NCBI RefSeq assembly: GCF_012972705.2 | Contig: NZ_JABCSC020000003.1 | Span: 434,001-498,000 of the forward strand | Source of the DNA: Uliginosibacterium aquaticum | GTDB taxonomy: Bacteria > Pseudomonadota > Gammaproteobacteria > Burkholderiales > Rhodocyclaceae | DNA: 64,000 nt | Direction: 5' to 3' | Shown: positions 1 through 64,000 of the stretch, piece by piece | How positions within the stretch are numbered: position 1 is the first letter of the stretch | Layout of the letters: every line of letters begins with the position of its first letter | Notes under the pieces: model-generated | The model's input: only the letters and a program-made list of their open reading frames with translations | Told to the model about the DNA's origin: nothing | Database searches by the model: none | Position numbers and translations under genes: made by a program

Positions 1-1
1 C

Positions 2-301
2 ATGACCGGCCTTGAAACCCTGCTGCCGCTGGTGATCAAGTGGGCGCAGGAAGACAAGGTTTCCTTGCCCGACGCGCTGGCCCGCGTCACCGCCAGTGCC
101 GCCAGCATCATGGGCATCACCAAGGGCGGCCATCTGGGCGTCGGCGCGCGTGCCGATGTGGTGATCTTCGATGCCGAAGCCGAGCAGGTACTCACCCGCG
201 AAGCGCTCAAGAGCCAGGGCAAGAACACACCCTTCCTCGGCATGCCGCTGCCTGGCGTGGTCAAGCACACGCTGGTTGAAGGTCGGGTGATGTTTGGTTG
301 A
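2..301 (+). CDS. pyrC: dihydroorotase, C-terminal part (5' end outside window)
   Basis: The last 99 codons of an amidohydrolase-family dihydroorotase, which interconverts carbamoyl-aspartate and dihydroorotate in pyrimidine synthesis. The fragment carries the family's C-terminal features: a helix with TGLE, the G-x-L-x-x-G-x-x-ADV-x-x-FD segment near residues 41-57, and the terminal SQGKNTPF-x-G motif followed by a V-x-x-TLV-x-G-x-VM end. The metal ligands lie upstream of the window. The ATG at base 2 is only the first in-frame ATG in view, not the true start. A strong terminator follows at once, so this is the last gene of its transcript. Confidence 0.85.
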   Translation: MTGLETLLPLVIKWAQEDKVSLPDALARVTASAASIMGITKGGHLGVGARADVVIFDAEAEQVLTREALKSQGKNTPFLGMPLPGVVKHTLVEGRVMFG

Positions 302-318
302 TGTGTGCTTGATTGATG

Positions 319-350
319 AAAACGCCCGGCAATCTGCCGGGCGTTTTGTT
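319..350 (+). terminator. rho-independent terminator after dihydroorotase gene
   Basis: Perfect stem ACGCCCGGC / GCCGGGCGT with a short AATCT-type loop, preceded by A's and followed by TTTTGTTTT. It lies 18 bases after the stop codon. The A/T symmetry would also let it stop the converging autotransporter transcript. Confidence 0.85.
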
Positions 351-366
351 TTGGTGCCCCGGGATT

Positions 367-2664
367 TCAGAAGCGGGTGCTCCAGATCATGCCGACCGAG
401 GCATCGTTATCTCCCTGGATGTTGTTCGCATCTTTTCGGTAGCTGGCTTGCAGTGTCATGTCGCTGAGTTTGCCGGTAGGCAAGGCGTAGGTGATGCGCT
501 GCTCCAATTCCCTGCCATCCGGCCGCAGGCTGGCTGATTCATGCACGAGGTATGCCTCGCCGTCTTCCGCGATCATGGTGCTCGTCACGTTGATGTTTCC
601 CTGGCTGACGCGCAGGGGCTGACGCAGGCTTAGGGTCAGGCGGTCACGTGGCACTAGCAGTTTGGTTTGCTGGTAGCTCGCGCTCCAGAACGTTGAGCGG
701 ATGCGGCTAGTTCCGGCAAAGAGGCCATCGGCCTGCGCCGCCGAGGTGCGTGCGTAGCCGCCTTCGAAGAGCAAGTGATGATTTGCACTTAAGCGCATGC
801 CCAGTGTGGCCGCGTAGCTCATGCTGTTGTTGCGGCCCAGGCTCATTGCAGAGTGTGTGTCATAAGTGCTGCCGAGCAGACCATGCTGCTCGGTCAGTGC
901 GCCGATCTTCACTCCGGTGCTGAACATCTGGGTGAGCTGGTAATTCATGCCCAACTGTATCCCTTGTGCTTCGGGGGTCGCCCAGGAGGGAGACCAGTTC
1001 CCGTTGCGGCCTGCTTCGGTTGCAGCCGTGTTGCTCCAGCTGGCAGCAAAGCGCAGCGACTGACTTAGTGGCAGGCCAGCCGCAACCAGTGCGCCGCCCT
1101 GGCTGAGGTTCATCAGGTCGGGGAGTGCGCTGTCATGTGAGAGCCAGGCCAGGTTTTCATCGCCGGTCATGGCGCGCGTGAAGGCGTACTGTGCCGGATA
1201 GCCGTAGCCCATCGCGATGCTGGTGCCGCTGGCGTCGGTGAACATGGCGAAGCCTTGCTGACGTTGCGAGGCCAGTTCTTCGTTGAAGCCGAATTCACCC
1301 AGGTGGTCTCTGGGGCTGTCACTGGGCCCCTGCCAGTAGGCGAGTTCGCGCCCGTCCGCGAGTTTGATTGCACGAGGGCCCTTGTTGACGTTCGTAGGCA
1401 GCGCATTGAGGCTGGCTTTGGCTGCGGGGGATTTGATCAGGCCAGAGAGGTTGACCGTGAAGTTGCGCAGATAGGTATCCAGCGCGGTGTAGCTGGCGAG
1501 TTTTGACTGCACTGAGGCCATGCTGCCCAGCGCGCCGCTGCTGATCATGCTGCCGGTGAGGCTACTCAGGGCGATGGTGCTGCCATTTGCACGGGTCACG
1601 CTGAGAGTGCCATAGGGTTGAAATGCGCGGCCCAGATTCACAAGCCCGACGCCATAGGTGCTGTCAGCGCCTGCAGGGCCCAGGTCAGTGGCCGTGGCGA
1701 GCAGCAGGTCGATACTGGTGCCGCGAGTTTTCAGGATCGGCCAGGCCGATTGCAGCAGCAGCAACGAACCGCTGACGACAGGGGCCGCCATTGAGGTGCC
1801 GGACCAGTAAGACCAGGTACCGGTACCGGCTGTCGTGTAGGGGGCGAGAATGGATTCCCCCGGCGCGACAAGCCAGCGCAGCGAATAGCCCGTTGCCTGG
1901 CCATTGGTATTGACCAGCTTGCCGCTGCCGGGGGTATTGCTGAATGAGGACTTTGCATTGGTCGGGCTCACCGAGCCCACGAATACCAGTCGGCTGATGG
2001 CTTGGGCGGTCAGCCCGTTGGTATTGGCACCATTGAGTAGTGCGACATTGCTGTTGCCACCCGCCCAGACGATGAATGCGCCCTTGGATGCCGCATAGTT
2101 GATGGCGGCAACCATGTCGGCCGTGTTGCCGTAGGTGATTGAGACATTGATTACGCTCGCGCCGGCATCGGCAGCCTTGCGCACCCCGTTGGCCACGTCA
2201 GTGCTGTAGCCAGATCCGGAGGCATTAAGCACTTTTTTAGCAACGATGTTGGCGTTGGGGGCGACGCTGATCACGCTCCCTGCGGTCGTGGTGTAGCCGC
2301 CATAGCTTGCGTTCCAGGCGAAGGGTTTGTTGCCGGCCGCGATGGCTGCGACTGCCGTGCCATGGCTGTTGTCATCACGGAATCCGTTGCTGCAGCGAAA
2401 GCTGACAGCGGCGCAGGTGCTCAGGGTCTGTGAAACCTGTCCTGTGGCAAACGAAGGGTGGGTTGGATTGACTCCGGTGTCGACCACGCCGAGCAGCTGT
2501 CCGGTTCCCCAGTTGGCGGCCGACATGATTGCATCATTTACGCCAATCTGCCTGAGCCAGGGTGCATAGGTTGCCGCTTGAGCAAGGCCTGCTGGAAGAA
2601 TCAGTGTCAGCAGGAGGACACCGTTACGGCGGGGGTGGTGACTTTTGTTTTGTGGCGCACTCAT
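367..2664 (-). CDS. secreted subtilisin-like (S8) serine protease autotransporter
   Basis: 765 residues. A signal peptide (about residues 13-30, hydrophobic, ending AQA-A) precedes a peptidase S8 domain with all catalytic parts visible: Asp62 in VVDTGV, His101 in SHGTAVA, oxyanion Asn204 in AGGN, and Ser291 in GTSMAAP. The C-terminal 250 or so residues alternate polar and hydrophobic stretches and end in Trp-Ser-Thr-Arg-Phe, as outer-membrane autotransporter barrels do. It is probably exported by Sec, inserts its barrel in the outer membrane and displays or releases the protease. The ATG has a good ribosome site (CAGGAGA, 7 bases upstream). The 5' leader holds a c-di-GMP-I riboswitch, so expression should follow the cell's c-di-GMP level. 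Substrate unknown. Confidence 0.87.
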   Translation of the reverse strand: MSAPQNKSHHPRRNGVLLLTLILPAGLAQAATYAPWLRQIGVNDAIMSAANWGTGQLLGVVDTGVNPTHPSFATGQVSQTLSTCAAVSFRCSNGFRDDNSHGTAVAAIAAGNKPFAWNASYGGYTTTAGSVISVAPNANIVAKKVLNASGSGYSTDVANGVRKAADAGASVINVSITYGNTADMVAAINYAASKGAFIVWAGGNSNVALLNGANTNGLTAQAISRLVFVGSVSPTNAKSSFSNTPGSGKLVNTNGQATGYSLRWLVAPGESILAPYTTAGTGTWSYWSGTSMAAPVVSGSLLLLQSAWPILKTRGTSIDLLLATATDLGPAGADSTYGVGLVNLGRAFQPYGTLSVTRANGSTIALSSLTGSMISSGALGSMASVQSKLASYTALDTYLRNFTVNLSGLIKSPAAKASLNALPTNVNKGPRAIKLADGRELAYWQGPSDSPRDHLGEFGFNEELASQRQQGFAMFTDASGTSIAMGYGYPAQYAFTRAMTGDENLAWLSHDSALPDLMNLSQGGALVAAGLPLSQSLRFAASWSNTAATEAGRNGNWSPSWATPEAQGIQLGMNYQLTQMFSTGVKIGALTEQHGLLGSTYDTHSAMSLGRNNSMSYAATLGMRLSANHHLLFEGGYARTSAAQADGLFAGTSRIRSTFWSASYQQTKLLVPRDRLTLSLRQPLRVSQGNINVTSTMIAEDGEAYLVHESASLRPDGRELEQRITYALPTGKLSDMTLQASYRKDANNIQGDNDASVGMIWSTRF

Positions 2665-2718
2665 GCAGGTCTCCTGAATTGCTGATCAATCCGGAGGGGG
2701 CAAGCATGAACGGCAGGG

Positions 2719-2740
2719 CACAGCCCTGTGATGGGCTGTG
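2719..2740 (-). promoter_or_regulatory. hairpin between riboswitch and autotransporter start (candidate expression platform)
   Basis: Perfect 8-bp stem CACAGCCC / GGGCTGTG with a 6-base loop, directly downstream of the riboswitch aptamer in the transcript. No U-run follows, so it does not look like a classical terminator. Further down, a CCCCCTCC stretch (about 2692-2703) could pair with the GGAG of the ribosome site, which suggests control of translation. The mechanism is inference. Confidence 0.5.
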
Positions 2741-2741
2741 T

Positions 2742-2818
2742 TCTGGCGGTCCCGCTGTCGTAGGTTGCCCCTTAGACCGGAAACTTTGCGACCCCGTCTT
2801 TCGACGGGTGTGCCTTTG
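2742..2818 (-). promoter_or_regulatory. cyclic di-GMP-I (GEMM-I) riboswitch
   Basis: Read on the minus strand, the leader shows the hallmarks of the class I c-di-GMP aptamer in order: AAAGGCACACC, a perfect P1b hairpin CCCGTC-GAAA-GACGGG with a GNRA tetraloop, the core GTCGCAAAGTTTCCGGTCTAA (reference class: GACGCAAAG-x-x-x-CCGGCCUAA) containing the purine that stacks between the ligand bases, then CCTACGACAGCGGGACCGCC (reference: GGUAGGUAGCGGGGUUACC). It lies about 80 bases upstream of the autotransporter ATG in the same orientation. No covariance search was run; the match is by eye but covers both conserved halves. Confidence 0.88.
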
Positions 2819-2843
2819 TCGGACTTAGCTCTGATCAAGGTAA

Positions 2844-2855
2844 ATCACGGGTGAT
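2844..2855. promoter_or_regulatory. 12-bp palindrome in the divergent autotransporter/pgk region
   Basis: ATCACGGGTGAT is a perfect palindrome flanked on both sides by TGATCA (2832-2837 and 2852-2857). It sits upstream of the riboswitch transcript and could be an operator. No known regulator is assigned. The rest of the 343-base gap 2665-3007 holds the riboswitch leader and, presumably, the pgk promoter. Confidence 0.25.
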
Positions 2856-3007
2856 CAGGTAACAACCCGACCCACAGAATTTGACAAAACGCAGGTTCTT
2901 GCAGGAGGAGGTCCAAAGCAATCCCTGTTCCGCTGCCTTTCGCTGGGTTTGTTTGTAGAATGCCGAACTGATTCCCCTGAAAATCCTTACAAACCAAGGA
3001 CAAATAC

Positions 3008-4240
3008 ATGACCAAGCTGTTCATCGAAGATCTGGATCTGGCCGGCAAGCGCGTGCTGATGCGCGTGGACTTCAACGTGCCGGTGAACAATGGCGTCGTC
3101 GAGAGCGACAAGCGCATCCGCGCCGCCCTGCCGACCATCAAGTACGCGCTGGACAAGGGTGCTTCCGTCGTCCTGATGTCGCACCTCGGCCGCCCGGATG
3201 GCAAGGTCGTTGCCAAGTGCACCCTGGCCCCGGTGGCTGAGCGTCTGGAAAAACTGCTGGGCAAGCCGGTGAAATTCCTGTCGGACTGCGTCGGCGCTGA
3301 AGTCGAAGCCGTCACCAGCAAGCTCGCCGCTGGCGAAGTGGTGCTGCTCGAAAACGTGCGCTACCACCTGGAAGAAGAAGGCAAGGTCAAGGACAAGGAA
3401 GGCAACGTCACCAAGGCCACGCCGGAAGCCGTTGAAGCCTTCCGCGCAGCGCTCTCGCGCAACGGCGACGTGTTCGTGCTGGACGCCTTCGGCACCGCCC
3501 ACCGCGCCCACAGCTCGGTGGTTGGCATCAATCTGCCGCGCGCTTCCGGCCTGCTCCTGAAGAAGGAACTGGATTTCCTCGGTGAAGCCGTGAACAAGCC
3601 GGTGCGTCCGCTGGTCGCGATCATTGGCGGCTCCAAGATCTCCGGCAAGATCGACGTGATCGAAGCCTTGCTGCCGAAGGTCGACAAGCTGCTGATCGGC
3701 GGCGGCATGGCCTTTACCTTCCTCAAGGCCCAAGGCCTGGAAGTCGGCAACTCGCTGTGCGAAAACGACAAGGTCGAACTCGCCAAGAGCCTGATGGCCA
3801 AGGCTGGCGACAAGCTGGTGCTGCCGATTGACACCATGGTCACCAAGAAGCTGGACTTCGGTGCCCGCACGCTGGATGGTCTGGTTGAAGTCGCTTCCAC
3901 CGCCATCCCGGCGGATCAGGAAGGTGTCGACATCGGTTCCAAGAGCGCCGCGCTCTATGCCGATATCATCCGTGGCGCCAAGACCGTGCTGTGGAACGGC
4001 CCGATGGGCGTGTTCGAAATCGACGCTTCCGCCGTTGGCACCTACGCCGTGGCCAACGCGCTGACCGAAGCTACCGCCAAGGGCGCGATCACCATCGTCG
4101 GTGGTGGTGACTCCGTGGCAGCCGTCGAGAAGGCGGGTCTGGAAGATCAGGTCTCGCACGTCTCCACCGGTGGCGGCGCTTCGCTGGAATTCCTCGAAGG
4201 CAAGGCTCTGCCTGGCGTGGAAGCACTGTCGGAAAAGTAA
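3008..4240 (+). CDS. pgk: phosphoglycerate kinase, eukaryote-like type
   Basis: 410 residues; transfers phosphate from 1,3-bisphosphoglycerate to ADP in glycolysis and gluconeogenesis. The signature KRVLMRVDFNVP is near residue 14, SHLGRPDG near 59, the nucleotide site GGGMAFTFLK in the C-terminal half, and GGGDS plus STGGGASLEFLEGKALPG at the end. It carries an EEEG-x-x-KD-x-x-GN insert after ENVRYHLE and the DAFGTAHRAHSS motif, features typical of eukaryotic PGKs, and is longer than the roughly 390-residue PGKs common in betaproteobacteria. The usual gap/pyk/fba neighbours are absent. Start: ATG after AAGGACAAATAC. A terminator follows. It may be a second PGK or a replacement acquired by transfer. 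Confidence 0.95.
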   Translation: MTKLFIEDLDLAGKRVLMRVDFNVPVNNGVVESDKRIRAALPTIKYALDKGASVVLMSHLGRPDGKVVAKCTLAPVAERLEKLLGKPVKFLSDCVGAEVEAVTSKLAAGEVVLLENVRYHLEEEGKVKDKEGNVTKATPEAVEAFRAALSRNGDVFVLDAFGTAHRAHSSVVGINLPRASGLLLKKELDFLGEAVNKPVRPLVAIIGGSKISGKIDVIEALLPKVDKLLIGGGMAFTFLKAQGLEVGNSLCENDKVELAKSLMAKAGDKLVLPIDTMVTKKLDFGARTLDGLVEVASTAIPADQEGVDIGSKSAALYADIIRGAKTVLWNGPMGVFEIDASAVGTYAVANALTEATAKGAITIVGGGDSVAAVEKAGLEDQVSHVSTGGGASLEFLEGKALPGVEALSEK

Positions 4241-4263
4241 TCCTGGCTGTTTTCCGGATACAG

Positions 4264-4292
4264 AAAGGCCGACCCACGGGTCGGCCTTTTTC
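4264..4292 (+). terminator. rho-independent terminator after pgk
   Basis: Stem AGGCCGACCC / GGGTCGGCCT around a 3-base ACG-type loop, flanked by AAA and TTTTT, 24 bases after the pgk stop. Confidence 0.88.
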
Positions 4293-4305
4293 ATGCGTGC
4301 GGGGC

Positions 4306-4593
4306 TTAGCCCGCCGCACCGGCAGCGCGGCGATCACGACGCAAATCGCGCTTGTCCTGATGCAGGTCGCGGCGATCCGTGTGCAGATCATGCCGTTCGG
4401 CCCGTACGCCACTCAGATCTCCGCTGCGGCGCTCGTGGCGCAATTCGCGGTGATCGGCATGCACGGCCTGTTTGTCGGAGCGGACTTCGCGACGGTCCTG
4501 GCGGATTTCGGGGGTGCGCGGAATGCTGGCTGCAAAGCTGCTGGCTGTGCTGAGCAGCAGGGCGAGTGGGATGAGCAGGGTACGGGCTTGCAT
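4306..4593 (-). CDS. small secreted Arg/His/Asp-rich protein
   Basis: 95 residues. A clear signal peptide (MQARTLLIPLALLLSTASSFA, cleavage near 22) is followed by a low-complexity, highly charged segment built from repeats such as RQDRREVRSDKQ, HADHRELRHERR, RAERHDLHTDRRDLHQ and DKRDLRRDRR. The heptad-like spacing suggests one long helix or coiled coil in the periplasm. Similar charged exported proteins of unknown function occur widely in proteobacteria; metal or polyanion binding through the histidines is possible but unproven. A good ribosome site (CAGGAG) lies 7 bases before the ATG. Monocistronic. Confidence 0.7.
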   Translation of the reverse strand: MQARTLLIPLALLLSTASSFAASIPRTPEIRQDRREVRSDKQAVHADHRELRHERRSGDLSGVRAERHDLHTDRRDLHQDKRDLRRDRRAAGAAG

Positions 4594-4863
4594 GATGATC
4601 TCCTGAGTCTGAAGGCGGCGGCCTGCCGTCTGTGCAGATTAACGAAGCCCTGCCGCACTGGCTGACGCGTGCTTGCAAGCAAATGTAAGCGCCGTCCGAG
4701 TGGCCCCAGGCCCCTGCGGCCTTGCTGGAAGGTGCTTTCGGCTGAACTGGCGGTACTTCTTCGAAACATCTGCTTGCATCTGGCGCGCCTAGGGGCAGGC
4801 CGGCAGGATCGTCCTGCGCTGCGGCCTATAGTCAGATCATCCAGGCATTCCCGGGAGGCGATC

Positions 4864-5307
4864 ATGACTGTCGTACTGACAGGAGGCTGTGCTTGCGGCG
4901 CAATCCGCTATGAATGCGAGGCGAAGCCGGCTGTGATGCTCAACTGTCATTGTCGGGATTGTCAGCGCAGCAGTGGCGGGGCTTTTGCGCCGCTGGTGGT
5001 GGTGCAGGCCGATCACTTTTGCCTGAGGCAGGGCGTGCCGAAGTATTTCGTGTCGGTGGCGGATAGCGGCAACACGGTGCGGCGAGGTTTCTGCGCGGAG
5101 TGCGGTTCGCCCTTGTTCATGTCAAGCGCGGCATTGCCCGGTTACATCGCCCTCAAGGCGGGCAGCCTGGACGATCCGACCCTGTTTCGTCCCGCTGCAG
5201 ATCTGTGGACCCACAGCGCTCAGTGCTGGGACAGCATGAACCCGATCCTGCCCAAGTATGAATACGAGCCGGGGCATCCGCAGCAGAAGGTTCCGGAACA
5301 CGCCTGA
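4864..5307 (+). CDS. GFA/CENP-V family zinc protein
   Basis: 147 residues. Zinc-binding motifs of the glutathione-dependent formaldehyde-activating enzyme (Gfa)/CENP-V fold: GGCACGAIRY at residues 7-16, NCHCRDCQRSSGG near 29-41, and GFCAECGSPLF near 80. Members bind zinc in a Mss4-like fold; some act on S-hydroxymethylglutathione but most are uncharacterised, so the name should not be taken as function. The start chosen is the ATG after CGGGAGGCGATC; the frame is open upstream to 4669 but without a ribosome site. Stands alone between oppositely oriented small genes. Confidence 0.85.
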   Translation: MTVVLTGGCACGAIRYECEAKPAVMLNCHCRDCQRSSGGAFAPLVVVQADHFCLRQGVPKYFVSVADSGNTVRRGFCAECGSPLFMSSAALPGYIALKAGSLDDPTLFRPAADLWTHSAQCWDSMNPILPKYEYEPGHPQQKVPEHA

Positions 5308-5318
5308 TCGGGTCGGCC

Positions 5319-5531
5319 TCAGCGTCGGGTCGGGTACTCTTCCTCGATCTTGTCCTGGTAGTAGCCCATCGGTGAGCTACTGGCGAGGAAGCGCTGGGCG
5401 ATCTCGTCGCCCACATTGGTGTGCTGGAGCACCTTGCCGCTTGAGAATTCGATTTCAAGAACGCGGCTGGCGCGATCATAGCCGGCGGATTTGATGCCGC
5501 CACGGTTGATCGGTTTGCGACTGATGCTCAT
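5319..5531 (-). CDS. KTSC domain protein
   Basis: 70 residues, nearly all one KTSC domain: I-x-SAGYD-x-x-x-x-x-LEIEFSSGKVLQH near residues 13-37 and the terminal F-L-A-S-S-S-P-x-G-x-Y-Y-x-D-x-I-x-x-x-YP. The domain is named after its occurrence at the C-terminus of some lysyl-tRNA synthetases. Stand-alone forms are small cytoplasmic proteins without a defined function. Ribosome site AGGAGAG before ATG. It is followed downstream by a DUF2799 lipoprotein gene 15 bases away on its upstream side, so the two may share a transcript. Confidence 0.82.
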   Translation of the reverse strand: MSISRKPINRGGIKSAGYDRASRVLEIEFSSGKVLQHTNVGDEIAQRFLASSSPMGYYQDKIEEEYPTRR

Positions 5532-5546
5532 GACCTCTCCTGTGAC

Positions 5547-6092
5547 TTACCAGCGCAGGCGCTCGGCGCGCTGCTCGGACAGGCGCAGTTCACGCCCGGC
5601 GAGCTCACGTTCCAGGCGTAGCCGGGTCAGCTGGTTTGAATACTGGCGCAACTCTTCTTCGTTGCGCGCGCCTGGCATGCGGACTTCGATGCTGCGCTGT
5701 TCTTGCTCCAGATAGTCGATGTGCTCGCGGGCGAGGTGAATCTCACGCCCGGCTTCAAAACCGCGCAGGAAAGCCGCTTCGGAGCGCTCCGGGCATACCC
5801 CGGCATAGCGCTCTCCACGTCGGCCGGCGGAGAGGCCGTTGGCCGGCGTGCAGTAGAAATTCAGGCCGCGTTCGCGCCCCAGTCGCCAGGCCGTCTCGTC
5901 CGGCTCCAGGCGATACACGCGGCAGGATTTGCGGTGCGTGGAGATGCGCTCGGGCGCTTGGCCGTTCTGGCCGTCACGATAGCCGACGCGTTCCCAGTCT
6001 CCCTGCCGGCACTCGTCTTCGCTCAGCGTGGAGCAGCCGGCAAGGAGGCAGACGAAGAGCAGGGGCAGGGCGGTGGGATGCAGGCGGGGCAT
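5547..6092 (-). CDS. DUF2799 family lipoprotein
   Basis: 181 residues. Signal peptide with lipobox LLAG-Cys20, then a DUF2799-like body with conserved GDWERVGYRDGQNG (residues 32-44), YRLEPDETAWRLGRERGL, YC and GVCP motifs, ending in a heptad-rich segment (about 125-178) with many Glu/Arg/Leu that is probably a coiled coil. Predicted outer-membrane or periplasmic lipoprotein of unknown function. The frame stays open to 6596, but translation before residue 1 is low-complexity shadow of the NifX-like gene; the ATG giving a perfect lipoprotein signal was chosen. Upstream of the KTSC gene on the same strand. Confidence 0.8.
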   Translation of the reverse strand: MPRLHPTALPLLFVCLLAGCSTLSEDECRQGDWERVGYRDGQNGQAPERISTHRKSCRVYRLEPDETAWRLGRERGLNFYCTPANGLSAGRRGERYAGVCPERSEAAFLRGFEAGREIHLAREHIDYLEQEQRSIEVRMPGARNEEELRQYSNQLTRLRLERELAGRELRLSEQRAERLRW

Positions 6093-6186
6093 GGAGGCGT
6101 TCCGATGAAGGCAGCGCAAGTGTAACGCTTCAGCCTTCGCCGGGGCTGACAGGGCGTCCACAGGTCGTCCAGCCTCCGCCCGTCGC

Positions 6187-6687
6187 TCAGTGCCCGCAGC
6201 CGCAGCCCCCACCCTTGTTGCCGCCATGACCACCACAGCCACCCCCTTCATGTGCGTGCCCCTTGCCACCGCAGCACTCATGGTCGGGGTTGTCATGGCC
6301 TTTGCCACCGCAGCATTCATGATCGTCGCCGTGCGCGTGACCGCCACAGCCGCCGCCCGCTTGTTCGGCATGCGGATCGAAGGGCGGTGCGGCTTCCAGC
6401 TCACCGGCCTGGAACTGGGCGAGGGCTTCGGCCGCGGTGGCCGCTTCGCAGCCATACACCTGGATGCCGTTGCGCTGCAGCTCGAAGAGCAGGCGCGGAT
6501 GGATTTCACTGCACAGGATGCCCTGGATGCCACTGACCAGCTCCTCGCTGATCGATTCGGGCTGGGCCCGGTCGAGCACATGAACGGCTTCGCCATCCAC
6601 GATCACGAGATGCTGGGCGGCGCCGAAGTCGGCGTGCAGGGCGCTGGAGAGCCCTTCCGGGCTGGCGACGGGGATGCAGAGTTTCAT
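6187..6687 (-). CDS. NifX/NifB-like Fe-Mo cofactor-binding domain protein with Cys/His-rich tail
   Basis: 166 residues. Residues 1-110 form a dinitrogenase iron-molybdenum cofactor-binding fold (MKLCIPVASPEGL start, HFG-like ADFGAAQH, QGILCSEIHPRLLFELQRNGI, then the YGCEAATAAEALAQF stretch). Residues 115-166 are almost entirely Gly, His and Cys, with HECCGGKGH present twice and CGGH units, clearly a metal-binding tail. Stand-alone NifX-like proteins are thought to bind iron-sulfur or molybdenum clusters. Its ATG overlaps the stop of the upstream DUF134 gene (ATGA), so the two are translationally coupled. An FNR-type promoter precedes the pair. Confidence 0.85.
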   Translation of the reverse strand: MKLCIPVASPEGLSSALHADFGAAQHLVIVDGEAVHVLDRAQPESISEELVSGIQGILCSEIHPRLLFELQRNGIQVYGCEAATAAEALAQFQAGELEAAPPFDPHAEQAGGGCGGHAHGDDHECCGGKGHDNPDHECCGGKGHAHEGGGCGGHGGNKGGGCGCGH

Positions 6688-7079
6688 GAAATTGCCTTCA
6701 GTACTTGGGTTAAATCGATAGGAGACGGCCCCGTGATTGCGGCCCTCTCCACCAGATCCTCTCCCGCGGGCGGGGGAGGAAAGCGTTGAGCGTCGCCCTG
6801 CGATGTGGATGAGATTCGCAGGGCCTTGCCGTTGAGCAGGGCATCGGCAATCTTGTGACGGGCACGGGCAAGGATGTTGCCGATGGTCTGGCGTGAGACA
6901 CCCATGCGCAGCGCGACCTCGGTCTGGTAATGGCCGTCCAGGTCCGCCAGGCGCAAGGCCTCTAGCTCGTCGAGCTCCAGAGCGATTTCGTCCAGCGCGT
7001 GCAAGGGCACGCCGCGTGGCTTGAAGTAGTCTGAAACCGGTGTACATCGGATGCAGCGCTGCTTTTGGGGGCGAGCCAT
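6684..7079 (-). CDS. DUF134 (UPF0251) family DNA-binding protein
   Basis: 131 residues from the ATG giving MARPQKQRCIR. The family pattern is clear: CTP-x-x-x-x-FKPRGVPL, then LDELEALRLADLDG, then a helix-turn-helix EVALRMGVSRQTIGNILARARHKIADALLNGKALRI (about residues 55-90). DUF134 proteins are predicted transcription factors often found beside NifX-like proteins. A TTG nine codons upstream is possible but lies on top of the predicted promoter. The gene overlaps the NifX-like gene by 4 bases. A start-site palindrome (7092-7107) could be its own operator. Confidence 0.87.
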   Translation of the reverse strand: MARPQKQRCIRCTPVSDYFKPRGVPLHALDEIALELDELEALRLADLDGHYQTEVALRMGVSRQTIGNILARARHKIADALLNGKALRISSTSQGDAQRFPPPPAGEDLVERAAITGPSPIDLTQVLKAIS

Positions 7080-7091
7080 CGAAGCTTGATT

Positions 7092-7107
7092 ATTGGCAAA
7101 AGCCAAT
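7092..7107. promoter_or_regulatory. 16-bp palindrome at the DUF134 transcription start
   Basis: ATTGGC-AAAA-GCCAAT is a perfect inverted repeat straddling the predicted transcription start (about 7099) of the DUF134-NifX transcript. The position is typical for a repressor site; autoregulation by DUF134 is inference. Confidence 0.4.
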
Positions 7108-7148
7108 TATTGTTTGGCGGCGAGAATTCCGGCGTTGATGTGGATCAG
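7106..7148 (-). promoter_or_regulatory. FNR/ANR-type box and -10 element for DUF134-NifX
   Basis: On the minus strand CTGAT-CCAC-ATCAA (7148-7135) matches the FNR consensus TTGAT-N4-ATCAA at 9 of 10 defined bases. AATAAT (7111-7106, 5 of 6 to TATAAT) lies so that the box is centred about 42 bases upstream of the predicted start, the spacing of a class II FNR-activated promoter. The same box ends 17 bases before the rhodanese ATG on the other strand, where binding would more likely repress. Confidence 0.6.
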
Positions 7149-7165
7149 ACTCTAAGGAGACCGAA

Positions 7166-7501
7166 ATGCTGAAGAAGCTGTGCCTTGTGGCCTTGCTGGC
7201 TCTGACTGGCGGGCTGGTCAGTGCGAAAACGGTGCTGATCGATGTGCGCACGCCAGAGGAATATGCCGCGGGCCATCTGGAGGGGGCGCTGAACATTGAT
7301 CATCAGCTGATCGGCCAGCGCATCGGCATGGCGGGCGTCAGCAAGGACGACGAAGTGCAGCTCTACTGCCGCTCCGGGCGGCGCTCCGCCCTTGCCGTGC
7401 AAACCCTCGGCAGCCTGGGCTACCGTAAGCTCATCGATCTGGGCTCGATGGAGACGGCCCGCGCCAAACTCTGCGCGGCCAAGGGCAATAAGGCCTGCTG
7501 A
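7166..7501 (+). CDS. periplasmic rhodanese-domain protein
   Basis: 111 residues. Signal peptide (residues 1-20, ending VSA) then a single rhodanese domain: LIDVRTPEEYAAGHLEGALNI at about 24-44 and the active-site loop LYCRSGRRSA with Cys68. Resembles PspE-type single-domain periplasmic sulfurtransferases, which move sulfane sulfur to thiol acceptors such as cyanide in vitro. A strong ribosome site (AAGGAGA) precedes the ATG. It is divergent from the DUF134-NifX pair and shares the intergenic FNR-type box with it. Confidence 0.87.
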   Translation: MLKKLCLVALLALTGGLVSAKTVLIDVRTPEEYAAGHLEGALNIDHQLIGQRIGMAGVSKDDEVQLYCRSGRRSALAVQTLGSLGYRKLIDLGSMETARAKLCAAKGNKAC

Positions 7502-7511
7502 GGCGGGCATG

Positions 7512-7536
7512 AAAAAGGGCGGCCAGCGGCCGCCCC
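7512..7536 (-). terminator. rho-independent terminator after mscL
   Basis: Perfect stem GGGCGGCC / GGCCGCCC with a 3-base loop, followed on the minus strand by TTTTT. It lies just below the mscL stop codon and may also serve the converging rhodanese gene. Confidence 0.8.
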
Positions 7537-7558
7537 GATAAAGCGTAGGTCGCAGCGC

Positions 7559-7987
7559 TTACTTTTTCAGCGCGTCGCGGATCTCGCGCAGCAGCAGCAC
7601 GTCTTCCGGTGTGGCGGGCGCTTCGGCCGGGGCGGCGGGCGCTTCGCGCTTGAGGCGGTTGATCTGCTTGATCATGATGAAGATCACGAAGGCCAGGATC
7701 GCGAAGTTGATCGCGATGGTGATGAAGTTGCCGTAGGCCAGCACCGGGATGCCGGCCTTCTTCAACGCGGCGAGATTGTTCTCCACACCGGCCGGCACGG
7801 TGCCTAGTACGAGAAACAGATTCGAGAAATCGATCTTGCCGACCACCGCGCCCACGATCGGCATGAACACGTCGCCCACCATCGAATCGACGATCTTGCC
7901 GAAGGCCCCGCCGATGATCACACCGACCGCCAGATCGACCACGTTCCCCTTGAGGGCGAACTCTCTGAATTCGCTGAAAAAGCTCAT
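7559..7987 (-). CDS. mscL: large-conductance mechanosensitive channel MscL
   Basis: 142 residues, normal MscL length. N-terminal amphipathic helix [37 protein letters not shown] leads into TM1 (about 15-45), a periplasmic loop, TM2 (about 83-107: [23 protein letters not shown] split around it) and a C-terminal cytoplasmic helix ending [12 protein letters not shown]. The homopentameric inner-membrane pore opens under high membrane tension and releases solutes during osmotic downshock. Single gene with its own terminator; ribosome site CAGGGAGCAGGAA before ATG. Confidence 0.97.
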
Positions 7988-8101
7988 TTCCTGCTCCCTG
8001 TGAAGTGTTTATCAGTCGCTATTTCTGCCCAGTGGCATACTCCGAGTGTGCCCGAGCCGCCCCCTCGCGTGCAATTCCCGCCCTGCTTGCCGAGCATCCC
8101 G

Positions 8102-9697
8102 ATGACACATCGCCACACATTCCTGCGCCGCCTGCTGCTGGCCGCCAGTTTCCTGCCCCTGTCGGCGCTGGCGGCCCCCGCCGGCGAGATGCTGGAGTTG
8201 CAGATTGCCGAACACGACACCCTGATCAGCATCAGCCAGCGCTTGCTCGCTCGCCCGGCGCAGTGGCCGCGCCTGCAGGAACTCAATGGCATTGCCGACC
8301 CGCAGCGCCTGAAGCCGGGCAGCACCCTGCGCATTCCCTATGCCCTGCTGCGCAGTGAGCCGCAGCAGGCGCGCGTCGAGTCGGTGCTGGGCGATGTGCG
8401 TGGCAGCAAGGGGCCGCTGCTGGCAGGTGTCCAGCTGGCCGTGAATGAAGTGATCAGCACCGGACCCGGCGCCTATGCCGTGCTGGTGCTGCCGGATGGC
8501 TCGCGCTGCATCGTGCAGCCCGATAGCCGCACCCGTATCGAGCTCTTGCAGCGCTTGCGCGGCACCGAGGTGCAGCAGAGCCGGCTGGAGGTGAGCCGCG
8601 GGCGCATCGAAACCAAGGTGCAGCCGCAACGTGGCCCGGCGGCGCGCTACGAAATCCGCACTCCAACGGCCGTGATCGGTGTGCGCGGCACCGAATTCCG
8701 TGCCGGTTACGACGGCATGGCGGCGCGTGTGGAAGTCACCGAGGGTGCGGTGGCGGCCAACCAGCAGCAGCGCATTGCGGCCGGTGAGGGCGCGGTGGTG
8801 GATGCGCGCGGCGTGCGCACCGAAACCCTCTTGCCGGCGCCTGCCACGGCCGCCATTCCAGCACTCTTTGAGCGCCCCCTGCTGCGCATTCCGCTGCCGG
8901 AAACAGCGGGGGCCGCAGCGCACCGCGTGATCGTGGCGGGCCCGGGCGGTTTCGCTTTGCCGGCAGCGGAGCAACTGGTGAGCGGAGGCGAGGTGCGGCT
9001 GGCCGATCTGCCTGATGGCGATTACCGCGTGCGTCTGCGTGCCGTGAGCGCCAGTGGGCTGGAGGGGCTGCACAGCGAAACCGCTTTTCGCCTCAAGGCG
9101 CGGCCCGAGCCGCCCTTCGTGAGCGGTGATCGCTCCGGCGGCAAGATCCAGGCCGAGCGTGTCGAATTCAGCTGGACGCGCAATCCGGAGGCGGCCCGTT
9201 ACCGCCTGCAGGTCGCCGGCCCGGCGGGTTTCGAAGCGCCGGTGTTTGCGCGTGAGGATCTGACCGGCAGCAGCATCAATGTGGCGCTGGCGCCCGGCGA
9301 GTATCAATGGCGCCTGGGCTCGGTGCGGGCGGATGGCGATCGCGGCCCGTGGAGCGATGTGGTGTCCTTCACCCTCAAGGCGCCGCAGGGGCCACCTGCC
9401 ACACCGGCCATCAGTGACGACGAAGTGGTGCTGGCCTGGCCGGCCGAGCCGGGCCAGCGCTTTGAGGTCGAGATGGCGCAGGATCTGGCCTTCAACCAGA
9501 TCCATAGCCGCCGCGAGACGCAGGAAGCGCGCCTGGTCCTGCCCAAGCCCGAGCCCGGGCAATGGTTCGTCCGTGTGCGGGCCACCGATCCGGATGGCTT
9601 TGTCGGCCAGTGGAGCAGCCCGCAGCAGTTTGAGATCGAGGCTTACCGGCCCTGGTGGCTGCTCGGCGTGCCCGTGCTGCTCCTGTTGGCCCTGTGA
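8102..9697 (+). CDS. LysM-FecR domain envelope protein with C-terminal membrane anchor
   Basis: 531 residues from the ATG giving a signal peptide (MTHRHTFLRRLLLAASF..., cleavage near ALA at 24). A LysM-like peptidoglycan-binding segment (about 33-80, ending KPGSTLRIPY) is followed by a FecR domain (about 92-200, with LPDGSRCIVQPDSRTRIE and TPTAVIGVRGTEF), two or three fibronectin-like beta domains (about 290-510) and a terminal hydrophobic stretch WWLLGVPVLLLLAL. It ends 4 bases before the CHASE2 kinase gene, so it is probably the first gene of a signalling operon and may present a wall-derived signal to the kinase. A longer reading frame to 8000 overlaps the mscL promoter and lacks support. 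Confidence 0.85.
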   Translation: MTHRHTFLRRLLLAASFLPLSALAAPAGEMLELQIAEHDTLISISQRLLARPAQWPRLQELNGIADPQRLKPGSTLRIPYALLRSEPQQARVESVLGDVRGSKGPLLAGVQLAVNEVISTGPGAYAVLVLPDGSRCIVQPDSRTRIELLQRLRGTEVQQSRLEVSRGRIETKVQPQRGPAARYEIRTPTAVIGVRGTEFRAGYDGMAARVEVTEGAVAANQQQRIAAGEGAVVDARGVRTETLLPAPATAAIPALFERPLLRIPLPETAGAAAHRVIVAGPGGFALPAAEQLVSGGEVRLADLPDGDYRVRLRAVSASGLEGLHSETAFRLKARPEPPFVSGDRSGGKIQAERVEFSWTRNPEAARYRLQVAGPAGFEAPVFAREDLTGSSINVALAPGEYQWRLGSVRADGDRGPWSDVVSFTLKAPQGPPATPAISDDEVVLAWPAEPGQRFEVEMAQDLAFNQIHSRRETQEARLVLPKPEPGQWFVRVRATDPDGFVGQWSSPQQFEIEAYRPWWLLGVPVLLLLAL

Positions 9698-9701
9698 GTG
9701 A

Positions 9702-11924
9702 TTGAGCGTGCAGCCGGCACAGCGCATCCGGCTTGAATGGGCGCTGGTCAGCGGCGTGCTGGCGCTGCTGGCCCTGGCCTGCGCGCTGCAGGGCTGGTTG
9801 TGGCGCTTCGATCTGCAATTGCATGACATCGCCCTGAGCCGTGCTGAGCATCCGGCAGATCCGCAGATCGTGATCGTCGCCATCGATGACGCCAGCCTTG
9901 CCGAGCTTGGGCGCTGGCCTTGGCCGCGCAGCCTGCATGCGACGCTCGTCGACCGGCTGAGCGCGGCCGGTGCCGCGGCCGTGGCGCTGGACATCATCTT
10001 CAGCGAGGCCGCTGCCGAGGATGCGCAGCTTGCCGCAGCCTTGCGCCGCCATGCCCGGGTGGTGCTGCCGGTACTCCAGCTGGAGCATGACGAAATCATC
10101 GTCGGCGAAAACCTGCCGGCCCCGGCCTTGCGCGCGGCAGCAGCGGCCCTCGGCCATATCCAGATGGAATTCGATCCGGATGGCCTGGCGCGCAGCGTGT
10201 ATCTGCAGGAAGGCTGGCAGCGGGCCGCGCATCCCCAGCTGGCCTTGGCGCTTGATCATCTATCGCGTGGCGAGGCGCAACCGGCGCCGCTCAATCCGGG
10301 CCCGGGCTGGCGCCGCAGTGGCTGGTTGCGGATCCCCTTTGCCGGGCCACCCGGCAGCTTTGCGCGAGTTTCCTATGCCGATGTGATCGCCGGGCGGGTG
10401 CCGGCGGAGCGCCTGCGCGACAAGCTGGTGCTGGTTGGCGCCACTGCGCCGGGCCTTACCGATTCCGTGCCGGTGCCTGGCTCGGGCTTCAGCCGCCCGA
10501 TGCCCGGCGTGGAGGTGCATGCCAATGTGCTCGCTGCGCTGCGCGCGGGCAGTGGCATTGCGCTGCTGCCGCCCTGGCTCAACGCTGCTTTTGCTTTGTG
10601 CGTGAGCCTGGGCCTGATGCTGGGCCTGCGCCGCAGCAGCGCGCGCAGCGGTTTGTTATGGACACTGGCGATGCTGCTCGGCGTGCTGCTTGCGAGTTGG
10701 CTGGGTCTGCGCCATCTGGGCTTCTGGCTGGCACCGGGAGCGGCCCTGCTGGTCTGCCTGCTGGCCTACCCCCTGTGGAGCTGGCGGCGCCTCGAAGCCA
10801 CGCAGCGCTATATGGATGGCGAGCTGCAGGCCTTGCAGCGCGACAGCCTGCTGCCACCCGAAAGCGGGCCGGATCCCTTCCAGCAGCGCCTGACCCTGCT
10901 GCGCTCGGCGGCGGCGCTGGGGCGCGAGGCGCATGCCTTGGTCGAAGCTGTGATTGCCCATCTGCCGGTCGGCGTGATCGCCCTGCATGGCGATGGCAGC
11001 CTGCGGCTGGCCAATCCCGCCGCGTACAGCCTGCTCGACCTGCCCGCCGGGGCAGATCTGGCGGCGGCCCTGCGCCAGTTGCGCTGGCCCGCCAGCCTGC
11101 AGCCGCAGGCCGGCTTGCCAGCCCGTCCGGCCGAGCCGCTGGAAGCCGAACTGCAGAGTGGCGCTGGTCGCCCCTTGCTGCTGCGTCTGGCTGCCTTGGG
11201 AGAGGGCTGGGTGCTGGGCCTGGCCGATCTGAGTCATGTCGAAGAAGCCCGCCAGGCCCGCGAAGATACCCTGCGTTTCGTGACCCACGATCTGCGCGCG
11301 CCGCTGGCCTCGATCATCAGCCTGATCGACACGCCGCCGGACAACTTCGAGCCGCTGCCTGCGATCCGCGGTATTTCCGAACGCGCGCTGGATCTCATTG
11401 ACGAGCTCTTCCGCCTGAGCCGGGCTGAAGCCGTGAGCGAGGAGAGCTTCGAGCTGACTGACCTGCAGGCTGTGATCGTGGATGCCTGCGAGCTGTGCTG
11501 GAGCCAGGCGCGCGCGGCGCGGGTGGCGTTCCAGGTGGATGCCGGTGGCGATGCCGAAGCCCTGGTCCGCGGCCATCATGAGCTGCTCTATCGGGCAGTC
11601 GCCAACCTGCTCTCGAATGCCATCAAGTACGGCGGCCCCGAGCGCACGGTGGAGATCAGTCTGCGGGCAGAGGGCGCCCACTGGCAGCTGGCCGTGCGCG
11701 ACCATGGCCCGGGCATCCCCGAGGCGCAGCGTGGCCGCCTCTTCGAGCGTTTCGCCCGCCTGCCGGATGCAGTGCGGCGCGGCCTGCCCGGCTCTGGCCT
11801 CGGCCTGCTGATGGTGCGTACCGTGGCCACCCGCCATGGTGGCCGGGTGAGCGCCGAGTTCCCGGCCGACGGCGGCTGCCGCTTCATCCTCGAATTGCCG
11901 CAGACCCATCAGGATCTGCCCTGA
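9702..11924 (+). CDS. CHASE2-domain sensor histidine kinase
   Basis: 740 residues. TM1 (about 14-30), a large extracytoplasmic CHASE2 domain (about 35-285), three more TM helices (about 290-360), a PAS-like region (about 415-510), a HisKA segment with phospho-acceptor His529 in FVTHDLRAPLAS, and an HATPase domain (N box around Asn635-Asn639, DHGPGIP at 667, GSGLGL at 697). Start codon uncertain: TTG at 9702 or GTG at 9708. It lies between the FecR protein and a response-regulator gene, a classical arrangement for a cell-envelope sensor. The CHASE2 ligand is unknown. Confidence 0.9.
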   Translation: MSVQPAQRIRLEWALVSGVLALLALACALQGWLWRFDLQLHDIALSRAEHPADPQIVIVAIDDASLAELGRWPWPRSLHATLVDRLSAAGAAAVALDIIFSEAAAEDAQLAAALRRHARVVLPVLQLEHDEIIVGENLPAPALRAAAAALGHIQMEFDPDGLARSVYLQEGWQRAAHPQLALALDHLSRGEAQPAPLNPGPGWRRSGWLRIPFAGPPGSFARVSYADVIAGRVPAERLRDKLVLVGATAPGLTDSVPVPGSGFSRPMPGVEVHANVLAALRAGSGIALLPPWLNAAFALCVSLGLMLGLRRSSARSGLLWTLAMLLGVLLASWLGLRHLGFWLAPGAALLVCLLAYPLWSWRRLEATQRYMDGELQALQRDSLLPPESGPDPFQQRLTLLRSAAALGREAHALVEAVIAHLPVGVIALHGDGSLRLANPAAYSLLDLPAGADLAAALRQLRWPASLQPQAGLPARPAEPLEAELQSGAGRPLLLRLAALGEGWVLGLADLSHVEEARQAREDTLRFVTHDLRAPLASIISLIDTPPDNFEPLPAIRGISERALDLIDELFRLSRAEAVSEESFELTDLQAVIVDACELCWSQARAARVAFQVDAGGDAEALVRGHHELLYRAVANLLSNAIKYGGPERTVEISLRAEGAHWQLAVRDHGPGIPEAQRGRLFERFARLPDAVRRGLPGSGLGLLMVRTVATRHGGRVSAEFPADGGCRFILELPQTHQDLP

Positions 11925-11999
11925 GGGCACTCAAGTTCGGTGAGCTTCATGCCGTGAAAGCACAGACGAAGAAACAAAATTTCACGTCTGGAGCACGCC

Positions 12000-12719
12000 A
12001 TGCGCATCGTCGTATTGGAAGACAACCTTACCCAATCCACCCTGGTTTCCTCGCTGTTGCGCGGTGCCGGCCATGACGTGCATGAATTTGCGCTGACCCG
12101 CGAACTGCAGCGCTTCTGTAGTCGCGAAAGCGTGGATCTCTACCTGCTGGACTGGATGATGCCGGACATCTCCGGTGAGGAATTCCTGCGTTGGCTGCGC
12201 GAAGAGCGCCATGACAACACCCCGGCGATCTTCATCACCGCCCGTGACACCGAGGACGACATCGTGACCGGCCTGTCTGCCGGGGCGGATGATTTCATGG
12301 TCAAGCCGATCAGCCAGCGCGTGCTGATGTCGCGCATCGAAGCTGTGCTGCGGCGGAGCAAACCGCGGGTGGCCGGCGAAGTGCTGGAGCTCTCGCCCTA
12401 CACCATCGATACCGCCCAGAAACGGATCCGCCTGCAGGGCGCGGAAGTCGAGCTCACCGAAAAGGAGTTTGATCTGGCTCTGTTCCTGTTCCGCAACCTC
12501 GGCCGCCTGCTCTCGCGCGGCCATCTGCTTGAAGCCGTGTGGGGGCGCAATCCGGATCTGGCGACCCGCACGGTGGATACCCATGTCTCACGCGTGCGCG
12601 GCAAGCTGCAACTGCGCCCCGAGAATGGCTACCGCCTGGTGCCGACCTACAACTTCGGCTATCGCCTTGAGCGCGTTGAAGCCGGCGAGATCGAGGCAAC
12701 ACCGCAGGTCGCTGCCTGA
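12000..12719 (+). CDS. OmpR-family response regulator
   Basis: 239 residues. Receiver domain (1-118) with acidic pocket Glu7/Asp8, phospho-acceptor Asp51 in LLDWMMPD, Thr80 and Lys102 in VKP; winged-helix output domain (about 127-225) with the usual EKEFDLALFLFRNLGRLLSRGHLLEAVWG and TVDTHVSRVRGKL segments. Partner of the CHASE2 kinase 75 bases upstream. Ribosome site TGGAG 7 bases before ATG. The spacer carries a small inverted repeat (AGACG / CGTCT, about 11963-11994) that may be an operator or a processing signal. Target genes unknown. Confidence 0.93.
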   Translation: MRIVVLEDNLTQSTLVSSLLRGAGHDVHEFALTRELQRFCSRESVDLYLLDWMMPDISGEEFLRWLREERHDNTPAIFITARDTEDDIVTGLSAGADDFMVKPISQRVLMSRIEAVLRRSKPRVAGEVLELSPYTIDTAQKRIRLQGAEVELTEKEFDLALFLFRNLGRLLSRGHLLEAVWGRNPDLATRTVDTHVSRVRGKLQLRPENGYRLVPTYNFGYRLERVEAGEIEATPQVAA

Positions 12720-12763
12720 ATACCCGTCGCAGCGGTTGCAGCCGTACGCCGTACCTCATGCCG

Positions 12764-12793
12764 GGCCCTGGCGGCTGAAGCCGAGCCAGGGCC
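12764..12793. terminator. hairpin between converging response regulator and nnrS
   Basis: Stem GGCCCTGGC / GCCAGGGCC extended inside by GGC-TGAA-GCC. No T-run on either strand, so it may act as a bidirectional or rho-assisted stop or simply protect the mRNA ends. Confidence 0.4.
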
Positions 12794-12801
12794 TGATGAC
12801 T

Positions 12802-13983
12802 TCAGCCCTCCTGCCCGTCCACCCGCGGATGCCACAGCATCGGCGCGTACTTCCACAGATACAGTGCGAAACATGCCGCCCACAGGGTGGCCGACAGGTG
12901 CAGGCCCGGCAGGTAGGCCGCCGGCCACAGCAGGGCCGGCAACACCCGCGCCAGCAGGGCCAGCTGAAGCAGCACATAGCAGGCGGTTTCAAGGCGGCCG
13001 GCCTTGAGCAGGCGGCCGGTATGGCCCAGTGCGGTGCGCGTGATCATGCCCAGGATCAGGCCGGCGATCAGGCCCACGGTCAGCACGTGCACTGCGGCCG
13101 TAAGCTGGCCGGCGGCCAGTAGCAGCAAGGCCACGATCAGCCAGCCATGGGCCAGATGCAGACTCCACAGCAGCGGCACGCGCAAGGTCGGGCCCGGGCG
13201 CCAGCCCCAGCAACGCACCGCCTGGGCCATGGCGGCGACGAGCGCCAGCGGCGTCAGCACCTCAGCCGGGGCGGATACGGCCCAGGCCAGCAGGCTGGCG
13301 ACGCTGGCGGTAATCGCGATGCGGTCCACCCAGGCGTTCTTCCAGGGCACAGTCTTGAGCGCATTGGCAGTGAAGCTCGGCACGATGCGCCCGGCGATCA
13401 CGGTGCATAGCGTGGCGATCAGGGCGATGGCCAGATGTAGGCCGAGCAGGGGCGAAACCGCCAGCCAGCCGTGTGCACCGGCGTGACTGAGGGCATTGGC
13501 GAGGGTCAGCGCGGCGAGGATCAGCAAGGCAAAGTAATTGCGCCGGCTGCCGGCGCGGATCAGTACGCGCGCCAGGGCGATGCCCGCCAGCGGCAGGAAG
13601 GTCAGATCGATCACGGCGGCGGCCATCGGGGGCGCCAGCAGCAGGGCGACGCGCCCGGCCAGCCACAAGCCGGCCAGGGCAGCCAGCGGCCAGCCGGTGG
13701 GCGTGGCCAGACCGGTCCAGTTCTTGCCGGCGGTGAACAGGAAGCCCACGATCACCGCGCAGGCGAAGCCGAACACCATCTCGTGGCCGTGCCACAGCAG
13801 CACCGGCAGGGCCGGATTGAGGCCACCCACGCCGGCCAACTGCAGCACCCACAGTGGTACGAAGAGCACGGCGAGAATCGCCGCAAGCAGGTAGAAGGGG
13901 CGAAAGCCCAGCGCAAAAACGGCACAGCCGCGCGGCGGGGCGGCGGGCTTGCGGCGGGGTTCGGTGAGGGGGATGACGGCCAT
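12802..13983 (-). CDS. nnrS: NnrS family multi-spanning membrane protein
   Basis: 393 residues from the ATG giving MAVIPLTEPRRK. About twelve hydrophobic helices. Family motifs: ALGFRPFYLLA near the N-terminus, LLWHGHEMVFGF, GFLFTAGKNWTGL, GRIVPSFTANAL and ILGMITRTALGHTGR near the C-terminus. NnrS proteins contain heme and copper and relieve nitric-oxide stress in denitrifiers and pathogens. Alternative starts at 14016 (ATG) or 14025 (TTG) exist. It lies downstream of the HiPIP gene on the same strand, although a hairpin separates them. Suggests that the organism meets NO, for instance during denitrification. Confidence 0.9.
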   Translation of the reverse strand: MAVIPLTEPRRKPAAPPRGCAVFALGFRPFYLLAAILAVLFVPLWVLQLAGVGGLNPALPVLLWHGHEMVFGFACAVIVGFLFTAGKNWTGLATPTGWPLAALAGLWLAGRVALLLAPPMAAAVIDLTFLPLAGIALARVLIRAGSRRNYFALLILAALTLANALSHAGAHGWLAVSPLLGLHLAIALIATLCTVIAGRIVPSFTANALKTVPWKNAWVDRIAITASVASLLAWAVSAPAEVLTPLALVAAMAQAVRCWGWRPGPTLRVPLLWSLHLAHGWLIVALLLLAAGQLTAAVHVLTVGLIAGLILGMITRTALGHTGRLLKAGRLETACYVLLQLALLARVLPALLWPAAYLPGLHLSATLWAACFALYLWKYAPMLWHPRVDGQEG

Positions 13984-14098
13984 GGCGGTTCCGGTTTCTT
14001 CTGGGGATGCTGGCATTGTCGGCAAGCGTGCCGCCAGTCTGCCTTATCGCGCGTCAAGTAGCCGGAATGAGGGCCGGACTGGAGGGGCGGAAATGCAA

Positions 14099-14121
14099 AC
14101 GGCCCGCGCGCGGCGGGCCGT
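14099..14121 (-). terminator. hairpin terminator after HiPIP gene
   Basis: Nine-base perfect stem ACGGCCCGC / GCGGGCCGT with a 5-base loop. Minus-strand T's following are few (TTTGCATTT), so termination may be partial and allow read-through into nnrS. Confidence 0.55.
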
Positions 14122-14142
14122 TCAGTCCGGAGCAGAAGAGGA

Positions 14143-14448
14143 TCAGGCCTTCTTGATCCAGGCCGAGCACCAGCCCTTGGCAGCGACCAGCTTGTTGCCC
14201 AGCGCGACACAGGAGCCTTCATTGGCATTGGCAGACTTGTAGAAATTGCAGTTGGCACAGGTGTTGGTCTTGGCCCAGGTCTTGAACTTGGCGGCATCGA
14301 CCTTGCTGCCATCAGCCTTGTAGCCCAGCGCCTTGGCGGTGGGATCGTCTTCGGTGACCTTGGCCTGAGCGGCAGCTTCACGCGAGGCCAAGAGGCCCAG
14401 GGCAACAGCGGGGGCGGCGAACAGGATGGAACGGCGGCGGCTATCCAT
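14143..14448 (-). CDS. high-potential iron-sulfur protein (HiPIP)
   Basis: 101 residues. Twin-arginine signal (SRRRSILF, then a hydrophobic stretch, cleavage near AQA at 29). The mature part has the HiPIP cysteine pattern Cys64-x2-Cys67-x12-Cys80-x13-Cys94 that holds one cubane [4Fe-4S] cluster at high potential, with Tyr70 nearby. HiPIPs are periplasmic electron carriers between the bc1 complex and terminal oxidases, reductases or photosynthetic centres. Export by Tat fits a cofactor-loaded protein. It is upstream of nnrS on the same strand, so a respiratory or NO-related link is plausible. Confidence 0.93.
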   Translation of the reverse strand: MDSRRRSILFAAPAVALGLLASREAAAQAKVTEDDPTAKALGYKADGSKVDAAKFKTWAKTNTCANCNFYKSANANEGSCVALGNKLVAAKGWCSAWIKKA

Positions 14449-14511
14449 GTAGAACTCTCCTAGGGGAAAAAGAAAACAGCCCTCAAAGCATCGTGGCTAC
14501 TCTTTGCTGCG

Positions 14512-16095
14512 TCAAGTCAGAATTTTGTGCGCGGCCTGCTCGCCCCACCAGGCCGCCTCCTCGAACACCGACAGGCCTGAGAGATCGGCATGCGCAAAGA
14601 GGATGTGCTGGTCCGCCGCACGCAGGGCCGCGATGCCGGGGCGCTGCAGGAAGCCCGGCGCCGGGATGGCCATGGCATGGCCGCGCAGGGTCAGCTCCAC
14701 CTGCTGGATCCGCCGCTCGAAGTCGCGCCCGTAAGTGGCGCGCAAGTCCCGCCCGGCAAGCTCCAGCAATTCGTCCTGCGCTGCGTTCTGCAGCCACAGC
14801 CGGCCGGTGCTTGGTGGCAGGGCGTGGTAGGCGCTGAACACGGTCTGTGCCGGGCGGGCGGCGCGAATCCACTGGTGGGTCGCCACCACCCAGCCCAGGG
14901 TGTCGCCGCCGTAGCGCAGGTTGTCCCAGGCCAGTGGGTGTTCTTCACTGGCCTCGCGCGGAAAGCCGTCGAGCAGAAAATTACTCACCAGCCAGGACGC
15001 GCTCTGCGGCAGATCGCGTGCCTTGTCGAAGCCGAACTCACCGAGATCCAGTACATGCGCCGCCACATGCAGCGGCATCGCCAGCACTACGCGTTTGGCA
15101 CGCAGGCGAAAGGCTTCCGCCCCGTTCAGGCACAGCACCTCGACGCCCGCCCCACGCGGCGTTACGCGCAGGGCCATGCCCGGCAGCAGGCGCTCAGCGC
15201 CGATGGTGGCGCTCATCTGGCGGGTCAGGGGGGCGAGGCCGTCCGGCCAGGTCAGCACCGCGCCATCCTCGCCATTCGCGGCATGGCCGCCCCGGCTGGC
15301 GAAGTAGTGGATGCCGGCCCAGGCCGACACCTGCTCGATGCCGGCGCCATAGTCGTCGCGGCAGCAGTAGTCCGCATACCAGCGCAGTGCCTCGGCGGTG
15401 AAACCTTCACGCGTCAGCCAGTTGGCGAAACTCTCATTAGCCAGCGCGCGCCAGGCGGGGGCCTGTGAAGACAGGGCCAGCGGCATCACGAAGGCGCGCC
15501 GCCCATCCGCACCGCGCGCCTCGCGCAGGGCCTGCATGCGTGCCGTGAAGCGCTCGATCTGGGCCAGCGCTTCGGCCTCCAGCCCGTGCTGCGGCAGTAG
15601 CCCCTCCTGCCACGCTCCATTGATGAACAGGCGCTCCTCCGGCGCATGCACCAGCACGTTTTCATCGAACTCCGGGCGCGCGGAAGACGGATTGCCGCGC
15701 AGGATGCCGAAGGCCGCCAGCAGCTCGCGCACATGCGCGGATTCGAGCGAGGGCAGCGGCAAGTAGTGCGCGCCACGCGGGCAGGGGATGCCACCGAGCG
15801 CGCTGCCGGCGGCGTTGCCCTGCGGCTCGGGGCCGGCCAGCACACAGAAATTGCGATAACCCTGCTGTGCCAGGCGCCAGCCCGCGAACAGGCCGGCCAC
15901 GCCGCTGCCAAGAATCGCCACCTCCACCTCGCGCTCGCGCGCCGGATCGGGCGCTGGCAGGCCGTCGCGCAAGGCGTGACCGGCGGCCATGCCGGGGCGC
16001 AGCACCGTCAGCGGCGGAGCCTGCCAGGGCAGACGCATTTCGCAGCCGCTGAGGCTGGCGGCTGCGGCAAGTTTCAAGAAGTGGCGACGCTGCAT
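14512..16095 (-). CDS. Tat-exported FAD-dependent amine-oxidase-like protein
   Basis: 527 residues. The N-terminus combines a Tat motif (QRRHFLKL) with a lipobox-like LSGC, then a Rossmann dinucleotide motif ILGSGVAGLFAGWRLA near residues 61-76 and a C-terminal FAD-contact region ILFAHADLSGLSVFEEAAWWGEQAAHKIL (split across the last 30 residues). Overall resembles flavin-containing monoamine/polyamine oxidases. It follows the membrane-anchored spermidine-synthase-like gene after 18 bases, so the two are probably one operon and may act on the same amine compound at the membrane. The substrate is not known. Confidence 0.82.
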   Translation of the reverse strand: MQRRHFLKLAAAASLSGCEMRLPWQAPPLTVLRPGMAAGHALRDGLPAPDPAREREVEVAILGSGVAGLFAGWRLAQQGYRNFCVLAGPEPQGNAAGSALGGIPCPRGAHYLPLPSLESAHVRELLAAFGILRGNPSSARPEFDENVLVHAPEERLFINGAWQEGLLPQHGLEAEALAQIERFTARMQALREARGADGRRAFVMPLALSSQAPAWRALANESFANWLTREGFTAEALRWYADYCCRDDYGAGIEQVSAWAGIHYFASRGGHAANGEDGAVLTWPDGLAPLTRQMSATIGAERLLPGMALRVTPRGAGVEVLCLNGAEAFRLRAKRVVLAMPLHVAAHVLDLGEFGFDKARDLPQSASWLVSNFLLDGFPREASEEHPLAWDNLRYGGDTLGWVVATHQWIRAARPAQTVFSAYHALPPSTGRLWLQNAAQDELLELAGRDLRATYGRDFERRIQQVELTLRGHAMAIPAPGFLQRPGIAALRAADQHILFAHADLSGLSVFEEAAWWGEQAAHKILT

Positions 16096-16113
16096 GGCTC
16101 GGGGCGGGAACGG

Positions 16114-17625
16114 TCAGCGGATCACCCGCCGCCAGTCTTCCTCGAAGTAACGCACGAGTGCCTGGTTGTTGAGGCGGTTGGGCTCGACTTCCGGGCGCGG
16201 CATGTCGGCCGGGAAGCGGAACATGCTCGCCGTCTGCTCCGCGTCCAGCCAGCGCAAGGGCACGCTGTAGGCCTTGGGCGGCTGGTAGCGGCCGTGGCGG
16301 TCGGCCAGCACGAAGCCCCACACGCCGAAGGACGGCACATGTGCCTGATACGGGAAGGTGTGGAAGCCGGCCTCGTCCAGCGTGGTCACCACGCACCAGA
16401 ACGCGTGCGGGGCGAAATAGGGCGAGGTGGATTGCACCACCAGCAGGCCGGTGTCGCTCAGATGGCGGCTGACGAGCCGGTAGAAGGGCTCCGAGTAGAG
16501 CTTGCCGAGGCCGTAGCTGGAGGGGTCCGGCAGATCGATGATGATGGCATCGTAGCTGCCGGGCGCGGTTTCCAGCCACTGGCCGGCATCGGCATTGATC
16601 ACCTGCACGCGCGGATTGGTCAGCGAATGCTGATTCAGCGCGGTGAGGGTGGCCGAGGTGGAGAAAAGCTGGGTCATGGCCGGATCGAGGTCGACCAGGG
16701 TGATGGCTTCCAGGCCCGGATACTTCAGCAGCTCGCGCACCGCTAGGCCATCGCCGCCGCCCAGTACCAGCACGCGCCGGGCGCCGGCCAGGGCGCTCAG
16801 CGCCGGATGCACCAGCGCTTCGTGATAGCGGTGCTCGTCGCGGCTGGAGAACTGCAGGTTGCCGTTGATGTAGAGGCGCAGGTCATCTTTCCACTGGGTC
16901 ACGATCAGGCGCTGGTAGGGCGTGGTCTGGGCATGCACGATCTGGTCGCCGTAGATGCCGCGCTCGCTCCAGCGCGTCACGGCCTCGGCCCCCACGAAGC
17001 CGGCGATCAGGGCCAGCAGCACGATGCTCGCACGCAGGCGCAGCGCGGTGGCCTGGCGCAGCTCGGCGCGGAAGGCCTGCGCCGCCACCAGCGCTACGCC
17101 GGCATTGGCGATACCGAAGAGAAAAGCGGTGCGCGCCAGCCCCAGCTGCGGTGCCAGCACGATCGGGAAGAGCAGGGAGACGACCAGCGCGCCGAGGTAG
17201 TCGAAGGTCAGCACCCGGCTCACGATCTCGGCGAACTCCGCCTTGCGTGCATTCAGCACCCGCATCACCAGCGGGATCTCCATGCCCACCAGCACGCCCA
17301 GCGCGAAGACCAGCGCGTAGAGCACCACCCGGAAAGGCGCGGCGACCCAGGCGAAGATCACGAACAGCAGGGTGGCCGACACGCCGCCGATCAGGCCCAC
17401 CAGCAGCTCGATATCGATGAAGCGCGCGAGCAGGTCTTCATCCTTGATGTATTTCGACAGATGCGAGCCCACGCCCATCGCAAACAGATAGGTGCCGATG
17501 ATCGACGAGAACTGCAGCACCGAATCGCCCAGCAGATAGCTCGCCAGCGCGGCGGCCACCAGTTCGTAGGCGAGGCCGCAGGAGGCAACGATGAAGACCG
17601 ACAGGATCAGCAGGCGATGGGGCAT
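16114..17625 (-). CDS. membrane-anchored spermidine-synthase-like aminopropyltransferase
   Basis: 503 residues. The N-terminal 215 residues contain about seven transmembrane helices; the rest is a spermidine synthase fold with the AdoMet-type motif VLVLGGGDGLAVRELLKYP near 280-300 and the catalytic-type IIDLPDPSSYGLGKLYS. Such fused proteins are often annotated polyamine aminopropyltransferase; whether they transfer aminopropyl groups to polyamines or to another amine is not settled. The gene is divergent from the DUF350 gene and upstream of the FAD oxidase, a neighbourhood that recurs in bacteria with SPFH, DUF4178 and DUF350 proteins. Confidence 0.85.
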   Translation of the reverse strand: MPHRLLILSVFIVASCGLAYELVAAALASYLLGDSVLQFSSIIGTYLFAMGVGSHLSKYIKDEDLLARFIDIELLVGLIGGVSATLLFVIFAWVAAPFRVVLYALVFALGVLVGMEIPLVMRVLNARKAEFAEIVSRVLTFDYLGALVVSLLFPIVLAPQLGLARTAFLFGIANAGVALVAAQAFRAELRQATALRLRASIVLLALIAGFVGAEAVTRWSERGIYGDQIVHAQTTPYQRLIVTQWKDDLRLYINGNLQFSSRDEHRYHEALVHPALSALAGARRVLVLGGGDGLAVRELLKYPGLEAITLVDLDPAMTQLFSTSATLTALNQHSLTNPRVQVINADAGQWLETAPGSYDAIIIDLPDPSSYGLGKLYSEPFYRLVSRHLSDTGLLVVQSTSPYFAPHAFWCVVTTLDEAGFHTFPYQAHVPSFGVWGFVLADRHGRYQPPKAYSVPLRWLDAEQTASMFRFPADMPRPEVEPNRLNNQALVRYFEEDWRRVIR

Positions 17626-17707
17626 CGGGATGGCGGGGAACGCAGTTTTGGTGGCACTATCCGACTGGAATTATGCGGGAAACCAGACTCCCGCCGGAGA
17701 AATGCAC

Positions 17708-18100
17708 ATGCTCATTCAGGCCCTCGGCAACTATGTGTTGCATCTCTTCACTGGCTTCGCGCTGGTGGGCGTCTTCGTGTGGATCTACCTGCGTCTCACG
17801 CCCTACTGCGAGATCAGCCTGATCCGCAAAGGCTGTGTGGCCCCGGCGCTGTCCTTCGGCGGCACCCTGATCGGCTTTTCGCTCACCGTGGCCTCCGGCC
17901 TGCTGCACTTGCCGGATTACCTGCACTTCCTGGCCTGGTCTGCCGCTGCCATGCTGATCCAGCTCGTCGCTTTCCTGCTGTTGCAGCGCGCCCTGCCCGA
18001 GATGAAACGCGCGCTCGAAGACAACAACGTCGCGATGGGTGCCCTGATCGGCGCGGTGGCGCTGTCCATTGGCCTCATCAGCGGCGCCTGCTTGTCCTAG
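17708..18100 (+). CDS. DUF350 family membrane protein
   Basis: 130 residues, four transmembrane helices. DUF350 signatures: YLRLTPYCEISLIRKG (about 27-42) and SFGGTLIGFSLTVASG (about 50-65), with a second half related to the first (NNVAMGALIGAVALSIGLISGACLS). E. coli YjfL belongs to this family. Start chosen at the second ATG (17708), 8 bases after GGAG; the first ATG at 17702 is too close to the ribosome site. The stop codon lies inside the left arm of an inverted repeat. Divergent from the spermidine-synthase-like gene and probably functionally linked to it. Confidence 0.85.
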   Translation: MLIQALGNYVLHLFTGFALVGVFVWIYLRLTPYCEISLIRKGCVAPALSFGGTLIGFSLTVASGLLHLPDYLHFLAWSAAAMLIQLVAFLLLQRALPEMKRALEDNNVAMGALIGAVALSIGLISGACLS

Positions 18101-18219
18101 CAGTCGAAAATAATGGTTCTGGCTGCGTTGCGCCTCCTTGCCGTACTGCTTGTACTGACAGCAAAGGCACGCCTTGCCAGAAGCACTCCGCTGCGCTGCG
18201 TTCCATTTTTGCGACTGCT
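18099..18219. repeat. MITE-like imperfect inverted repeat
   Basis: Outer arms AGCAGTCGAAAATAATGG (18099-18116) and CCATTTTTGCGACTGCT (18203-18219) are inverted copies with two differences. Inner arms TTCTGGC / GCCAGAA and a central GTAC-TGCTT-GTAC continue the symmetry, with an asymmetric insertion in the right arm. No open reading frame inside. It looks like a small non-autonomous element; its left end replaces the last base or two of the DUF350 stop region. Confidence 0.6.
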
Positions 18220-18233
18220 TGGCGTCCGTTGAA

Positions 18234-18728
18234 ATGAGCCCGCTGATCCTGCGCGAACTTGCCGACCACGATCTCGACGCCCTGCTGGGCCTTTACGCCG
18301 AGCTGCATCCGGCCGATGCGCCGCTGCCCGCGCGCAGCGAAGTCGAAGCCATCTGGCAGCAGATGCGGGCGACCTCCGGCCTGCAGCTGCTGGGCGGCTT
18401 TGTGGATGAGGCGCTGGTCGTGAGCTGCACGCTCGTCATCACGCCCAACCTCACGCGTGGCGGGCGGCCCTATGCGCTGATCGAAAACGTCGTTACCACC
18501 GCCAGTCAGCGCCGCAAGGGCTACGCCAAAGCCCTGCTTGAACACGCCAAGGCGTTGGCCTGGCAGGCGCGCTGCTACAAGGTGATGCTGATGACCAGCC
18601 GGCAGGATGTCGCCACCCGAGCCTTCTACGAATCCGCCGGTTTCGATGCGCACACCAAGCAGGCGTACTACGCTGCGGCACCCACGCAGCACGACTTGAA
18701 TCCGTCATTCCCGCCCGCGCGGAAATGA
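18234..18728 (+). CDS. GNAT family N-acetyltransferase
   Basis: 164 residues. GNAT fold with acetyl-CoA binding motif A, NVVTTASQRRKGYAKALLEHA (shortened: Q/R-x-x-G-x-A pattern in SQRRKGYAKALL) near residues 89-105, and a C-terminal ATRAFYESAGFD motif. Length is standard for a single-domain GNAT. The substrate cannot be read from sequence; the polyamine-type neighbours make an amine a reasonable guess only. Start chosen at the ATG giving MSPLILRELADHDLDALL; the frame upstream to 18174 runs into the inverted repeat. It lies 31 bases before the SPFH gene and probably shares its transcript. Confidence 0.87.
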   Translation: MSPLILRELADHDLDALLGLYAELHPADAPLPARSEVEAIWQQMRATSGLQLLGGFVDEALVVSCTLVITPNLTRGGRPYALIENVVTTASQRRKGYAKALLEHAKALAWQARCYKVMLMTSRQDVATRAFYESAGFDAHTKQAYYAAAPTQHDLNPSFPPARK

Positions 18729-18759
18729 CGACCCGAAACGCGACTGACAGGAGAACACC

Positions 18760-19773
18760 ATGGGCCTCACCGATTTCATCAAGAAGCAGTTCATCGACGT
18801 TCTGCAATGGAACGAAGACGGCGACGGCGTGCTCGCCTGGCGCTACCCGATGCAGGATTTCGAAATCCAGTACGGCGCCGCGCTCACCGTGCGCGAATCG
18901 CAGATGGCCGTGTTCGTGAATGAAGGCAAGGTGGCAGACGTGTTCGGCCCCGGCCTCTACAAGCTCACCACCCAGACCTTGCCGGTGCTCACCTACCTGC
19001 AGAACTGGGACAAGCTCTTCGAATCCCCCTTCAAGAGCGACGTCTACTTCTTCTCCACGCGCCTGCAGATCGGCCGCAAGTGGGGCACCCAGCAGCCGGT
19101 CACGATCCGCGACAAGGATTTCGGCATGGTGCGCCTGCGTGCCTTCGGCATCTATTCCTACAAGCTCGCCGACCCGAAGAAGTTCTTCACCGAACTCTCC
19201 GGCACGCGAGACACCTACACGGTTGAAGACATCGAGCAGCAATTGCGCAACCTCGTCGTCGCCAACATGACCGGCCTGTTCGGTTCGAGTGAATTGCCCT
19301 TCCTCGACATGGCCGCCAACCAGATGTTGCTCTCCGAAAAACTGAAAGAGAGCATGACGCCGGTGTTCGAGCAATACGGCCTGGCGCTGGACAACTTCGC
19401 CGTCGAAAACGTCTCCCTGCCTGAAGAGCTCCAGAAGGCCATCGACACCCGCATCTCGATGGGCATGATGGGCGACATGAGCAAGTTCACCCAGTACCAG
19501 ATGGCCAGCGCCATCCCGCTCGCCGCACAGAACGAAGGCGGCCTTGCCGGCATGGGCGCCGGCGTCGGCGTAGGTCTCGGCATGGGCCAGATGATGGCGG
19601 GCACCATGGCCCAGACCATGGCCGGCGTCGCTCAGCCTGCTGCTGCCGCGCCTGCTGCTGAAGACCCGACCGCCAAGCTCGCCAAGCTGAAGGCCCTGCT
19701 CGATCAGAACCTGATCACGCAGGCGGATTACGACACGGCGAAGGCGGAAGTGCTGAAGAAGATGCTGGGGTGA
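18760..19773 (+). CDS. SPFH-domain (YdjI-type) protein with C-terminal SHOCT module
   Basis: 337 residues. The N-terminal 220 residues are an SPFH/virion-core-like domain (QWNEDGDGVLAWRYPM, AVFVNEGKVADVFGPGLYKL, and the LPEELQKAIDTRISMGMMGD helix). A Gly/Met/Ala-rich linker (about 250-295) leads to a SHOCT motif (LAKLKALLDQNLITQADYDTAKAEVLKKML, split over the last 30 residues). No signal peptide or TM helix. B. subtilis YdjI is of this type and is linked to PspA-type membrane-stress proteins and zinc-ribbon partners. Ribosome site CAGGAGAAC before the ATG. Probably cytoplasmic, membrane-associated. Confidence 0.9.
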   Translation: MGLTDFIKKQFIDVLQWNEDGDGVLAWRYPMQDFEIQYGAALTVRESQMAVFVNEGKVADVFGPGLYKLTTQTLPVLTYLQNWDKLFESPFKSDVYFFSTRLQIGRKWGTQQPVTIRDKDFGMVRLRAFGIYSYKLADPKKFFTELSGTRDTYTVEDIEQQLRNLVVANMTGLFGSSELPFLDMAANQMLLSEKLKESMTPVFEQYGLALDNFAVENVSLPEELQKAIDTRISMGMMGDMSKFTQYQMASAIPLAAQNEGGLAGMGAGVGVGLGMGQMMAGTMAQTMAGVAQPAAAAPAAEDPTAKLAKLKALLDQNLITQADYDTAKAEVLKKMLG

Positions 19774-19873
19774 GTTTATGGGTTAGCTGCGCTTAGCTCG
19801 CAAGCGAGCAGGGTTCAAAGCACGTGCTGGTTAATAATTGTGCCGAAGCGATCACTAGGCTTGGAATTAATTG

Positions 19874-20515
19874 ATGAAAAAGCATAGGCGGGATATTTTA
19901 AAGGCAGGCGTGAGTGCAATGGTTATGTCGTCAATTTCTGGGTGTGTGACGTATGCACTTTGGGATGATGACAAATATAACTTCTTGGAGAACGAAAATT
20001 TTTCAAGTATCCATGCAACGGAAGACTGGTCGAAAATAATCGTTCTTGGGGAAAGTCGTCACTATATTTTCGACGTTCCGGCGGAGCTTGCCCGTACGTT
20101 GAATTCCACTTATTACCCCTATGTTTTTGCGGAGTTTGGGGTGTTTAATATCCAGGAAGGCGGAGTTCTGAATGGTTCATTGACAATTCAACTTGTTGGG
20201 AATGCACCGGAAAAAGAGCGGGTTAAGGCTCAAGAGGATGGATTCATAAATTTCCGTCAGTATTTTGATCTTAAGGGTCTGGCCTATGATTCGGGACCAA
20301 GTTCAAAAGCGATGCGCTCTTTTCAACGCACTCAGGGTTTAAATAGGACGTACTCAGTTGGTGTGTATGCAGAACCATCGAAAACAGCTAAAACTCTAGG
20401 TGTAATTGGAAAGCTGGCTCTGACACCAATTACAGTAGCTGTCGATGGTTCCTTGATTCTTGTGACAGCGCCTGTAAGCATTCCTGTTTTGATCATACTG
20501 TCTAAAGTTATTTAA
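19874..20515 (+). CDS. AT-rich lipoprotein of unknown function
   Basis: 213 residues from the ATG (a TTG lies just before it). Basic N-terminus with a Tat-like HRRDILKAG, hydrophobic stretch and lipobox SISG-Cys24, then a soluble domain with IIVLGESRHYIFDVP near 53-67 and a C-terminal hydrophobic region (about 175-210) that may be membrane-embedded. No known family was recognised with confidence. Base composition is strikingly AT-rich against its GC-rich neighbours and codon choice is different, so it was probably acquired recently. It is flanked downstream by a poly-G tract and palindromic repeats. Confidence 0.75.
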   Translation: MKKHRRDILKAGVSAMVMSSISGCVTYALWDDDKYNFLENENFSSIHATEDWSKIIVLGESRHYIFDVPAELARTLNSTYYPYVFAEFGVFNIQEGGVLNGSLTIQLVGNAPEKERVKAQEDGFINFRQYFDLKGLAYDSGPSSKAMRSFQRTQGLNRTYSVGVYAEPSKTAKTLGVIGKLALTPITVAVDGSLILVTAPVSIPVLIILSKVI

Positions 20516-20569
20516 TCGTGTGAATGAAGCGCTGCGTATTGCACACTCTGCCACTGCATGCCCCGATCC

Positions 20570-20582
20570 GGGGGGGGGGGGG
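20570..20582 (+). repeat. 13-base poly-G tract
   Basis: An uninterrupted run of 13 G's, 55 bases after the lipoprotein stop. Such tracts slip during replication and may also be a sequencing trouble spot. It is not inside a recognised gene. Confidence 0.9.
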
Positions 20583-20771
20583 TCTCTGCCCCACGCCAAG
20601 GCCGTAACCGGAGTGAGGGTCGGATAAGCTGAGGGCGACATCCGACGATTGCGTTGGGCAACAAATGTGTCGGAAGGCGCTTCGTTTTTCCGACCTGCCA
20701 ATCTGAAAGATGTACAAAACCGCTGACCTCGCCTGCGGGGCTGAAGTCCGCCGCGCATGGCGCACCCGTAG

Positions 20772-20829
20772 GGTGCGGTGAACACCGCACCGCATGCGTT
20801 GATCGGAGTGGCGGAGTTGGCACTCCGCC
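20772..20829. repeat. pair of palindromic repeat units
   Basis: First unit: GGTGCGGTG-AA-CACCGCACC (20772-20791), preceded by CGTAG. Second unit: GGCGGAGT-TGGC-ACTCCGCC (20810-20829), followed by CTACG. The second recurs with a different loop at 36012-36031. They resemble dispersed REP-like units. The gene-free stretch 20516-20911 contains these, the poly-G tract and nothing else that I can recognise. Confidence 0.7.
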
Positions 20830-20911
20830 CTACGCCAGCTACGCCAGCGAGTAGCCCGGATTCCGCGCCGCGCAGGATTTGCCCTGCAAGCTGACCCGCT
20901 CTGTTTCCGCC

Positions 20912-21238
20912 TCAGCAGCATTCCTGTTCGATGCGGTCGAGCAGGGCGAGGGCTTCGGGGTCGGCCTTGTCTTCGAAGAGTTCGCGGATCTGGTTCAGAT
21001 TGCTGTGGACCAGGAACAGGTCGTCCGGGCGCGGGCCGCTGCCGCCTTCGGCTTTCTTCTTGAAATACTCCCAGAAGGCGTTGCTGTGCGCGGGGTCGTC
21101 GATGTAGCGGCGGATATGGCGCATCAGTTCGGCGGCTTTGGCGTCGCAATCGAGGCCGACAAAGCTGACATAGCGTTCGGGCTTGGTTTCCTTTTTGCCG
21201 GCTTCGGCAGCGGGCGGGTTCTGGCAGGGGCAGCTCAT
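20912..21238 (-). CDS. cowN: CowN, CO-tolerance protein for nitrogen fixation
   Basis: 108 residues. After a Cys/Lys-containing N-terminus unlike other CowN proteins (MSCPCQNPP...), the CowN pattern is clear: ERYVSFVGLDCDAKA (22-36), IDDPAHSNAFWEYF, PRPDDLFLVHSNLNQIRELFED and the ending ALALLDRIEQECC. CowN lets Rhodospirillum rubrum and other diazotrophs fix nitrogen in the presence of carbon monoxide by protecting nitrogenase. It lies downstream of a CooA-like CO sensor gene, with a perfect CooA-type operator 60 bases upstream of the ATG. A GTG three codons upstream is an alternative start. Confidence 0.9.
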   Translation of the reverse strand: MSCPCQNPPAAEAGKKETKPERYVSFVGLDCDAKAAELMRHIRRYIDDPAHSNAFWEYFKKKAEGGSGPRPDDLFLVHSNLNQIRELFEDKADPEALALLDRIEQECC

Positions 21239-21270
21239 GGTGATCACAGGCAGGAGATGAGGAAGGCCTC

Positions 21271-21276
21271 ATCCTA
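21271..21276 (-). promoter_or_regulatory. -10 element of predicted cowN promoter
   Basis: TAGGAT on the minus strand, 4 of 6 matches to TATAAT. With the start predicted at 21264, the CooA-type palindrome is centred at -41.5, exactly where class II CRP-family activators bind. No -35 is expected at such promoters. Confidence 0.5.
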
Positions 21277-21297
21277 GCCAGCCGTGCGGCGCGGCAT

Positions 21298-21313
21298 TGT
21301 CGGCTAGCCGACA
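21298..21313. promoter_or_regulatory. CooA-type operator (perfect 16-bp palindrome)
   Basis: TGTCG-GCTAGC-CGACA, a perfect inverted repeat with the half-site spacing of CooA sites described in Rhodospirillum rubrum (TGTCA/G-N6-CGACA). It overlaps the last codons and TAG stop of cooA and lies upstream of cowN. Confidence 0.8.
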
Positions 21314-21984
21314 GTTCCGCTGGTGCGCCCTTCTTCCCCTTCCTGCCAGCGCAGCAGGGCGTCGGGCTGGAGCACGACGAACTGGCGGCGGGCCGGCCGA
21401 GTGAGGATGGCTTCGCGTTCGAGACGTTTGAACAGGCTGGACACGGTCTGGCGCGTACAACCCAGCAGCAGGGCGATCTCACCGGCCGAGAGATCCAGCC
21501 CGAAGCGCATCCCTGGGGCGGTTGCGACGCCTTGCTGGCGGGCCGAGACGAGCAGGAAGCGGGCGAGGCGGCCGGCCACATCGCGGAAGGCGAGGTCTTC
21601 GATGAGGGCGATGCTGTTGTCGAGGATGCGCCCCAGCACCGGCATCACCAGGGCCAGCATGCCCGGCTGATGGGCCATGCTGCGGGCAAAGTCGGCGGTG
21701 GGCATGGAGAGTACGCAGCAGGCGCTGTCGCAGCGCAGATAGGCGCGGGTGTGGGTGCTGAAGAGCTCACCGGCGCTAAGGTAGGCGAGGGTCAGCTCCT
21801 TGTCTTCGCTGGCCACGAATACGCGGATGCGGCCTTCGCGCAGCAGCAGGATGCGGTCCTTGGGCGATCCAGGCGTGCTGAGCAGGTAGCCTGGCGGCAA
21901 CTGCTGGCTGCTGAAGCGTGCCAGCAGTTCCGGGGGCAGGCCGGGGCGGGCAGGGGCAGCTGACCTGGTTGGAGGCGCGGACAT
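21304..21984 (-). CDS. cooA: CooA-like CO-sensing transcription activator (CRP/FNR family)
   Basis: 226 residues. N-terminal effector domain (about 20-125), long dimerisation helix, and C-terminal helix-turn-helix with GCTRQTVSSLFKRLERE (about 180-197). It aligns by eye along its length with R. rubrum CooA: GRIRVF, YLSAGELFSTH (CooA: YLTSGDMFCMH) and IEDLAFRDVAGRLARF (CooA: IEDLMFHDIKQRIAGF). His78 matches the heme ligand His77; the redox-switch Cys75 is replaced by Ser76, as is known for some CooA homologues. Its stop codon lies within a perfect CooA-type operator and cowN follows, which supports a CO-sensing role over a generic CRP/FNR call. Confidence 0.8.
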   Translation of the reverse strand: MSAPPTRSAAPARPGLPPELLARFSSQQLPPGYLLSTPGSPKDRILLLREGRIRVFVASEDKELTLAYLSAGELFSTHTRAYLRCDSACCVLSMPTADFARSMAHQPGMLALVMPVLGRILDNSIALIEDLAFRDVAGRLARFLLVSARQQGVATAPGMRFGLDLSAGEIALLLGCTRQTVSSLFKRLEREAILTRPARRQFVVLQPDALLRWQEGEEGRTSGTVG

Positions 21985-22197
21985 GGGGGCGAGAAGCAGG
22001 CTGGAACAAGGCTTTCAGCCTCGCAAGGAACATGCCTTGCGGCCGCCGCCATCCGCACAAACCCCTGTTGTGCCCGCACCACGCCGCCGGCAGGGCGCAG
22101 ATTGACGGCGAAAAACAAGCGGGACTTTGCTGCAGCGGGCGTGTAGGGTGTCGCGAAGCGTGGGGCATCCGTTCCGCGCTGCAACCCGGAAACCTCC

Positions 22198-22620
22198 ATG
22201 AATCCTGCCAGCCCCCAGATGACCGAAGCGCAATTGCTTGCCGCACCGGCGGATGAATACATGTCGCCGGCCCAGCTGGCCTTTTTTCGCGCCCGCCTGG
22301 TGGCTGAACGTGATCTGTTGTTGAGCTCGGCGCATGAAACCACCGAGCACCTGCAGGATTTCGTGGCGACGCCGGACCCGGCTGACCGCGCTTCGCAGGA
22401 AGAGGATCACACCCTGGAGCTGCGCGTGCGCGATCGCGAACGCAAGATGCTGCACAAAATCGATCAGGCTATCGAGCGCATCGACCAGGGTGAATACGGC
22501 TGGTGCGAGGAGAGTGGCGAGCCGATCGGCATCGCCCGCCTGCTGGCCCGCCCGACCGCGAGCTACAGTGTGGAAGCGCAGGAGCGCCACGAAATCCGCC
22601 GCAAGATGAAGGGCGGCTGA
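22198..22620 (+). CDS. dksA: DksA-type RNA polymerase-binding factor, single-cysteine form
   Basis: 140 residues. Coiled-coil arms around the conserved DPADRASQEEDHTLELRVRDRERK tip (Asp-Pro-Ala-Asp-Arg-Ala near 60), then IDQAIERIDQGEYGWCEESGEPIGIARLLARPTA and a C-terminal helix. DksA binds the secondary channel of RNA polymerase and works with ppGpp on rRNA and amino-acid promoters. The zinc finger is degenerate: one Cys remains (GWCEESGE) where E. coli DksA has four, so zinc binding is probably lost, as in other cysteine-poor DksA proteins. Monocistronic, followed by a palindrome. Confidence 0.92.
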   Translation: MNPASPQMTEAQLLAAPADEYMSPAQLAFFRARLVAERDLLLSSAHETTEHLQDFVATPDPADRASQEEDHTLELRVRDRERKMLHKIDQAIERIDQGEYGWCEESGEPIGIARLLARPTASYSVEAQERHEIRRKMKGG

Positions 22621-22645
22621 GCTTCAGCTCACTGCCTCTGAGGAA

Positions 22646-22663
22646 GCCGGGCTGCAGCCCGGC
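22646..22663. repeat. 18-bp palindrome downstream of dksA
   Basis: GCCGGGCTGCAGCCCGGC is a perfect palindrome, followed at 22681-22697 by a second inverted repeat CCGGCGC-TTG-GCGCCGG. No T-run. Located between converging genes, so probably a transcription-end structure or a repeat unit. Confidence 0.6.
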
Positions 22664-22714
22664 GTGGGGCTGAAATCGCACCGGCGCTTGGCGCCGGAAT
22701 GCGCCATGGCCCCT

Positions 22715-23644
22715 CTATTTTCCGGGCCGTCTGGCGGCGGCCGGTTTGGCGCACAGGCCGGTCTTTGGATCCCAGGGGTTGAACCAGACTTCCTTGCGCT
22801 GCAAGGGGGTGCCCGGTGTGAGCAATGGGTTCTCGATGCGGAATACGCGGCGCTGGCAGAAGTTGGTGCGCCGGATCATTTCCTCGTGGTATTCCATCAG
22901 CATCCTCTGGAGGCTGCCGTCGGCAACCATCATTTCCATGCCTTCCCGCAGGCGCTGATGCAGGCGCGGTGTTTTCGGCGAGACGAAGATGTAGGTGGGC
23001 AGCGGAAACTCGATGAGCATGCTGTTCTCGATCGCCAGATCGGGGTTGTCGGCGCTGCGCGCATCGAATTCGACGAAGACTTCGTTCATGCCACGTGGGA
23101 AGTAGTCGAAACGCCCGGCCATCAGCATCTTCAGCAGCGGGTCGAAGCTTTCGCCGGTGACCAGGTTGAATCCATTGGCTTCCATGATCTTGCGCGAGGA
23201 CCAGGCGGCGCCTACGCCTACCGGCAGGGCCTTGAGGTCGGCCAGCTTGCGCACGGCGGCGATGCGTGCCTGGGCATTACGGTGGGTGAGCGAGATGCGG
23301 TAGTTGGAGAGGCCCATGTCCACCGGAATCCAGATCGGCAGTAACTGCTCTTCCCAGCTGGGCTGGCTGGCGATCACGGTGGTGTTGAACTGCTCGCCGC
23401 TGAGCATTTCGAGGAGCATGCGTTCGCGGGCAAGGGTGCCGCCGATCCACTCGATGCGGTAAGGGCCGTATTTTTGACGGGTGCGGCGCATGGCTTCGGC
23501 CAGGACCCGATCGGTATATTCGAGGCGCTGGCCAACGCCCATGGTGGGGCGGTTGCGGATCAGCACATCCTCGGCCTGTGCGGGCAGGCCGCCCAGCACC
23601 AGGCTCAGGCCGAGCCAGCAGATCAGTGTTTTCATGCTTCGCAT
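22715..23644 (-). CDS. periplasmic binding protein-like (SBP3-type) protein
   Basis: 309 residues. Signal peptide (about 1-24, ending AQA) and a two-lobed binding-protein domain with features of family 3 solute-binding proteins (LADLKALPVGVGAAWSSRKIMEANG, GRFDYFPRGMNEVFVEF, and a LHQRLREGMEMMVADGSLQRM helix). There is no transporter permease or ATPase nearby. Instead it lies 45 bases downstream of a histidine kinase gene on the same strand, so it probably senses a small ligand for that kinase. Excellent ribosome site CAGGAGG before ATG. Ligand unknown. Confidence 0.78.
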   Translation of the reverse strand: MRSMKTLICWLGLSLVLGGLPAQAEDVLIRNRPTMGVGQRLEYTDRVLAEAMRRTRQKYGPYRIEWIGGTLARERMLLEMLSGEQFNTTVIASQPSWEEQLLPIWIPVDMGLSNYRISLTHRNAQARIAAVRKLADLKALPVGVGAAWSSRKIMEANGFNLVTGESFDPLLKMLMAGRFDYFPRGMNEVFVEFDARSADNPDLAIENSMLIEFPLPTYIFVSPKTPRLHQRLREGMEMMVADGSLQRMLMEYHEEMIRRTNFCQRRVFRIENPLLTPGTPLQRKEVWFNPWDPKTGLCAKPAAARRPGK

Positions 23645-23689
23645 GGCGGCCTCCTGAGCTTTTTTTTCCGCATAGACACGTGTCTGCCC

Positions 23690-25375
23690 TCAGCAATCCG
23701 ATGTCTGGCTGAGGGCCGGGAGCGCCTCGTTGCGTGCCGGGGCGCTACCAGTGGGGGCGTTCAGGGGCAGCTCCAGCACGAATTCGGCCCCTTGCTCAGG
23801 CTGGCTGTTGACGCTGATCCGCCCGCCGAGCATGCCGGTGACGATGTTGTAGACGATGGCGAGACCGAGACCGGAGCCACCCCGCCCGAGGCGGGTGGTG
23901 AAGAAGGGGTCGAAGATGTGTTCGCGCACTGTGGCGCTCATGCCAATGCCATCGTCACGCAGGCTGATCCGCACCATGCCGTCGTCCGCCAGCGCGGCGC
24001 TGAGCCAGATGTTGCCGCTGCTGCGGCCATCGAAGCCGTGCACCAGGGCGTTCAGCTCCAGATTGCTGATGACCTGGCCGAGCGGACCGGGGTAGCTGTC
24101 GAAGATCAGGCCCGGCGGGATGGCAACATGCACCGTATAGGGGCTGCGCTTGAAGTTCGGGCTCAGGGTCAGCTGCAGTTCGGCCATGAAAACGGCCAGA
24201 TCGAAGCGCCGGCGCTGCTCGCTGGTCTGGTCCACGGCCACCTGGCGGAATTTGTCGACCATTTCCACGGCGCGATTCACGTTGCGTTCGGCGATGTGCA
24301 GGCCTTCGCCGAGCGTGGCGAGAAACTCGTCAAGCTGGGTGCGGCGCAGCGCCGCCTGCCCCACTGCCTGGCTGAGGCTGCGATGATGATCGAGCAGGGT
24401 GCTGACCATGGTCAGGCTGGAACCGAGCGGGGTGTTCAGCTCGTGGGCGATGCCGGCCACCATGCGCCCCAGCGAGGCGAGGCGGTCGGCTTCGATCAGC
24501 TCGCTCTGGGCGCGCGACAGATTGTTGATCACTTCGGACAGGTGAAGGTTGCTCTCTTCCAGCTCGCGGGTGCGTTCGGCCACGCGCAGCTCCAGCCCGT
24601 CGGCATGTTCACGCAAGGCCTGCTGGCTGGCGGTGAGTTCGGAGAAGGCGCGGGCCAGCGCGACCCGGGTGGCCTCCATGCTCTGGGCGAGCTGACCCAG
24701 CTCGTCGCAGCGTTGCAGGTGGATCGGTTCGTCCAGTGCCTGGCGGGCGAGGCGGCCGGAGGCGCGCTTGAGATATTCGATGGGTCGCACCAGACGCCAC
24801 TGGAGAACGATGAAAGCCAGCAGCAGCGAGCTGGCCAGGCTGAGAGCGGTACGCAGCAGGATGCCGCGCTGGGCCGCTTCGGCACGCTGGCTGGCCTGCA
24901 GGGTGGAGAGGGAAAGCTCGAGGCTGCCGACCGGGCGGCCCTGATAGAGTACTTCGCGCTTGAGGCTGATGACTGCTTCGCCGGTTTCGAGTGGGCGCTG
25001 GTGCTCGAAGAAGGGTTTACTGCCGCGCGAATCCTGGACTCGCATGAGCTTTACGCGCGGATCGCGGAAGATGGCCTGGACGATCGGCTCGCCCAGCTCC
25101 GGATAGATCTGCCACAGGGCTTCGCGCAGGCTCTCTGCCCCCACCTCGGTGAGTTGCTGCAGATCGGTCTGCAGCTGCAGCATGTTTTCTTTCTCGATGG
25201 CCTTGGCTTCTTGCAGCGCCACCAGCCAGCCGGGCACGGCGAGGCCGAAAGCCACCGCCAGCATGATCAGCATGCGCAGGCCGAAGAGGCGCTCGAGCCA
25301 GCCGGCGCGGCCGGGCGTTGCGCCGGGGGGCGCCTGTTCTGCGGAAGGCTGGAAAGGGGGCGGGGTGTTTGTCAT
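23690..25375 (-). CDS. membrane sensor histidine kinase
   Basis: 561 residues. TM1 (about 34-54), periplasmic sensor (about 55-170), TM2 (about 172-192), HAMP-type linker, a coiled coil (240-295), phospho-acceptor His311 in GIAHELNTPLGSS, and an HATPase domain with N-box NLELNALVHG, DDGIGM and GGSGLGLAIV motifs. The HisKA segment has a long insert, as in the HPK4-like class. No response regulator is adjacent. The downstream gene encodes a binding-protein-like partner, suggesting an input module in which a periplasmic receptor feeds the kinase. Confidence 0.9.
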   Translation of the reverse strand: MTNTPPPFQPSAEQAPPGATPGRAGWLERLFGLRMLIMLAVAFGLAVPGWLVALQEAKAIEKENMLQLQTDLQQLTEVGAESLREALWQIYPELGEPIVQAIFRDPRVKLMRVQDSRGSKPFFEHQRPLETGEAVISLKREVLYQGRPVGSLELSLSTLQASQRAEAAQRGILLRTALSLASSLLLAFIVLQWRLVRPIEYLKRASGRLARQALDEPIHLQRCDELGQLAQSMEATRVALARAFSELTASQQALREHADGLELRVAERTRELEESNLHLSEVINNLSRAQSELIEADRLASLGRMVAGIAHELNTPLGSSLTMVSTLLDHHRSLSQAVGQAALRRTQLDEFLATLGEGLHIAERNVNRAVEMVDKFRQVAVDQTSEQRRRFDLAVFMAELQLTLSPNFKRSPYTVHVAIPPGLIFDSYPGPLGQVISNLELNALVHGFDGRSSGNIWLSAALADDGMVRISLRDDGIGMSATVREHIFDPFFTTRLGRGGSGLGLAIVYNIVTGMLGGRISVNSQPEQGAEFVLELPLNAPTGSAPARNEALPALSQTSDC

Positions 25376-25582
25376 CCACGTAGGCGCAGCGGTCCGGAAG
25401 CGGGGGAAGCCCGCCCGTGCAGCTTAGTGTCATCTGCCAGGGGCGGCCATTCAGGTTTCCCGTAGGGGCCATTCCTTGCAAGACCCGTGTGAGCCTTGAT
25501 CGCAGCCCTTGCACAGGGGGGGGGCCGAGGCCGGCATGGGCCCGGCTTGAGGGCTTGCTTGGCGCATCTTGCAAGCCCGTAC

Positions 25583-27568
25583 TCATTCAGGTGGGAGCGC
25601 TTCGCGCAGGCAATCGCGGCCGGCTTCCTTGGCGGCGTAGAGCGCGATATCCGCCGCGCGCAGGAGTTCTTCGGCCGTTGAACCATGTTTGAAGGCTTCG
25701 GCGAGGCCGGCGGAGAAGCGCACCGGCGGAAGGGTGGCGTGGGCCAGATGGATTGGGGTTTCACGAACTGAACGTGCCACCACTTCCATGCGCTCACGGG
25801 CTTCTTCGAGGCTGGCGCCGGGCATCACGACGACGAACTCCTCGCCGCCGAAACGGCAGGCCAGATCGGAGCTGCGCAGATGGGCGCGCAAGGTGATGGC
25901 GAGCTGGGCCAGCACCGCATCGCCGGCTTCGTGGCCCCAGCTGTCATTGACCTGCTTGAAGTGGTCTAGATCGAGCATCACCACGGCCAGCTTGCGGTGC
26001 TCGCGGGCGGCGCGGGCGAGTTCGCGCGGCAGGGCTTCATCCAGGTAGCGGCGGTTGAGCAGGCCGGTGAGCGGATCGCGCGTGGCCTGCTCATGCAGGG
26101 CTTCACGCAGGCGCACGTTGGAGAGGGCGAGCTTGAGGGTTTCGGCCACCATGCTGGCCAGGTGATTGATGCGTGCCCATTCTGTTTCGCTGCATTCGGC
26201 GGGGGCATGCATGCTGAGCAGGCCGAGGGTGTCGCCGAGTACGCGCAGCGGCAGGCACAGGGTGGCGCCCGGAGGGCTGCCTTCGAAATGCTTGCACAGC
26301 GGGCCTTCGTCGGCGAGGCGCACGGCGTGACGCTGACCACGGCGCATGCCCCAGCAACTGGTGCACGCAAAGTGGGCGGCAATGTGACCGCCATCTCCCC
26401 AGCGTGCCACCGTGCGCAGTTCGCTGCTGCCGGCATCCAGCACGGCCAGGGCGCCACCGCTACCGATCTTGAGGCGGGCCAGCACGTGTTCGACCACTTC
26501 AAAGGCTTCGCTCGAGTTCAGGCAGCTCTGCAGGCTTTCGTTGAGTTCGTTCAGACGGGTGAGGTCCGCCGCATGGCGCTCCAGCGCGCCGAGTGAGAGG
26601 GTGAGCTGCTGGTTGGTGTCGCGCAGCTGTTGCTGGGCCGCCCGCTCTTCGGTGATGTCGCGCACGATGCCGACCAGGCGCAGTGCTTCGCCGGGCTCGC
26701 CGCGTACGCATTCGCCGGTACTGGCCAGCCAGTGCACCGAGCCATCCGGCCACACCACGCGGTGCTCCAGTTCGTAGAGGCTGGTGCCGCTGCGCACGGC
26801 TTCGAGGTGGCTGCTGATGCGCTCACGGTCATCCGGATGTACGCAGGCCATGAAGGCTTCGTAGCGGTTGCTGAGATCGCGCAGGCGGAAACCGAAGAGC
26901 GGCTCGACTTCATCGGACCAGCTCATCTCCAGGCGATCGAGGTCCAGCTCCCAGCTGCCGATGCGTGCGGCACGCTGGGCCATGGCGTAGCGCGCCTCCG
27001 AGATGCGCAGACGCTGATAGGCCTCGGCCAGTTCGCTACTGCGCCGGGTGAGGTTGTCGTTTAGATCGTTGAGTGCGTCGAGCACGATCACGAGTGACTC
27101 GGTCTGGCCGGCGATCGAGAGCTGGTGTGCGGTGTCGGCGGACTCGCCGCGCTGGCGGGCGAGCACTTCCTGAGCCATGCGCATGTCGGTGCCGAGCACA
27201 TGGAAGATCAGCCACTTGGTGAGGAAGGGCAGTAGCCGGCCAATCGCCACGCCGGCCTGCAAGCCGGCCGTTTCGGCTACTTCGCGGACGATGCGGACTT
27301 GCTCGCGCAGCGATTCGTGGGCGTGGATGTGCGCCGCAGTGGCTTCCGGCTCCAGCGCGTATTGCGCCATGAGCTCTTCCTCGGTGCGGAAGTGGTAGCC
27401 GGTGTAGTCCTGCAGCTCGTCGAGCAGGCCCAGCAGGCGGGCCGGGTCTGAGCGGCCGGCCGAGATGCGTGCCAGCTCGTTGATGAGCTGGACGAGGCGG
27501 GCATGCTGCTGGTCAACCTCGTGCAGCCCGGTTTCGAAGCGGGCGGACCAGCTGAAGATGTCCTTCAT
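25583..27568 (-). CDS. hemerythrin-PAS-GAF-GGDEF diguanylate cyclase
   Basis: 661 residues from the ATG giving MKDIFSWSARFETG. Bacteriohemerythrin domain (1-135) with all di-iron ligands in place: His22, His59, Glu63, His80, His84, His123, Asp128. Then a short helix region, a PAS domain (about 200-310), a GAF domain (about 340-490) and a GGDEF domain (about 495-655) with an intact GGEEF active site and an RSSD product-inhibition site five residues before it. It should make c-di-GMP under control of O2 or NO bound by the iron centre. The frame is open a further 89 codons but overlaps the start of trhP. A possible source for the c-di-GMP read by the riboswitch at 2.7 kb. Confidence 0.93.
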   Translation of the reverse strand: MKDIFSWSARFETGLHEVDQQHARLVQLINELARISAGRSDPARLLGLLDELQDYTGYHFRTEEELMAQYALEPEATAAHIHAHESLREQVRIVREVAETAGLQAGVAIGRLLPFLTKWLIFHVLGTDMRMAQEVLARQRGESADTAHQLSIAGQTESLVIVLDALNDLNDNLTRRSSELAEAYQRLRISEARYAMAQRAARIGSWELDLDRLEMSWSDEVEPLFGFRLRDLSNRYEAFMACVHPDDRERISSHLEAVRSGTSLYELEHRVVWPDGSVHWLASTGECVRGEPGEALRLVGIVRDITEERAAQQQLRDTNQQLTLSLGALERHAADLTRLNELNESLQSCLNSSEAFEVVEHVLARLKIGSGGALAVLDAGSSELRTVARWGDGGHIAAHFACTSCWGMRRGQRHAVRLADEGPLCKHFEGSPPGATLCLPLRVLGDTLGLLSMHAPAECSETEWARINHLASMVAETLKLALSNVRLREALHEQATRDPLTGLLNRRYLDEALPRELARAAREHRKLAVVMLDLDHFKQVNDSWGHEAGDAVLAQLAITLRAHLRSSDLACRFGGEEFVVVMPGASLEEARERMEVVARSVRETPIHLAHATLPPVRFSAGLAEAFKHGSTAEELLRAADIALYAAKEAGRDCLREALPPE

Positions 27569-27776
27569 TTCGGTGACATCACCCACGGTGCAGATCTCCT
27601 TGCAGGGGACGGTGAAGGCATCCCCATGAAAATCAACGGTTTGTTGTGGGAAAGCTTTAATTTTGAGCGCCGTGAGGGTATTGCCGGAGGCGCGCGTGCG
27701 GGCTATCGACTCCCGAATCTCCCCGCCCGACTCCCTATAATGGCGCACCCCCGCAGAACCCCCGGAAAACCAGAAA

Positions 27777-29117
27777 ATGTCCTCCACTCCCCTTCGCCGC
27801 CCCGAGCTGCTGGCCCCGGCCGGCTCATTGGCCATGCTCGATACCGCCCTGGCCTACGGTGCCAATGCGATCTATGCCGGCCAGCCACGCTATTCGCTGC
27901 GGGTGCGCAACAATGATTTCGGTGATCTGGCCGTGCTCAAGACCGGCATCGACCGGGTACATGCGGCCGGCGGCCAGTTCTACCTCGTCTCCAACATCTA
28001 CCCGCACGGCGCCAAGCTCAAGACCTATCTCCGCGACATGGCACCGGTGATCGCGCTCAAACCGGATGCGCTGATCATGTCCGACCCTGGCCTGATGATG
28101 ATGGTGCGCGAAGAGTGGCCGGAGCAGGCGATCCACCTCTCGGTGCAATCCAACACGGTGAACGCGGCGGCGGTGAAGTTCTGGGCGCGGAATGGCGTCT
28201 CCCGCGTGATCCTGTCGCGCGAGCTGTCGCTCGACGAGGTGGCCGACATTCGCCAGGCCTGCCCGGAGACCGAGCTCGAAGTCTTCGTGCACGGCGCGCT
28301 GTGCATCGCCTATTCGGGGCGTTGCCTGCTCTCGGGCTACTTCAACCACCGCGATCCGAACCAGGGCAGCTGTACCAATTCCTGCCGCTGGGATTTCAAG
28401 GTGCATCAGGGGCGTGCCGACGCCAGTGGTGACGTGTTCCTGATCGAGGAGCGCGAGCGTCGTTCCGGCAGCTACAACGTGATCGAAGAGGATGAGCACG
28501 GCACCTACATCCTGAACTCGAAAGATTTGCGCGCGATCGAGCATGTGCAGCGGCTGGTCGAGATCGGCGTGGATTCGCTGAAGATCGAGGGGCGCACCAA
28601 GAGCCCGTATTACGTGGCTCGCGTGGCCCAGGCCTATCGCGCTGCGATTGATGCAGCGGTGGCGGGGCAGCCACTCGATCCGGCCCTGATCGACTCGCTC
28701 GACGGGCTGGCCAACCGGGGTTATACCGGCGGCTTCTTCGACCGCCACCAGGAGGCTTCGGCCTATCAGAACTATGCGCGCGGCAGCTCGGAATCCTCAC
28801 GCAGCCTGTATGTGGGAGACGTGGTGCAGTACGACGCGGCACGCGGCCTAGCCGAAGTAGTGGTGAAGAACCGCTTCGCCGTGGGGGACCGGCTGGAGCT
28901 GGTGCAGGCACAAGGCAACCGCGTGCTGGAACTCGAGCGCATGGAGCAGGCCGATGGCAGCGCCACGCCGATTGCTCCCGGCAGCGGCCACCGGGTGTGG
29001 ATCCCCTTGCCGGCAGACAGCGTGGGCGCCTTCCTGACCCGCTTTGTTAATAACGAGATCCCGGCGGCATCGCTTGACGAGGGCTGCGGCTCGGGGGCTT
29101 GTGAGGGCTGCGCCTGA
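27777..29117 (+). CDS. trhP: U32 family protein TrhP-like (tRNA uridine hydroxylation)
   Basis: 446 residues, close to E. coli YegQ/TrhP. The U32 signature EVFVHGALCIAYSGRCLLS is present near residues 167-185, followed by the Cys-rich NQGSCTNSCRWDF; early motifs are ELLAPAGSLAML and DAIY-like NAIYAGQPRYSLR. TrhP works with prephenate-derived hydroxyl donors to make 5-hydroxyuridine at the wobble position of tRNA; the cysteines probably hold an iron-sulfur cluster. Divergent from the GGDEF gene. An unusual C-terminal Gly/Cys cluster (EGCGSGACEGCA) may bind a further metal. Confidence 0.88.
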   Translation: MSSTPLRRPELLAPAGSLAMLDTALAYGANAIYAGQPRYSLRVRNNDFGDLAVLKTGIDRVHAAGGQFYLVSNIYPHGAKLKTYLRDMAPVIALKPDALIMSDPGLMMMVREEWPEQAIHLSVQSNTVNAAAVKFWARNGVSRVILSRELSLDEVADIRQACPETELEVFVHGALCIAYSGRCLLSGYFNHRDPNQGSCTNSCRWDFKVHQGRADASGDVFLIEERERRSGSYNVIEEDEHGTYILNSKDLRAIEHVQRLVEIGVDSLKIEGRTKSPYYVARVAQAYRAAIDAAVAGQPLDPALIDSLDGLANRGYTGGFFDRHQEASAYQNYARGSSESSRSLYVGDVVQYDAARGLAEVVVKNRFAVGDRLELVQAQGNRVLELERMEQADGSATPIAPGSGHRVWIPLPADSVGAFLTRFVNNEIPAASLDEGCGSGACEGCA

Positions 29118-29148
29118 GCGGACGCGGCGGCGCGGCGCCGGCGCACGT

Positions 29149-29556
29149 TTAGCTCTCGACCTTGCCCCGTCCGGCCTTCACCGAGGCGCGGTGGGCCTTT
29201 CCCTCCAGTCGCCGCTTGATTGAGCCGCGCGTGGGGCGGGTCGGCCGGCGAGCTTTGTGGGTGATGGCCGCGCTGGCAATGATCTCCTGCAGGCGGCGCA
29301 GCGCGTCTTCGCGGTTCTGCTCCAGGCTGCGGAACTGTTGCGCCTTGATGATCAGCACGCCCTCCTTGCTGATGCGCTGATCGCCCCGTTGCAGCAGGCG
29401 CTCACGCAGCCATTCCGGCAGGGAGGAGGCGGCGATGTCAAAGCGCAGATGCACCGCCGTCGAAACCTTGTTCACGTTCTGCCCGCCTGCGCCCTGGGCG
29501 CGGATGGCTGTGAATTCGACTTCTTCGGGACGCAGGTAATCCGGAGGGGCGGGCAT
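29149..29556 (-). CDS. arfB: ArfB (YaeJ) peptidyl-tRNA hydrolase, ribosome rescue
   Basis: 135 residues. Catalytic GGQ motif in [20 protein letters not shown] (residues 20-39) and a basic C-terminal tail (from about 95: [22 protein letters not shown]) that enters the empty mRNA channel of stalled ribosomes. Releases peptides from non-stop complexes independently of codon. Length and tail match the E. coli protein. Converges with trhP with a 31-base GC-rich gap. Confidence 0.95.
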
Positions 29557-29710
29557 GCGGGCAGCTTCTCGGGCCGGGGATGGAGCCCAAGCATACGTCT
29601 GCGGGCACAGTCTGCAAGGCCAATGCGCTGATCCGGCCGGGCCTTGAGTCTGCTGCGAGGCGTGCGCGCCGTGGGCTAAGATCTGCCCACACTCATCCGG
29701 GGAGGCTCAC

Positions 29711-30343
29711 ATGAAGCGCGTAGTGGTTTGTCTGCTGGCCGCGATGGCCAGCCTGGCGGTGTCTGCCGAAGAGCTGGGTGGGCGCAATGCGCTGACAGTG
29801 TATGGCGGCTACCGCGTGGGGGGCAGCTTCACGGAAGTGGATACCGGCAACAGCCTCAAGCTGCAGAACTCGCCCGCCGTATCGCTGGCCGTTGATGTGG
29901 GCCTGGATCCGCAGCGGCAGTTGCAGGTCTTCCTGTCACGGCAGAGTTCGCATGTTGATTTTTCCCAGGTTGCAGCTCCCAAGACGAACACGCTGGGCAC
30001 CACGCGCCTGCCCTTCACGGCGACCTATCTGCATCTGGGGGGCACCTATTTCTTCGATGGCCCGATCGGTCAGGGGCCTTATGCCGTGGGCGGCCTCGGC
30101 GTAGCTGTGCTGCAGCTCGACGGCCCCGGCTATGGCGAGGAAGTGCTGCCCTCGATGAACCTGGGCTTTGGCTACCAGTGGTTGTTTGCACGCAATCTTG
30201 CGCTGCGCCTCGAAGGGCGTTATTACGCCAGCCTCATCGACAGCAGCGGCAGCCTGTTCTGCTCGGGGGGCTGCGTGGTTTCGATCAGCGGCCAGAGCCT
30301 GGGCCAGGGGGAGCTGCTGCTGGGGCTCTCGGTGCCGTTCTGA
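29711..30343 (+). CDS. small outer-membrane beta-barrel protein
   Basis: 210 residues. Signal peptide (about 1-19, ending VSA), then alternating strands such as ALTVYGGYRVGGSF, LGGTYFF, YAVGGLGVAVLQL, ALRLEGRYYASL and a last strand ending in GLSVPF with terminal Phe, as in OmpA/OmpW-like eight-stranded barrels. Two cysteines (FCSGGC, about 184-189) could form a disulfide in an extracellular loop. Ribosome site GGGGAGG before ATG. Function unknown; converges with the MscK-like gene with a 5-base gap. Confidence 0.75.
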   Translation: MKRVVVCLLAAMASLAVSAEELGGRNALTVYGGYRVGGSFTEVDTGNSLKLQNSPAVSLAVDVGLDPQRQLQVFLSRQSSHVDFSQVAAPKTNTLGTTRLPFTATYLHLGGTYFFDGPIGQGPYAVGGLGVAVLQLDGPGYGEEVLPSMNLGFGYQWLFARNLALRLEGRYYASLIDSSGSLFCSGGCVVSISGQSLGQGELLLGLSVPF

Positions 30344-30348
30344 GAAGC

Positions 30349-32691
30349 TCAGCCTTCCCGAGCCGGGCTGACGAGGGTCACCGGCAGGGGCTGGCTGGCG
30401 TCCAGATGCACGTCGCGCTGCGGATAGGCGATGACGATGCCCTGCTCGGAGAAGGTGTGCTCGATCATCCGGCGCAGATCGCTGGCCACCACCCGTGAGG
30501 TGACATTGGGCCCCATCTCCAGCCAGTAGTGCAGCGCGAAGACCTGCGCATCGGCCCCGAAATCCTCGAAGATCACTTCCGGCGCAGGGTCTTTGAGGAT
30601 CAGGCCGTGGCGCTGGGCGGCCTCGTCGAGCAGTTCGATCACGCGTTTGACCGGCGCGCCATAAGCCACGCCGACCCGTACCGTGAAACGCACACGCGGT
30701 GAGCTGTAAGTCCAGTTGGTGAGGTTCTGCTCGATGAAGCTGGCATTCGGCACGATGGTTTCGATGCCGTTGGCGTCGCGAAGGGTGGAGGCGCGGATGC
30801 CGATGTCCATTACGGTGCCGCTGATGCCACCGATCTCGATGATGTCACCAGGGCGGAAGGGGCGCTCGCCAAGGATCATTACGCCACTCATGAGGTTCTT
30901 GAGCAGGGTCTGCATGGCGAAACCGGCACCGATGGCGATGGCGCCGCCGAGGAAGGCGAAGACCGTGAGCGGGATGCGTGCCCAGGCCAGCACGATGATG
31001 CCCAGCACCATGAATTCCACCGTCAGCAGCCAGCGCCGCAGGATGCGCGCGTTTGAGTCGCTCCAGCCGAGCCGGGAGACGAGCAGGCGGCAGATCTGGC
31101 GCGCGAAGAGCAGGCAGCCGATGATCCCGGCCACGAAGGCGAGCAGTGCCGCCAGCACCTTGCCGATGGTGATCGAGCGTTTGCCGGTGATCTTGTTGCC
31201 ATCTACTTCGATGACATCTTCGACTGTCATCAGTTCGTAGTTCCAGGCTGCTTGCGCCCATTGGGTGAGGCGCAGTTGCCACTCATCGAGGCGTTCCGAG
31301 GCGCTCAGATCCTTGCGGGCTGTGCCGAGTTCTTCGTCGGTGTACACCAGCAAGGCTTCCATGCTCTCAAGCAGGGAATAGGCGCTGCGCTGCAAGGGCA
31401 GGGCTTCCTCGGCTGCGTTACGCAGGGCGATGAGGTGCTTCTGGGCGAGCGGATCGCTGGTGTCGGCAAGCAGGGTGTCGAGGCGCTGCAGGCGCAAGTC
31501 CAGCACGGTGCGCTGTTGCTCCAGGCCTCGGCGCCACATACTGATGAAGGGGCGCACCGTTTCGAGTGCTTCGCCAGCTTCCAGGCGATCACTCGTTTCG
31601 TCGCGGTGCAGACCCTGGTAACGGGCATTCCAGAGCCGGCGGTGGAGGCGCTGGGCGTCCGCCATGCCGCGCAGGAATTCGCCGCCATAGGTGCTGGCTT
31701 CGACGCGGGCGTTGGCGAGTTCCAGGCTGCGCGCTGCCTCGGTGAGCTGTGGGCTGGTATCGACCCGATTGCGGAGCTGCTCAAGTCTGGCCTGGGCCAG
31801 TTCGGCATTGTTGCTGCGCTGGAGCTGCTGCTGGGCCAGGGCCGTCCGCCGCTGTTCGATGCGGCTGAAGTCGGCATCCAGCTCGCTGTTGATGGTGGCG
31901 AATTCCTCCGCGCTGAAGCGATAGTCGGCGGCGGCCAGCTCGAGTTTGCGGCGGGCAAACTGGAGCTGATCCTGGGCGACGCCCAGCTCAGCCTCCTGCA
32001 GCTCCCCGATGGTCTGCAGCGTGGCTGCCGCGATCTGGGCCGTCTGGAGCTGGATCTGACTGAGCTCCCGGGCCCAGCCCTGATGCCCAGGGCTGGCGCT
32101 GAGCCCGAAGCGGCGTTCGGCGCTTTCGGTGAGCTTGCGGATTCGAGCTTCGGATTCTTTCACTTCACGGCTGGTGCGCTCGCTGAAAGTCTTCACCAGG
32201 GTTTCGCGGGCGCGCAGCGCGGTGAGGGATTGCTGGGCGTTGTCGCGTTCGGCACGGAAACGATCGAGGAGGCGGATTGGGTAGGGCGGCGTTTCGCTGA
32301 GGCCACTCCAGGCATGGATTTCCCTGTCCAGCGCAGCGCGGCTGGTGCGCACTTTGGCAAGGCGGGCGAGGTCGGCCAGCTGGCGGTCGATCAGGCTGAC
32401 GGAGAAGGCGATGCGCAGGTGGCGTTCGTCGAGCTCGGCCGCGGTGGCATCGCTCGGTGCACCGCTGGCGAGGCCGTCCGGCGCTTCCAGGCGTTGCAGG
32501 ACCTTGAGCAGGGCTGCCTGCTTTTCGCGCAGACGGCTGATCCGGCTGGCCGTGTCCTCAGCCTGGCTGACTGGTGCGGACTGGGGCGCTGCCGCGTGAG
32601 GCAGCAGTTTGAGCAAGCTCTGGGCGCCGGTCGGGGCACTCAGCAGACCACAGCACAACAGGGAGGAGGCCAGCAGGGCAAGACGTTTCAT
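30349..32691 (-). CDS. MscK/MscM-like mechanosensitive channel
   Basis: 780 residues. Signal peptide (1-23), a long periplasmic coiled-coil region (about 45-480, rich in Gln, Arg, Glu, Leu), about three to four transmembrane helices (about 505-600), and an MscS core (about 590-760) with the pore-lining GGAIAIGAGFAMQTLLKNLMSG and the beta-domain motif RPFRPGDIIEIGGISGTV. Such proteins gate ion flow in response to membrane tension, sometimes with ion specificity. It differs from E. coli MscK in length and has fewer inner TM helices. Monocistronic. With MscL it gives two tension valves in this window. Confidence 0.88.
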   Translation of the reverse strand: MKRLALLASSLLCCGLLSAPTGAQSLLKLLPHAAAPQSAPVSQAEDTASRISRLREKQAALLKVLQRLEAPDGLASGAPSDATAAELDERHLRIAFSVSLIDRQLADLARLAKVRTSRAALDREIHAWSGLSETPPYPIRLLDRFRAERDNAQQSLTALRARETLVKTFSERTSREVKESEARIRKLTESAERRFGLSASPGHQGWARELSQIQLQTAQIAAATLQTIGELQEAELGVAQDQLQFARRKLELAAADYRFSAEEFATINSELDADFSRIEQRRTALAQQQLQRSNNAELAQARLEQLRNRVDTSPQLTEAARSLELANARVEASTYGGEFLRGMADAQRLHRRLWNARYQGLHRDETSDRLEAGEALETVRPFISMWRRGLEQQRTVLDLRLQRLDTLLADTSDPLAQKHLIALRNAAEEALPLQRSAYSLLESMEALLVYTDEELGTARKDLSASERLDEWQLRLTQWAQAAWNYELMTVEDVIEVDGNKITGKRSITIGKVLAALLAFVAGIIGCLLFARQICRLLVSRLGWSDSNARILRRWLLTVEFMVLGIIVLAWARIPLTVFAFLGGAIAIGAGFAMQTLLKNLMSGVMILGERPFRPGDIIEIGGISGTVMDIGIRASTLRDANGIETIVPNASFIEQNLTNWTYSSPRVRFTVRVGVAYGAPVKRVIELLDEAAQRHGLILKDPAPEVIFEDFGADAQVFALHYWLEMGPNVTSRVVASDLRRMIEHTFSEQGIVIAYPQRDVHLDASQPLPVTLVSPAREG

Positions 32692-32745
32692 GCGCAGAAG
32701 ATTCCAGCGGGATATGAATGCCAGTGTAGCCCAAGGTGCTGCGCC

Positions 32746-33204
32746 CTAATGACAGAAGCGGCGCACGTCGTTCTCGGCCACCTCGCGGTCGTACTGGTCG
32801 AGTGGTTTGCCGTTGGCGTGCCGCACGGCGCCGCTCAGGATGTCGCGTGCCAGCCGGCAGCGTGAGGCGTCGGAACCGTCTTCGGTGCCGTTCGAGAGTG
32901 ATTTCGGCCGATCAGGCGCGCGCGAAGCCGGCGGTGTGGCGTACTGTTTTTCAAGCTGACGGCGACGTAACTGGGCTTCTTCCTCTTCCCAGTCGCGGGC
33001 CGGCTGCGAGGCGGAGGCCGCAGGTGTCAGCTTGAGCTCGGTGAGCTTGTTGCCCTCGCTGCCTTCCTTGCGCTCCGAGTAGTGGGTCTTGCCCTGAGCG
33101 TCCACCCACTTGTAGACCTGAGCCTGGCTGAATGCGGGCAGCATGCAGCCGGATAGCAGGAGGAACCGTCGGATGGCTTGGAGGAAACGCGTAGAGATGA
33201 GCAT
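32746..33204 (-). CDS. DUF4124 domain exported protein
   Basis: 152 residues. Signal peptide (about 1-29, ending SQA) then the DUF4124 motif QVYKWVDAQGKTHYSERKEG (residues 29-48), a charged linker and a C-terminal helix pair with two Cys (RCRLARDIL, RRFC) that may form a disulfide. DUF4124 proteins are common small periplasmic proteins of proteobacteria with unknown function. Lies 55 bases downstream of the small Ser/Gly-rich protein gene on the same strand, possibly as the third gene of that transcript. Confidence 0.8.
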   Translation of the reverse strand: MLISTRFLQAIRRFLLLSGCMLPAFSQAQVYKWVDAQGKTHYSERKEGSEGNKLTELKLTPAASASQPARDWEEEEAQLRRRQLEKQYATPPASRAPDRPKSLSNGTEDGSDASRCRLARDILSGAVRHANGKPLDQYDREVAENDVRRFCH

Positions 33205-33259
33205 CACTGGCCCTGTTGCGGCCGTTGCCTGCCGCGAAAGATGCCCGCACAGGCGGGCG

Positions 33260-33430
33260 CTATTTGTGGCTGCTGCCACCGCTCCAGCCACTGCCGCCGC
33301 CGGAGCTGTAGCCCGAAGAGTTGCCCCAGGAGCGATAGCTGCCACTGGAGATGTTGTCGACGTGTGAATTGATGCCGGTGGTGGCGAGCACCACGATGGT
33401 GGCATACAGGAAATAGACGATGCGGTGCAT
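33260..33430 (-). CDS. tiny Ser/Gly-rich single-span membrane protein, coupled to DUF4178 gene
   Basis: 56 residues, easily missed because of its length. MHRIVYFLYATIVVLATTGI forms one hydrophobic helix (residues 4-19), followed by a tail made mostly of Ser and Gly (SGSYRSWGNSSGYSSGGGS, then GWSGGSSHK). The ATG overlaps the TGA of the upstream DUF4178 gene (ATGA), which implies translational coupling and a shared role. The tail could be an exposed flexible or interaction segment. No function known. Confidence 0.75.
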   Translation of the reverse strand: MHRIVYFLYATIVVLATTGINSHVDNISSGSYRSWGNSSGYSSGGGSGWSGGSSHK

Positions 33431-34959
33431 CAGTCGTCGCCTCCGCCAGAGTCGCTGTCTGAAGTATCCGTATCCCAGTCACCACCGCCGGCATCGCTGC
33501 TGCCCGCCGTACCGCTGGTGACCCAGGTCGGCAGCCACAGCAGCATCAGTGCGAGTGCACTGACGATCCAGACCATCGGGCTGAAGCTTACGATCTGGTC
33601 GAAGTTCAGGCTCAGCAGGATCAGGCTGGCCCCCAGCGCGTAACTCTTCAGTTCCGACGGAGGCTCTTCCACCCTCGGCGTCGGCAGGCTGTCCGCCGGT
33701 TTGCCGAACCAGCGCGCGACCTGCGCGGCATCCACCTCGCGGCTGCGCGACCAGGTGACCTCCTGTGCCGTCACTTCCTCGCAGAGGATGCCATCCGGGC
33801 CGTAGTAGTCGGTCACACGGCTCTGATCGCCGATCTTTACGCGCCAATTGAAGGCGCCGGCGGCATAGATCACCTCGGCACCGTAAGTCCATTTCTTGGT
33901 GTAGCCCTTGCCGCCAAAGCGCAGGCCGGCGCCCCCGGTGATTTCCGGCAGGGCGTTGAGTACCTCGGTGCGGCTCCAGCCTTGATGACTTTCCACCAGC
34001 CACAGGAAACCCTTGCCGGCGTTGAAAAGCAGGTACTCGGTCCACGGCGGATCGGGCTCTTCGCCGGTTTCGCGCACCCGCATGAGGCCGATCAGCTGCC
34101 ATTTGGAGCGATCGATAGTGGCCTTGTCGCCGAGCTGCAGAGTGCTTTTGAACTGCGCCAGCTCCTTGTGCAGGGCCAGCACTTCAGCCTTCTCCGCCGA
34201 GAGTGCCACTTCCGCGTGGCAGGCCGGACACACCAGATGCTCGGCGCGGCCTGGCACCGTGTCGATGCCGCTGCCGCAGGCGGGGCATTCGAGCGTGCGG
34301 GCCTTGCCCTTGAGCTTGCCGGCGCTGCTTGCGACTTGCTCTTCTTCCCGCAGCAACTGGCACTTGAGGGCTTCGAGGCTGGTGGCTTCGCCGAGGAAAA
34401 CCTGCGGTGTGTCGCTCTCCGAGTAGTCGAGGGTCAGGAACTTGTCGCCGTTGCGGAAATCCGCCACCCGCGCCTGCCAGCCTGCACCCACCTGGAAAGG
34501 CAGTTCGCCCTCGCCGCCGGTGCATTGCGCCGTGCGTACATCGGTGGCGGTATAGCGTTCGTCCTTGAAGGGAATTGTGGCATTGGGGCGGATCGTCTCG
34601 AAGGCAGGCGCCTTGCCCGGTGTGCCGCCTGGTCGGGTGATCACATACTGGCCGGAGCCATCCGCCAGCCAGCCGGCCGAGCCATCATCGAACAGCAGGT
34701 ACCACTCGTTCCAGAAGCCATCGTCATAGCGCAGCTGGATGCGCCCGACCACGCTGAAGTTCGTTCCCTGATACTGGCCGCAGCTGGTGATCTGCAGGCG
34801 GGTGTGGTCCTCGACGATATCGGACATGCGGCCGATCGAGCGTACTGCGTCGGCCTCGCGCAGCAGGGTGCTGCGGCAATAGGCGCACACTGCCATCACC
34901 GAGGCGGCAGACCTGAATTCGACTTGGGCCCCGCAGGCGGGACAGGCGCACTGGTACAT
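33430..34959 (-). CDS. DUF4178 zinc-ribbon membrane protein
   Basis: 509 residues. N-terminal zinc ribbon CACPACGAQVEF...CAYC (residues 4-29), a first DUF4178 unit (about 45-200, with FSVVGRIQLRYDDGFWNEWYLLFDDGSAGWLADG split over 60-95), a second zinc ribbon ECPACG...CPAC (about 230-255), a second DUF4178 unit (about 280-410, QLIGLMRV...WTEYLLFN), two TM helices (about 435-475) and an acidic Gly/Ser/Asp tail. Start is the ATG giving MYQCACPACG; the frame upstream is shadow of ruvA. Proteins of this type occur with SPFH and DUF350 genes, which here lie 15 kb away. Probably an envelope or membrane-stress factor. Confidence 0.87.
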   Translation of the reverse strand: MYQCACPACGAQVEFRSAASVMAVCAYCRSTLLREADAVRSIGRMSDIVEDHTRLQITSCGQYQGTNFSVVGRIQLRYDDGFWNEWYLLFDDGSAGWLADGSGQYVITRPGGTPGKAPAFETIRPNATIPFKDERYTATDVRTAQCTGGEGELPFQVGAGWQARVADFRNGDKFLTLDYSESDTPQVFLGEATSLEALKCQLLREEEQVASSAGKLKGKARTLECPACGSGIDTVPGRAEHLVCPACHAEVALSAEKAEVLALHKELAQFKSTLQLGDKATIDRSKWQLIGLMRVRETGEEPDPPWTEYLLFNAGKGFLWLVESHQGWSRTEVLNALPEITGGAGLRFGGKGYTKKWTYGAEVIYAAGAFNWRVKIGDQSRVTDYYGPDGILCEEVTAQEVTWSRSREVDAAQVARWFGKPADSLPTPRVEEPPSELKSYALGASLILLSLNFDQIVSFSPMVWIVSALALMLLWLPTWVTSGTAGSSDAGGGDWDTDTSDSDSGGGDD

Positions 34960-35025
34960 GAGGCGGTGGAGGATGGCCGGCTTTGTTATCCTGCGGGATT
35001 GTGAACGCTTTTGCGGAATTCCTCC

Positions 35026-35613
35026 ATGATCGGACGCCTCTCCGGACTGTTGCTTGAAAAGAACCCGCCCCAGATCCTGCTGGATGTGAATGGCATCGGC
35101 TACGAGCTGGAGGTGCCGATGAGCACTTTCTACAACCTGCCCAATCTGGGCGAGCGAGTGACCCTGGTGACCCATCTGGCCGTACGCGAAGATGGCCACT
35201 TCCTCTACGGCTTTGGCGCCGAAGAGGAGCGTGCCACCTTCCGCCAGTTGCTGAAGATCTCCGGCATCGGCGCACGCACCGCGCTGGCCGTGCTCTCGGG
35301 CATGTCGGTGAGCGATCTGGCGAGCGCCGTGGCACTGCAGGAAACCGGGCGGCTGGTGAAGATTCCGGGCATCGGCAAGAAAACGGCTGAGCGCCTGCTG
35401 CTGGAGCTGAAGGACAAACTCGCCAAGACCTTGCCGGGCGTGACCGCCGCCGGCCTTAGTAGCCCGGCCAGCGCTCAGGGGGACATCGGCCACGCGCTGC
35501 TGGCGCTGGGTTACAACGAGAAGGAGGCGGCCGCGGCGCTCAAGCAGTTGCCGGCCGACATCGGCGTCTCGGACGGCATCCGTGCCGCGCTGAAGCTGCT
35601 CTCCAAGGCATGA
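35026..35613 (+). CDS. ruvA: Holliday junction branch-migration protein RuvA
   Basis: 195 residues. [28 protein letters not shown] start, OB fold domain I, two helix-hairpin-helix motifs ([18 protein letters not shown] and [23 protein letters not shown]) in domain II, and a C-terminal domain III that contacts RuvB ([19 protein letters not shown]). RuvA tetramers bind four-way junctions and load the RuvB motor. Unlike the usual ruvC-ruvA-ruvB order, neither ruvB nor ruvC is adjacent; a DUF3592 gene overlaps the stop codon instead. Confidence 0.96.
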
Positions 35614-35987
35614 GCAAGCCGATGGACGCACTGCTGATCGGCCTCGTGTTGCTGGTGATTGCGGTGGCCAGCTGGTACGCCTGGCAGCAGCAGCGGGCCA
35701 GTCAGGCCTGGCCGGCCGTACAGGGCGAGATCCTCTCCGCGCGCATTGAGCGCACCGATGACGGCAGCAATAATCCGGAAACCAGCGTGCGCTATCACGT
35801 CGAGCTGGAGTATGCCTATGTCGTGAATGGGCAGCGCTTTACCGGCACCCGCATCCGCATCACCCGTGAGGGCTGGCGCAGCGAAGACGAAGCGCGTACG
35901 CAACTGGCGCGTTATGCACCGGGCAGCAAGGTGAAGGTCTATTACGACCCGGCCAGGCCACAATCCAGCGTGCTGGAGCCGGGCTGA
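35610..35987 (+). CDS. DUF3592 membrane protein, coupled to ruvA
   Basis: 125 residues. One N-terminal TM helix (about 6-24), then a DUF3592 beta domain: [35 protein letters not shown] and the ending [27 protein letters not shown]3592 proteins are small envelope proteins of unknown function with a fold that faces the periplasm or cytoplasm. The ATG overlaps the ruvA stop (ATGA), so translation is coupled, although no functional tie to recombination is known. Confidence 0.83.
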
Positions 35988-36011
35988 ACGTCTCGGCATG
36001 TAGTTCTGGAT

Positions 36012-36074
36012 GGCGGAGTTCGTACTCCGCCCTTTGCGGGTGTTCCGCTCGTAGGGCGGGGCGCAAACCCCGCC
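36012..36074. repeat. two palindromic units between converging genes
   Basis: GGCGGAGT-TCGT-ACTCCGCC (36012-36031) and GGCGGGG-CGCAAA-CCCCGCC (36055-36074), joined by CGTAG-type spacer. The first is the same stem as at 20810-20829 with a different loop, which marks a dispersed repeat family. It can also act as a bidirectional transcript end. Confidence 0.7.
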
Positions 36075-36083
36075 GGGTATTTC

Positions 36084-36953
36084 TCAGCGCCGGCCCTTAC
36101 GTTTGGCACGCTGCGCGCTGCGCTCCATGTCGCGCAGCAGCTTGGCAAACTCCAGTGGATGTTTCGCTTCCAGCTCGCGTGCACTGCGCCCGAGGCGTTG
36201 CCAGTCAGGCGGGAAGGCTGGGTCCTTGAAGGCATAGACGATGCGGTTGCCATCGGCCATCACATCCACCACCACCACTCGTTCGGCAAATACCTCGCGG
36301 ATCAGTTCGATGTGCGTCTCGGCCGTCAGGCTATGGCCGGAAATGTTCGTCACCAGTACGCCACGCGGCTTGAGATGGGCGCTCACCTTTTCGTAAAAGC
36401 CCAGAGTGCATAGCTGCGGGGCGAGGCCATCTTCCACATAGGCGTCGAGCAGGATCGCGTCGGCCCCGTCTGGCTCACCGGCAAAGTAATCCGCGGCATC
36501 GGCCTGCACGATCTTCAGGCGTTCGTCATCAGGCGGGATCAGGAACCAGTTGCGGCAGGCGATCACGCCCTCCATCAATTCCACGGTGGTGACCCGGCTG
36601 CGCGCCAGATTCCGGTAGCAGTACTTGGTCAGCGAGCCGCCGCCGAGCCCGACGATCAGCACATGCTTGGGCAGTGGCTGGAATAGCAGGAAGCCCAGCA
36701 TCGCCCGGGTGTAGGCAATCGCCAGTTCGTCCGGTGTATCGAGGCGCATCTCGCTCTGCACCAGCTTGAGGCTGAAATGCAGGCGCCGCACCTTGCCATC
36801 GTCGATCACGAAGGGATGCGGGTAGATGCCGTCCATGAGCTGGCGGATCAGCAACTGGCGGTTCTTGTCCGCCGGCTCGCGCAGCCAGATCTGACCGGAT
36901 TCGTTGAGGTAATTGGCGGGTAGGCTGAGCCAGCCAGCCGGTGGGAGAGTCAT
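36084..36953 (-). CDS. spermidine-synthase-like methyltransferase-fold protein
   Basis: 289 residues from the ATG giving MTLPPAGWLSLP. Spermidine synthase-like Rossmann fold with VLIVGLGGGSLTKYCYRNL (about 98-116), VTTVELMEGVI and ILLDAYVEDGLAPQLCT in place of the catalytic D-x-x-DP of true aminopropyltransferases. So the fold is clear but polyamine synthesis is doubtful. The in-frame ATG 10 codons upstream lies inside the gltD terminator and is not used here. The basic tail (RSAQRAKRKGRR) is unusual. Stands alone between the repeats and gltD. Confidence 0.8.
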   Translation of the reverse strand: MTLPPAGWLSLPANYLNESGQIWLREPADKNRQLLIRQLMDGIYPHPFVIDDGKVRRLHFSLKLVQSEMRLDTPDELAIAYTRAMLGFLLFQPLPKHVLIVGLGGGSLTKYCYRNLARSRVTTVELMEGVIACRNWFLIPPDDERLKIVQADAADYFAGEPDGADAILLDAYVEDGLAPQLCTLGFYEKVSAHLKPRGVLVTNISGHSLTAETHIELIREVFAERVVVVDVMADGNRIVYAFKDPAFPPDWQRLGRSARELEAKHPLEFAKLLRDMERSAQRAKRKGRR

Positions 36954-36970
36954 CGTGTAGCCCGAAAGGA

Positions 36971-36997
36971 AAAAGGCCTCCATTTCTGGAGGCCTTT
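36971..36997 (-). terminator. rho-independent terminator after gltD
   Basis: Stem AAAGGCCTCC / GGAGGCCTTT with a 6-base loop and a following minus-strand T-run (TTTTT), about 20 bases beyond the gltD stop. Confidence 0.88.
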
Positions 36998-37017
36998 GCA
37001 GCTAGCGCAGGTGTTGA

Positions 37018-38499
37018 TCAGCGCGGCAGAACGGTCGAGCCCATCAGGAACTGGTCGACCTCGCGGGCGGCCTGACGGCCTTCACGGATCGCCCACACCA
37101 CCAGCGACTGGCCGCGACGGGTGTCGCCGGCCGCGAAGACCTTGGCGACGTTGGTGGCGTAGCAGCCCACGCCATCGGTGGTGGCCTTGGCATTGCCGCG
37201 GCCATCCTTCTCGATGCCGAAGCCTTCGAGCAAGGACGCCACCGGGTTGGTGAAGCCCATGGCGAGGAACACGGCCTCGACCGGGATTTCGCGCTCGGAG
37301 CCGGCGACTTCGGTCATCTTCATCTGGCCGGTCTTCTCGTCCTTGGCCCACTCGACGTTGGCCAGCACTACGGACTTGAGCTTGCCGTTCTCACCCTTGA
37401 ATTCCTTGGTGGTCACAGCCCACTCGCGCTGGCAGCCTTCGTCATGCGAGGACGAAGTGCGCAGCTTGTTGGGCCAATACGGCCAGGTGGTGGACTTGTT
37501 TTCCTGCACCGGAGGCTTGGGCATCAGCTCGATCTGCAGGATGCTCGCCGCGCCGTGGCGGTTGGAGGTGCCCACGCAGTCGGAGCCGGTGTCGCCACCG
37601 CCGATGACCAGCACGTTCTTGCCCTTCACGCTGATCGGGTTGGCGCCGTCGCCAGCGACTTCCTTGTTCTGCGGAATCAGGAATTCCAGCGCGTAATGCA
37701 CGCCAGCCAGCTCGCGGCCAGGGATCGGCAGATCGCGCGGCACTTCGGAGCCGGCGGTGATCAGCACGGCATCGAAATCCTTCATCAGTTTCTTCTGGCT
37801 GATCTTTTCCTTGGCATCGGAGTTGATGCCCTTGGGCAGATCGGCCTCACCGATGTACACACCGGTCTTGAAGACCACACCCTCGGCTTCCAGCTGCTTC
37901 ATGCGACGGTCGATGATCGACTTGTCGAGCTTGAAGTCAGGAATGCCATAGCGCAGCAGGCCGCCGACGCGCGAGCTCTTCTCGAACACGGTCACGGCAT
38001 GGCCGGCACGCGCCAGTTGCTGGGCGGCGGCGAGGCCGGCGGGGCCGCCACCGACGATGGCGACCTTCTTGCCGGTCTTCTCGGCGGCCACTTGCGGCAC
38101 GACCCAGCCGTTTTCCCAGGCCTTGTCGACGATGGCGTGCTCGATGGATTTGATGCCCACCGGCGCGACGTTGATGCCCAGGGTACAGGCGGCTTCGCAG
38201 GGTGCCGGGCAGATGCGGCCGGTGAACTCGGGGAAGTTGTTGGTGGAGTGCAGCACTCCGATCGCCTCTTCCCACTTCTGCTTGTAAACCAGATCGTTCC
38301 AGTCCGGAATGATGTTGTTCACAGGGCAGCCGTTGTTGCAGAACGGAATGCCGCAGTCCATGCAGCGCGCGCCCTGGATCTTGGCCTGATCATCGCTCAG
38401 GGCAATGACAAATTCCTTGTAGTTCTTCTTGCGTTCGTCCGGGGCCGGGTAGCCCTCTTCCTGGCGCTCGAATTCAAGAAAGCCGGTAACTTTTCCCAT
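37018..38499 (-). CDS. gltD: glutamate synthase (NADPH) small subunit
   Basis: 493 residues. N-terminal iron-sulfur cysteines [17 protein letters not shown] (about 40-57) and [13 protein letters not shown] (about 98-110), an FAD motif [17 protein letters not shown] (about 150-166), and an NADPH motif [13 protein letters not shown] (about 297-309). Supplies electrons from NADPH to the large subunit, which makes two glutamates from glutamine and 2-oxoglutarate. Directly downstream of gltB with a 19-base gap and ended by a strong terminator, so gltBD is one operon. Confidence 0.97.
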
Positions 38500-38518
38500 T
38501 TCTATTCCTTCCCGATTC

Positions 38519-43195
<4,677 letters not shown>

Positions 43196-43232
43196 GCTCA
43201 TACTCCAGATAAAACCGGACAATCTGCGGCTC

Positions 43233-43260
43233 GCTATACCAAAAGGCGTAGCTTCCGCAA
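43233..43260 (-). promoter_or_regulatory. candidate sigma-70 promoter for gltBD
   Basis: Minus-strand TTGCGG (43260-43255) and TATAGC (43238-43233) separated by 16 bases, 38 bases upstream of the gltB ATG. Each hexamer matches consensus only in part. Confidence 0.35.
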
Positions 43261-43315
43261 CCGTAAGGGTTTGAACTATAGGACGAGCGCCCACCCCCCT
43301 CAAGCACTATAAAAC

Positions 43316-43378
43316 GGGGTCAGAGTGTAATTTGATTCTTGCACACTTGCGGTGCATTAAATAATGGGGACATAGTTG
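43316..43378. repeat. fragment resembling flank of a REP-associated transposase
   Basis: GGGGTCAGAGTGTAATTTGA (43316-43335) and AATGGGGACATAGTTG (43363-43378) are motifs often seen at the ends of IS200-like REP-associated transposase units in proteobacteria. No transposase gene is present. The gene-free stretch 43202-43593 holds this, the gltB promoter and AT-richer sequence with nothing else recognised. Confidence 0.4.
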
Positions 43379-43593
43379 TTTGATGCATTGCGGGGCCTGC
43401 AGTCTGGAGCTTTCAAGGCAGCGGGCAGATCGATCATGGCGAGGGTGGAGAATGAATTGCTGATGGATCCAGCACGTCTGGCGCAATCAGGCTGCAGAAT
43501 ATGTACGCGCAGATGCTGATCCGCTGAATCTGTCCCGATCCCGCCCCGGCGCAGCAGTGCTTCTTCAGCAAAAACCTGGACTCGTCACCCGCC

Positions 43594-44589
43594 ATGAAAC
43601 GCCTGCTAGCCTGTCTGTGTCTTGCCAGCCTGATCACCCCGGCCGGGGCGAGCGCCGCCTGCCCGCCTCCGCCCCCAGCTGTGCGGGATATCCGTGCCAA
43701 TTCCTATTACTCGGATGCAGCTGGTTCCATCATTGATCCGGCGCTGCACGCCCAGTACAAGCGAAATATTGATCCGATCACAGATTTTCATCGCCGCGTG
43801 CTTGAGCGCGCCGATGCTTTCGTCGCCACCGGTGATATTGCGCAGGCCCGCTGCACGATTGACTGGCTGAGCGCTTGGGCGCAAGGCGGGGCACTGCTCG
43901 GTGCACTGATCAACGAGCGTGGCAACCAGGCCAACTACATCCAGAAATGGACCCTCGCCGGCCTTGCCATGGCCAGCTTCAAAGTCCGCAGTCAGCTCAC
44001 GCCCGCCGATCACGCCTTGCTCGACCCCTGGCTCAAGGCCCAGGCCGAACGCAGCCTCGCCTTCTGGGACGATGCTCGCCACAAGCGCAACAACCATCTT
44101 TACTGGACCGGCCTGGCTGTTGCCGCTACAGCGGCTGCTACCGACGATGCGACTTTGTGGGGCCGGGCGCGAAGCATCTACGACGAAGCCCTGGCCCACA
44201 TCGCCGCCGATGGCACGCTGGAGATGGAAATGGCTCGTGCTGGCCGAGCCCTGCACTATCACAATTACGCCTTGATGCCGCTTGCGGCCATGGCTGAACT
44301 GGCGCACAGCCGGCATGAGGACTGGTATGCGCGCGGTGATGGCCGCCTGCTGCGTCTGGCCGATAAAGTCACCGACGGCGTGCTGGACCCGGCCTGGTTC
44401 GTCGAGCAGACCGGCAAGCGTCAGGAGCTGCCCGCCGAAGGCTATCTGGGCTGGAGCGTGCTGCTCGCCGACCAGCCCCTGCGCAATCGCGACAAGCTGC
44501 AGGCTCTGGCCGCTCGCGGCCCCTTCTTTAATGCGCAGATGGGGGGTAACCCGGCCCTCACCCGCCAGAGCGCGCGCAACCAGCCCTGA
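43594..44589 (+). CDS. algL: alginate lyase, PL5 family (AlgL-like)
   Basis: 331 residues. Signal peptide (about 1-21, ending SAA) and one (alpha/alpha) barrel domain. PL5 signatures: CPPPPPAVRDI at the mature start, NNHLYW (Asn166-Trp171, catalytic NNHxxW motif), and EMARAGRALHYHNYALMPL with the catalytic Arg/His/Tyr group. AlgL cleaves mannuronate links in the periplasm and normally belongs to an alginate synthesis operon. Here no alg genes are nearby, so it may serve polymer degradation or another uronate polymer. Weak ribosome site. Ends close to fumC on the other strand. Confidence 0.9.
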   Translation: MKRLLACLCLASLITPAGASAACPPPPPAVRDIRANSYYSDAAGSIIDPALHAQYKRNIDPITDFHRRVLERADAFVATGDIAQARCTIDWLSAWAQGGALLGALINERGNQANYIQKWTLAGLAMASFKVRSQLTPADHALLDPWLKAQAERSLAFWDDARHKRNNHLYWTGLAVAATAAATDDATLWGRARSIYDEALAHIAADGTLEMEMARAGRALHYHNYALMPLAAMAELAHSRHEDWYARGDGRLLRLADKVTDGVLDPAWFVEQTGKRQELPAEGYLGWSVLLADQPLRNRDKLQALAARGPFFNAQMGGNPALTRQSARNQP

Positions 44590-44622
44590 TCACGGCCTCG
44601 CAGTAAGATCGTGAACAGCGTC

Positions 44623-46008
44623 TCAGAGCATTTTCTCGGGCCGCACCCAGGCATCGAACTGCGCCGCGCTCACGTAGCCGAGGGCCTGCGCCGCATCCCG
44701 CAGCGATAACGCATTGGCATGCGCGTGTTTGGCGATTGCGGCGGCGCGGTCGTAGCCGATATGCGGACTGAGGGCCGTCACCAGCATAAGCGAGTGGCCG
44801 AGCAGCTCTGCAATGCGTGCCCGGTCCGGCTCGATGCCCTGCGCGCAATGCGTGTCGAAACTCGGCATCGCGTCACCGAGCAGACGCACGCTCTGCAGGA
44901 AGTTGTGCGCGATCAGCGGCTTGAACACATTCAGTTCGAAGTTGCCCGAGGCTCCGCCGATACTCAGAGCTACGTCATTGCCCAGCACCTGACAGCAGAC
45001 CATAGTCAGCGCCTCGCACTGGGTGGGATTGACCTTGCCCGGCATGATTGAGCTGCCGGGTTCGTTCTCCGGCAGGCGCAGCTCGCCCAGCCCGCAGCGC
45101 GGGCCGGAGGCCAGCCAGCGCACGTCGTTGGCGATCTTCATCAGCGCCACGGCCAGCGTCTTGAGCGCGCCGTGCGCACTGACCAGCGCGTCGTGTGCCG
45201 CCAGCGCCGCGAAGCGGTTGGCCGCGCAGCAGAACGGCAAGCCGGACTCCGCGGCGAGGCGCGCGGCCACCGCGGCGCCGAAGCGCGGGTGGGTGTTCAG
45301 GCCGGTGCCGACTGCGGTGCCGCCGACGGCCAGTTCGAACACGGCATCCAGACTCAAGCTGATGGCACGCTCGGCGTGGTCCAGCTGTGCCACCCAGCCA
45401 GACATTTCCTGCCCCAGGGTGAGCGGCGTGGCGTCCTGCAGATGGGTGCGGCCGATCTTCACGATGCCGGCAAAGGCCTGGGCTTTCGCGTCCAGGGTGG
45501 CGCGAAGGGCCTGCAAGGCCGGCAGTAGCGTCTGCGTTAGCTCGCTGGCCGCCGCCACATGCATCGCGGTGGGAAAGATGTCGTTGGAGGACTGGCCGAG
45601 ATTGACGTGATCGTTCGGATGCACGCAGCGTGCCTCACCCCGCCCGGCGCCAAGCAGTTCAGAAGCGCGATTGGCCAGCACCTCATTGACGTTCATGTTG
45701 CTCTGGGTGCCCGAGCCGGTCTGCCACACCGAGAGCGGGAAAGCGTCGGCATGAGCGCCGGCCAGCAGCTCATCCGCCGCGCGCGCGATCGCCTCAGCCA
45801 GTGCCGCGTCGAGCAGATCCAGCTCACCGTTGACCTGGGCACACGCTCGTTTGACGCGCAGCAGCGCCTGCACCAGCGCCAGCGGCAGGCGCTCGGTGGA
45901 AATACGGAAATGCTCCAGCGAGCGCTGGGTCTGAGCTCCCCACAAGGCCTCGGCGGGAACGGCGATGGCGCCGAAAGAATCGTGCTCCAGGCGGTGGTGG
46001 GGGCTCAT
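44623..46008 (-). CDS. fumC: class II fumarate hydratase
   Basis: 461 residues, standard for FumC. Conserved [18 protein letters not shown] (about 97-114), [19 protein letters not shown], the lysase signature [13 protein letters not shown] (about 318-330) and HIGYD near the end. Interconverts fumarate and malate in the TCA cycle; iron-free and oxygen-stable. Several substitutions in the signature context ([12 protein letters not shown]) match FumC rather than aspartase or argininosuccinate lyase. Single gene. Confidence 0.95.
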
Positions 46009-46431
46009 GGCTAAGACTCCGGTGGCGGTGGGCTGATTCAGTCTAGCCCCCTGGTGTTCAGCTGGCTCGTACGGTTCAGGCGCTTGTCATCCTGCTGGGC
46101 AGTGCAAAGCCGAGTCCGGTACGACGGCGAAGCGCCCGTCAGTGAATGATCTGCTCTGGCCGTGCAAGCCCCCGCAGCCTGGCTACGGAGCTGCTTGCCC
46201 ATGCTGATCGCGACAGGCCTGCCGTTCCACTCGTTGGTGTGAGCACCGTGCTTGAAGTCGCCCGCCTCAGTCGCGAAACCCGGCCCGAAGGCGGCAAGCT
46301 GTTTTTAGCTGCTGGAGCGGCTGCGGAGTTCAGTCTCGAGGGCGTGCCGGAGTGCCGGCAGGAATGGCCCGGTGCAAAGCAAACAAGGCACTCACTCTTG
46401 CGAGCCAGTGCCTTGTTTTTTCGGATGTTTG
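46009..46431. other. gene-poor stretch between fumC and tRNA-Ala
   Basis: About 420 bases. Plus-strand translation from 46146 stays open but would run through the tRNA gene, has no ribosome site and no recognisable domain. The only clear element is the hairpin at 46383-46421. It may be decayed gene sequence next to a tRNA, a common integration spot. Confidence 0.5.
46383..46421. terminator. hairpin beside tRNA-Ala
   Basis: Stem ACAAGGCACT / AGTGCCTTGT with a 14-base loop that itself contains CTTGCGAG. On the plus strand TTTTTT follows; on the minus strand (tRNA direction) TTTGCTTTG follows. Probably the tRNA terminator, possibly bidirectional. Confidence 0.6.
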
Positions 46432-46507
<76 letters not shown>

Positions 46508-46588
46508 ACGTTCAGCTTGGATTCTAATGATGATCTGGTGTGCTTGCCAAGGTGCGCGTGCACGACGCTTGAATTCAGGGAGATCGGT

Positions 46589-47314
46589 GTGGGGAATTGG
46601 GATCATCTTGTCGGCGCCAGCTGGCGCGGCGAGTGTTGGGCGGGGGCGCGGGCCGAGTTGCCGCTGCTTCTGGGGGTGCTGCCTTTCGGCCTGGTGTATG
46701 GGGTGCTGGGCTTGCAGGCCGGTTTGCCGGGCTGGGCTGTGGTACTGATGTCGTCGATCGTGTTCGGTGGTTCTTCTCAGGTGGTGTTTGCGCAGTTGTG
46801 GGGGGCGGGTGTGCCGGCCCCGGTGATCGTCGGCACGGTGGGTGTGGTCAATCTGCGGCATGCGCTTTACAGCGCCAGCGTGGCCCAGTTGCTGGCCGAG
46901 CTGCCACTGCGCTGGAAGCTTCTGCTGGCCTATCTGCTGACTGACGAGGCCTATATGGCAGCGGTAGGGCGTTTGACGAGCGGGCCGCGCAGCGCAGTGC
47001 GCCACTGGTTTCTGTTCGGCACCGGTTTCACCTTGTGGGCCGGCTGGCAGTTGTCCACCCTGGGAGGTGTACTGCTGGGGGCGACGATTCCGGCCGGCTG
47101 GGCGCTGGACTTCTCGATTGCACTGACCTTCATTGCTTTGCTGGTGCCTTCGCTGCGCCGGCGTAGCGAGTGTGTGGCGGCTGCGGTGGCTGGCGCAGTG
47201 GCTTTGCTGGCTCAGGGTGTGCCCTACAAGTTGTGGATCCTGCTGGCGGCGCTGGCCGGGATGCTCGCCGGGATGCTGGCGCAGGCACTGCAGCGAGGCA
47301 AATCCCATGAGTGA
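46589..47314 (+). CDS. azlC: AzlC, branched-chain amino acid exporter large subunit
   Basis: 241 residues starting at GTG 46589, which has AGGGAG six bases upstream; the upstream open frame runs through the tRNA and cannot be real. Six to seven TM helices; family motifs LPLLLGVLPFGLVYG, MSSIVFGGSSQVVF and GVVNLRHALYSASV, and LLTDEAYM. AzlC with AzlD exports branched-chain amino acids and analogues such as azaleucine (E. coli YgaZH-like). Overlaps azlD by 8 bases. Confidence 0.9.
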   Translation: MGNWDHLVGASWRGECWAGARAELPLLLGVLPFGLVYGVLGLQAGLPGWAVVLMSSIVFGGSSQVVFAQLWGAGVPAPVIVGTVGVVNLRHALYSASVAQLLAELPLRWKLLLAYLLTDEAYMAAVGRLTSGPRSAVRHWFLFGTGFTLWAGWQLSTLGGVLLGATIPAGWALDFSIALTFIALLVPSLRRRSECVAAAVAGAVALLAQGVPYKLWILLAALAGMLAGMLAQALQRGKSHE

Positions 47315-47642
47315 GAATCTGCTGTTGTGGCTGTGCATGCTGGCGGGCGGATTGCTGACCTTCGCCACGCGCGCCGCCTTTTTGCTGGGGGGGCGGCGTT
47401 TTCATCCCGGGCCACGCTTTCGTCTGATGCTGGGCTATGTGCCACCGGCAGTGCTGGCGGCCCTGATTGCGCCGGAAATTTTCGTGAGCAAGGGCGTACT
47501 GCTGAGCGATCCGGCCAATCCCCGCTTGTGGGCGGCGCTGGCTGCGGCGCTGGTGGCGTGGAAGACGCGCAGTGTGCTGGCGACGATTGCTGTCGGTTTG
47601 CTGCTGGTTTGGTGTTTGCCGTACTTGCTCGGTTTGCTTTGA
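47307..47642 (+). CDS. azlD: AzlD, branched-chain amino acid exporter small subunit
   Basis: 111 residues with four TM helices. Typical AzlD features: TFATRAAFLLGGRRF (about 18-32) and LGYVPPAVLAALIAPE (about 42-57), then AALVAWKTRSVLATIAVG. Its ATG lies inside the last codons of azlC, so translation is coupled. No Lrp-type regulator is next to the pair. Confidence 0.92.
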   Translation: MSENLLLWLCMLAGGLLTFATRAAFLLGGRRFHPGPRFRLMLGYVPPAVLAALIAPEIFVSKGVLLSDPANPRLWAALAAALVAWKTRSVLATIAVGLLLVWCLPYLLGLL

Positions 47643-47786
47643 GTGTCGATCGGGGGCGATATTCTTCGTGGCTTGTAGGGGAAAGCACTGATGCCCGAAA
47701 GTGTGAACTAATTCACGATTGCCCACTTTGTGCACATGGGATCGTCGGGAGGGGCCTGACGGGGTGTGCGGCAAGGGAGTGGCAAC

Positions 47787-48773
47787 GTGGTACGTAGAAG
47801 CATTGCAGGGCTCTGGACATGTGGCTTGCTGGCCGGTCTGGGGATGGCGCAGGTCGCGGCCAAGGATCTGGTTCTGGCTGAAATCCATCCGCCGGGGCAT
47901 GTCATCGTGCAGTCGGAGGAAGTGCTGCACAGCAAGCTGGCCGAGCTGACCAAGGGGGAGTTGCAGGTCCAGGTCAAGCACAGTGGCCAGGCAGGCAATG
48001 AGGCGCAGGCCTGGGACAAGGTCAAAGCCGGCACGCTGGACATCGCGCGCGTCAATCTGGCAATGCTGGCCAAGGACATGCCGGCGGTGAAGCTGGTCAG
48101 CCTGCCTTATCTGTTCCGCTCCCGCGAGCACATGTGGCGCGTGCTGGAGGGGGAGTTCGGTAAGCGCATCCAGAGTGAGGCGGAGAAGGTGGGCGCCGTG
48201 GTGTTGACCTATTACGATAGCGGCACGCGCTCCTTCTATTCGACCAAGCAACCGATCCGCAGCCTTGCTGATTTCAACGGCTTGCGCGTGCGGGTGCAGG
48301 ATTCACCGGTCTACAAGGATCTGATCCTGCAGTTGGGTGGCACGCCGGTGGTGCTGCCGTATGACAAGGTGGGCGAGGCTTTCCAGAAGGGCGAGATCGA
48401 TGCGGCGGAGAACAATGTGCCGTCCTATGTCTCCAGCGGTCATTACAAGCTGGCCAAGCACTACAGCTTCGACGAACACTCGGCTGTGCCCGAGGTGCTG
48501 GTGGTGTCGCGCAAGACCTGGCAGGGGCTGAGTGTTGCCCAGCAGCAGGCCTTGTCGAGTGCCGCTGCGAGCTCCTCGGCCCAGATGAAGACGCTGTGGG
48601 CCGACAGCGAGCTGCAATCGCTGGCCAAGGCGAAGAAGGAAGGGGCGGTGATCACTGACAAGTCCCGCATGTCGATGTCCGGCATCGAGGGTTTCGCAGT
48701 GAAGCTGTACTCGAAGTACATCACCGATCGTGATGAACTCGAGACGGTGCTGAGCATCCTGCGCACCAAGTAA
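47787..48773 (+). CDS. TRAP transporter solute-binding protein (DctP family), orphan
   Basis: 328 residues from GTG 47787 (AAGGGAG seven bases upstream; a GTG at 47766 is less likely). Signal peptide (about 1-24, ending VAA), then a DctP fold: FGKRIQ and GVVLTYYDSGTRSFYSTKQPIRSLADFNGLRVRVQ region split by the conserved Arg-containing LRVRVQDS, GGTPVVLPYDKVGEAFQKGEIDAAENN. The conserved arginine suggests an organic-acid ligand. The DctQ and DctM membrane subunits are not adjacent, so it works with components encoded elsewhere. Confidence 0.88.
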   Translation: MVRRSIAGLWTCGLLAGLGMAQVAAKDLVLAEIHPPGHVIVQSEEVLHSKLAELTKGELQVQVKHSGQAGNEAQAWDKVKAGTLDIARVNLAMLAKDMPAVKLVSLPYLFRSREHMWRVLEGEFGKRIQSEAEKVGAVVLTYYDSGTRSFYSTKQPIRSLADFNGLRVRVQDSPVYKDLILQLGGTPVVLPYDKVGEAFQKGEIDAAENNVPSYVSSGHYKLAKHYSFDEHSAVPEVLVVSRKTWQGLSVAQQQALSSAAASSSAQMKTLWADSELQSLAKAKKEGAVITDKSRMSMSGIEGFAVKLYSKYITDRDELETVLSILRTK

Positions 48774-48799
48774 GGCTTGCGGCCTGTCCGCAGGGCTTC

Positions 48800-48824
48800 A
48801 GCCCGGCCACGAGCCGGGCTTTTT
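48800..48824 (+). terminator. rho-independent terminator after TRAP binding-protein gene
   Basis: Stem AGCCCGGC / GCCGGGCT with a 5-base loop and TTTTT, 26 bases after the stop. It touches the stop codon of the converging sco gene. Confidence 0.85.
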
Positions 48825-49420
48825 CATGTTTGCGTCAGCAGCAACTTGAGATCGGCAGCTACGCGCGCCGCAGTTTCACCGTGGCGGGCGAAGAGGCGGG
48901 CCCGGCCGTCCGGTCCGAAGAGGTAGCAGCCGGCGCTGTGGTCGATGGTGTAGCGGCCGCCGGCGATATCGCCCTTTTTCTCGTAATACACCTTGAACTC
49001 CTTGGCCACGGCGGCAATTTCAGCGTCCGAGCCGGTCAGCGCCAGGAAGCGTGGATCGAAGGCGTTCATGTACATCGTGAGGCGTTCGGGAGTGTCGCGG
49101 GCCGGATCCACGCTCACGAAGAGCACCTGAACTCGTTCGGCCTCGGCCGGGCTCATCAGTTGCAGGGCTTCCTTGAGCATCATCAGGCTGGTCGGGCACA
49201 CGTCCGGACAGTTGGTGTAGCCAAAGAAAATGGCCACCACCTTGCCGCGAAAATCGGCGAGGGTGCGCACCTGACCATGCTGATCCTTCAGGCGCAGCGC
49301 CGGGCCGTAGCTGGCGCCGGTTACGTCGGTGGTATTGAAGCTCGGGCCCTGTTCGCAGGCGCCAAGCACCAGCAGTGCAGGCAGGCTCAGCAGGTTGTGG
49401 AGCAAGGTTCGGCGCTGCAT
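48824..49420 (-). CDS. SCO family lipoprotein (copper/thiol)
   Basis: 198 residues from ATG 49420, two bases after the mpl stop. Lipobox LGAC (Cys22) and a thioredoxin-like SCO domain with Cys-x3-Cys in FGYTNCPDVCPTSL (about 73-86) and the distal His in RYTIDHSAG (about 163-171). SCO proteins deliver copper to the CuA site of cytochrome oxidase or act as thiol reductases. The link with Mpl is by coupling only and has no evident biochemical sense. Ends against the TRAP terminator. Confidence 0.88.
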   Translation of the reverse strand: MQRRTLLHNLLSLPALLVLGACEQGPSFNTTDVTGASYGPALRLKDQHGQVRTLADFRGKVVAIFFGYTNCPDVCPTSLMMLKEALQLMSPAEAERVQVLFVSVDPARDTPERLTMYMNAFDPRFLALTGSDAEIAAVAKEFKVYYEKKGDIAGGRYTIDHSAGCYLFGPDGRARLFARHGETAARVAADLKLLLTQT

Positions 49421-49421
49421 C

Positions 49422-50777
49422 TCAGGCACCTGCCTTAAGTGCATCGAGCAGCTTCTCATGAACGCCACCGAAGCCGCCGTTACTCATCACCAGAATCTGG
49501 TCGCCGTGCCTGGCTTCCTGAGCGACTGCGGAGACCAGCGCGGCGAGCTCATCGAAGCTCTGTGCCTTGTCGCCGAGCGGAGTCAGGGCCTCGGCAGCAT
49601 CCCAGCCGAGGTTCTTGGCAAAGCAATACACCTTGTCGGCCTCGGTGAGGCTGACCGGCAATTGGGCTTTCATGGTACCGAGCTTCATGGTGTTGGAGCG
49701 TGGCTCCAGCACTGCCAAGATGCGCCGCTTGCCCACCCGCTTGCGCAGTCCGGCAAGCGTGGTGGCAATTGCCGTAGGGTGGTGGGCGAAGTCGTCATAC
49801 ACGGTGACCCCGCGAGCATTGCCACGCGCTTCCAGGCGTCGCTTCACGCCGGCAAAGCGCGACAGCGCGTCGGCTGCTGTGGCCGGTGTGACGCCCACAT
49901 GGCGGGCGGCGGCCATCGCGGCGAGCGCATTCAAACGGTTGTGCTGGCCGGCCAGCGGCAGGATGCACTGGGCGGCTTCGCGGCCGCTGAGGCTGAAGGC
50001 AACCTGGTCGCGGCCGTCATCTTCACGTACCTGCCAGATCCCGTCGCCACCGCCGAAATACTCCAGCTCACTCCAGCAGCCGCGTGCGAGTACCCGGCGC
50101 AGCGAATCTTCGTTGCCGTTGGCGAGGATGCGGCCGTGTTGCGGGATGGTCCGTACGAGGTGGTGGAATTGGGTCTCGATGGCAGCCAGGTCCGCAAAAA
50201 TGTCGGCGTGGTCGAATTCGAGGTTATTCAGGATCACCGTGCGCGGGCGGTAGTGCACGAACTTGCTGCGCTTGTCGCAGAAAGCGGTGTCGTACTCGTC
50301 GGCCTCAACCACGAAGAAGGGGGTGTCGGTCAGGCGTGCCGAGATGCCGAAGTTGCTGGCCACACCACCGATCAGGAAGCCGGGGTTGAGGCCCGCATCT
50401 TCGAGGATCCAGGCCAGCAGCGAAGCGGTGGTGGTCTTGCCGTGGGTGCCGGCTACAGCGAGCACCCACTTGCCCTGCAGAATGTTGTCCGCCAGCCATT
50501 GCGGGCCGGAGGTGTAGGGCAGGCCGCGATCGAGGATGGCTTCAAGCAGCGGGTTGCCGCGCGAGACAGCATTGCCGACCACGAAGAGGTCCGGCGCCAT
50601 CGCCAGCTGGTCCGGCGAATAGCCTTCCACGAGGGCGATGCCTTGCTCGGCGAGCTGGGTGCTCATCGGCGGGTAGACGTTGGCGTCGCAGCCGGTCACG
50701 GTATGGCCGGCGGCACGGGCCAGCAGGGCGATGCCGCCCATGAAGGTGCCGCAGATGCCGAGGATGTGGATATGCAT
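49422..50777 (-). CDS. mpl: UDP-N-acetylmuramate:murein tripeptide ligase Mpl
   Basis: 451 residues. Mur ligase: N-terminal HILGICGTFMGGIALLARAAGH (residues 3-24), ATP loop VAGTHGKTTTASLLAWILEDAG (about 111-132), EADEYDTAFCDKRSKF, NLEFDHADIF, and VYDDFAHHPTAI. Mpl attaches recycled L-Ala-gamma-D-Glu-meso-DAP tripeptide to UDP-MurNAc. The FMGG sequence in the first motif and the SKFVHYRPR stretch separate it from MurC. Divergent from the 50836 gene and followed directly by sco. Confidence 0.95.
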   Translation of the reverse strand: MHIHILGICGTFMGGIALLARAAGHTVTGCDANVYPPMSTQLAEQGIALVEGYSPDQLAMAPDLFVVGNAVSRGNPLLEAILDRGLPYTSGPQWLADNILQGKWVLAVAGTHGKTTTASLLAWILEDAGLNPGFLIGGVASNFGISARLTDTPFFVVEADEYDTAFCDKRSKFVHYRPRTVILNNLEFDHADIFADLAAIETQFHHLVRTIPQHGRILANGNEDSLRRVLARGCWSELEYFGGGDGIWQVREDDGRDQVAFSLSGREAAQCILPLAGQHNRLNALAAMAAARHVGVTPATAADALSRFAGVKRRLEARGNARGVTVYDDFAHHPTAIATTLAGLRKRVGKRRILAVLEPRSNTMKLGTMKAQLPVSLTEADKVYCFAKNLGWDAAEALTPLGDKAQSFDELAALVSAVAQEARHGDQILVMSNGGFGGVHEKLLDALKAGA

Positions 50778-50835
50778 GGAGCTGGAGCCTGCCTGTGTAC
50801 AATGGCCTCGATTCTACCTCTCGCGAGCCGCCCGC

Positions 50836-51444
50836 ATGCCTGCCCGCTCGAATACCCCGGATACCGTCGTTGGCGATCTGCGCCGCAGCATCGCCCACCA
50901 GGCCGCGCGCCTGATTGCTGAGGAAGGCATCGAGGATTACGCCTTCGCCAAACGCAAGGCTGCACGCCAGCTGGGCGTGCCGGAGCGGGATCTGCCGAGC
51001 AATGCCGAGATCGAAGGAGCGCTGCGCGAATGGCGCACCATCTTCAGTGATGAAGATGATGCCGAGCGCCTGCAGCAGATGCGCGCGGCAGCGCTGGTGG
51101 TGCTGCGTCTGCTGACTCCGTTTCGCCCGTATGTGACGGGGGCAGTCATCGACGGCATGGTGGATGCCTTCTCCGAAGTCGAGGTCGAGGTCTATGCCGA
51201 TAGCGCCAAGGACGTGGAAATCTATCTGCTTGGCCGCGATGTGCCCTACGAGCATCAGGAAGTGCGCAGCACGGGGCACGATGCGCCGGAAGCGATTCTG
51301 GTCTTCGATTGCGATGAGGTGCCGGTCAAGCTCTATGTACACAATCACGTTGCCGAGCGCACGCCGCGTCGCAACCATGCCGGTGCTATCCAGGAGAAGT
51401 TACGCCTGGATGCATTCGAGGCCCTGCTCGGGCTGCAAAAATGA
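50836..51444 (+). CDS. conserved betaproteobacterial protein of unknown function
   Basis: 202 residues from ATG 50836. N-terminal helical part (DLRRSIAHQAARLIAEEGIEDYAFAKRKAARQLGV) followed by an acidic C-terminal domain with EVEVEVYADSAKDVEIYLLGRDVPYE and KLYVHNHVAERTPRRNHAG. The fold may be nucleotidyltransferase-like (the F-D-C-D-E-V-P segment) but the catalytic motif is not convincing. No signal peptide. It overlaps tlpA (ATGA) and leads the tlpA-aroQ-accBC-prmA series, so it is probably cotranscribed with them. Confidence 0.75.
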   Translation: MPARSNTPDTVVGDLRRSIAHQAARLIAEEGIEDYAFAKRKAARQLGVPERDLPSNAEIEGALREWRTIFSDEDDAERLQQMRAAALVVLRLLTPFRPYVTGAVIDGMVDAFSEVEVEVYADSAKDVEIYLLGRDVPYEHQEVRSTGHDAPEAILVFDCDEVPVKLYVHNHVAERTPRRNHAGAIQEKLRLDAFEALLGLQK

Positions 51445-51995
51445 AGCTGGCGCGCGTGGCGGGACTGTTCGCTGCGATTCTGTTGAGTGCGCTGCTGGGG
51501 GGGCTGCTGCGTGAGCGGATGACTCAGGCTGGGCCGGAGCAGGCTGATGCTGCATTGCAGAAACTCCTGGCGCGTGAGTGGCCGGATGTGGCCGGACAGT
51601 CCCAGCCGCTGGCCCGCTGGCGCGGACAGCCGCTGCTGATCAACTTCTGGGCCAGCTGGTGTGGGCCTTGCCGCGAGGAAATGCCACAACTGGAAGCCTT
51701 CGCGCAGGATAAAGCCCGTCACGGTGTACAGGTGCTGGGCCTGGCCTGGGAGAATCCGGCCAGCGCTGCGGCCTTTTTGCACGAAACGCAGGTTTCCTAT
51801 CCGGTTCTGGTGGCTAGCGGCGGCGTACGTGAAATTCTGACAGCCTTGGGTAACCCTGCTGGCGGCCTGCCTTTTTCGCTGCTGGTGGATGCCGGCGGAC
51901 GCCTGCAAGCCGTGAAACTGGGGGCTTTCAGGGCAGGCGAAGTGGCCCGCCTGGTAGCCCAGCATGCGGAAGCGAATGGGCGTAACTTGAAGTGA
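51441..51995 (+). CDS. TlpA-like thioredoxin-fold thiol-disulfide protein
   Basis: 184 residues. N-terminal membrane anchor or signal (about 5-24) and a thioredoxin domain with [17 protein letters not shown] (Cys74 and Cys77) and the cis-Pro loop [10 protein letters not shown]. Expected to be a periplasmic, membrane-tethered reductant of the TlpA/ResA kind. Coupled by a 4-base overlap to the preceding gene, and ends about 40 bases before aroQ. Confidence 0.9.
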
Positions 51996-52036
51996 AAGAT
52001 GGACAACGTGCAGCGAAGTGCGGCAAACTCGCGGCC

Positions 52037-52549
52037 ATGAAGAACAGCTCGACCAAGAAGACGAAGAAGTCTGCCGAGGCCCAACAGGCTGACGTTTCGT
52101 CCCACACTGCGCGTATTTTGGTTCTGCAAGGCCCGAACCTGAACATGCTCGGTGTGCGGGAACCGGCCGTCTACGGCAGTACTACCCTGGCTGACATCCA
52201 TCGCGCCATGGAAGACCGCGCTCGTGCCTCCGGTGCGCTGCTCGAATCCTTCCAGAGCAATCACGAAGGCGAGCTGATCGATCGCATCCAGGCGGCCTAC
52301 ACCGAGGGTGTGGACTTCATCATCATCAACCCGGGTGGCTTCGGCCATACCAGCGTGGCTTTGCGCGATGCGCTGGCTGCCGTTTCGATTCCCTTCGTGG
52401 AAGTTCATCTTTCGAACATCCACGCTCGTGAGCCCTTCCGCCACCACACCTACCTCTCGGCGATTGCCGTGGGGGTGATCTGTGGTCTCGGTGCAGAAGG
52501 TTACCAGTACGCCCTCGACTACGCGTTGAACAAGCTGCTGGCACGCTGA
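52037..52549 (+). CDS. aroQ: type II 3-dehydroquinate dehydratase
   Basis: 170 residues from ATG 52037. After a Lys/Ser-rich N-terminal extension of about 25 residues the core is canonical: [21 protein letters not shown] (shortened: GPNLN-x-LG-x-R-x-P-x-x-YG), [30 protein letters not shown] with the catalytic His, and [18 protein letters not shown]. Third step of the shikimate pathway. A GTG at 51992, overlapping tlpA, is an alternative start. Precedes accB, an order common in this group of bacteria. Confidence 0.95.
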
Positions 52550-52607
52550 ATCCCGATTCAACTGGCGCCGCCTTGCTGCTGCGCCATCTTTACCATTGGA
52601 GTGAGAC

Positions 52608-53057
52608 ATGGACCTCAGGAAACTCAAGAAACTCATCGACCTCGTGGAAGAGTCCGGCATTGCCGAACTGGAAGTGACCGAGGGCGAGGAAAAGGTACGC
52701 ATCGCCAAGCATGTGGCGAACAGCGCTCCGATGAGTTACATGACCCAGATGCCGGCCGCTGCGCCTGCTGCCCCGGTTGCCGCTCCGGTGGCCGCCGCCC
52801 CGGCCGTGGCAGCCCAGCCTGAAGGCCATGTCGTGAAGTCGCCGATGGTAGGCACCTTCTACCGCTCCTCCTCGCCGGGCGCCAAGCCCTTCGCCGAAGT
52901 TGGTCAGAACGTGGCCCAGGGCGAGACTGTGTGCCTGATTGAAGCCATGAAACTGATGAACGAAATCGAGGCCGATGCGGCCGGCGTCATCAAGGCCATC
53001 CTGGTTGAAAACGGCCAGCCGGTCGAATTCGGTCAGCCGCTGTTCATCATTGGCTAA
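52608..53057 (+). CDS. accB: biotin carboxyl carrier protein of acetyl-CoA carboxylase
   Basis: 149 residues. N-terminal helical docking part, Ala/Pro-rich linker (about 48-70) and biotinyl domain with the biotin attachment Lys115 in [13 protein letters not shown]. Carries the carboxyl group between AccC and the carboxyltransferase in fatty-acid synthesis. Start follows TTGGAGTGAGAC. First gene of accBC. Confidence 0.97.
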
Positions 53058-53173
53058 TAGGAGGAAGAGGGCAGAGATCTGAGGTCTGGGGACTGAGTTG
53101 AACCCGGTTAGCATTGCTGACCGCCAACAATCACTCAGTTCTCCGTTCCCGGTATTCAGTCCTCAGAAAAACC
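53058..53173. repeat. repeat-like accB-accC spacer
   Basis: 116 bases between two genes normally packed closely. Contains ACTGAGT (53093-53099) and CACTCAGT (53131-53138) as inverted copies, and CTGAGGTCTGGGGACTGAG near the left end mirrored in part by CAGTCCTCAG at the right end. Looks like a dispersed intergenic repeat able to fold; it could affect relative expression of accC. Confidence 0.45.
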
Positions 53174-54520
53174 ATGTTCGACAAGATCCTGATTGCAAAC
53201 CGCGGCGAGATTGCGCTGCGCGTGCTGCGCGCCTGCCGCGAGATGGGCATCCGCACCGTGGCGGTGCACTCCGAGGCGGATGCCGAGGCCAAGTATGTGA
53301 AGCTGGCTGATGAGTCGGTGTGTATCGGCCCGGCCTCTTCCGCCCAGTCCTACCTCAACGTGCCGCGCATCATTGCCGCCGCTGAAGTGACTGATGCCGA
53401 GGCGATTCACCCCGGTTACGGTTTCCTCTCCGAGAATGCCGACTTCGCCGAGCGCGTCGAATCCTCCGGCTTCGTCTTCATCGGCCCGCGGCCGGAAACC
53501 ATCCGCCTGATGGGCGACAAGGTTTCTGCCAAGCAGTCCATGATCGAAGCTGGCGTGCCCTGCGTGCCGGGTTCGGGGGGGGCCCTGCCGGAAGACCCCA
53601 AGGAAATCGTCAAGATCGCCCGGGCCATCGGTTACCCGGTGATCATCAAGGCTGCTGGTGGTGGTGGTGGTCGCGGCATGCGCGTGGTGCATACCGAAGG
53701 CGCGCTGATTTCTTCCGTGGCCATGACGCGTTCGGAAGCCGGTGCTGCCTTTGGCAACCCGACCGTGTACATGGAGAAGTTCCTCGAGAACCCGCGCCAT
53801 ATCGAGATCCAGGTGCTTGCCGACCAGCATGGCAACGCGATCTATCTGGGCGAGCGCGATTGTTCCATGCAGCGCCGTCACCAGAAGGTGATCGAAGAGG
53901 CGCCGGCTCCGGGCATCGACCGCAAGCTGATCGCCAAGGTGGGCGAGGCCTGCGTGGCCGCCTGCAAGCGCATCAACTACCGTGGCGCCGGCACTTTCGA
54001 GTTCCTGTATGAAAAGGGCGAGTTCTTCTTTATCGAGATGAACACCCGCGTGCAGGTGGAGCACCCGGTCACCGAGCTGATCACTGGCATTGATATCGTG
54101 CAGGAGCAGATCCGCGTTGCCGCGGGCGAGAAGCTGCGCAATACGCAGAAGGAAGTGCACCTGCGTGGTCATGCCATCGAATGCCGCATCAACGCGGAAG
54201 ACCCGTTCAAGTTCACGCCCTCGCCGGGCAAGATCCTCACCTGGCACACGCCGGGCGGCCCCGGCATCCGCGTCGATTCGCACGTGTTCACCGGCTACAC
54301 CGTGCCGCCGCATTACGATTCGATGATCGGCAAGGTCATCGCTTACGGTGATACCCGCGAGCAGGCAATTCGCCGCCTGCGCATCGCGCTCTCGGAGATG
54401 GCGGTCGAAGGCATCAAGACCAACATCCCGCTGCACCAGGAAATGCTGATGGATACCCATTTCGTGCAAGGCGGCACCAGCATCCACTACCTGGAAAAGA
54501 AACTCGCCGGGAATACCTGA
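53174..54520 (+). CDS. accC: biotin carboxylase subunit of acetyl-CoA carboxylase
   Basis: 448 residues. ATP-grasp fold: [20 protein letters not shown] start, [14 protein letters not shown], the glycine-rich loop [31 protein letters not shown], and [16 protein letters not shown]. Carboxylates the biotin on AccB with bicarbonate and ATP. The open frame extends upstream into the repeat-like spacer, but the standard N-terminus is at this ATG. Followed by prmA after 3 bases. Confidence 0.97.
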
Positions 54521-54523
54521 TCG

Positions 54524-55417
54524 ATGTGGCACTCCGTCTCCCTCAAGGCTGCAGCAGAGCAGGCCGAGGCATTGTCCGAAGCCCTGATGGAGGCGGGCGC
54601 GTTGTCCGTCTCGATCGAGGATGCCGATGCCGGTACCGAGCGCGAAACACCGCAGTTCGGTGAGCCCGGCAGCGTTAACGAGAAACTCTGGGATCACAGC
54701 GTGGTGATCGCGCTGTTCGATGCCGGTGTCGATCTGCCGGCGGCGCTGGCTGCAGCGGCCGACGAAGCCGGTCTCGAGGATGTGCCACCCTTCACGGTCG
54801 AGGATGTGGCGGAGCAGAACTGGGTGCAGCTCACCCAGGCTCAGTTCGACCCGATCCACATCACTGACCGGCTGTGGATCGTGCCGTCCTGGCACCAGTC
54901 GCCTGACGCCAATGCCATCAACATCGAGATGGATCCGGGTATGGCTTTCGGCACCGGCTCGCACCCGACCACCCGCTTGTGTCTGCAGTGGCTGTGCGAT
55001 GTGGTGACGACCGGCGCAACCGTGCTCGATTATGGCTGTGGTTCCGGCATCCTCGGGATTGCTGCGGCCAAGCTCGGTGCAGGCACGGTGACTGGTTGCG
55101 ACATCGATCCGCATGCCGTTGAAGCCAGTCATGCCAACGCCGAACGGAATGGCGTTACGAATGCAACGTGGCAAAATAGTGCCAAGCATATCGCCGGCGA
55201 ATTCGATCTCGTGGTGGCCAACATTCTCACCAATCCGCTCTGTGTCCTGGCTCCCGGCATCGCCGCTCGCGTGAAGACCGGCGGCCGCCTGGCCCTCTCC
55301 GGCGTGCTCGCCACCCAGGCGCAGCAGGTCATTGACGCCTATGCTCCGTACATTGCGCTGATGGTGGGCGCCGAGCATGAAGGCTGGATTCGCCTGGAAG
55401 GCCGGCGCGCATGCTGA
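54524..55417 (+). CDS. prmA: ribosomal protein L11 methyltransferase
   Basis: 297 residues. N-terminal L11-recognition domain, then a methyltransferase fold with [18 protein letters not shown] (about 145-162), [31 protein letters not shown] and [10 protein letters not shown] motifs. Trimethylates L11 at several lysines. Translation begins 3 bases after the accC stop; it overlaps the next gene by 7 bases, so accC-prmA-55411 is a tightly coupled group. Confidence 0.95.
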
Positions 55418-56718
55418 CAACGCGCTGCCCGCACTGCAGCACTCAGTTCCGGATTCGTCCGGAACAGCTCTCGGTGCGTGGCGGGCGGGTGCGTTGTGGC
55501 CACTGCCAGCAGCCCTTCTCCGCGCTGGCCCATCTGGAAGAACTCGACGACGAAAACGATCCGGCGCCGTCAGCACCCGCCGGCGCCCCTGCGAGTACGC
55601 CGCCAGCTGCGCCGCCAGTCGTCGTGCAGCCCGCCCCGGTCACGCCTGCTGCCCGGCCTGTGGCTCCGGCGCCAACTGCGACCATCGCGTCACCGGCCGT
55701 TGCGCAAACCGCGGTTTCCCGTGCCAAGCCGCTGGTGCCTGAGGCTACGCGCAGCAATTCGATCAGCACTCCGGCTGATACGGCGCAGCCCCGGACCCCG
55801 TCAGTCAGTGTCGCGCCTTCAGCTCAGGTGATCGAGCCTATCGAGGCGCCCGCGGTAGGTGACGATTTCACCATGAACATCCAGCTCGACGGCCCTTCGC
55901 CGGCCGAGGTCCGCGCCGAAATGGCGGGCGGGCTGGACTTCGATATCGACGGTCTGGACGAGGCTGATGTCGCTGCGGCGCCGCCGGAGCCCGTGGCAGA
56001 AGCGCGCAGCGAGCCCTATGTCTCGCAGATTGCCAAGGAACTCGGGGTGGGGCGTTACGACGCGTCCGCCGACATGGTCTTTGGCCAGACAGTCATGCTT
56101 GAAGAGCCGATCGACATCCCGGGTATCCCGGATGGCGAACCGGATCGTGGCCCGGCTTCCCTTTTTGATGAACGTCAGCGCCAGCTCAAGACGCCGCCGG
56201 CCCAGGTCGAGGACCGTCGTCGCGGCCAGCGCCATTGGGTGTGGGCCGGCGGGCTGGTCCTGCTGCTGTTGCTGGGCTGCCTGCAGTTCGCCTGGCTGTT
56301 TCGCAGCGAGCTCACGCGCTGGGTGCCGGACAGTCGTCCGCTGCTCGAAAAGGCCTGCGCGCTGGCCGGCTGCAGCGTGCCTTATCCGCAAGTGATCAAG
56401 GCTGATGGCGACGATCTGATCGTCATCGAATCCAGCAGTTTCACGCCGGATAGCACGCAGGAAACCAGCTTCCGCCTGAATGCTACGGTGCTCAACAAGG
56501 CGGGCTTCAACCAGGCTTGGCCACACCTCGAGCTCACCATCACGGATCGCTTCGACATCGCCATCGCGCGCCGTGTGCTGGCGCCTGCCGAATGGCTGCC
56601 ACCGGCCTATGCCAGCCTGCCGGCCTTCGAGTCGCACAGCGAAGTCACCGCTAACCTGACCCTGAATCTGGGGCAGTTACCGGCTTCGGGATATCGTCTC
56701 TACGTCTTCTATCCGTAA
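55411..56718 (+). CDS. MJ0042-type zinc-ribbon and DUF3426 membrane protein
   Basis: 435 residues. N-terminal zinc ribbon [17 protein letters not shown]...RCGHCQQPF (residues 4-36), a long Ala/Pro-rich disordered linker (about 45-270), one TM helix (about 275-293, [20 protein letters not shown]) and a C-terminal DUF3426 domain (about 300-435) on the outer side, with [17 protein letters not shown] and a beta-rich end. A usual neighbour of prmA in betaproteobacteria; function unknown. The architecture suggests a signal or assembly link across the inner membrane. Confidence 0.88.
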
Positions 56719-56915
56719 CGTGGCGTGCCCCTGTGACGCCTGCGCGGGTTGGCAGTATCTGTCCTGAAGATCCTTCACCGTGCCGGCTGCAGAAGCGCCA
56801 TGTTCCTGCAGATAGCTTTCCCCTGTTCTGCGCGGGGTTGGCAAGTGCCTGATCATCCTTCAGGATTCAGGCTTCGCGTACCCGCGCGATTCCCCATTTG
56901 ACGAGAGCAAACAAG

Positions 56916-57413
56916 ATGACGACTGTGACCCTGGGTGGCAACCCGATCGAAGTGGCTGGTTCTTTCCCCAAGAAGGGCGATGGCGCCGCTGAATTCAAGC
57001 TGGTCGGTGCGGATCTGGCTGAATACGGTCTGGCCAGCTTTGCCGGTCAGCGCAAGGTTCTGAACATCGTGCCGAGCCTTGATACCGGCGTGTGCGCGGC
57101 TTCCACCCGCAAGTTCAACGAGAAGGCCTCCAGCCTGGCCAACACCGTGGTGCTGGTGATCTCTGCGGATCTGCCTTTCGCGGCCAAGCGCTTCTGCGAA
57201 GTTGAAGGCCTCGCCAACGTGAAGACTCTGTCCACCTTCCGCGATGCCGCCTTCAAGGGCGCTTACGGCGTGGATATCACCAGCGGCCCGCTCGCCGGCC
57301 TCACTGCCCGCGCCGTGGTGGTGCTGGATGCCGACAACAAGGTCCTGCACGCCGAGCTGGTGCCGGAAATCAAGCAGGAACCGGATTACGAAGCCGCACT
57401 GGCGGTGCTCTGA
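56916..57413 (+). CDS. tpx: thiol peroxidase Tpx
   Basis: 165 residues. Atypical 2-Cys peroxiredoxin: peroxidatic Cys60 in [16 protein letters not shown] (about 53-68) and resolving Cys94 in KRFCEVEG. Reduces lipid and hydrogen peroxides with thioredoxin. Start at the ATG giving [13 protein letters not shown]; an upstream ATG in frame (56898) is not supported by family length. The 197-base gap upstream presumably has its promoter. A strong terminator follows. Confidence 0.96.
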
Positions 57414-57432
57414 GCTTTCCCTGCTTGAATGA

Positions 57433-57460
57433 AAAACGGCCGCTGATGCGGCCGTTTTGT
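57433..57460 (+). terminator. rho-independent terminator after tpx
   Basis: Stem AAACGGCCGC / GCGGCCGTTT with a 4-base TGAT-type loop and T-rich tail (TTTTGTTT). The A-run before the stem may make it work for the converging small membrane-protein gene too. Confidence 0.85.
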
Positions 57461-57465
57461 TTGGT

Positions 57466-57675
57466 TCAGCGCCAGAGCAGGGCGTGGATCAGCCAGGCGC
57501 TACCCATCGTGGCGAGCCAGAATCCCAGTCCGGCCCAGAAAGCCCATGGGCTCTCCAGCTCGGTATCGCGCCGAAAGTGCTGACAGAGTTTTCGGCCAGG
57601 CCAGCGGAGCACGATTTCGCCCACAAATTCGGCCACCCCTCCGATGAGCGCTTCCGAGATGCGTCCTAATGGCAC
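57466..57675 (-). CDS. small membrane protein, coupled to glycosyltransferase gene
   Basis: 69 residues from GTG 57675, only 5 bases after the stop of the glycosyltransferase gene. Amphipathic N-terminal region (GRISEALIGGVAEFVGEIVLRWPGR) and one C-terminal TM helix (about 45-66, FWAGLGFWLATMGSAWLIHALL). No known family. The open frame extends further upstream inside the glycosyltransferase gene, but the GTG fits the spacing. Existence rests on open frame, position and a sensible protein. Confidence 0.55.
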   Translation of the reverse strand: MPLGRISEALIGGVAEFVGEIVLRWPGRKLCQHFRRDTELESPWAFWAGLGFWLATMGSAWLIHALLWR

Positions 57676-57680
57676 GACGT

Positions 57681-58787
57681 TCAGCGCGCGAGATAGGCAG
57701 AGCAGGCGGTTTTTACATGTTCCAGCGTAATGCCCTGCATGCATCGCGCCTCTGCGCACTGAGTGGGCTGCTCACCGAAGCTGCGTGAGCAGCGCTGGAT
57801 CCAGTCGCGATGGCGGCGGAAGGTGTTGGTCTGGTTGCGGCAGGCGATCTCGATCGACACCGCAGTGAAGGGGCTGGTTGCCCAGTACTCGCCGGCGCCG
57901 CTGATGAGGCTCGAACCGGGACCGAACAGCGCCACGGTGGGGGTGCCGACGATGCGGGCCAGGTGTGCGACACCCGTGTCCGGGCAGACGATCAGACCTG
58001 CGCCGGAAAACAGCCGGGCGAGCTGGGCGAGGTCGAGCTGACCGGCATAGCTGGCAAACCGCCCTTTGGGATCGGCCGCCGTGACCAGCGCGGTTTCCCT
58101 GGCTCCGGCGCTCCATACGGGGGTGGTACCTTGCGCCGCGAGCCAGTCGGCCAGCGCAGCCCAGCGTTCGCTCGGCCAGTATTTGAGGGGGGAAGATGCG
58201 CCCAGATGGAGCACCGCATAGGGCGTGGAGGGGGCGCTGAAAGGCGCTGCCGCAGGCAAGGGCCAGTCTGTTGCCTGATAGTGCTGCGCCGGCCCCTCGA
58301 TCAGATCGGCGCAAAAGTCACCGAAAGCAGCGGGGGCGTCCGGGAAGGGACGTGCTTCGTCGAGCAGCCAGTTTTTCCAGTGCGGTGTGTCGTCGGCAAA
58401 ACCGAGCACCCATTGGCTCAGCGCGCGGGCCAGCGGGCTGTAGCGATTCTCTGTCGGGATGATCACCAGATCGAAAGGGGCTGCTGCCAATATGCTGGCG
58501 ATGTCGCCCTGGCGCGGGTTCCAGGGCAGGGCGGTGAAGCCGAAGGGCTGCCCGGCGTAGAGCGGCGCCAGCGCGGTCGGACAGCTCAGATTGCGCCTGG
58601 CCTGCGGGTAGCGGGCGGCGATGCGGGCCAGCAAGGGCGTGAGCATCAGGGTATCGCCCAGCAGCAGATGGTGCAGGACGAGGATGCTTTGCGGCGCCTC
58701 GGGTTTGCGGCGCCGCCAGGCACTGGGATTGAGAAGCTGACGAGCGAGGCGGCCGAAAATGCTCAGCCGCGCGCGGGCCCGACTCAT
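57681..58787 (-). CDS. GT9 family glycosyltransferase (heptosyltransferase-like)
   Basis: 368 residues. Rossmann-type GT-B fold of LPS heptosyltransferases: LVLHHLLLGDTLMLTPLLARI (about 36-56), the nucleotide-sugar region VLHLGASSPLKYWPSERWAALADWL (about 192-216), AGLIVCPDTGVAHLARIVGTPTVALFGP (about 271-298). A late Cys-rich stretch (C-x-Q...CAEARCMQGI) is typical. Last but one gene of a minus-strand LPS-core type cluster; overlaps the upstream GT4 gene by 4 bases. Confidence 0.88.
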   Translation of the reverse strand: MSRARARLSIFGRLARQLLNPSAWRRRKPEAPQSILVLHHLLLGDTLMLTPLLARIAARYPQARRNLSCPTALAPLYAGQPFGFTALPWNPRQGDIASILAAAPFDLVIIPTENRYSPLARALSQWVLGFADDTPHWKNWLLDEARPFPDAPAAFGDFCADLIEGPAQHYQATDWPLPAAAPFSAPSTPYAVLHLGASSPLKYWPSERWAALADWLAAQGTTPVWSAGARETALVTAADPKGRFASYAGQLDLAQLARLFSGAGLIVCPDTGVAHLARIVGTPTVALFGPGSSLISGAGEYWATSPFTAVSIEIACRNQTNTFRRHRDWIQRCSRSFGEQPTQCAEARCMQGITLEHVKTACSAYLAR

Positions 58788-59914
58788 CCGGCCACGCGCT
58801 GGAAGGCAGCTTCCATGCGCGTGATCATGCGCTCAAGACCACAGTTTTCGACGGCGAACTCGCGTGCAGCGGCTCCGAGCTTGTCGGCGTCCTGCGGATT
58901 GTCGAGCAGCTTGCGGATCGCGCTGGCCAGGGCCTTGCTGTCCTTGGGCGGCACCAGCACGCCGGTGAGGCCGGCCTTGACCACGTCGGCCGAGCTGCCG
59001 ATCGGGGTGGTGATCACCGGCAGGCCGACCGACATGGCCTGCATCACGGCCTGGGACACGCCTTCGTTGGCGAAGGAAGGCAGGGCAAACACATCCAGCG
59101 CCTGCAGCCAGGGCACCACGTCGCGCTGCTGGCCGGCGAAGCGCACCACGCGGGTGAGGCCGAGCTCCACGGTGAGGCGGTTGAGCTTGTCGCGCTGCGG
59201 GCCATCACCCACGATCACCAGCCGGATGCGCGGATCGTTGAGTTCGGCGACGGCCTTGAGCAGGAACTTGTGGCCCTTCCAGGAGCGCAGGGTGGCGATG
59301 ATGCCGATCCATACGGCATTCACGTCCAGCCCCAGCTTTTCGCGCGCTTCGACCTTGTTGCCGGGCACGAAGCGCTTGGTGTTGATGCCGGTGAATACGG
59401 ATTGCACACGGTAGGCCGGCAGGCCCAGGCCGTCGATCAGCTCATGGCGCAGACCTTCGCCGGTGGTGATGATGTGCGAGGCGGCCTTGCCGTAGAGCCA
59501 GCGGTTGGCGAAGGTGTTGGCCACCGGCGCCGAAATGTGGCGGGTGCGCAGCACTGGCACGGATTTCTTGCCGAGCGAGAGGTTGGCCAGCGCGACGAGC
59601 CAGGAGTCGGTCGAGCTGTGGGTGTTGATGACGTCGATCTCGCCACGATTGGCGACGATCCAGGCGCGCATGGCCTTGAAGTCCGGCCAGCGCTTTTCGC
59701 GGATCGGCAGCGAGACGGTTTTTACGCCCCAGTCGCGGGCACGCGCGTAGAGGGTGGATTCCACCGGGCACAGGATGGTCACGCGGTGGCCGCGCTCCAT
59801 CATGCCGCGCGATTCTTCGAGGATGCGGATTTCCTGACCGCCCCAGCCGCAGGAGGACTCGGTGTGCACGATATGCAGCGAGCGTACGGATAGCAGGGTG
59901 TTGTATTGCGCCAT
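58784..59914 (-). CDS. GT4 family glycosyltransferase
   Basis: 376 residues from ATG 59914 (MAQYNTLLSVRSLHIVHTES). GT-B fold: SSCGWGGQEIRILEESRGM near 21-39, donor-binding region RLVIVGDGPQRDKLNRL (about 232-248) and the E-x7-E-like motif FALPSFANEGVSQAVMQAMSVGLPVI (about 275-300). Probably an LPS-core or surface-glycan transferase. The frame extends 74 codons further but there it is shadow of the neighbouring gene. Four-base overlap with the GT9 gene downstream. Confidence 0.87.
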   Translation of the reverse strand: MAQYNTLLSVRSLHIVHTESSCGWGGQEIRILEESRGMMERGHRVTILCPVESTLYARARDWGVKTVSLPIREKRWPDFKAMRAWIVANRGEIDVINTHSSTDSWLVALANLSLGKKSVPVLRTRHISAPVANTFANRWLYGKAASHIITTGEGLRHELIDGLGLPAYRVQSVFTGINTKRFVPGNKVEAREKLGLDVNAVWIGIIATLRSWKGHKFLLKAVAELNDPRIRLVIVGDGPQRDKLNRLTVELGLTRVVRFAGQQRDVVPWLQALDVFALPSFANEGVSQAVMQAMSVGLPVITTPIGSSADVVKAGLTGVLVPPKDSKALASAIRKLLDNPQDADKLGAAAREFAVENCGLERMITRMEAAFQRVAG

Positions 59915-59948
59915 GATGGGTGCAGGTGCCGAAGAAAGTAAGGGTCGA

Positions 59949-61136
59949 TTATAGCTGGCTGGCTCCGCCGAGCAGCTGCCGGTAAAGCGCCACCAGTTGA
60001 GCGGCCATCGCTTCGTTGCTGAGGGTGTCCACACTGGCCCGGGATGCGTTGCGGAAGGTGCTGCAGCGCAGCGGATCGTGCATGGCTTCGAGCAGGCGGT
60101 GAGCGGCGGCGGCCATGCCGGGGATGTCCAGGGCATCGACGCGCTCGCCGTTCTCGCCGAGACGCACCAGTTCGGCTGCGCCGGAGCTGGTCGAGGTCAG
60201 GACCGGCAGACCGCTGGCAAGGGCCTCGATGGCGGCATTGGGCATCGGATCGTAGAGCGTGGGCAGGGCGAACACGTCGGCTGCGCCGAGGTAGGGGGCA
60301 ACGTCCTTCTTCGGACCAAGGAAGCGCACCCGGCTGGCCACGCCCAGGCGCTCGGCGCGTTTTTGGAGGCGGCGGGCATGCCTGTCCTTGCCGATTACCC
60401 ACAGCTCGGCCTGGGCCAGCGCCGGCTGGGCCAGCGCCTCGATCAGCTGCGGCACCCCCTTGCGTTCGAAGCCGGAGCCGACGAAGAGCAGTACGCGGGT
60501 GGACTCGGGTACTCCCAGCTGTTCACGGACCTTCTCGCGATGCAGTTCGCGCAGGCCCGGGTGGAAATGAACGTGATCCACACCGTTGTGAATCACGTGG
60601 AGCTTGCTGGCAAGCTGGGGATAACGGTGGGCAATGTCCTGCCGCACCATCTCGGAGTTGCAGATCACCGCGCGCAGCTTGGCATCGCGGAACATTCGGT
60701 CTTCCATGCGCAGGATGTAGCGATGCCAGGGCGACAGGCTCTGGGCGAGGCGGCCCAGCGGGCTCAGCGTGCGGGCGCGCTGCTCGAGCCAGCTGGCATG
60801 TACGCCGTCGCCGGCGCGGAAAATGTCGCAGCCGGGAATGCGCTCGTGGCTCTGCACCAGATCGAAGACTTGGGTCTTGATCAGCGAGCGCACGCTGCGC
60901 GTGAAAGTGATGTCGCGCAGCAGGCGGCCCAGGCGGGGGGCTCCGAGCAGCTTCACCTTGACGCCCGGTTTGTGCTCGCCACCCCAGTTGCGCGTGATCA
61001 GGGTGATCTGTACGGCGTTTTCGCCGAGCGCCTTCAGTGCGCGTTCGACGAAGCGCTCGGCGCCGCCGTAGGGGTTGTAGGCCTGGCGCACGATGGCCAG
61101 GTGCAGCGGAGCGGCAGCGTCGCGGCTTTCTTTCAT
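59949..61136 (-). CDS. GT4 family glycosyltransferase (RfaG-like)
   Basis: 395 residues from ATG 61136 (MKESRDAAAPLHLAIVRQAY). GT-B fold with NPYGGAERFVERALKAL (residues 21-37), FRAGDGVHASWLEQR and the domain hinge VIHNGVDHVHFHPG (about 205-218), then FVGSGFERKGVPQLIEALA and LPTLYDPMPNAAIEALASGLPVLTS. The early motif and the AGDGVHASWL segment recall RfaG-type LPS glucosyltransferases. Its ATG overlaps the stop of the upstream GT9 gene (ATGA). Confidence 0.87.
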   Translation of the reverse strand: MKESRDAAAPLHLAIVRQAYNPYGGAERFVERALKALGENAVQITLITRNWGGEHKPGVKVKLLGAPRLGRLLRDITFTRSVRSLIKTQVFDLVQSHERIPGCDIFRAGDGVHASWLEQRARTLSPLGRLAQSLSPWHRYILRMEDRMFRDAKLRAVICNSEMVRQDIAHRYPQLASKLHVIHNGVDHVHFHPGLRELHREKVREQLGVPESTRVLLFVGSGFERKGVPQLIEALAQPALAQAELWVIGKDRHARRLQKRAERLGVASRVRFLGPKKDVAPYLGAADVFALPTLYDPMPNAAIEALASGLPVLTSTSSGAAELVRLGENGERVDALDIPGMAAAAHRLLEAMHDPLRCSTFRNASRASVDTLSNEAMAAQLVALYRQLLGGASQL

Positions 61137-62233
61137 CAGGGGGCAACCCGGTCGATGGCATCCAGCACCTGCTGCACGCCGATGGCATACAGGCATTCTG
61201 ACAGCTTGCCGCCGCCACAACCATCCTGTCCGCAGGGGCGGCAGCTGTGGCTGCTGGAGACGACTTCGCTTTTCACCATCCACGGACCCCATTCCTTGTC
61301 GCCGGAGGGCCCGAAGAGGGCCACGCAAGGCGTGCCAACGGCGGCAGCGATGTGCATCGGGGCGGAATCCACACCGATGAAAAGTCTGGCGCGGGCCGTC
61401 AGCGCAGCGAGTTCGCGCAGACTGAACTGGCCGGCGAGATTCACCACTGGCACCTTAGCGGCCGCAATGATTGCCTCCACCATTTGCTGCTCGCGCGGAT
61501 CGGGTGCGGCAGTGATCACGATCTTCTCGCCGCGTGCCGCCAGGGCCTGCAGCAACTGAGCGTTGAGCTTGGCCGGCCAGCACTTGAAGAACCAGCGTGA
61601 GGCCGGGTGCAGCTGGATGAAACTGCCGGCCGTGAGGCCATGGGCATTCAGCAGCACATCGATTTTTGTTTCAGCCTCCGGGCCGGGGTGCATCTGCAGT
61701 CGGCGCGCCTCCGTGGCGGGCTGGATGCCAAGGCGGCGCAGCGCATCCAGATGGGTGTCGACGGTATGGCGGCGCCCGCCGCCGACCGTGCGGTACAGAT
61801 GGCTGAAGGAGTTTTTCCACCACTTGGCCTTGCCTGCGCGCTGCGGGGCTACTGCCCAGCGCGGTGTGAGCAGGCGGGTGAGCCAGGCGCCACGTGGGTG
61901 ATCGGTGAGGTGGATGACCAGATCGTAATGGCGGGCCCTGAGCGCTTTCAGCAGCGCCCATTCGTGGCGCAGCTGGGCCAGCGGGCCGAGTTTCTTCCAG
62001 TTGCGGCCGATACAGTGCAAGCGGGCGAGGTCGGGATGGCCTTCCAGCATCGGCGCTGTGTCACTGAAGATCAGGGCATCGATCTCGCAGTCTGGCGCTG
62101 CGGCCTTGAGGCTGGAGAAGACGGGCGAGGTGAGCAGCACGTCGCCGTGATGGCGCAGCTTGATGACCAGTGCCCGGCGCAGCAGGGCGGGATCTATGGC
62201 ATCGGCCAAGTAGGAGGCAGTCGGAGCAGGCAT
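61136..62233 (-). CDS. GT9 family glycosyltransferase (RfaQ-like heptosyltransferase)
   Basis: 365 residues from ATG 62233 (MPAPTASYLAD). Heptosyltransferase fold: ALVIKLRHHGDVLLTSPVFSSLK (about 21-43), FIQLHPASRWFFKCWPAK (about 206-223) and FIGVDSAPMHIAAAVGTPCVALFGPSG (about 289-315). The KLRHHGDVLLTSPV and RWxFKCW motifs are typical of RfaQ (core heptose III). Start chosen where the signature begins; the first in-frame ATG (62266) is less likely. First gene of the four-gene glycosyltransferase operon. Confidence 0.9.
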   Translation of the reverse strand: MPAPTASYLADAIDPALLRRALVIKLRHHGDVLLTSPVFSSLKAAAPDCEIDALIFSDTAPMLEGHPDLARLHCIGRNWKKLGPLAQLRHEWALLKALRARHYDLVIHLTDHPRGAWLTRLLTPRWAVAPQRAGKAKWWKNSFSHLYRTVGGGRRHTVDTHLDALRRLGIQPATEARRLQMHPGPEAETKIDVLLNAHGLTAGSFIQLHPASRWFFKCWPAKLNAQLLQALAARGEKIVITAAPDPREQQMVEAIIAAAKVPVVNLAGQFSLRELAALTARARLFIGVDSAPMHIAAAVGTPCVALFGPSGDKEWGPWMVKSEVVSSSHSCRPCGQDGCGGGKLSECLYAIGVQQVLDAIDRVAP

Positions 62234-62363
62234 GGCCGGATTGTAACGGAGCGCGCCATGTTGCATTGCGGGCGACGCTGGTACTCCAAACTGCTACGCT
62301 GACACTAATCAGAGAAGCCCTTGTCAAAGCGGCCAGAAACCTAGAATCATGGAGAAGAGACAC

Positions 62364-62789
62364 ATGAGCAAGCTCGACTGGAATCCAGCCCTGCACGCCC
62401 TGGCTTCAGGCCCGATGGATGATGCCCATCAGGAGTTCCTGACGCTGACGAATATCCTTGCCGCTTCCGATGACGAGGATGAGATCCGCAGCCTGCAGCA
62501 GTTGCTGGCACACTGCGAGGCCCACTTTGCGCAGGAAGAGTTCTGGATGCGCGAGTCTGGCATCGTTGGAGCGGAAAACCATCAGCGCGATCACGAAGGT
62601 GTGGTGAGCCTGCTGCAGAGCGCCCTGAGCGACCTGAAGCGTGGTCAGCATGGCGCCGGGCGTGAGCTCACCGAATCATTGGGAGACTGGTTCCAGCATC
62701 ACTCGTCGACCATGGATGCGGCACTTGCCTTCCAGATGCAGCAGTTTGCGCGTACCCAGCCACCGGAGAGCATTCCTTCGATAGGCTGA
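62364..62789 (+). CDS. hemerythrin-like oxygen/metal-binding protein
   Basis: 141 residues. Single hemerythrin domain with every di-iron ligand: His22, His54, Glu58, His73, His77, His113, Asp118. Small bacterial hemerythrins bind O2 at a di-iron site for storage or delivery, or sense NO/O2. Start at the second ATG (MSKLDWNPALHALASG), nine bases after GGAG. Monocistronic; divergent from the LPS-type cluster. With the GGDEF protein it is the second hemerythrin in the window. Confidence 0.87.
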   Translation: MSKLDWNPALHALASGPMDDAHQEFLTLTNILAASDDEDEIRSLQQLLAHCEAHFAQEEFWMRESGIVGAENHQRDHEGVVSLLQSALSDLKRGQHGAGRELTESLGDWFQHHSSTMDAALAFQMQQFARTQPPESIPSIG

Positions 62790-63359
62790 TCAGCCCCTGG
62801 TGATCACCTGCAGCTCGCCGCACGCAAAGCGGAGCTGCATCCATTCCTCTTCCTTAAGGCCCAGCAGCTGGCCGGCGATGGCTCGCAGCGGGCCGCCATG
62901 GGCAACGATTACCAGCGCACGCGTGTCACCACTCAGCGCTGCCGCCAGTGCCGCCTGTGCTCGCGTCGCCATCTGCAGTACGCTCTCGCCGCCATGCCCG
63001 CAAAAGTGCAGCGGATTGGCCGCCCAGGCATCAATCAGGCTGAGCTCGATCTGATCCCAGGCCTGTAGCTCCCAGCGGCCGAAATCGATTTCCATCAGAC
63101 GTGCATCGAATATGGGCTGGCCCAGTGCTTCGGCCAGCTGCCGGCAACGCGTCAGCGGGCTGGAAATGAGCGCGAATTCGGCGGGCAACTGCGCGCGCAG
63201 TCCGGCCGCCAGCGCGTCGACCGGTTCGGCCAGCGCCACATCGCTCTGGCCATAGCAAACGCCCGGCGGCACCGCGACAGAGGGGTGACGGATCAGGTAG
63301 ATGCTGGTGGCGTCTCGCGAACGTGGTGCAGAGGAGGGGGCGGCGTGATCGGAATTCAT
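62790..63359 (-). CDS. cobC: alpha-ribazole phosphatase-like histidine phosphatase
   Basis: 189 residues from ATG 63359 (MNSDHAAPSSAP). Histidine phosphatase core: IYLIRHPSVAVPPGVCYGQSD with RHP catalytic motif near residues 20-40, FALISSPLTRCRQLAEAL, EIDFGRWE, and VIVAHGGPLRAIAGQLL. The YGQSD segment is characteristic of CobC, which removes phosphate from alpha-ribazole phosphate in cobalamin assembly. It is 20 bases downstream of cobS on the same strand, which supports the call. Confidence 0.88.
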   Translation of the reverse strand: MNSDHAAPSSAPRSRDATSIYLIRHPSVAVPPGVCYGQSDVALAEPVDALAAGLRAQLPAEFALISSPLTRCRQLAEALGQPIFDARLMEIDFGRWELQAWDQIELSLIDAWAANPLHFCGHGGESVLQMATRAQAALAAALSGDTRALVIVAHGGPLRAIAGQLLGLKEEEWMQLRFACGELQVITRG

Positions 63360-63379
63360 GGCTGGATGTTTGTTCCTTG

Positions 63380-64000
63380 TTATCCGGCCCCGTGCGCGCA
63401 CAGCACCAGATAACCCGTCAGTTCGCAGACCTGCTGCGCAGCGCCCAGCGCATCGCCGGTATAGCCGCCGATGCGGCTCTTGAAATAGCGTGCGCAGATC
63501 AGCCCGGTGCAGGTCAGGGCGATCAGCAGGGCCAGCCCGCGCACGGGCGAGAGCAGGCCCAGGGCCACAGCCGCGGCCAGGGGTGCCAGCCCCAGCAGGC
63601 TGCCGCCCAGCCATTCGACCGGGCCAAGCCCTTCCGCAACCGGCTTGGCGCGCGTGCTGTCGTCTTCGCGCACGTAAGTCATGCCGGCCATGATCAGCAG
63701 CGGTGGTATGCGCGAGAGCGCATGCGCCAGTGGCAGGGCCAGCAGGGCGCTGGCGCTCAGCGCCGTCAGCGTGGCGTACTTGAGCAGTAGAGCGCTCACC
63801 AGCGCGATGGCGCCGTAAGTGCCGATACGCGAATCCTTCATGATCGACAGCACCTTGGCCGTCTCCCAGCCGCCGCCGAAACCGTCGGCTGAGTCGGCCA
63901 GACCGTCCTCATGGAAAGCACCTGTCAGCAGCAGGCCGAGCAGCATGGCCAACAGCACCGCGACGGGGCCGGGCCAGAACTGCTGCGCCGTCCACAGCGC
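63380..64000 (-). CDS. cobS: adenosylcobinamide-GDP ribazoletransferase (5' end outside window)
   Basis: At least 206 residues; the gene continues past the right edge (the last visible codons read ALWTAQQFWPGPVA on the minus strand). Polytopic membrane enzyme with the CobS motif TGAFHEDGLADSADGFGGG and RPVAEGLGP-like AKPVAEGLGP. Joins adenosylcobinamide-GDP to alpha-ribazole to give cobalamin. Cotranscribed with cobC; other cob genes probably lie beyond the edge. Confidence 0.93.
   Translation of the reverse strand, partial: ALWTAQQFWPGPVAVLLAMLLGLLLTGAFHEDGLADSADGFGGGWETAKVLSIMKDSRIGTYGAIALVSALLLKYATLTALSASALLALPLAHALSRIPPLLIMAGMTYVREDDSTRAKPVAEGLGPVEWLGGSLLGLAPLAAAVALGLLSPVRGLALLIALTCTGLICARYFKSRIGGYTGDALGAAQQVCELTGYLVLCAHGAG

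Follow-up and report, generated by a model that had tools for sequence, protein, structure and literature searches.

The window analysed here, a 64-kb stretch of the genome of Uliginosibacterium aquaticum, carries a gene cluster that is best read, with moderate confidence, as a membrane-bound module for aminopropyl transfer and amine oxidation. The cluster is built around SpeE7, a protein in which seven predicted transmembrane (7TM) helices are fused to an aminopropyltransferase domain. Its partners are a FAD protein with an export signal motif and a predicted amine-oxidase fold, a DUF350 membrane protein, an SPFH/SHOCT protein, a double-DUF4178 protein and an AdoMet decarboxylase (SpeD). The same parts recur together at related loci and are inherited together across genomes, including genomes in which the genes are dispersed.

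Five genes at positions 14512-19773 are arranged in two divergent transcripts, one carrying the genes for SpeE7 and the FAD protein and the other those for the DUF350, GNAT and SPFH-SHOCT proteins, and all five genes listed in the preliminary description of this region are accounted for by Pfam or NCBIfam matches together with predicted models (Table 1). The minus-strand genes run from SpeE7 across an 18-bp gap to the FAD gene and, across a further 63 bp, to a gene for a high-potential iron-sulfur protein (HiPIP); on the plus strand, the order is DUF350, GNAT and SPFH/SHOCT. Judged by eye, the DUF350 gene likely starts at 17708, with GGAG eight bases upstream, the mechanical ORF start at 17591 being less likely, and this start places the divergent genes 82 bp apart without overlap. 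By the same kind of inspection, the GNAT gene likely starts at 18234 and not at 18174. The SHOCT match of the SPFH protein falls just below its cut-off of 27 bits.

Table 1. Genes of the cluster and of its separated DUF4178 partner in the window.
Feature	Position	Strand	Evidence
HiPIP (high-potential iron-sulfur protein), RR-type N-terminus	14143..14448	-	Pfam HIPIP 2.6e-19
FAD protein, amine-oxidase fold, Tat-type RR motif, lipobox-like LSGC	14512..16095	-	NAD_binding_8, predicted model
SpeE7, 7 predicted transmembrane helices plus aminopropyltransferase domain	16114..17625	-	NF002956, predicted model
DUF350 membrane protein, YjfL-type (name from Ravi et al. 2024, PMC11237479)	17708..18100	+	Pfam 2.3e-30 on longer ORF 17591-18100
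GNAT acetyltransferase	18234..18728	+	Acetyltransf_1 1.1e-10
SPFH (Band_7_1) protein, C-terminal SHOCT	18760..19773	+	Band_7_1 4.5e-80; SHOCT 26.8 bits
Double-DUF4178 protein	33430..34959	-	DUF4178 6.6e-30, two stretches; own-genome search; start by homology

The genome that contains the window (4.09 Mb in 13 contigs) encodes one DUF350 protein, one SpeD and one double-DUF4178 protein. The range covered by the preliminary description leaves out the latter two. The DUF4178 gene lies inside the window, 13.7 kb from the SPFH gene and inverted with respect to relatives, and SpeD lies on another contig (C7), unlinked to the cluster and adjoining an ORF that was read by eye from its translation as bioA. 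The possibility that DUF4178 and SpeD had been lost from the genome was rejected on these locations. By eye, the DUF4178 protein has cysteines that resemble a zinc ribbon and a C-terminal part that is hydrophobic. An Rfam search of positions 11900-23700 returned no match, a promoter and terminator scan gave no more than shuffled sequences did, and comparison of 41 divergent regions yielded no firm regulator motif across them; a CATAAT element was seen by eye in several of these regions. An RR-type lipoprotein gene at 19871 is lineage-specific.

SpeE7 matches NCBIfam NF002956 (PRK03612) over its full length with 697.9 bits, compared with a cut-off of 472, and matches Pfam Spermine_synth at 1.2e-32. 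In the predicted model (mean pLDDT 88.8), seven long helices lie within residues 2-224, ahead of a complete aminopropyltransferase domain. The best structural match is the triamine/agmatine aminopropyltransferase of T. thermophilus (Z 35.6, rmsd 2.9, 277 aligned). Thermospermine synthase, which is also first by sequence profile, matches with a Z of 34.0 (rmsd 1.9, 259 aligned), and spermidine synthases reach a Z of at most 32.4; all of these matches come from the synthase domain and have no bearing on the fold of the 7TM part. Y267-H268, GGGDG, D346 and D364-L-P-D367-P are among the motifs that show little or no variation across 18 diverse homologues, and these motifs align with those of solved aminopropyltransferases. 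In the alignment with these enzymes, the counterparts of the D-L-P-D-P motif are DLADP and DLTDP; in B. subtilis spermidine synthase the counterpart is DSTEP. The T. thermophilus enzyme and thermospermine synthase have the same fold and motifs as the C-terminal domain of SpeE7, but are soluble and have no counterpart of its 7TM domain. The likeness of SpeE7 to these two enzymes leaves its acceptor unfixed.

The FAD protein matches NAD_binding_8 at 1e-07, over the cut-off, gives no match to Pfam Amino_oxidase at E 0.001, and has an N-terminus of the form MQRRHFLK...LSGC. Its predicted model (pLDDT 90.0) adopts the fold of the flavin amine oxidase/protoporphyrinogen oxidase superfamily. The highest Z is obtained with putrescine oxidase (28.1, rmsd 3.4, 418 aligned), followed by bacterial MAO (27.6), phytoene desaturase (27.4), protoporphyrinogen oxidase (26.5) and the periplasmic spermidine dehydrogenase SpdH (25.9, 455 aligned), and Foldseek puts protoporphyrinogen oxidase first. 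SpdH and putrescine oxidase share the fold of the FAD protein, but only about 16% identity. Because the fold is common to the whole superfamily, amine oxidation is read in part from the genomic context. An active-site lysine is a known feature of MAO and PAO; in an alignment of 69 homologues of the FAD protein, no lysine occurs in the columns that are 95% conserved, as counted on the alignment columns.

The rows of that alignment were picked by their RR motif, and arginine conservation in it is therefore meaningless. In 85 homologues whose rows were not picked in this way, an RR motif is present in 82 and a lipobox pattern in 36; the RR pattern was loose and may take in residues ahead of the real start, and the set includes a few duplicated contigs. 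On these sequence patterns, export of the FAD protein looks general, whereas lipid anchoring does not. The SpeE7 and FAD protein results uphold the membrane-fused aminopropyltransferase and the exported amine-oxidase-like protein of the preliminary description. The HiPIP gene adjoins the FAD gene in the window and at three loci of its genus (L209, L210 and L211), and is absent at a fourth (L213); this genus-level neighbour is a possible electron acceptor of the flavoprotein.

A scan of genome contigs with the SpeE7 alignment revealed 580 relatives, the best 80 of which were taken as named loci; being the best-scoring of the 580, they lean to near relatives. Five partners (FAD, DUF350, SPFH, DUF4178 and SpeD) were counted as profile matches at E 1e-5 within flanks of up to 10 kb. 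Among the best 80 loci, all five partners are found at 54, at least four at 64 and none at seven, and among the 62 of these with enough flank, the corresponding numbers are 49, 55 and four. Three of the seven partnerless loci are on short contigs and four on longer ones, three of the latter with 10 kb on both sides. In the usual betaproteobacterial order, SpeE7 followed by FAD is divergent from DUF350, SPFH, DUF4178 and SpeD, in that order; other gene orders are seen at loci from Acidobacteriota, Gemmatimonadota, Bacteroidota and Psychrobacter. Of the 274 genomes in a class sample, 22 matched SpeE7 at 1e-30, and 17 loci were analysed further, at eight of which PspA lies beside the synthase. 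PspA and DUF2170 gave no match in the 64-kb window or at the best 80 of the 580 SpeE7 loci.

In addition, each part was searched in 41 genomes, namely the window's own and 40 relatives. SpeE7, DUF4178 and the FAD protein are found in exactly the same 16. DUF350 scores over its cut-off in those 16 and in G309, with a weak match in G304, and a strong Band_7_1 match is found in those 16 and in G285, G306 and G307. SpeD is found in 15 of the 16, the exception being G295 (79% complete), and also in G289, G294 and G312. Fisher values for co-occurrence in the 41 genomes, calculated with relatedness ignored, range from 9.7e-12 to 1.8e-7. The set is present in five genomes of the window's genus, while three others give no match to SpeE7, DUF4178, FAD, DUF350 or SpeD. 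Furthermore, the parts are co-inherited even where they are dispersed: three genomes (G287, G288 and G291) carry the FAD gene on a different contig, G283 carries it at a distance of 16 kb, and the DUF350-SPFH-DUF4178 segment of G297 is about 0.7 Mb from SpeE7. The preliminary description had named the absence of recurrent co-occurrence as a finding that would count against it, and recurrent co-occurrence is what both surveys revealed.

The distribution of SpeD bears on the proposed reaction. In 12 of the 16 SpeE7 genomes, no Spermine_synth match other than SpeE7 falls below 1e-25 (41 genomes searched, at 1e-10), and SpeD is present in 11 of these 12, six of the 11 carrying weaker synthase matches of 1e-14 to 1e-10. 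Each of the three SpeD genomes without SpeE7 has a strong speE match less than 250 bases from SpeD, without this set. Within the window's genus, four SpeE7 genomes, among them the one that contains the window, have a second strong, soluble synthase-type match, and SpeD could therefore serve that second synthase in the window's genome. A strong synthase match is also found in the three genus mates without SpeD, counted irrespective of whether it is the same gene as the soluble one, so the soluble protein does not track SpeD in the genus.

In a tree of 34 SpeD sequences, the DUF4178-linked type stands apart as a group of 11 rows with support of 100/100. Within the window's genus, G279 has the linked type, while the window's genome (G000), G275, G277 and G280, from which the cluster-linked type is missing, each have a SpeD of a different type (four of four). 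The linked SpeD seems, from the tree, to have been replaced there. The retention or replacement of SpeD, taken together with the finding that SpeE7 is often the sole strong synthase, is the best evidence from which to infer that SpeE7 needs decarboxylated AdoMet. Because SpeD belongs to the set and would supply the aminopropyl donor, the synthesis reading is strengthened.

GNAT was found, among the loci searched, only in the window and at three loci from the same genus (L209, L210 and L211), with none at L213. It has four PDB sequence matches at 0.001, and its NCBIfam matches are all far under cut-off. GNAT and HiPIP are genus-level additions, and GNAT is outside the core set. The preliminary description had suggested synthesis, oxidation or acetylation of an amine. 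Synthesis has gained from the inclusion of SpeD, while acetylation as a core function was set aside, since GNAT is limited to the genus among the loci searched and no polyamine acetyltransferase is named among its PDB matches. The link to membrane stress that was also suggested would draw on neighbouring genes (SPFH in the window, PspA at eight of the 17 class-sample loci) and on published work. The gap between SPFH and DUF4178 contains no insert at L211, a 331-codon gene at L209, and about 3.3 kb at L210, with frames that resemble, by eye, a REP-associated transposase and a toxin-antitoxin pair; the cluster seems to have been opened at this spot in the window's genus.

Parts of this association have precedents. 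Li et al. 2019 (Biochem J) reportedly linked AdoMet decarboxylase to a membrane-fused synthase and DUF350, and the flavoprotein, SPFH and DUF4178 are said not to have been in the focus of that work. The available text of Ravi et al. 2024 (PMC11237479) describes operons of a 7TM-fused spermine/spermidine-synthase domain, DUF350, DUF4178 and a CesT/Tir-PspA dyad and, as a variant of an ATP-grasp group, a combination of Band-7/SHOCT, DUF350, AdoMet decarboxylase and polyamine oxidase. The window's set has the 7TM-fused synthase, DUF350 and DUF4178 in common with the former group, but contains Band_7_1/SHOCT, the FAD protein and SpeD instead of the CesT/Tir (DUF2170)-PspA dyad. With the latter variant it shares Band-7/SHOCT, DUF350, AdoMet decarboxylase and an amine-oxidase-type protein, but it has a 7TM-fused synthase and DUF4178 where that variant belongs to the ATP-grasp group, its SHOCT match falls just short of the cut-off, its SpeD is unlinked, and its oxidase is assigned by fold only. 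The window's set combines features of both groups as these are described in that text, and closely related operons have already been described there, with their function uncharacterised. Because the available text places the Band-7/SHOCT-decarboxylase-oxidase variant apart from the 7TM-synthase group, we rate the window's combination as a further variant of an already described kind, although the exact combination may already stand in Fig. 3 or the tables of that paper. Its authors propose, citing Li et al. 2019, that the systems may monitor polyamines or the aminopropylation of other substrates (PMC11237479). A literature search, carried out mostly at the level of search results, found no assay of the module, and the available text of PMC10407285 and PMC11107197 has no bearing on it.

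We infer the following scheme for the module. SpeD, encoded elsewhere in the genome, would make decarboxylated AdoMet. On the cytoplasmic side, SpeE7 would transfer the aminopropyl group from decarboxylated AdoMet to an amine acceptor, probably not putrescine, positioned at the 7TM domain or delivered through it. The product or a related amine would then be oxidised by the exported flavoprotein at the outer face of the inner membrane, with HiPIP perhaps taking electrons from the flavoprotein in the window's genus, while DUF350, SPFH/SHOCT and DUF4178 would build or position the complex. Several observations run against the module reading: seven of the best 80 SpeE7 loci have no nearby partners, DUF350 and Band_7_1 are also found without SpeE7, and SpeD is found in three genomes without SpeE7 and is missing from one SpeE7 genome (G295). 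The near-equal scores of the FAD fold with protoporphyrinogen oxidase and phytoene desaturase, the first place of protoporphyrinogen oxidase in Foldseek and the missing Pfam Amino_oxidase match at 0.001 run against the oxidation step.

In lipid aminoacylation by MprF, a membrane domain is combined with a cytoplasmic transferase. An arrangement of this layout with decarboxylated AdoMet as donor, to which we assign little probability, is that SpeE7 aminopropylates a membrane amine, for example an aminophospholipid or a lipid-linked amine, that the 7TM domain and DUF350 pass the product outward, and that the flavoprotein oxidises the new amine, which would undo the modification or make a reactive aldehyde. 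MprF and SpeE7 are alike in layout alone, by analogy, and differ in donor, fold and any lipid product.

The module reading has to be weighed against others that start from the same genes. SpeE7 could be an ordinary spermidine synthase that happens to be tethered to the membrane, with the exported protein oxidising putrescine or spermidine so as to limit or recycle polyamine and the membrane parts serving only for localisation. We consider this unlikely: the synthase domain has the conserved motifs, 12 of 16 relatives have no other strong synthase, and putrescine oxidase is the nearest FAD fold by Z, but the best structural matches of SpeE7 are enzymes for larger acceptors, and the three genomes with SpeD but no SpeE7 rely on a soluble speE that adjoins speD and lack this set. 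Also counting against an ordinary synthase, Li et al. 2019 reportedly found that a spermidine synthase mutant was not complemented by such membrane fusions. The available part of a report on a Massilia species gives 0.3 umol/g spermidine versus 4.8 umol/g putrescine (PMC9028926), which can be placed on the side of an ordinary synthase, but such contents are weak evidence either way.

It is improbable, in our assessment, that SpeE7 instead acts as a sensor of membrane state or polyamines, binding decarboxylated AdoMet or amines and mainly signalling to SPFH, DUF4178 and DUF350 in a PSP-like envelope response. Synthase motifs that are invariant across phyla are at odds with such a role, and the fact that 15 of 16 genomes keep a SpeD, in the window's genus through replacement, fits better with a donor that is consumed, even though the SPFH and SHOCT neighbours, the PspA beside eight of 17 class-sample loci and the proposal of polyamine monitoring in the available text of Ravi et al. 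(PMC11237479) are consistent with sensing. Chance proximity of unrelated neighbours would suit the lineage-specific GNAT, HiPIP and RR-lipoprotein (19871) genes; for the core set, whose genes are neighbours in several phyla despite rearranged order and are inherited together even when scattered, it was rejected, and we give this explanation almost no weight.

The presence of AdoMet decarboxylase is commonly taken to indicate spermidine synthesis. Because SpeE7 is the sole strong candidate user of the SpeD product in 11 of the 16 SpeE7 genomes, decarboxylated AdoMet would feed a membrane reaction in these bacteria, and the matching inheritance of the flavoprotein names a second enzyme of interest. 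The set is a defined six-gene unit, and it could give DUF350 and DUF4178 a biochemical role.

Four loci (L101, L103, L111 and L121) contain SpeE7, the 7TM-fused aminopropyltransferase, with none of its five partners (FAD protein, DUF350, SPFH, DUF4178 and the AdoMet decarboxylase SpeD) nearby, even though their flanks are long. These loci share other neighbours (clusters c8, c34 and c39) and represent a different setting for SpeE7.

The window encodes a second, weakly matching Spermine_synth-domain protein ~1.1 kb past the start of the DUF4178 gene, and its genome also encodes a soluble synthase-type protein. Spermine_synth matches are likewise strong in three genus mates that lack SpeD, raising the question of the donor in these organisms. 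In the window's genome, the ORF ahead of SpeD reads, by eye, as bioA, a SAM-dependent aminotransferase.

In the window, visual inspection of the sequence upstream of SpeE7 (17600-17690) picked out a CATAAT element that is common to three loci of the same genus (L209, L210 and L211) and to L214 and L051, and is possibly a −10 box. A stretch resembling an imperfect inverted repeat (18101-18236) lies between the DUF350 and GNAT genes. L210 has partial matches to this stretch (31 and 47 bases) at the equivalent position, together with a reading frame resembling a REP-associated transposase, and the stretch could be a REP/MITE-like element. The lipoprotein-like ORF after the SPFH gene has no match in Pfam or NCBIfam, nor in the remaining loci of the locus profile search.

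Features of the window and its genome
Feature	Position	Remark
NnrS	12802-14025	flanks region
RR-type lipoprotein-like ORF	19871-20515	214 aa; after SPFH gene
CowN	20912-21247	flanks region
Hemerythrin-PAS-GGDEF protein	25583-27835	flanks region
Second Spermine_synth-domain protein	36084-36983	299 aa; 8e-08
Soluble synthase-type protein	L048:9687-10691 (C8:73830)	contig C8
SpeD and bioA-like ORF	L002:129-1875	SpeD directly after the ORF

The flanking genes for NnrS, CowN and the hemerythrin-PAS-GGDEF protein suggest a nitric-oxide or low-oxygen physiology.
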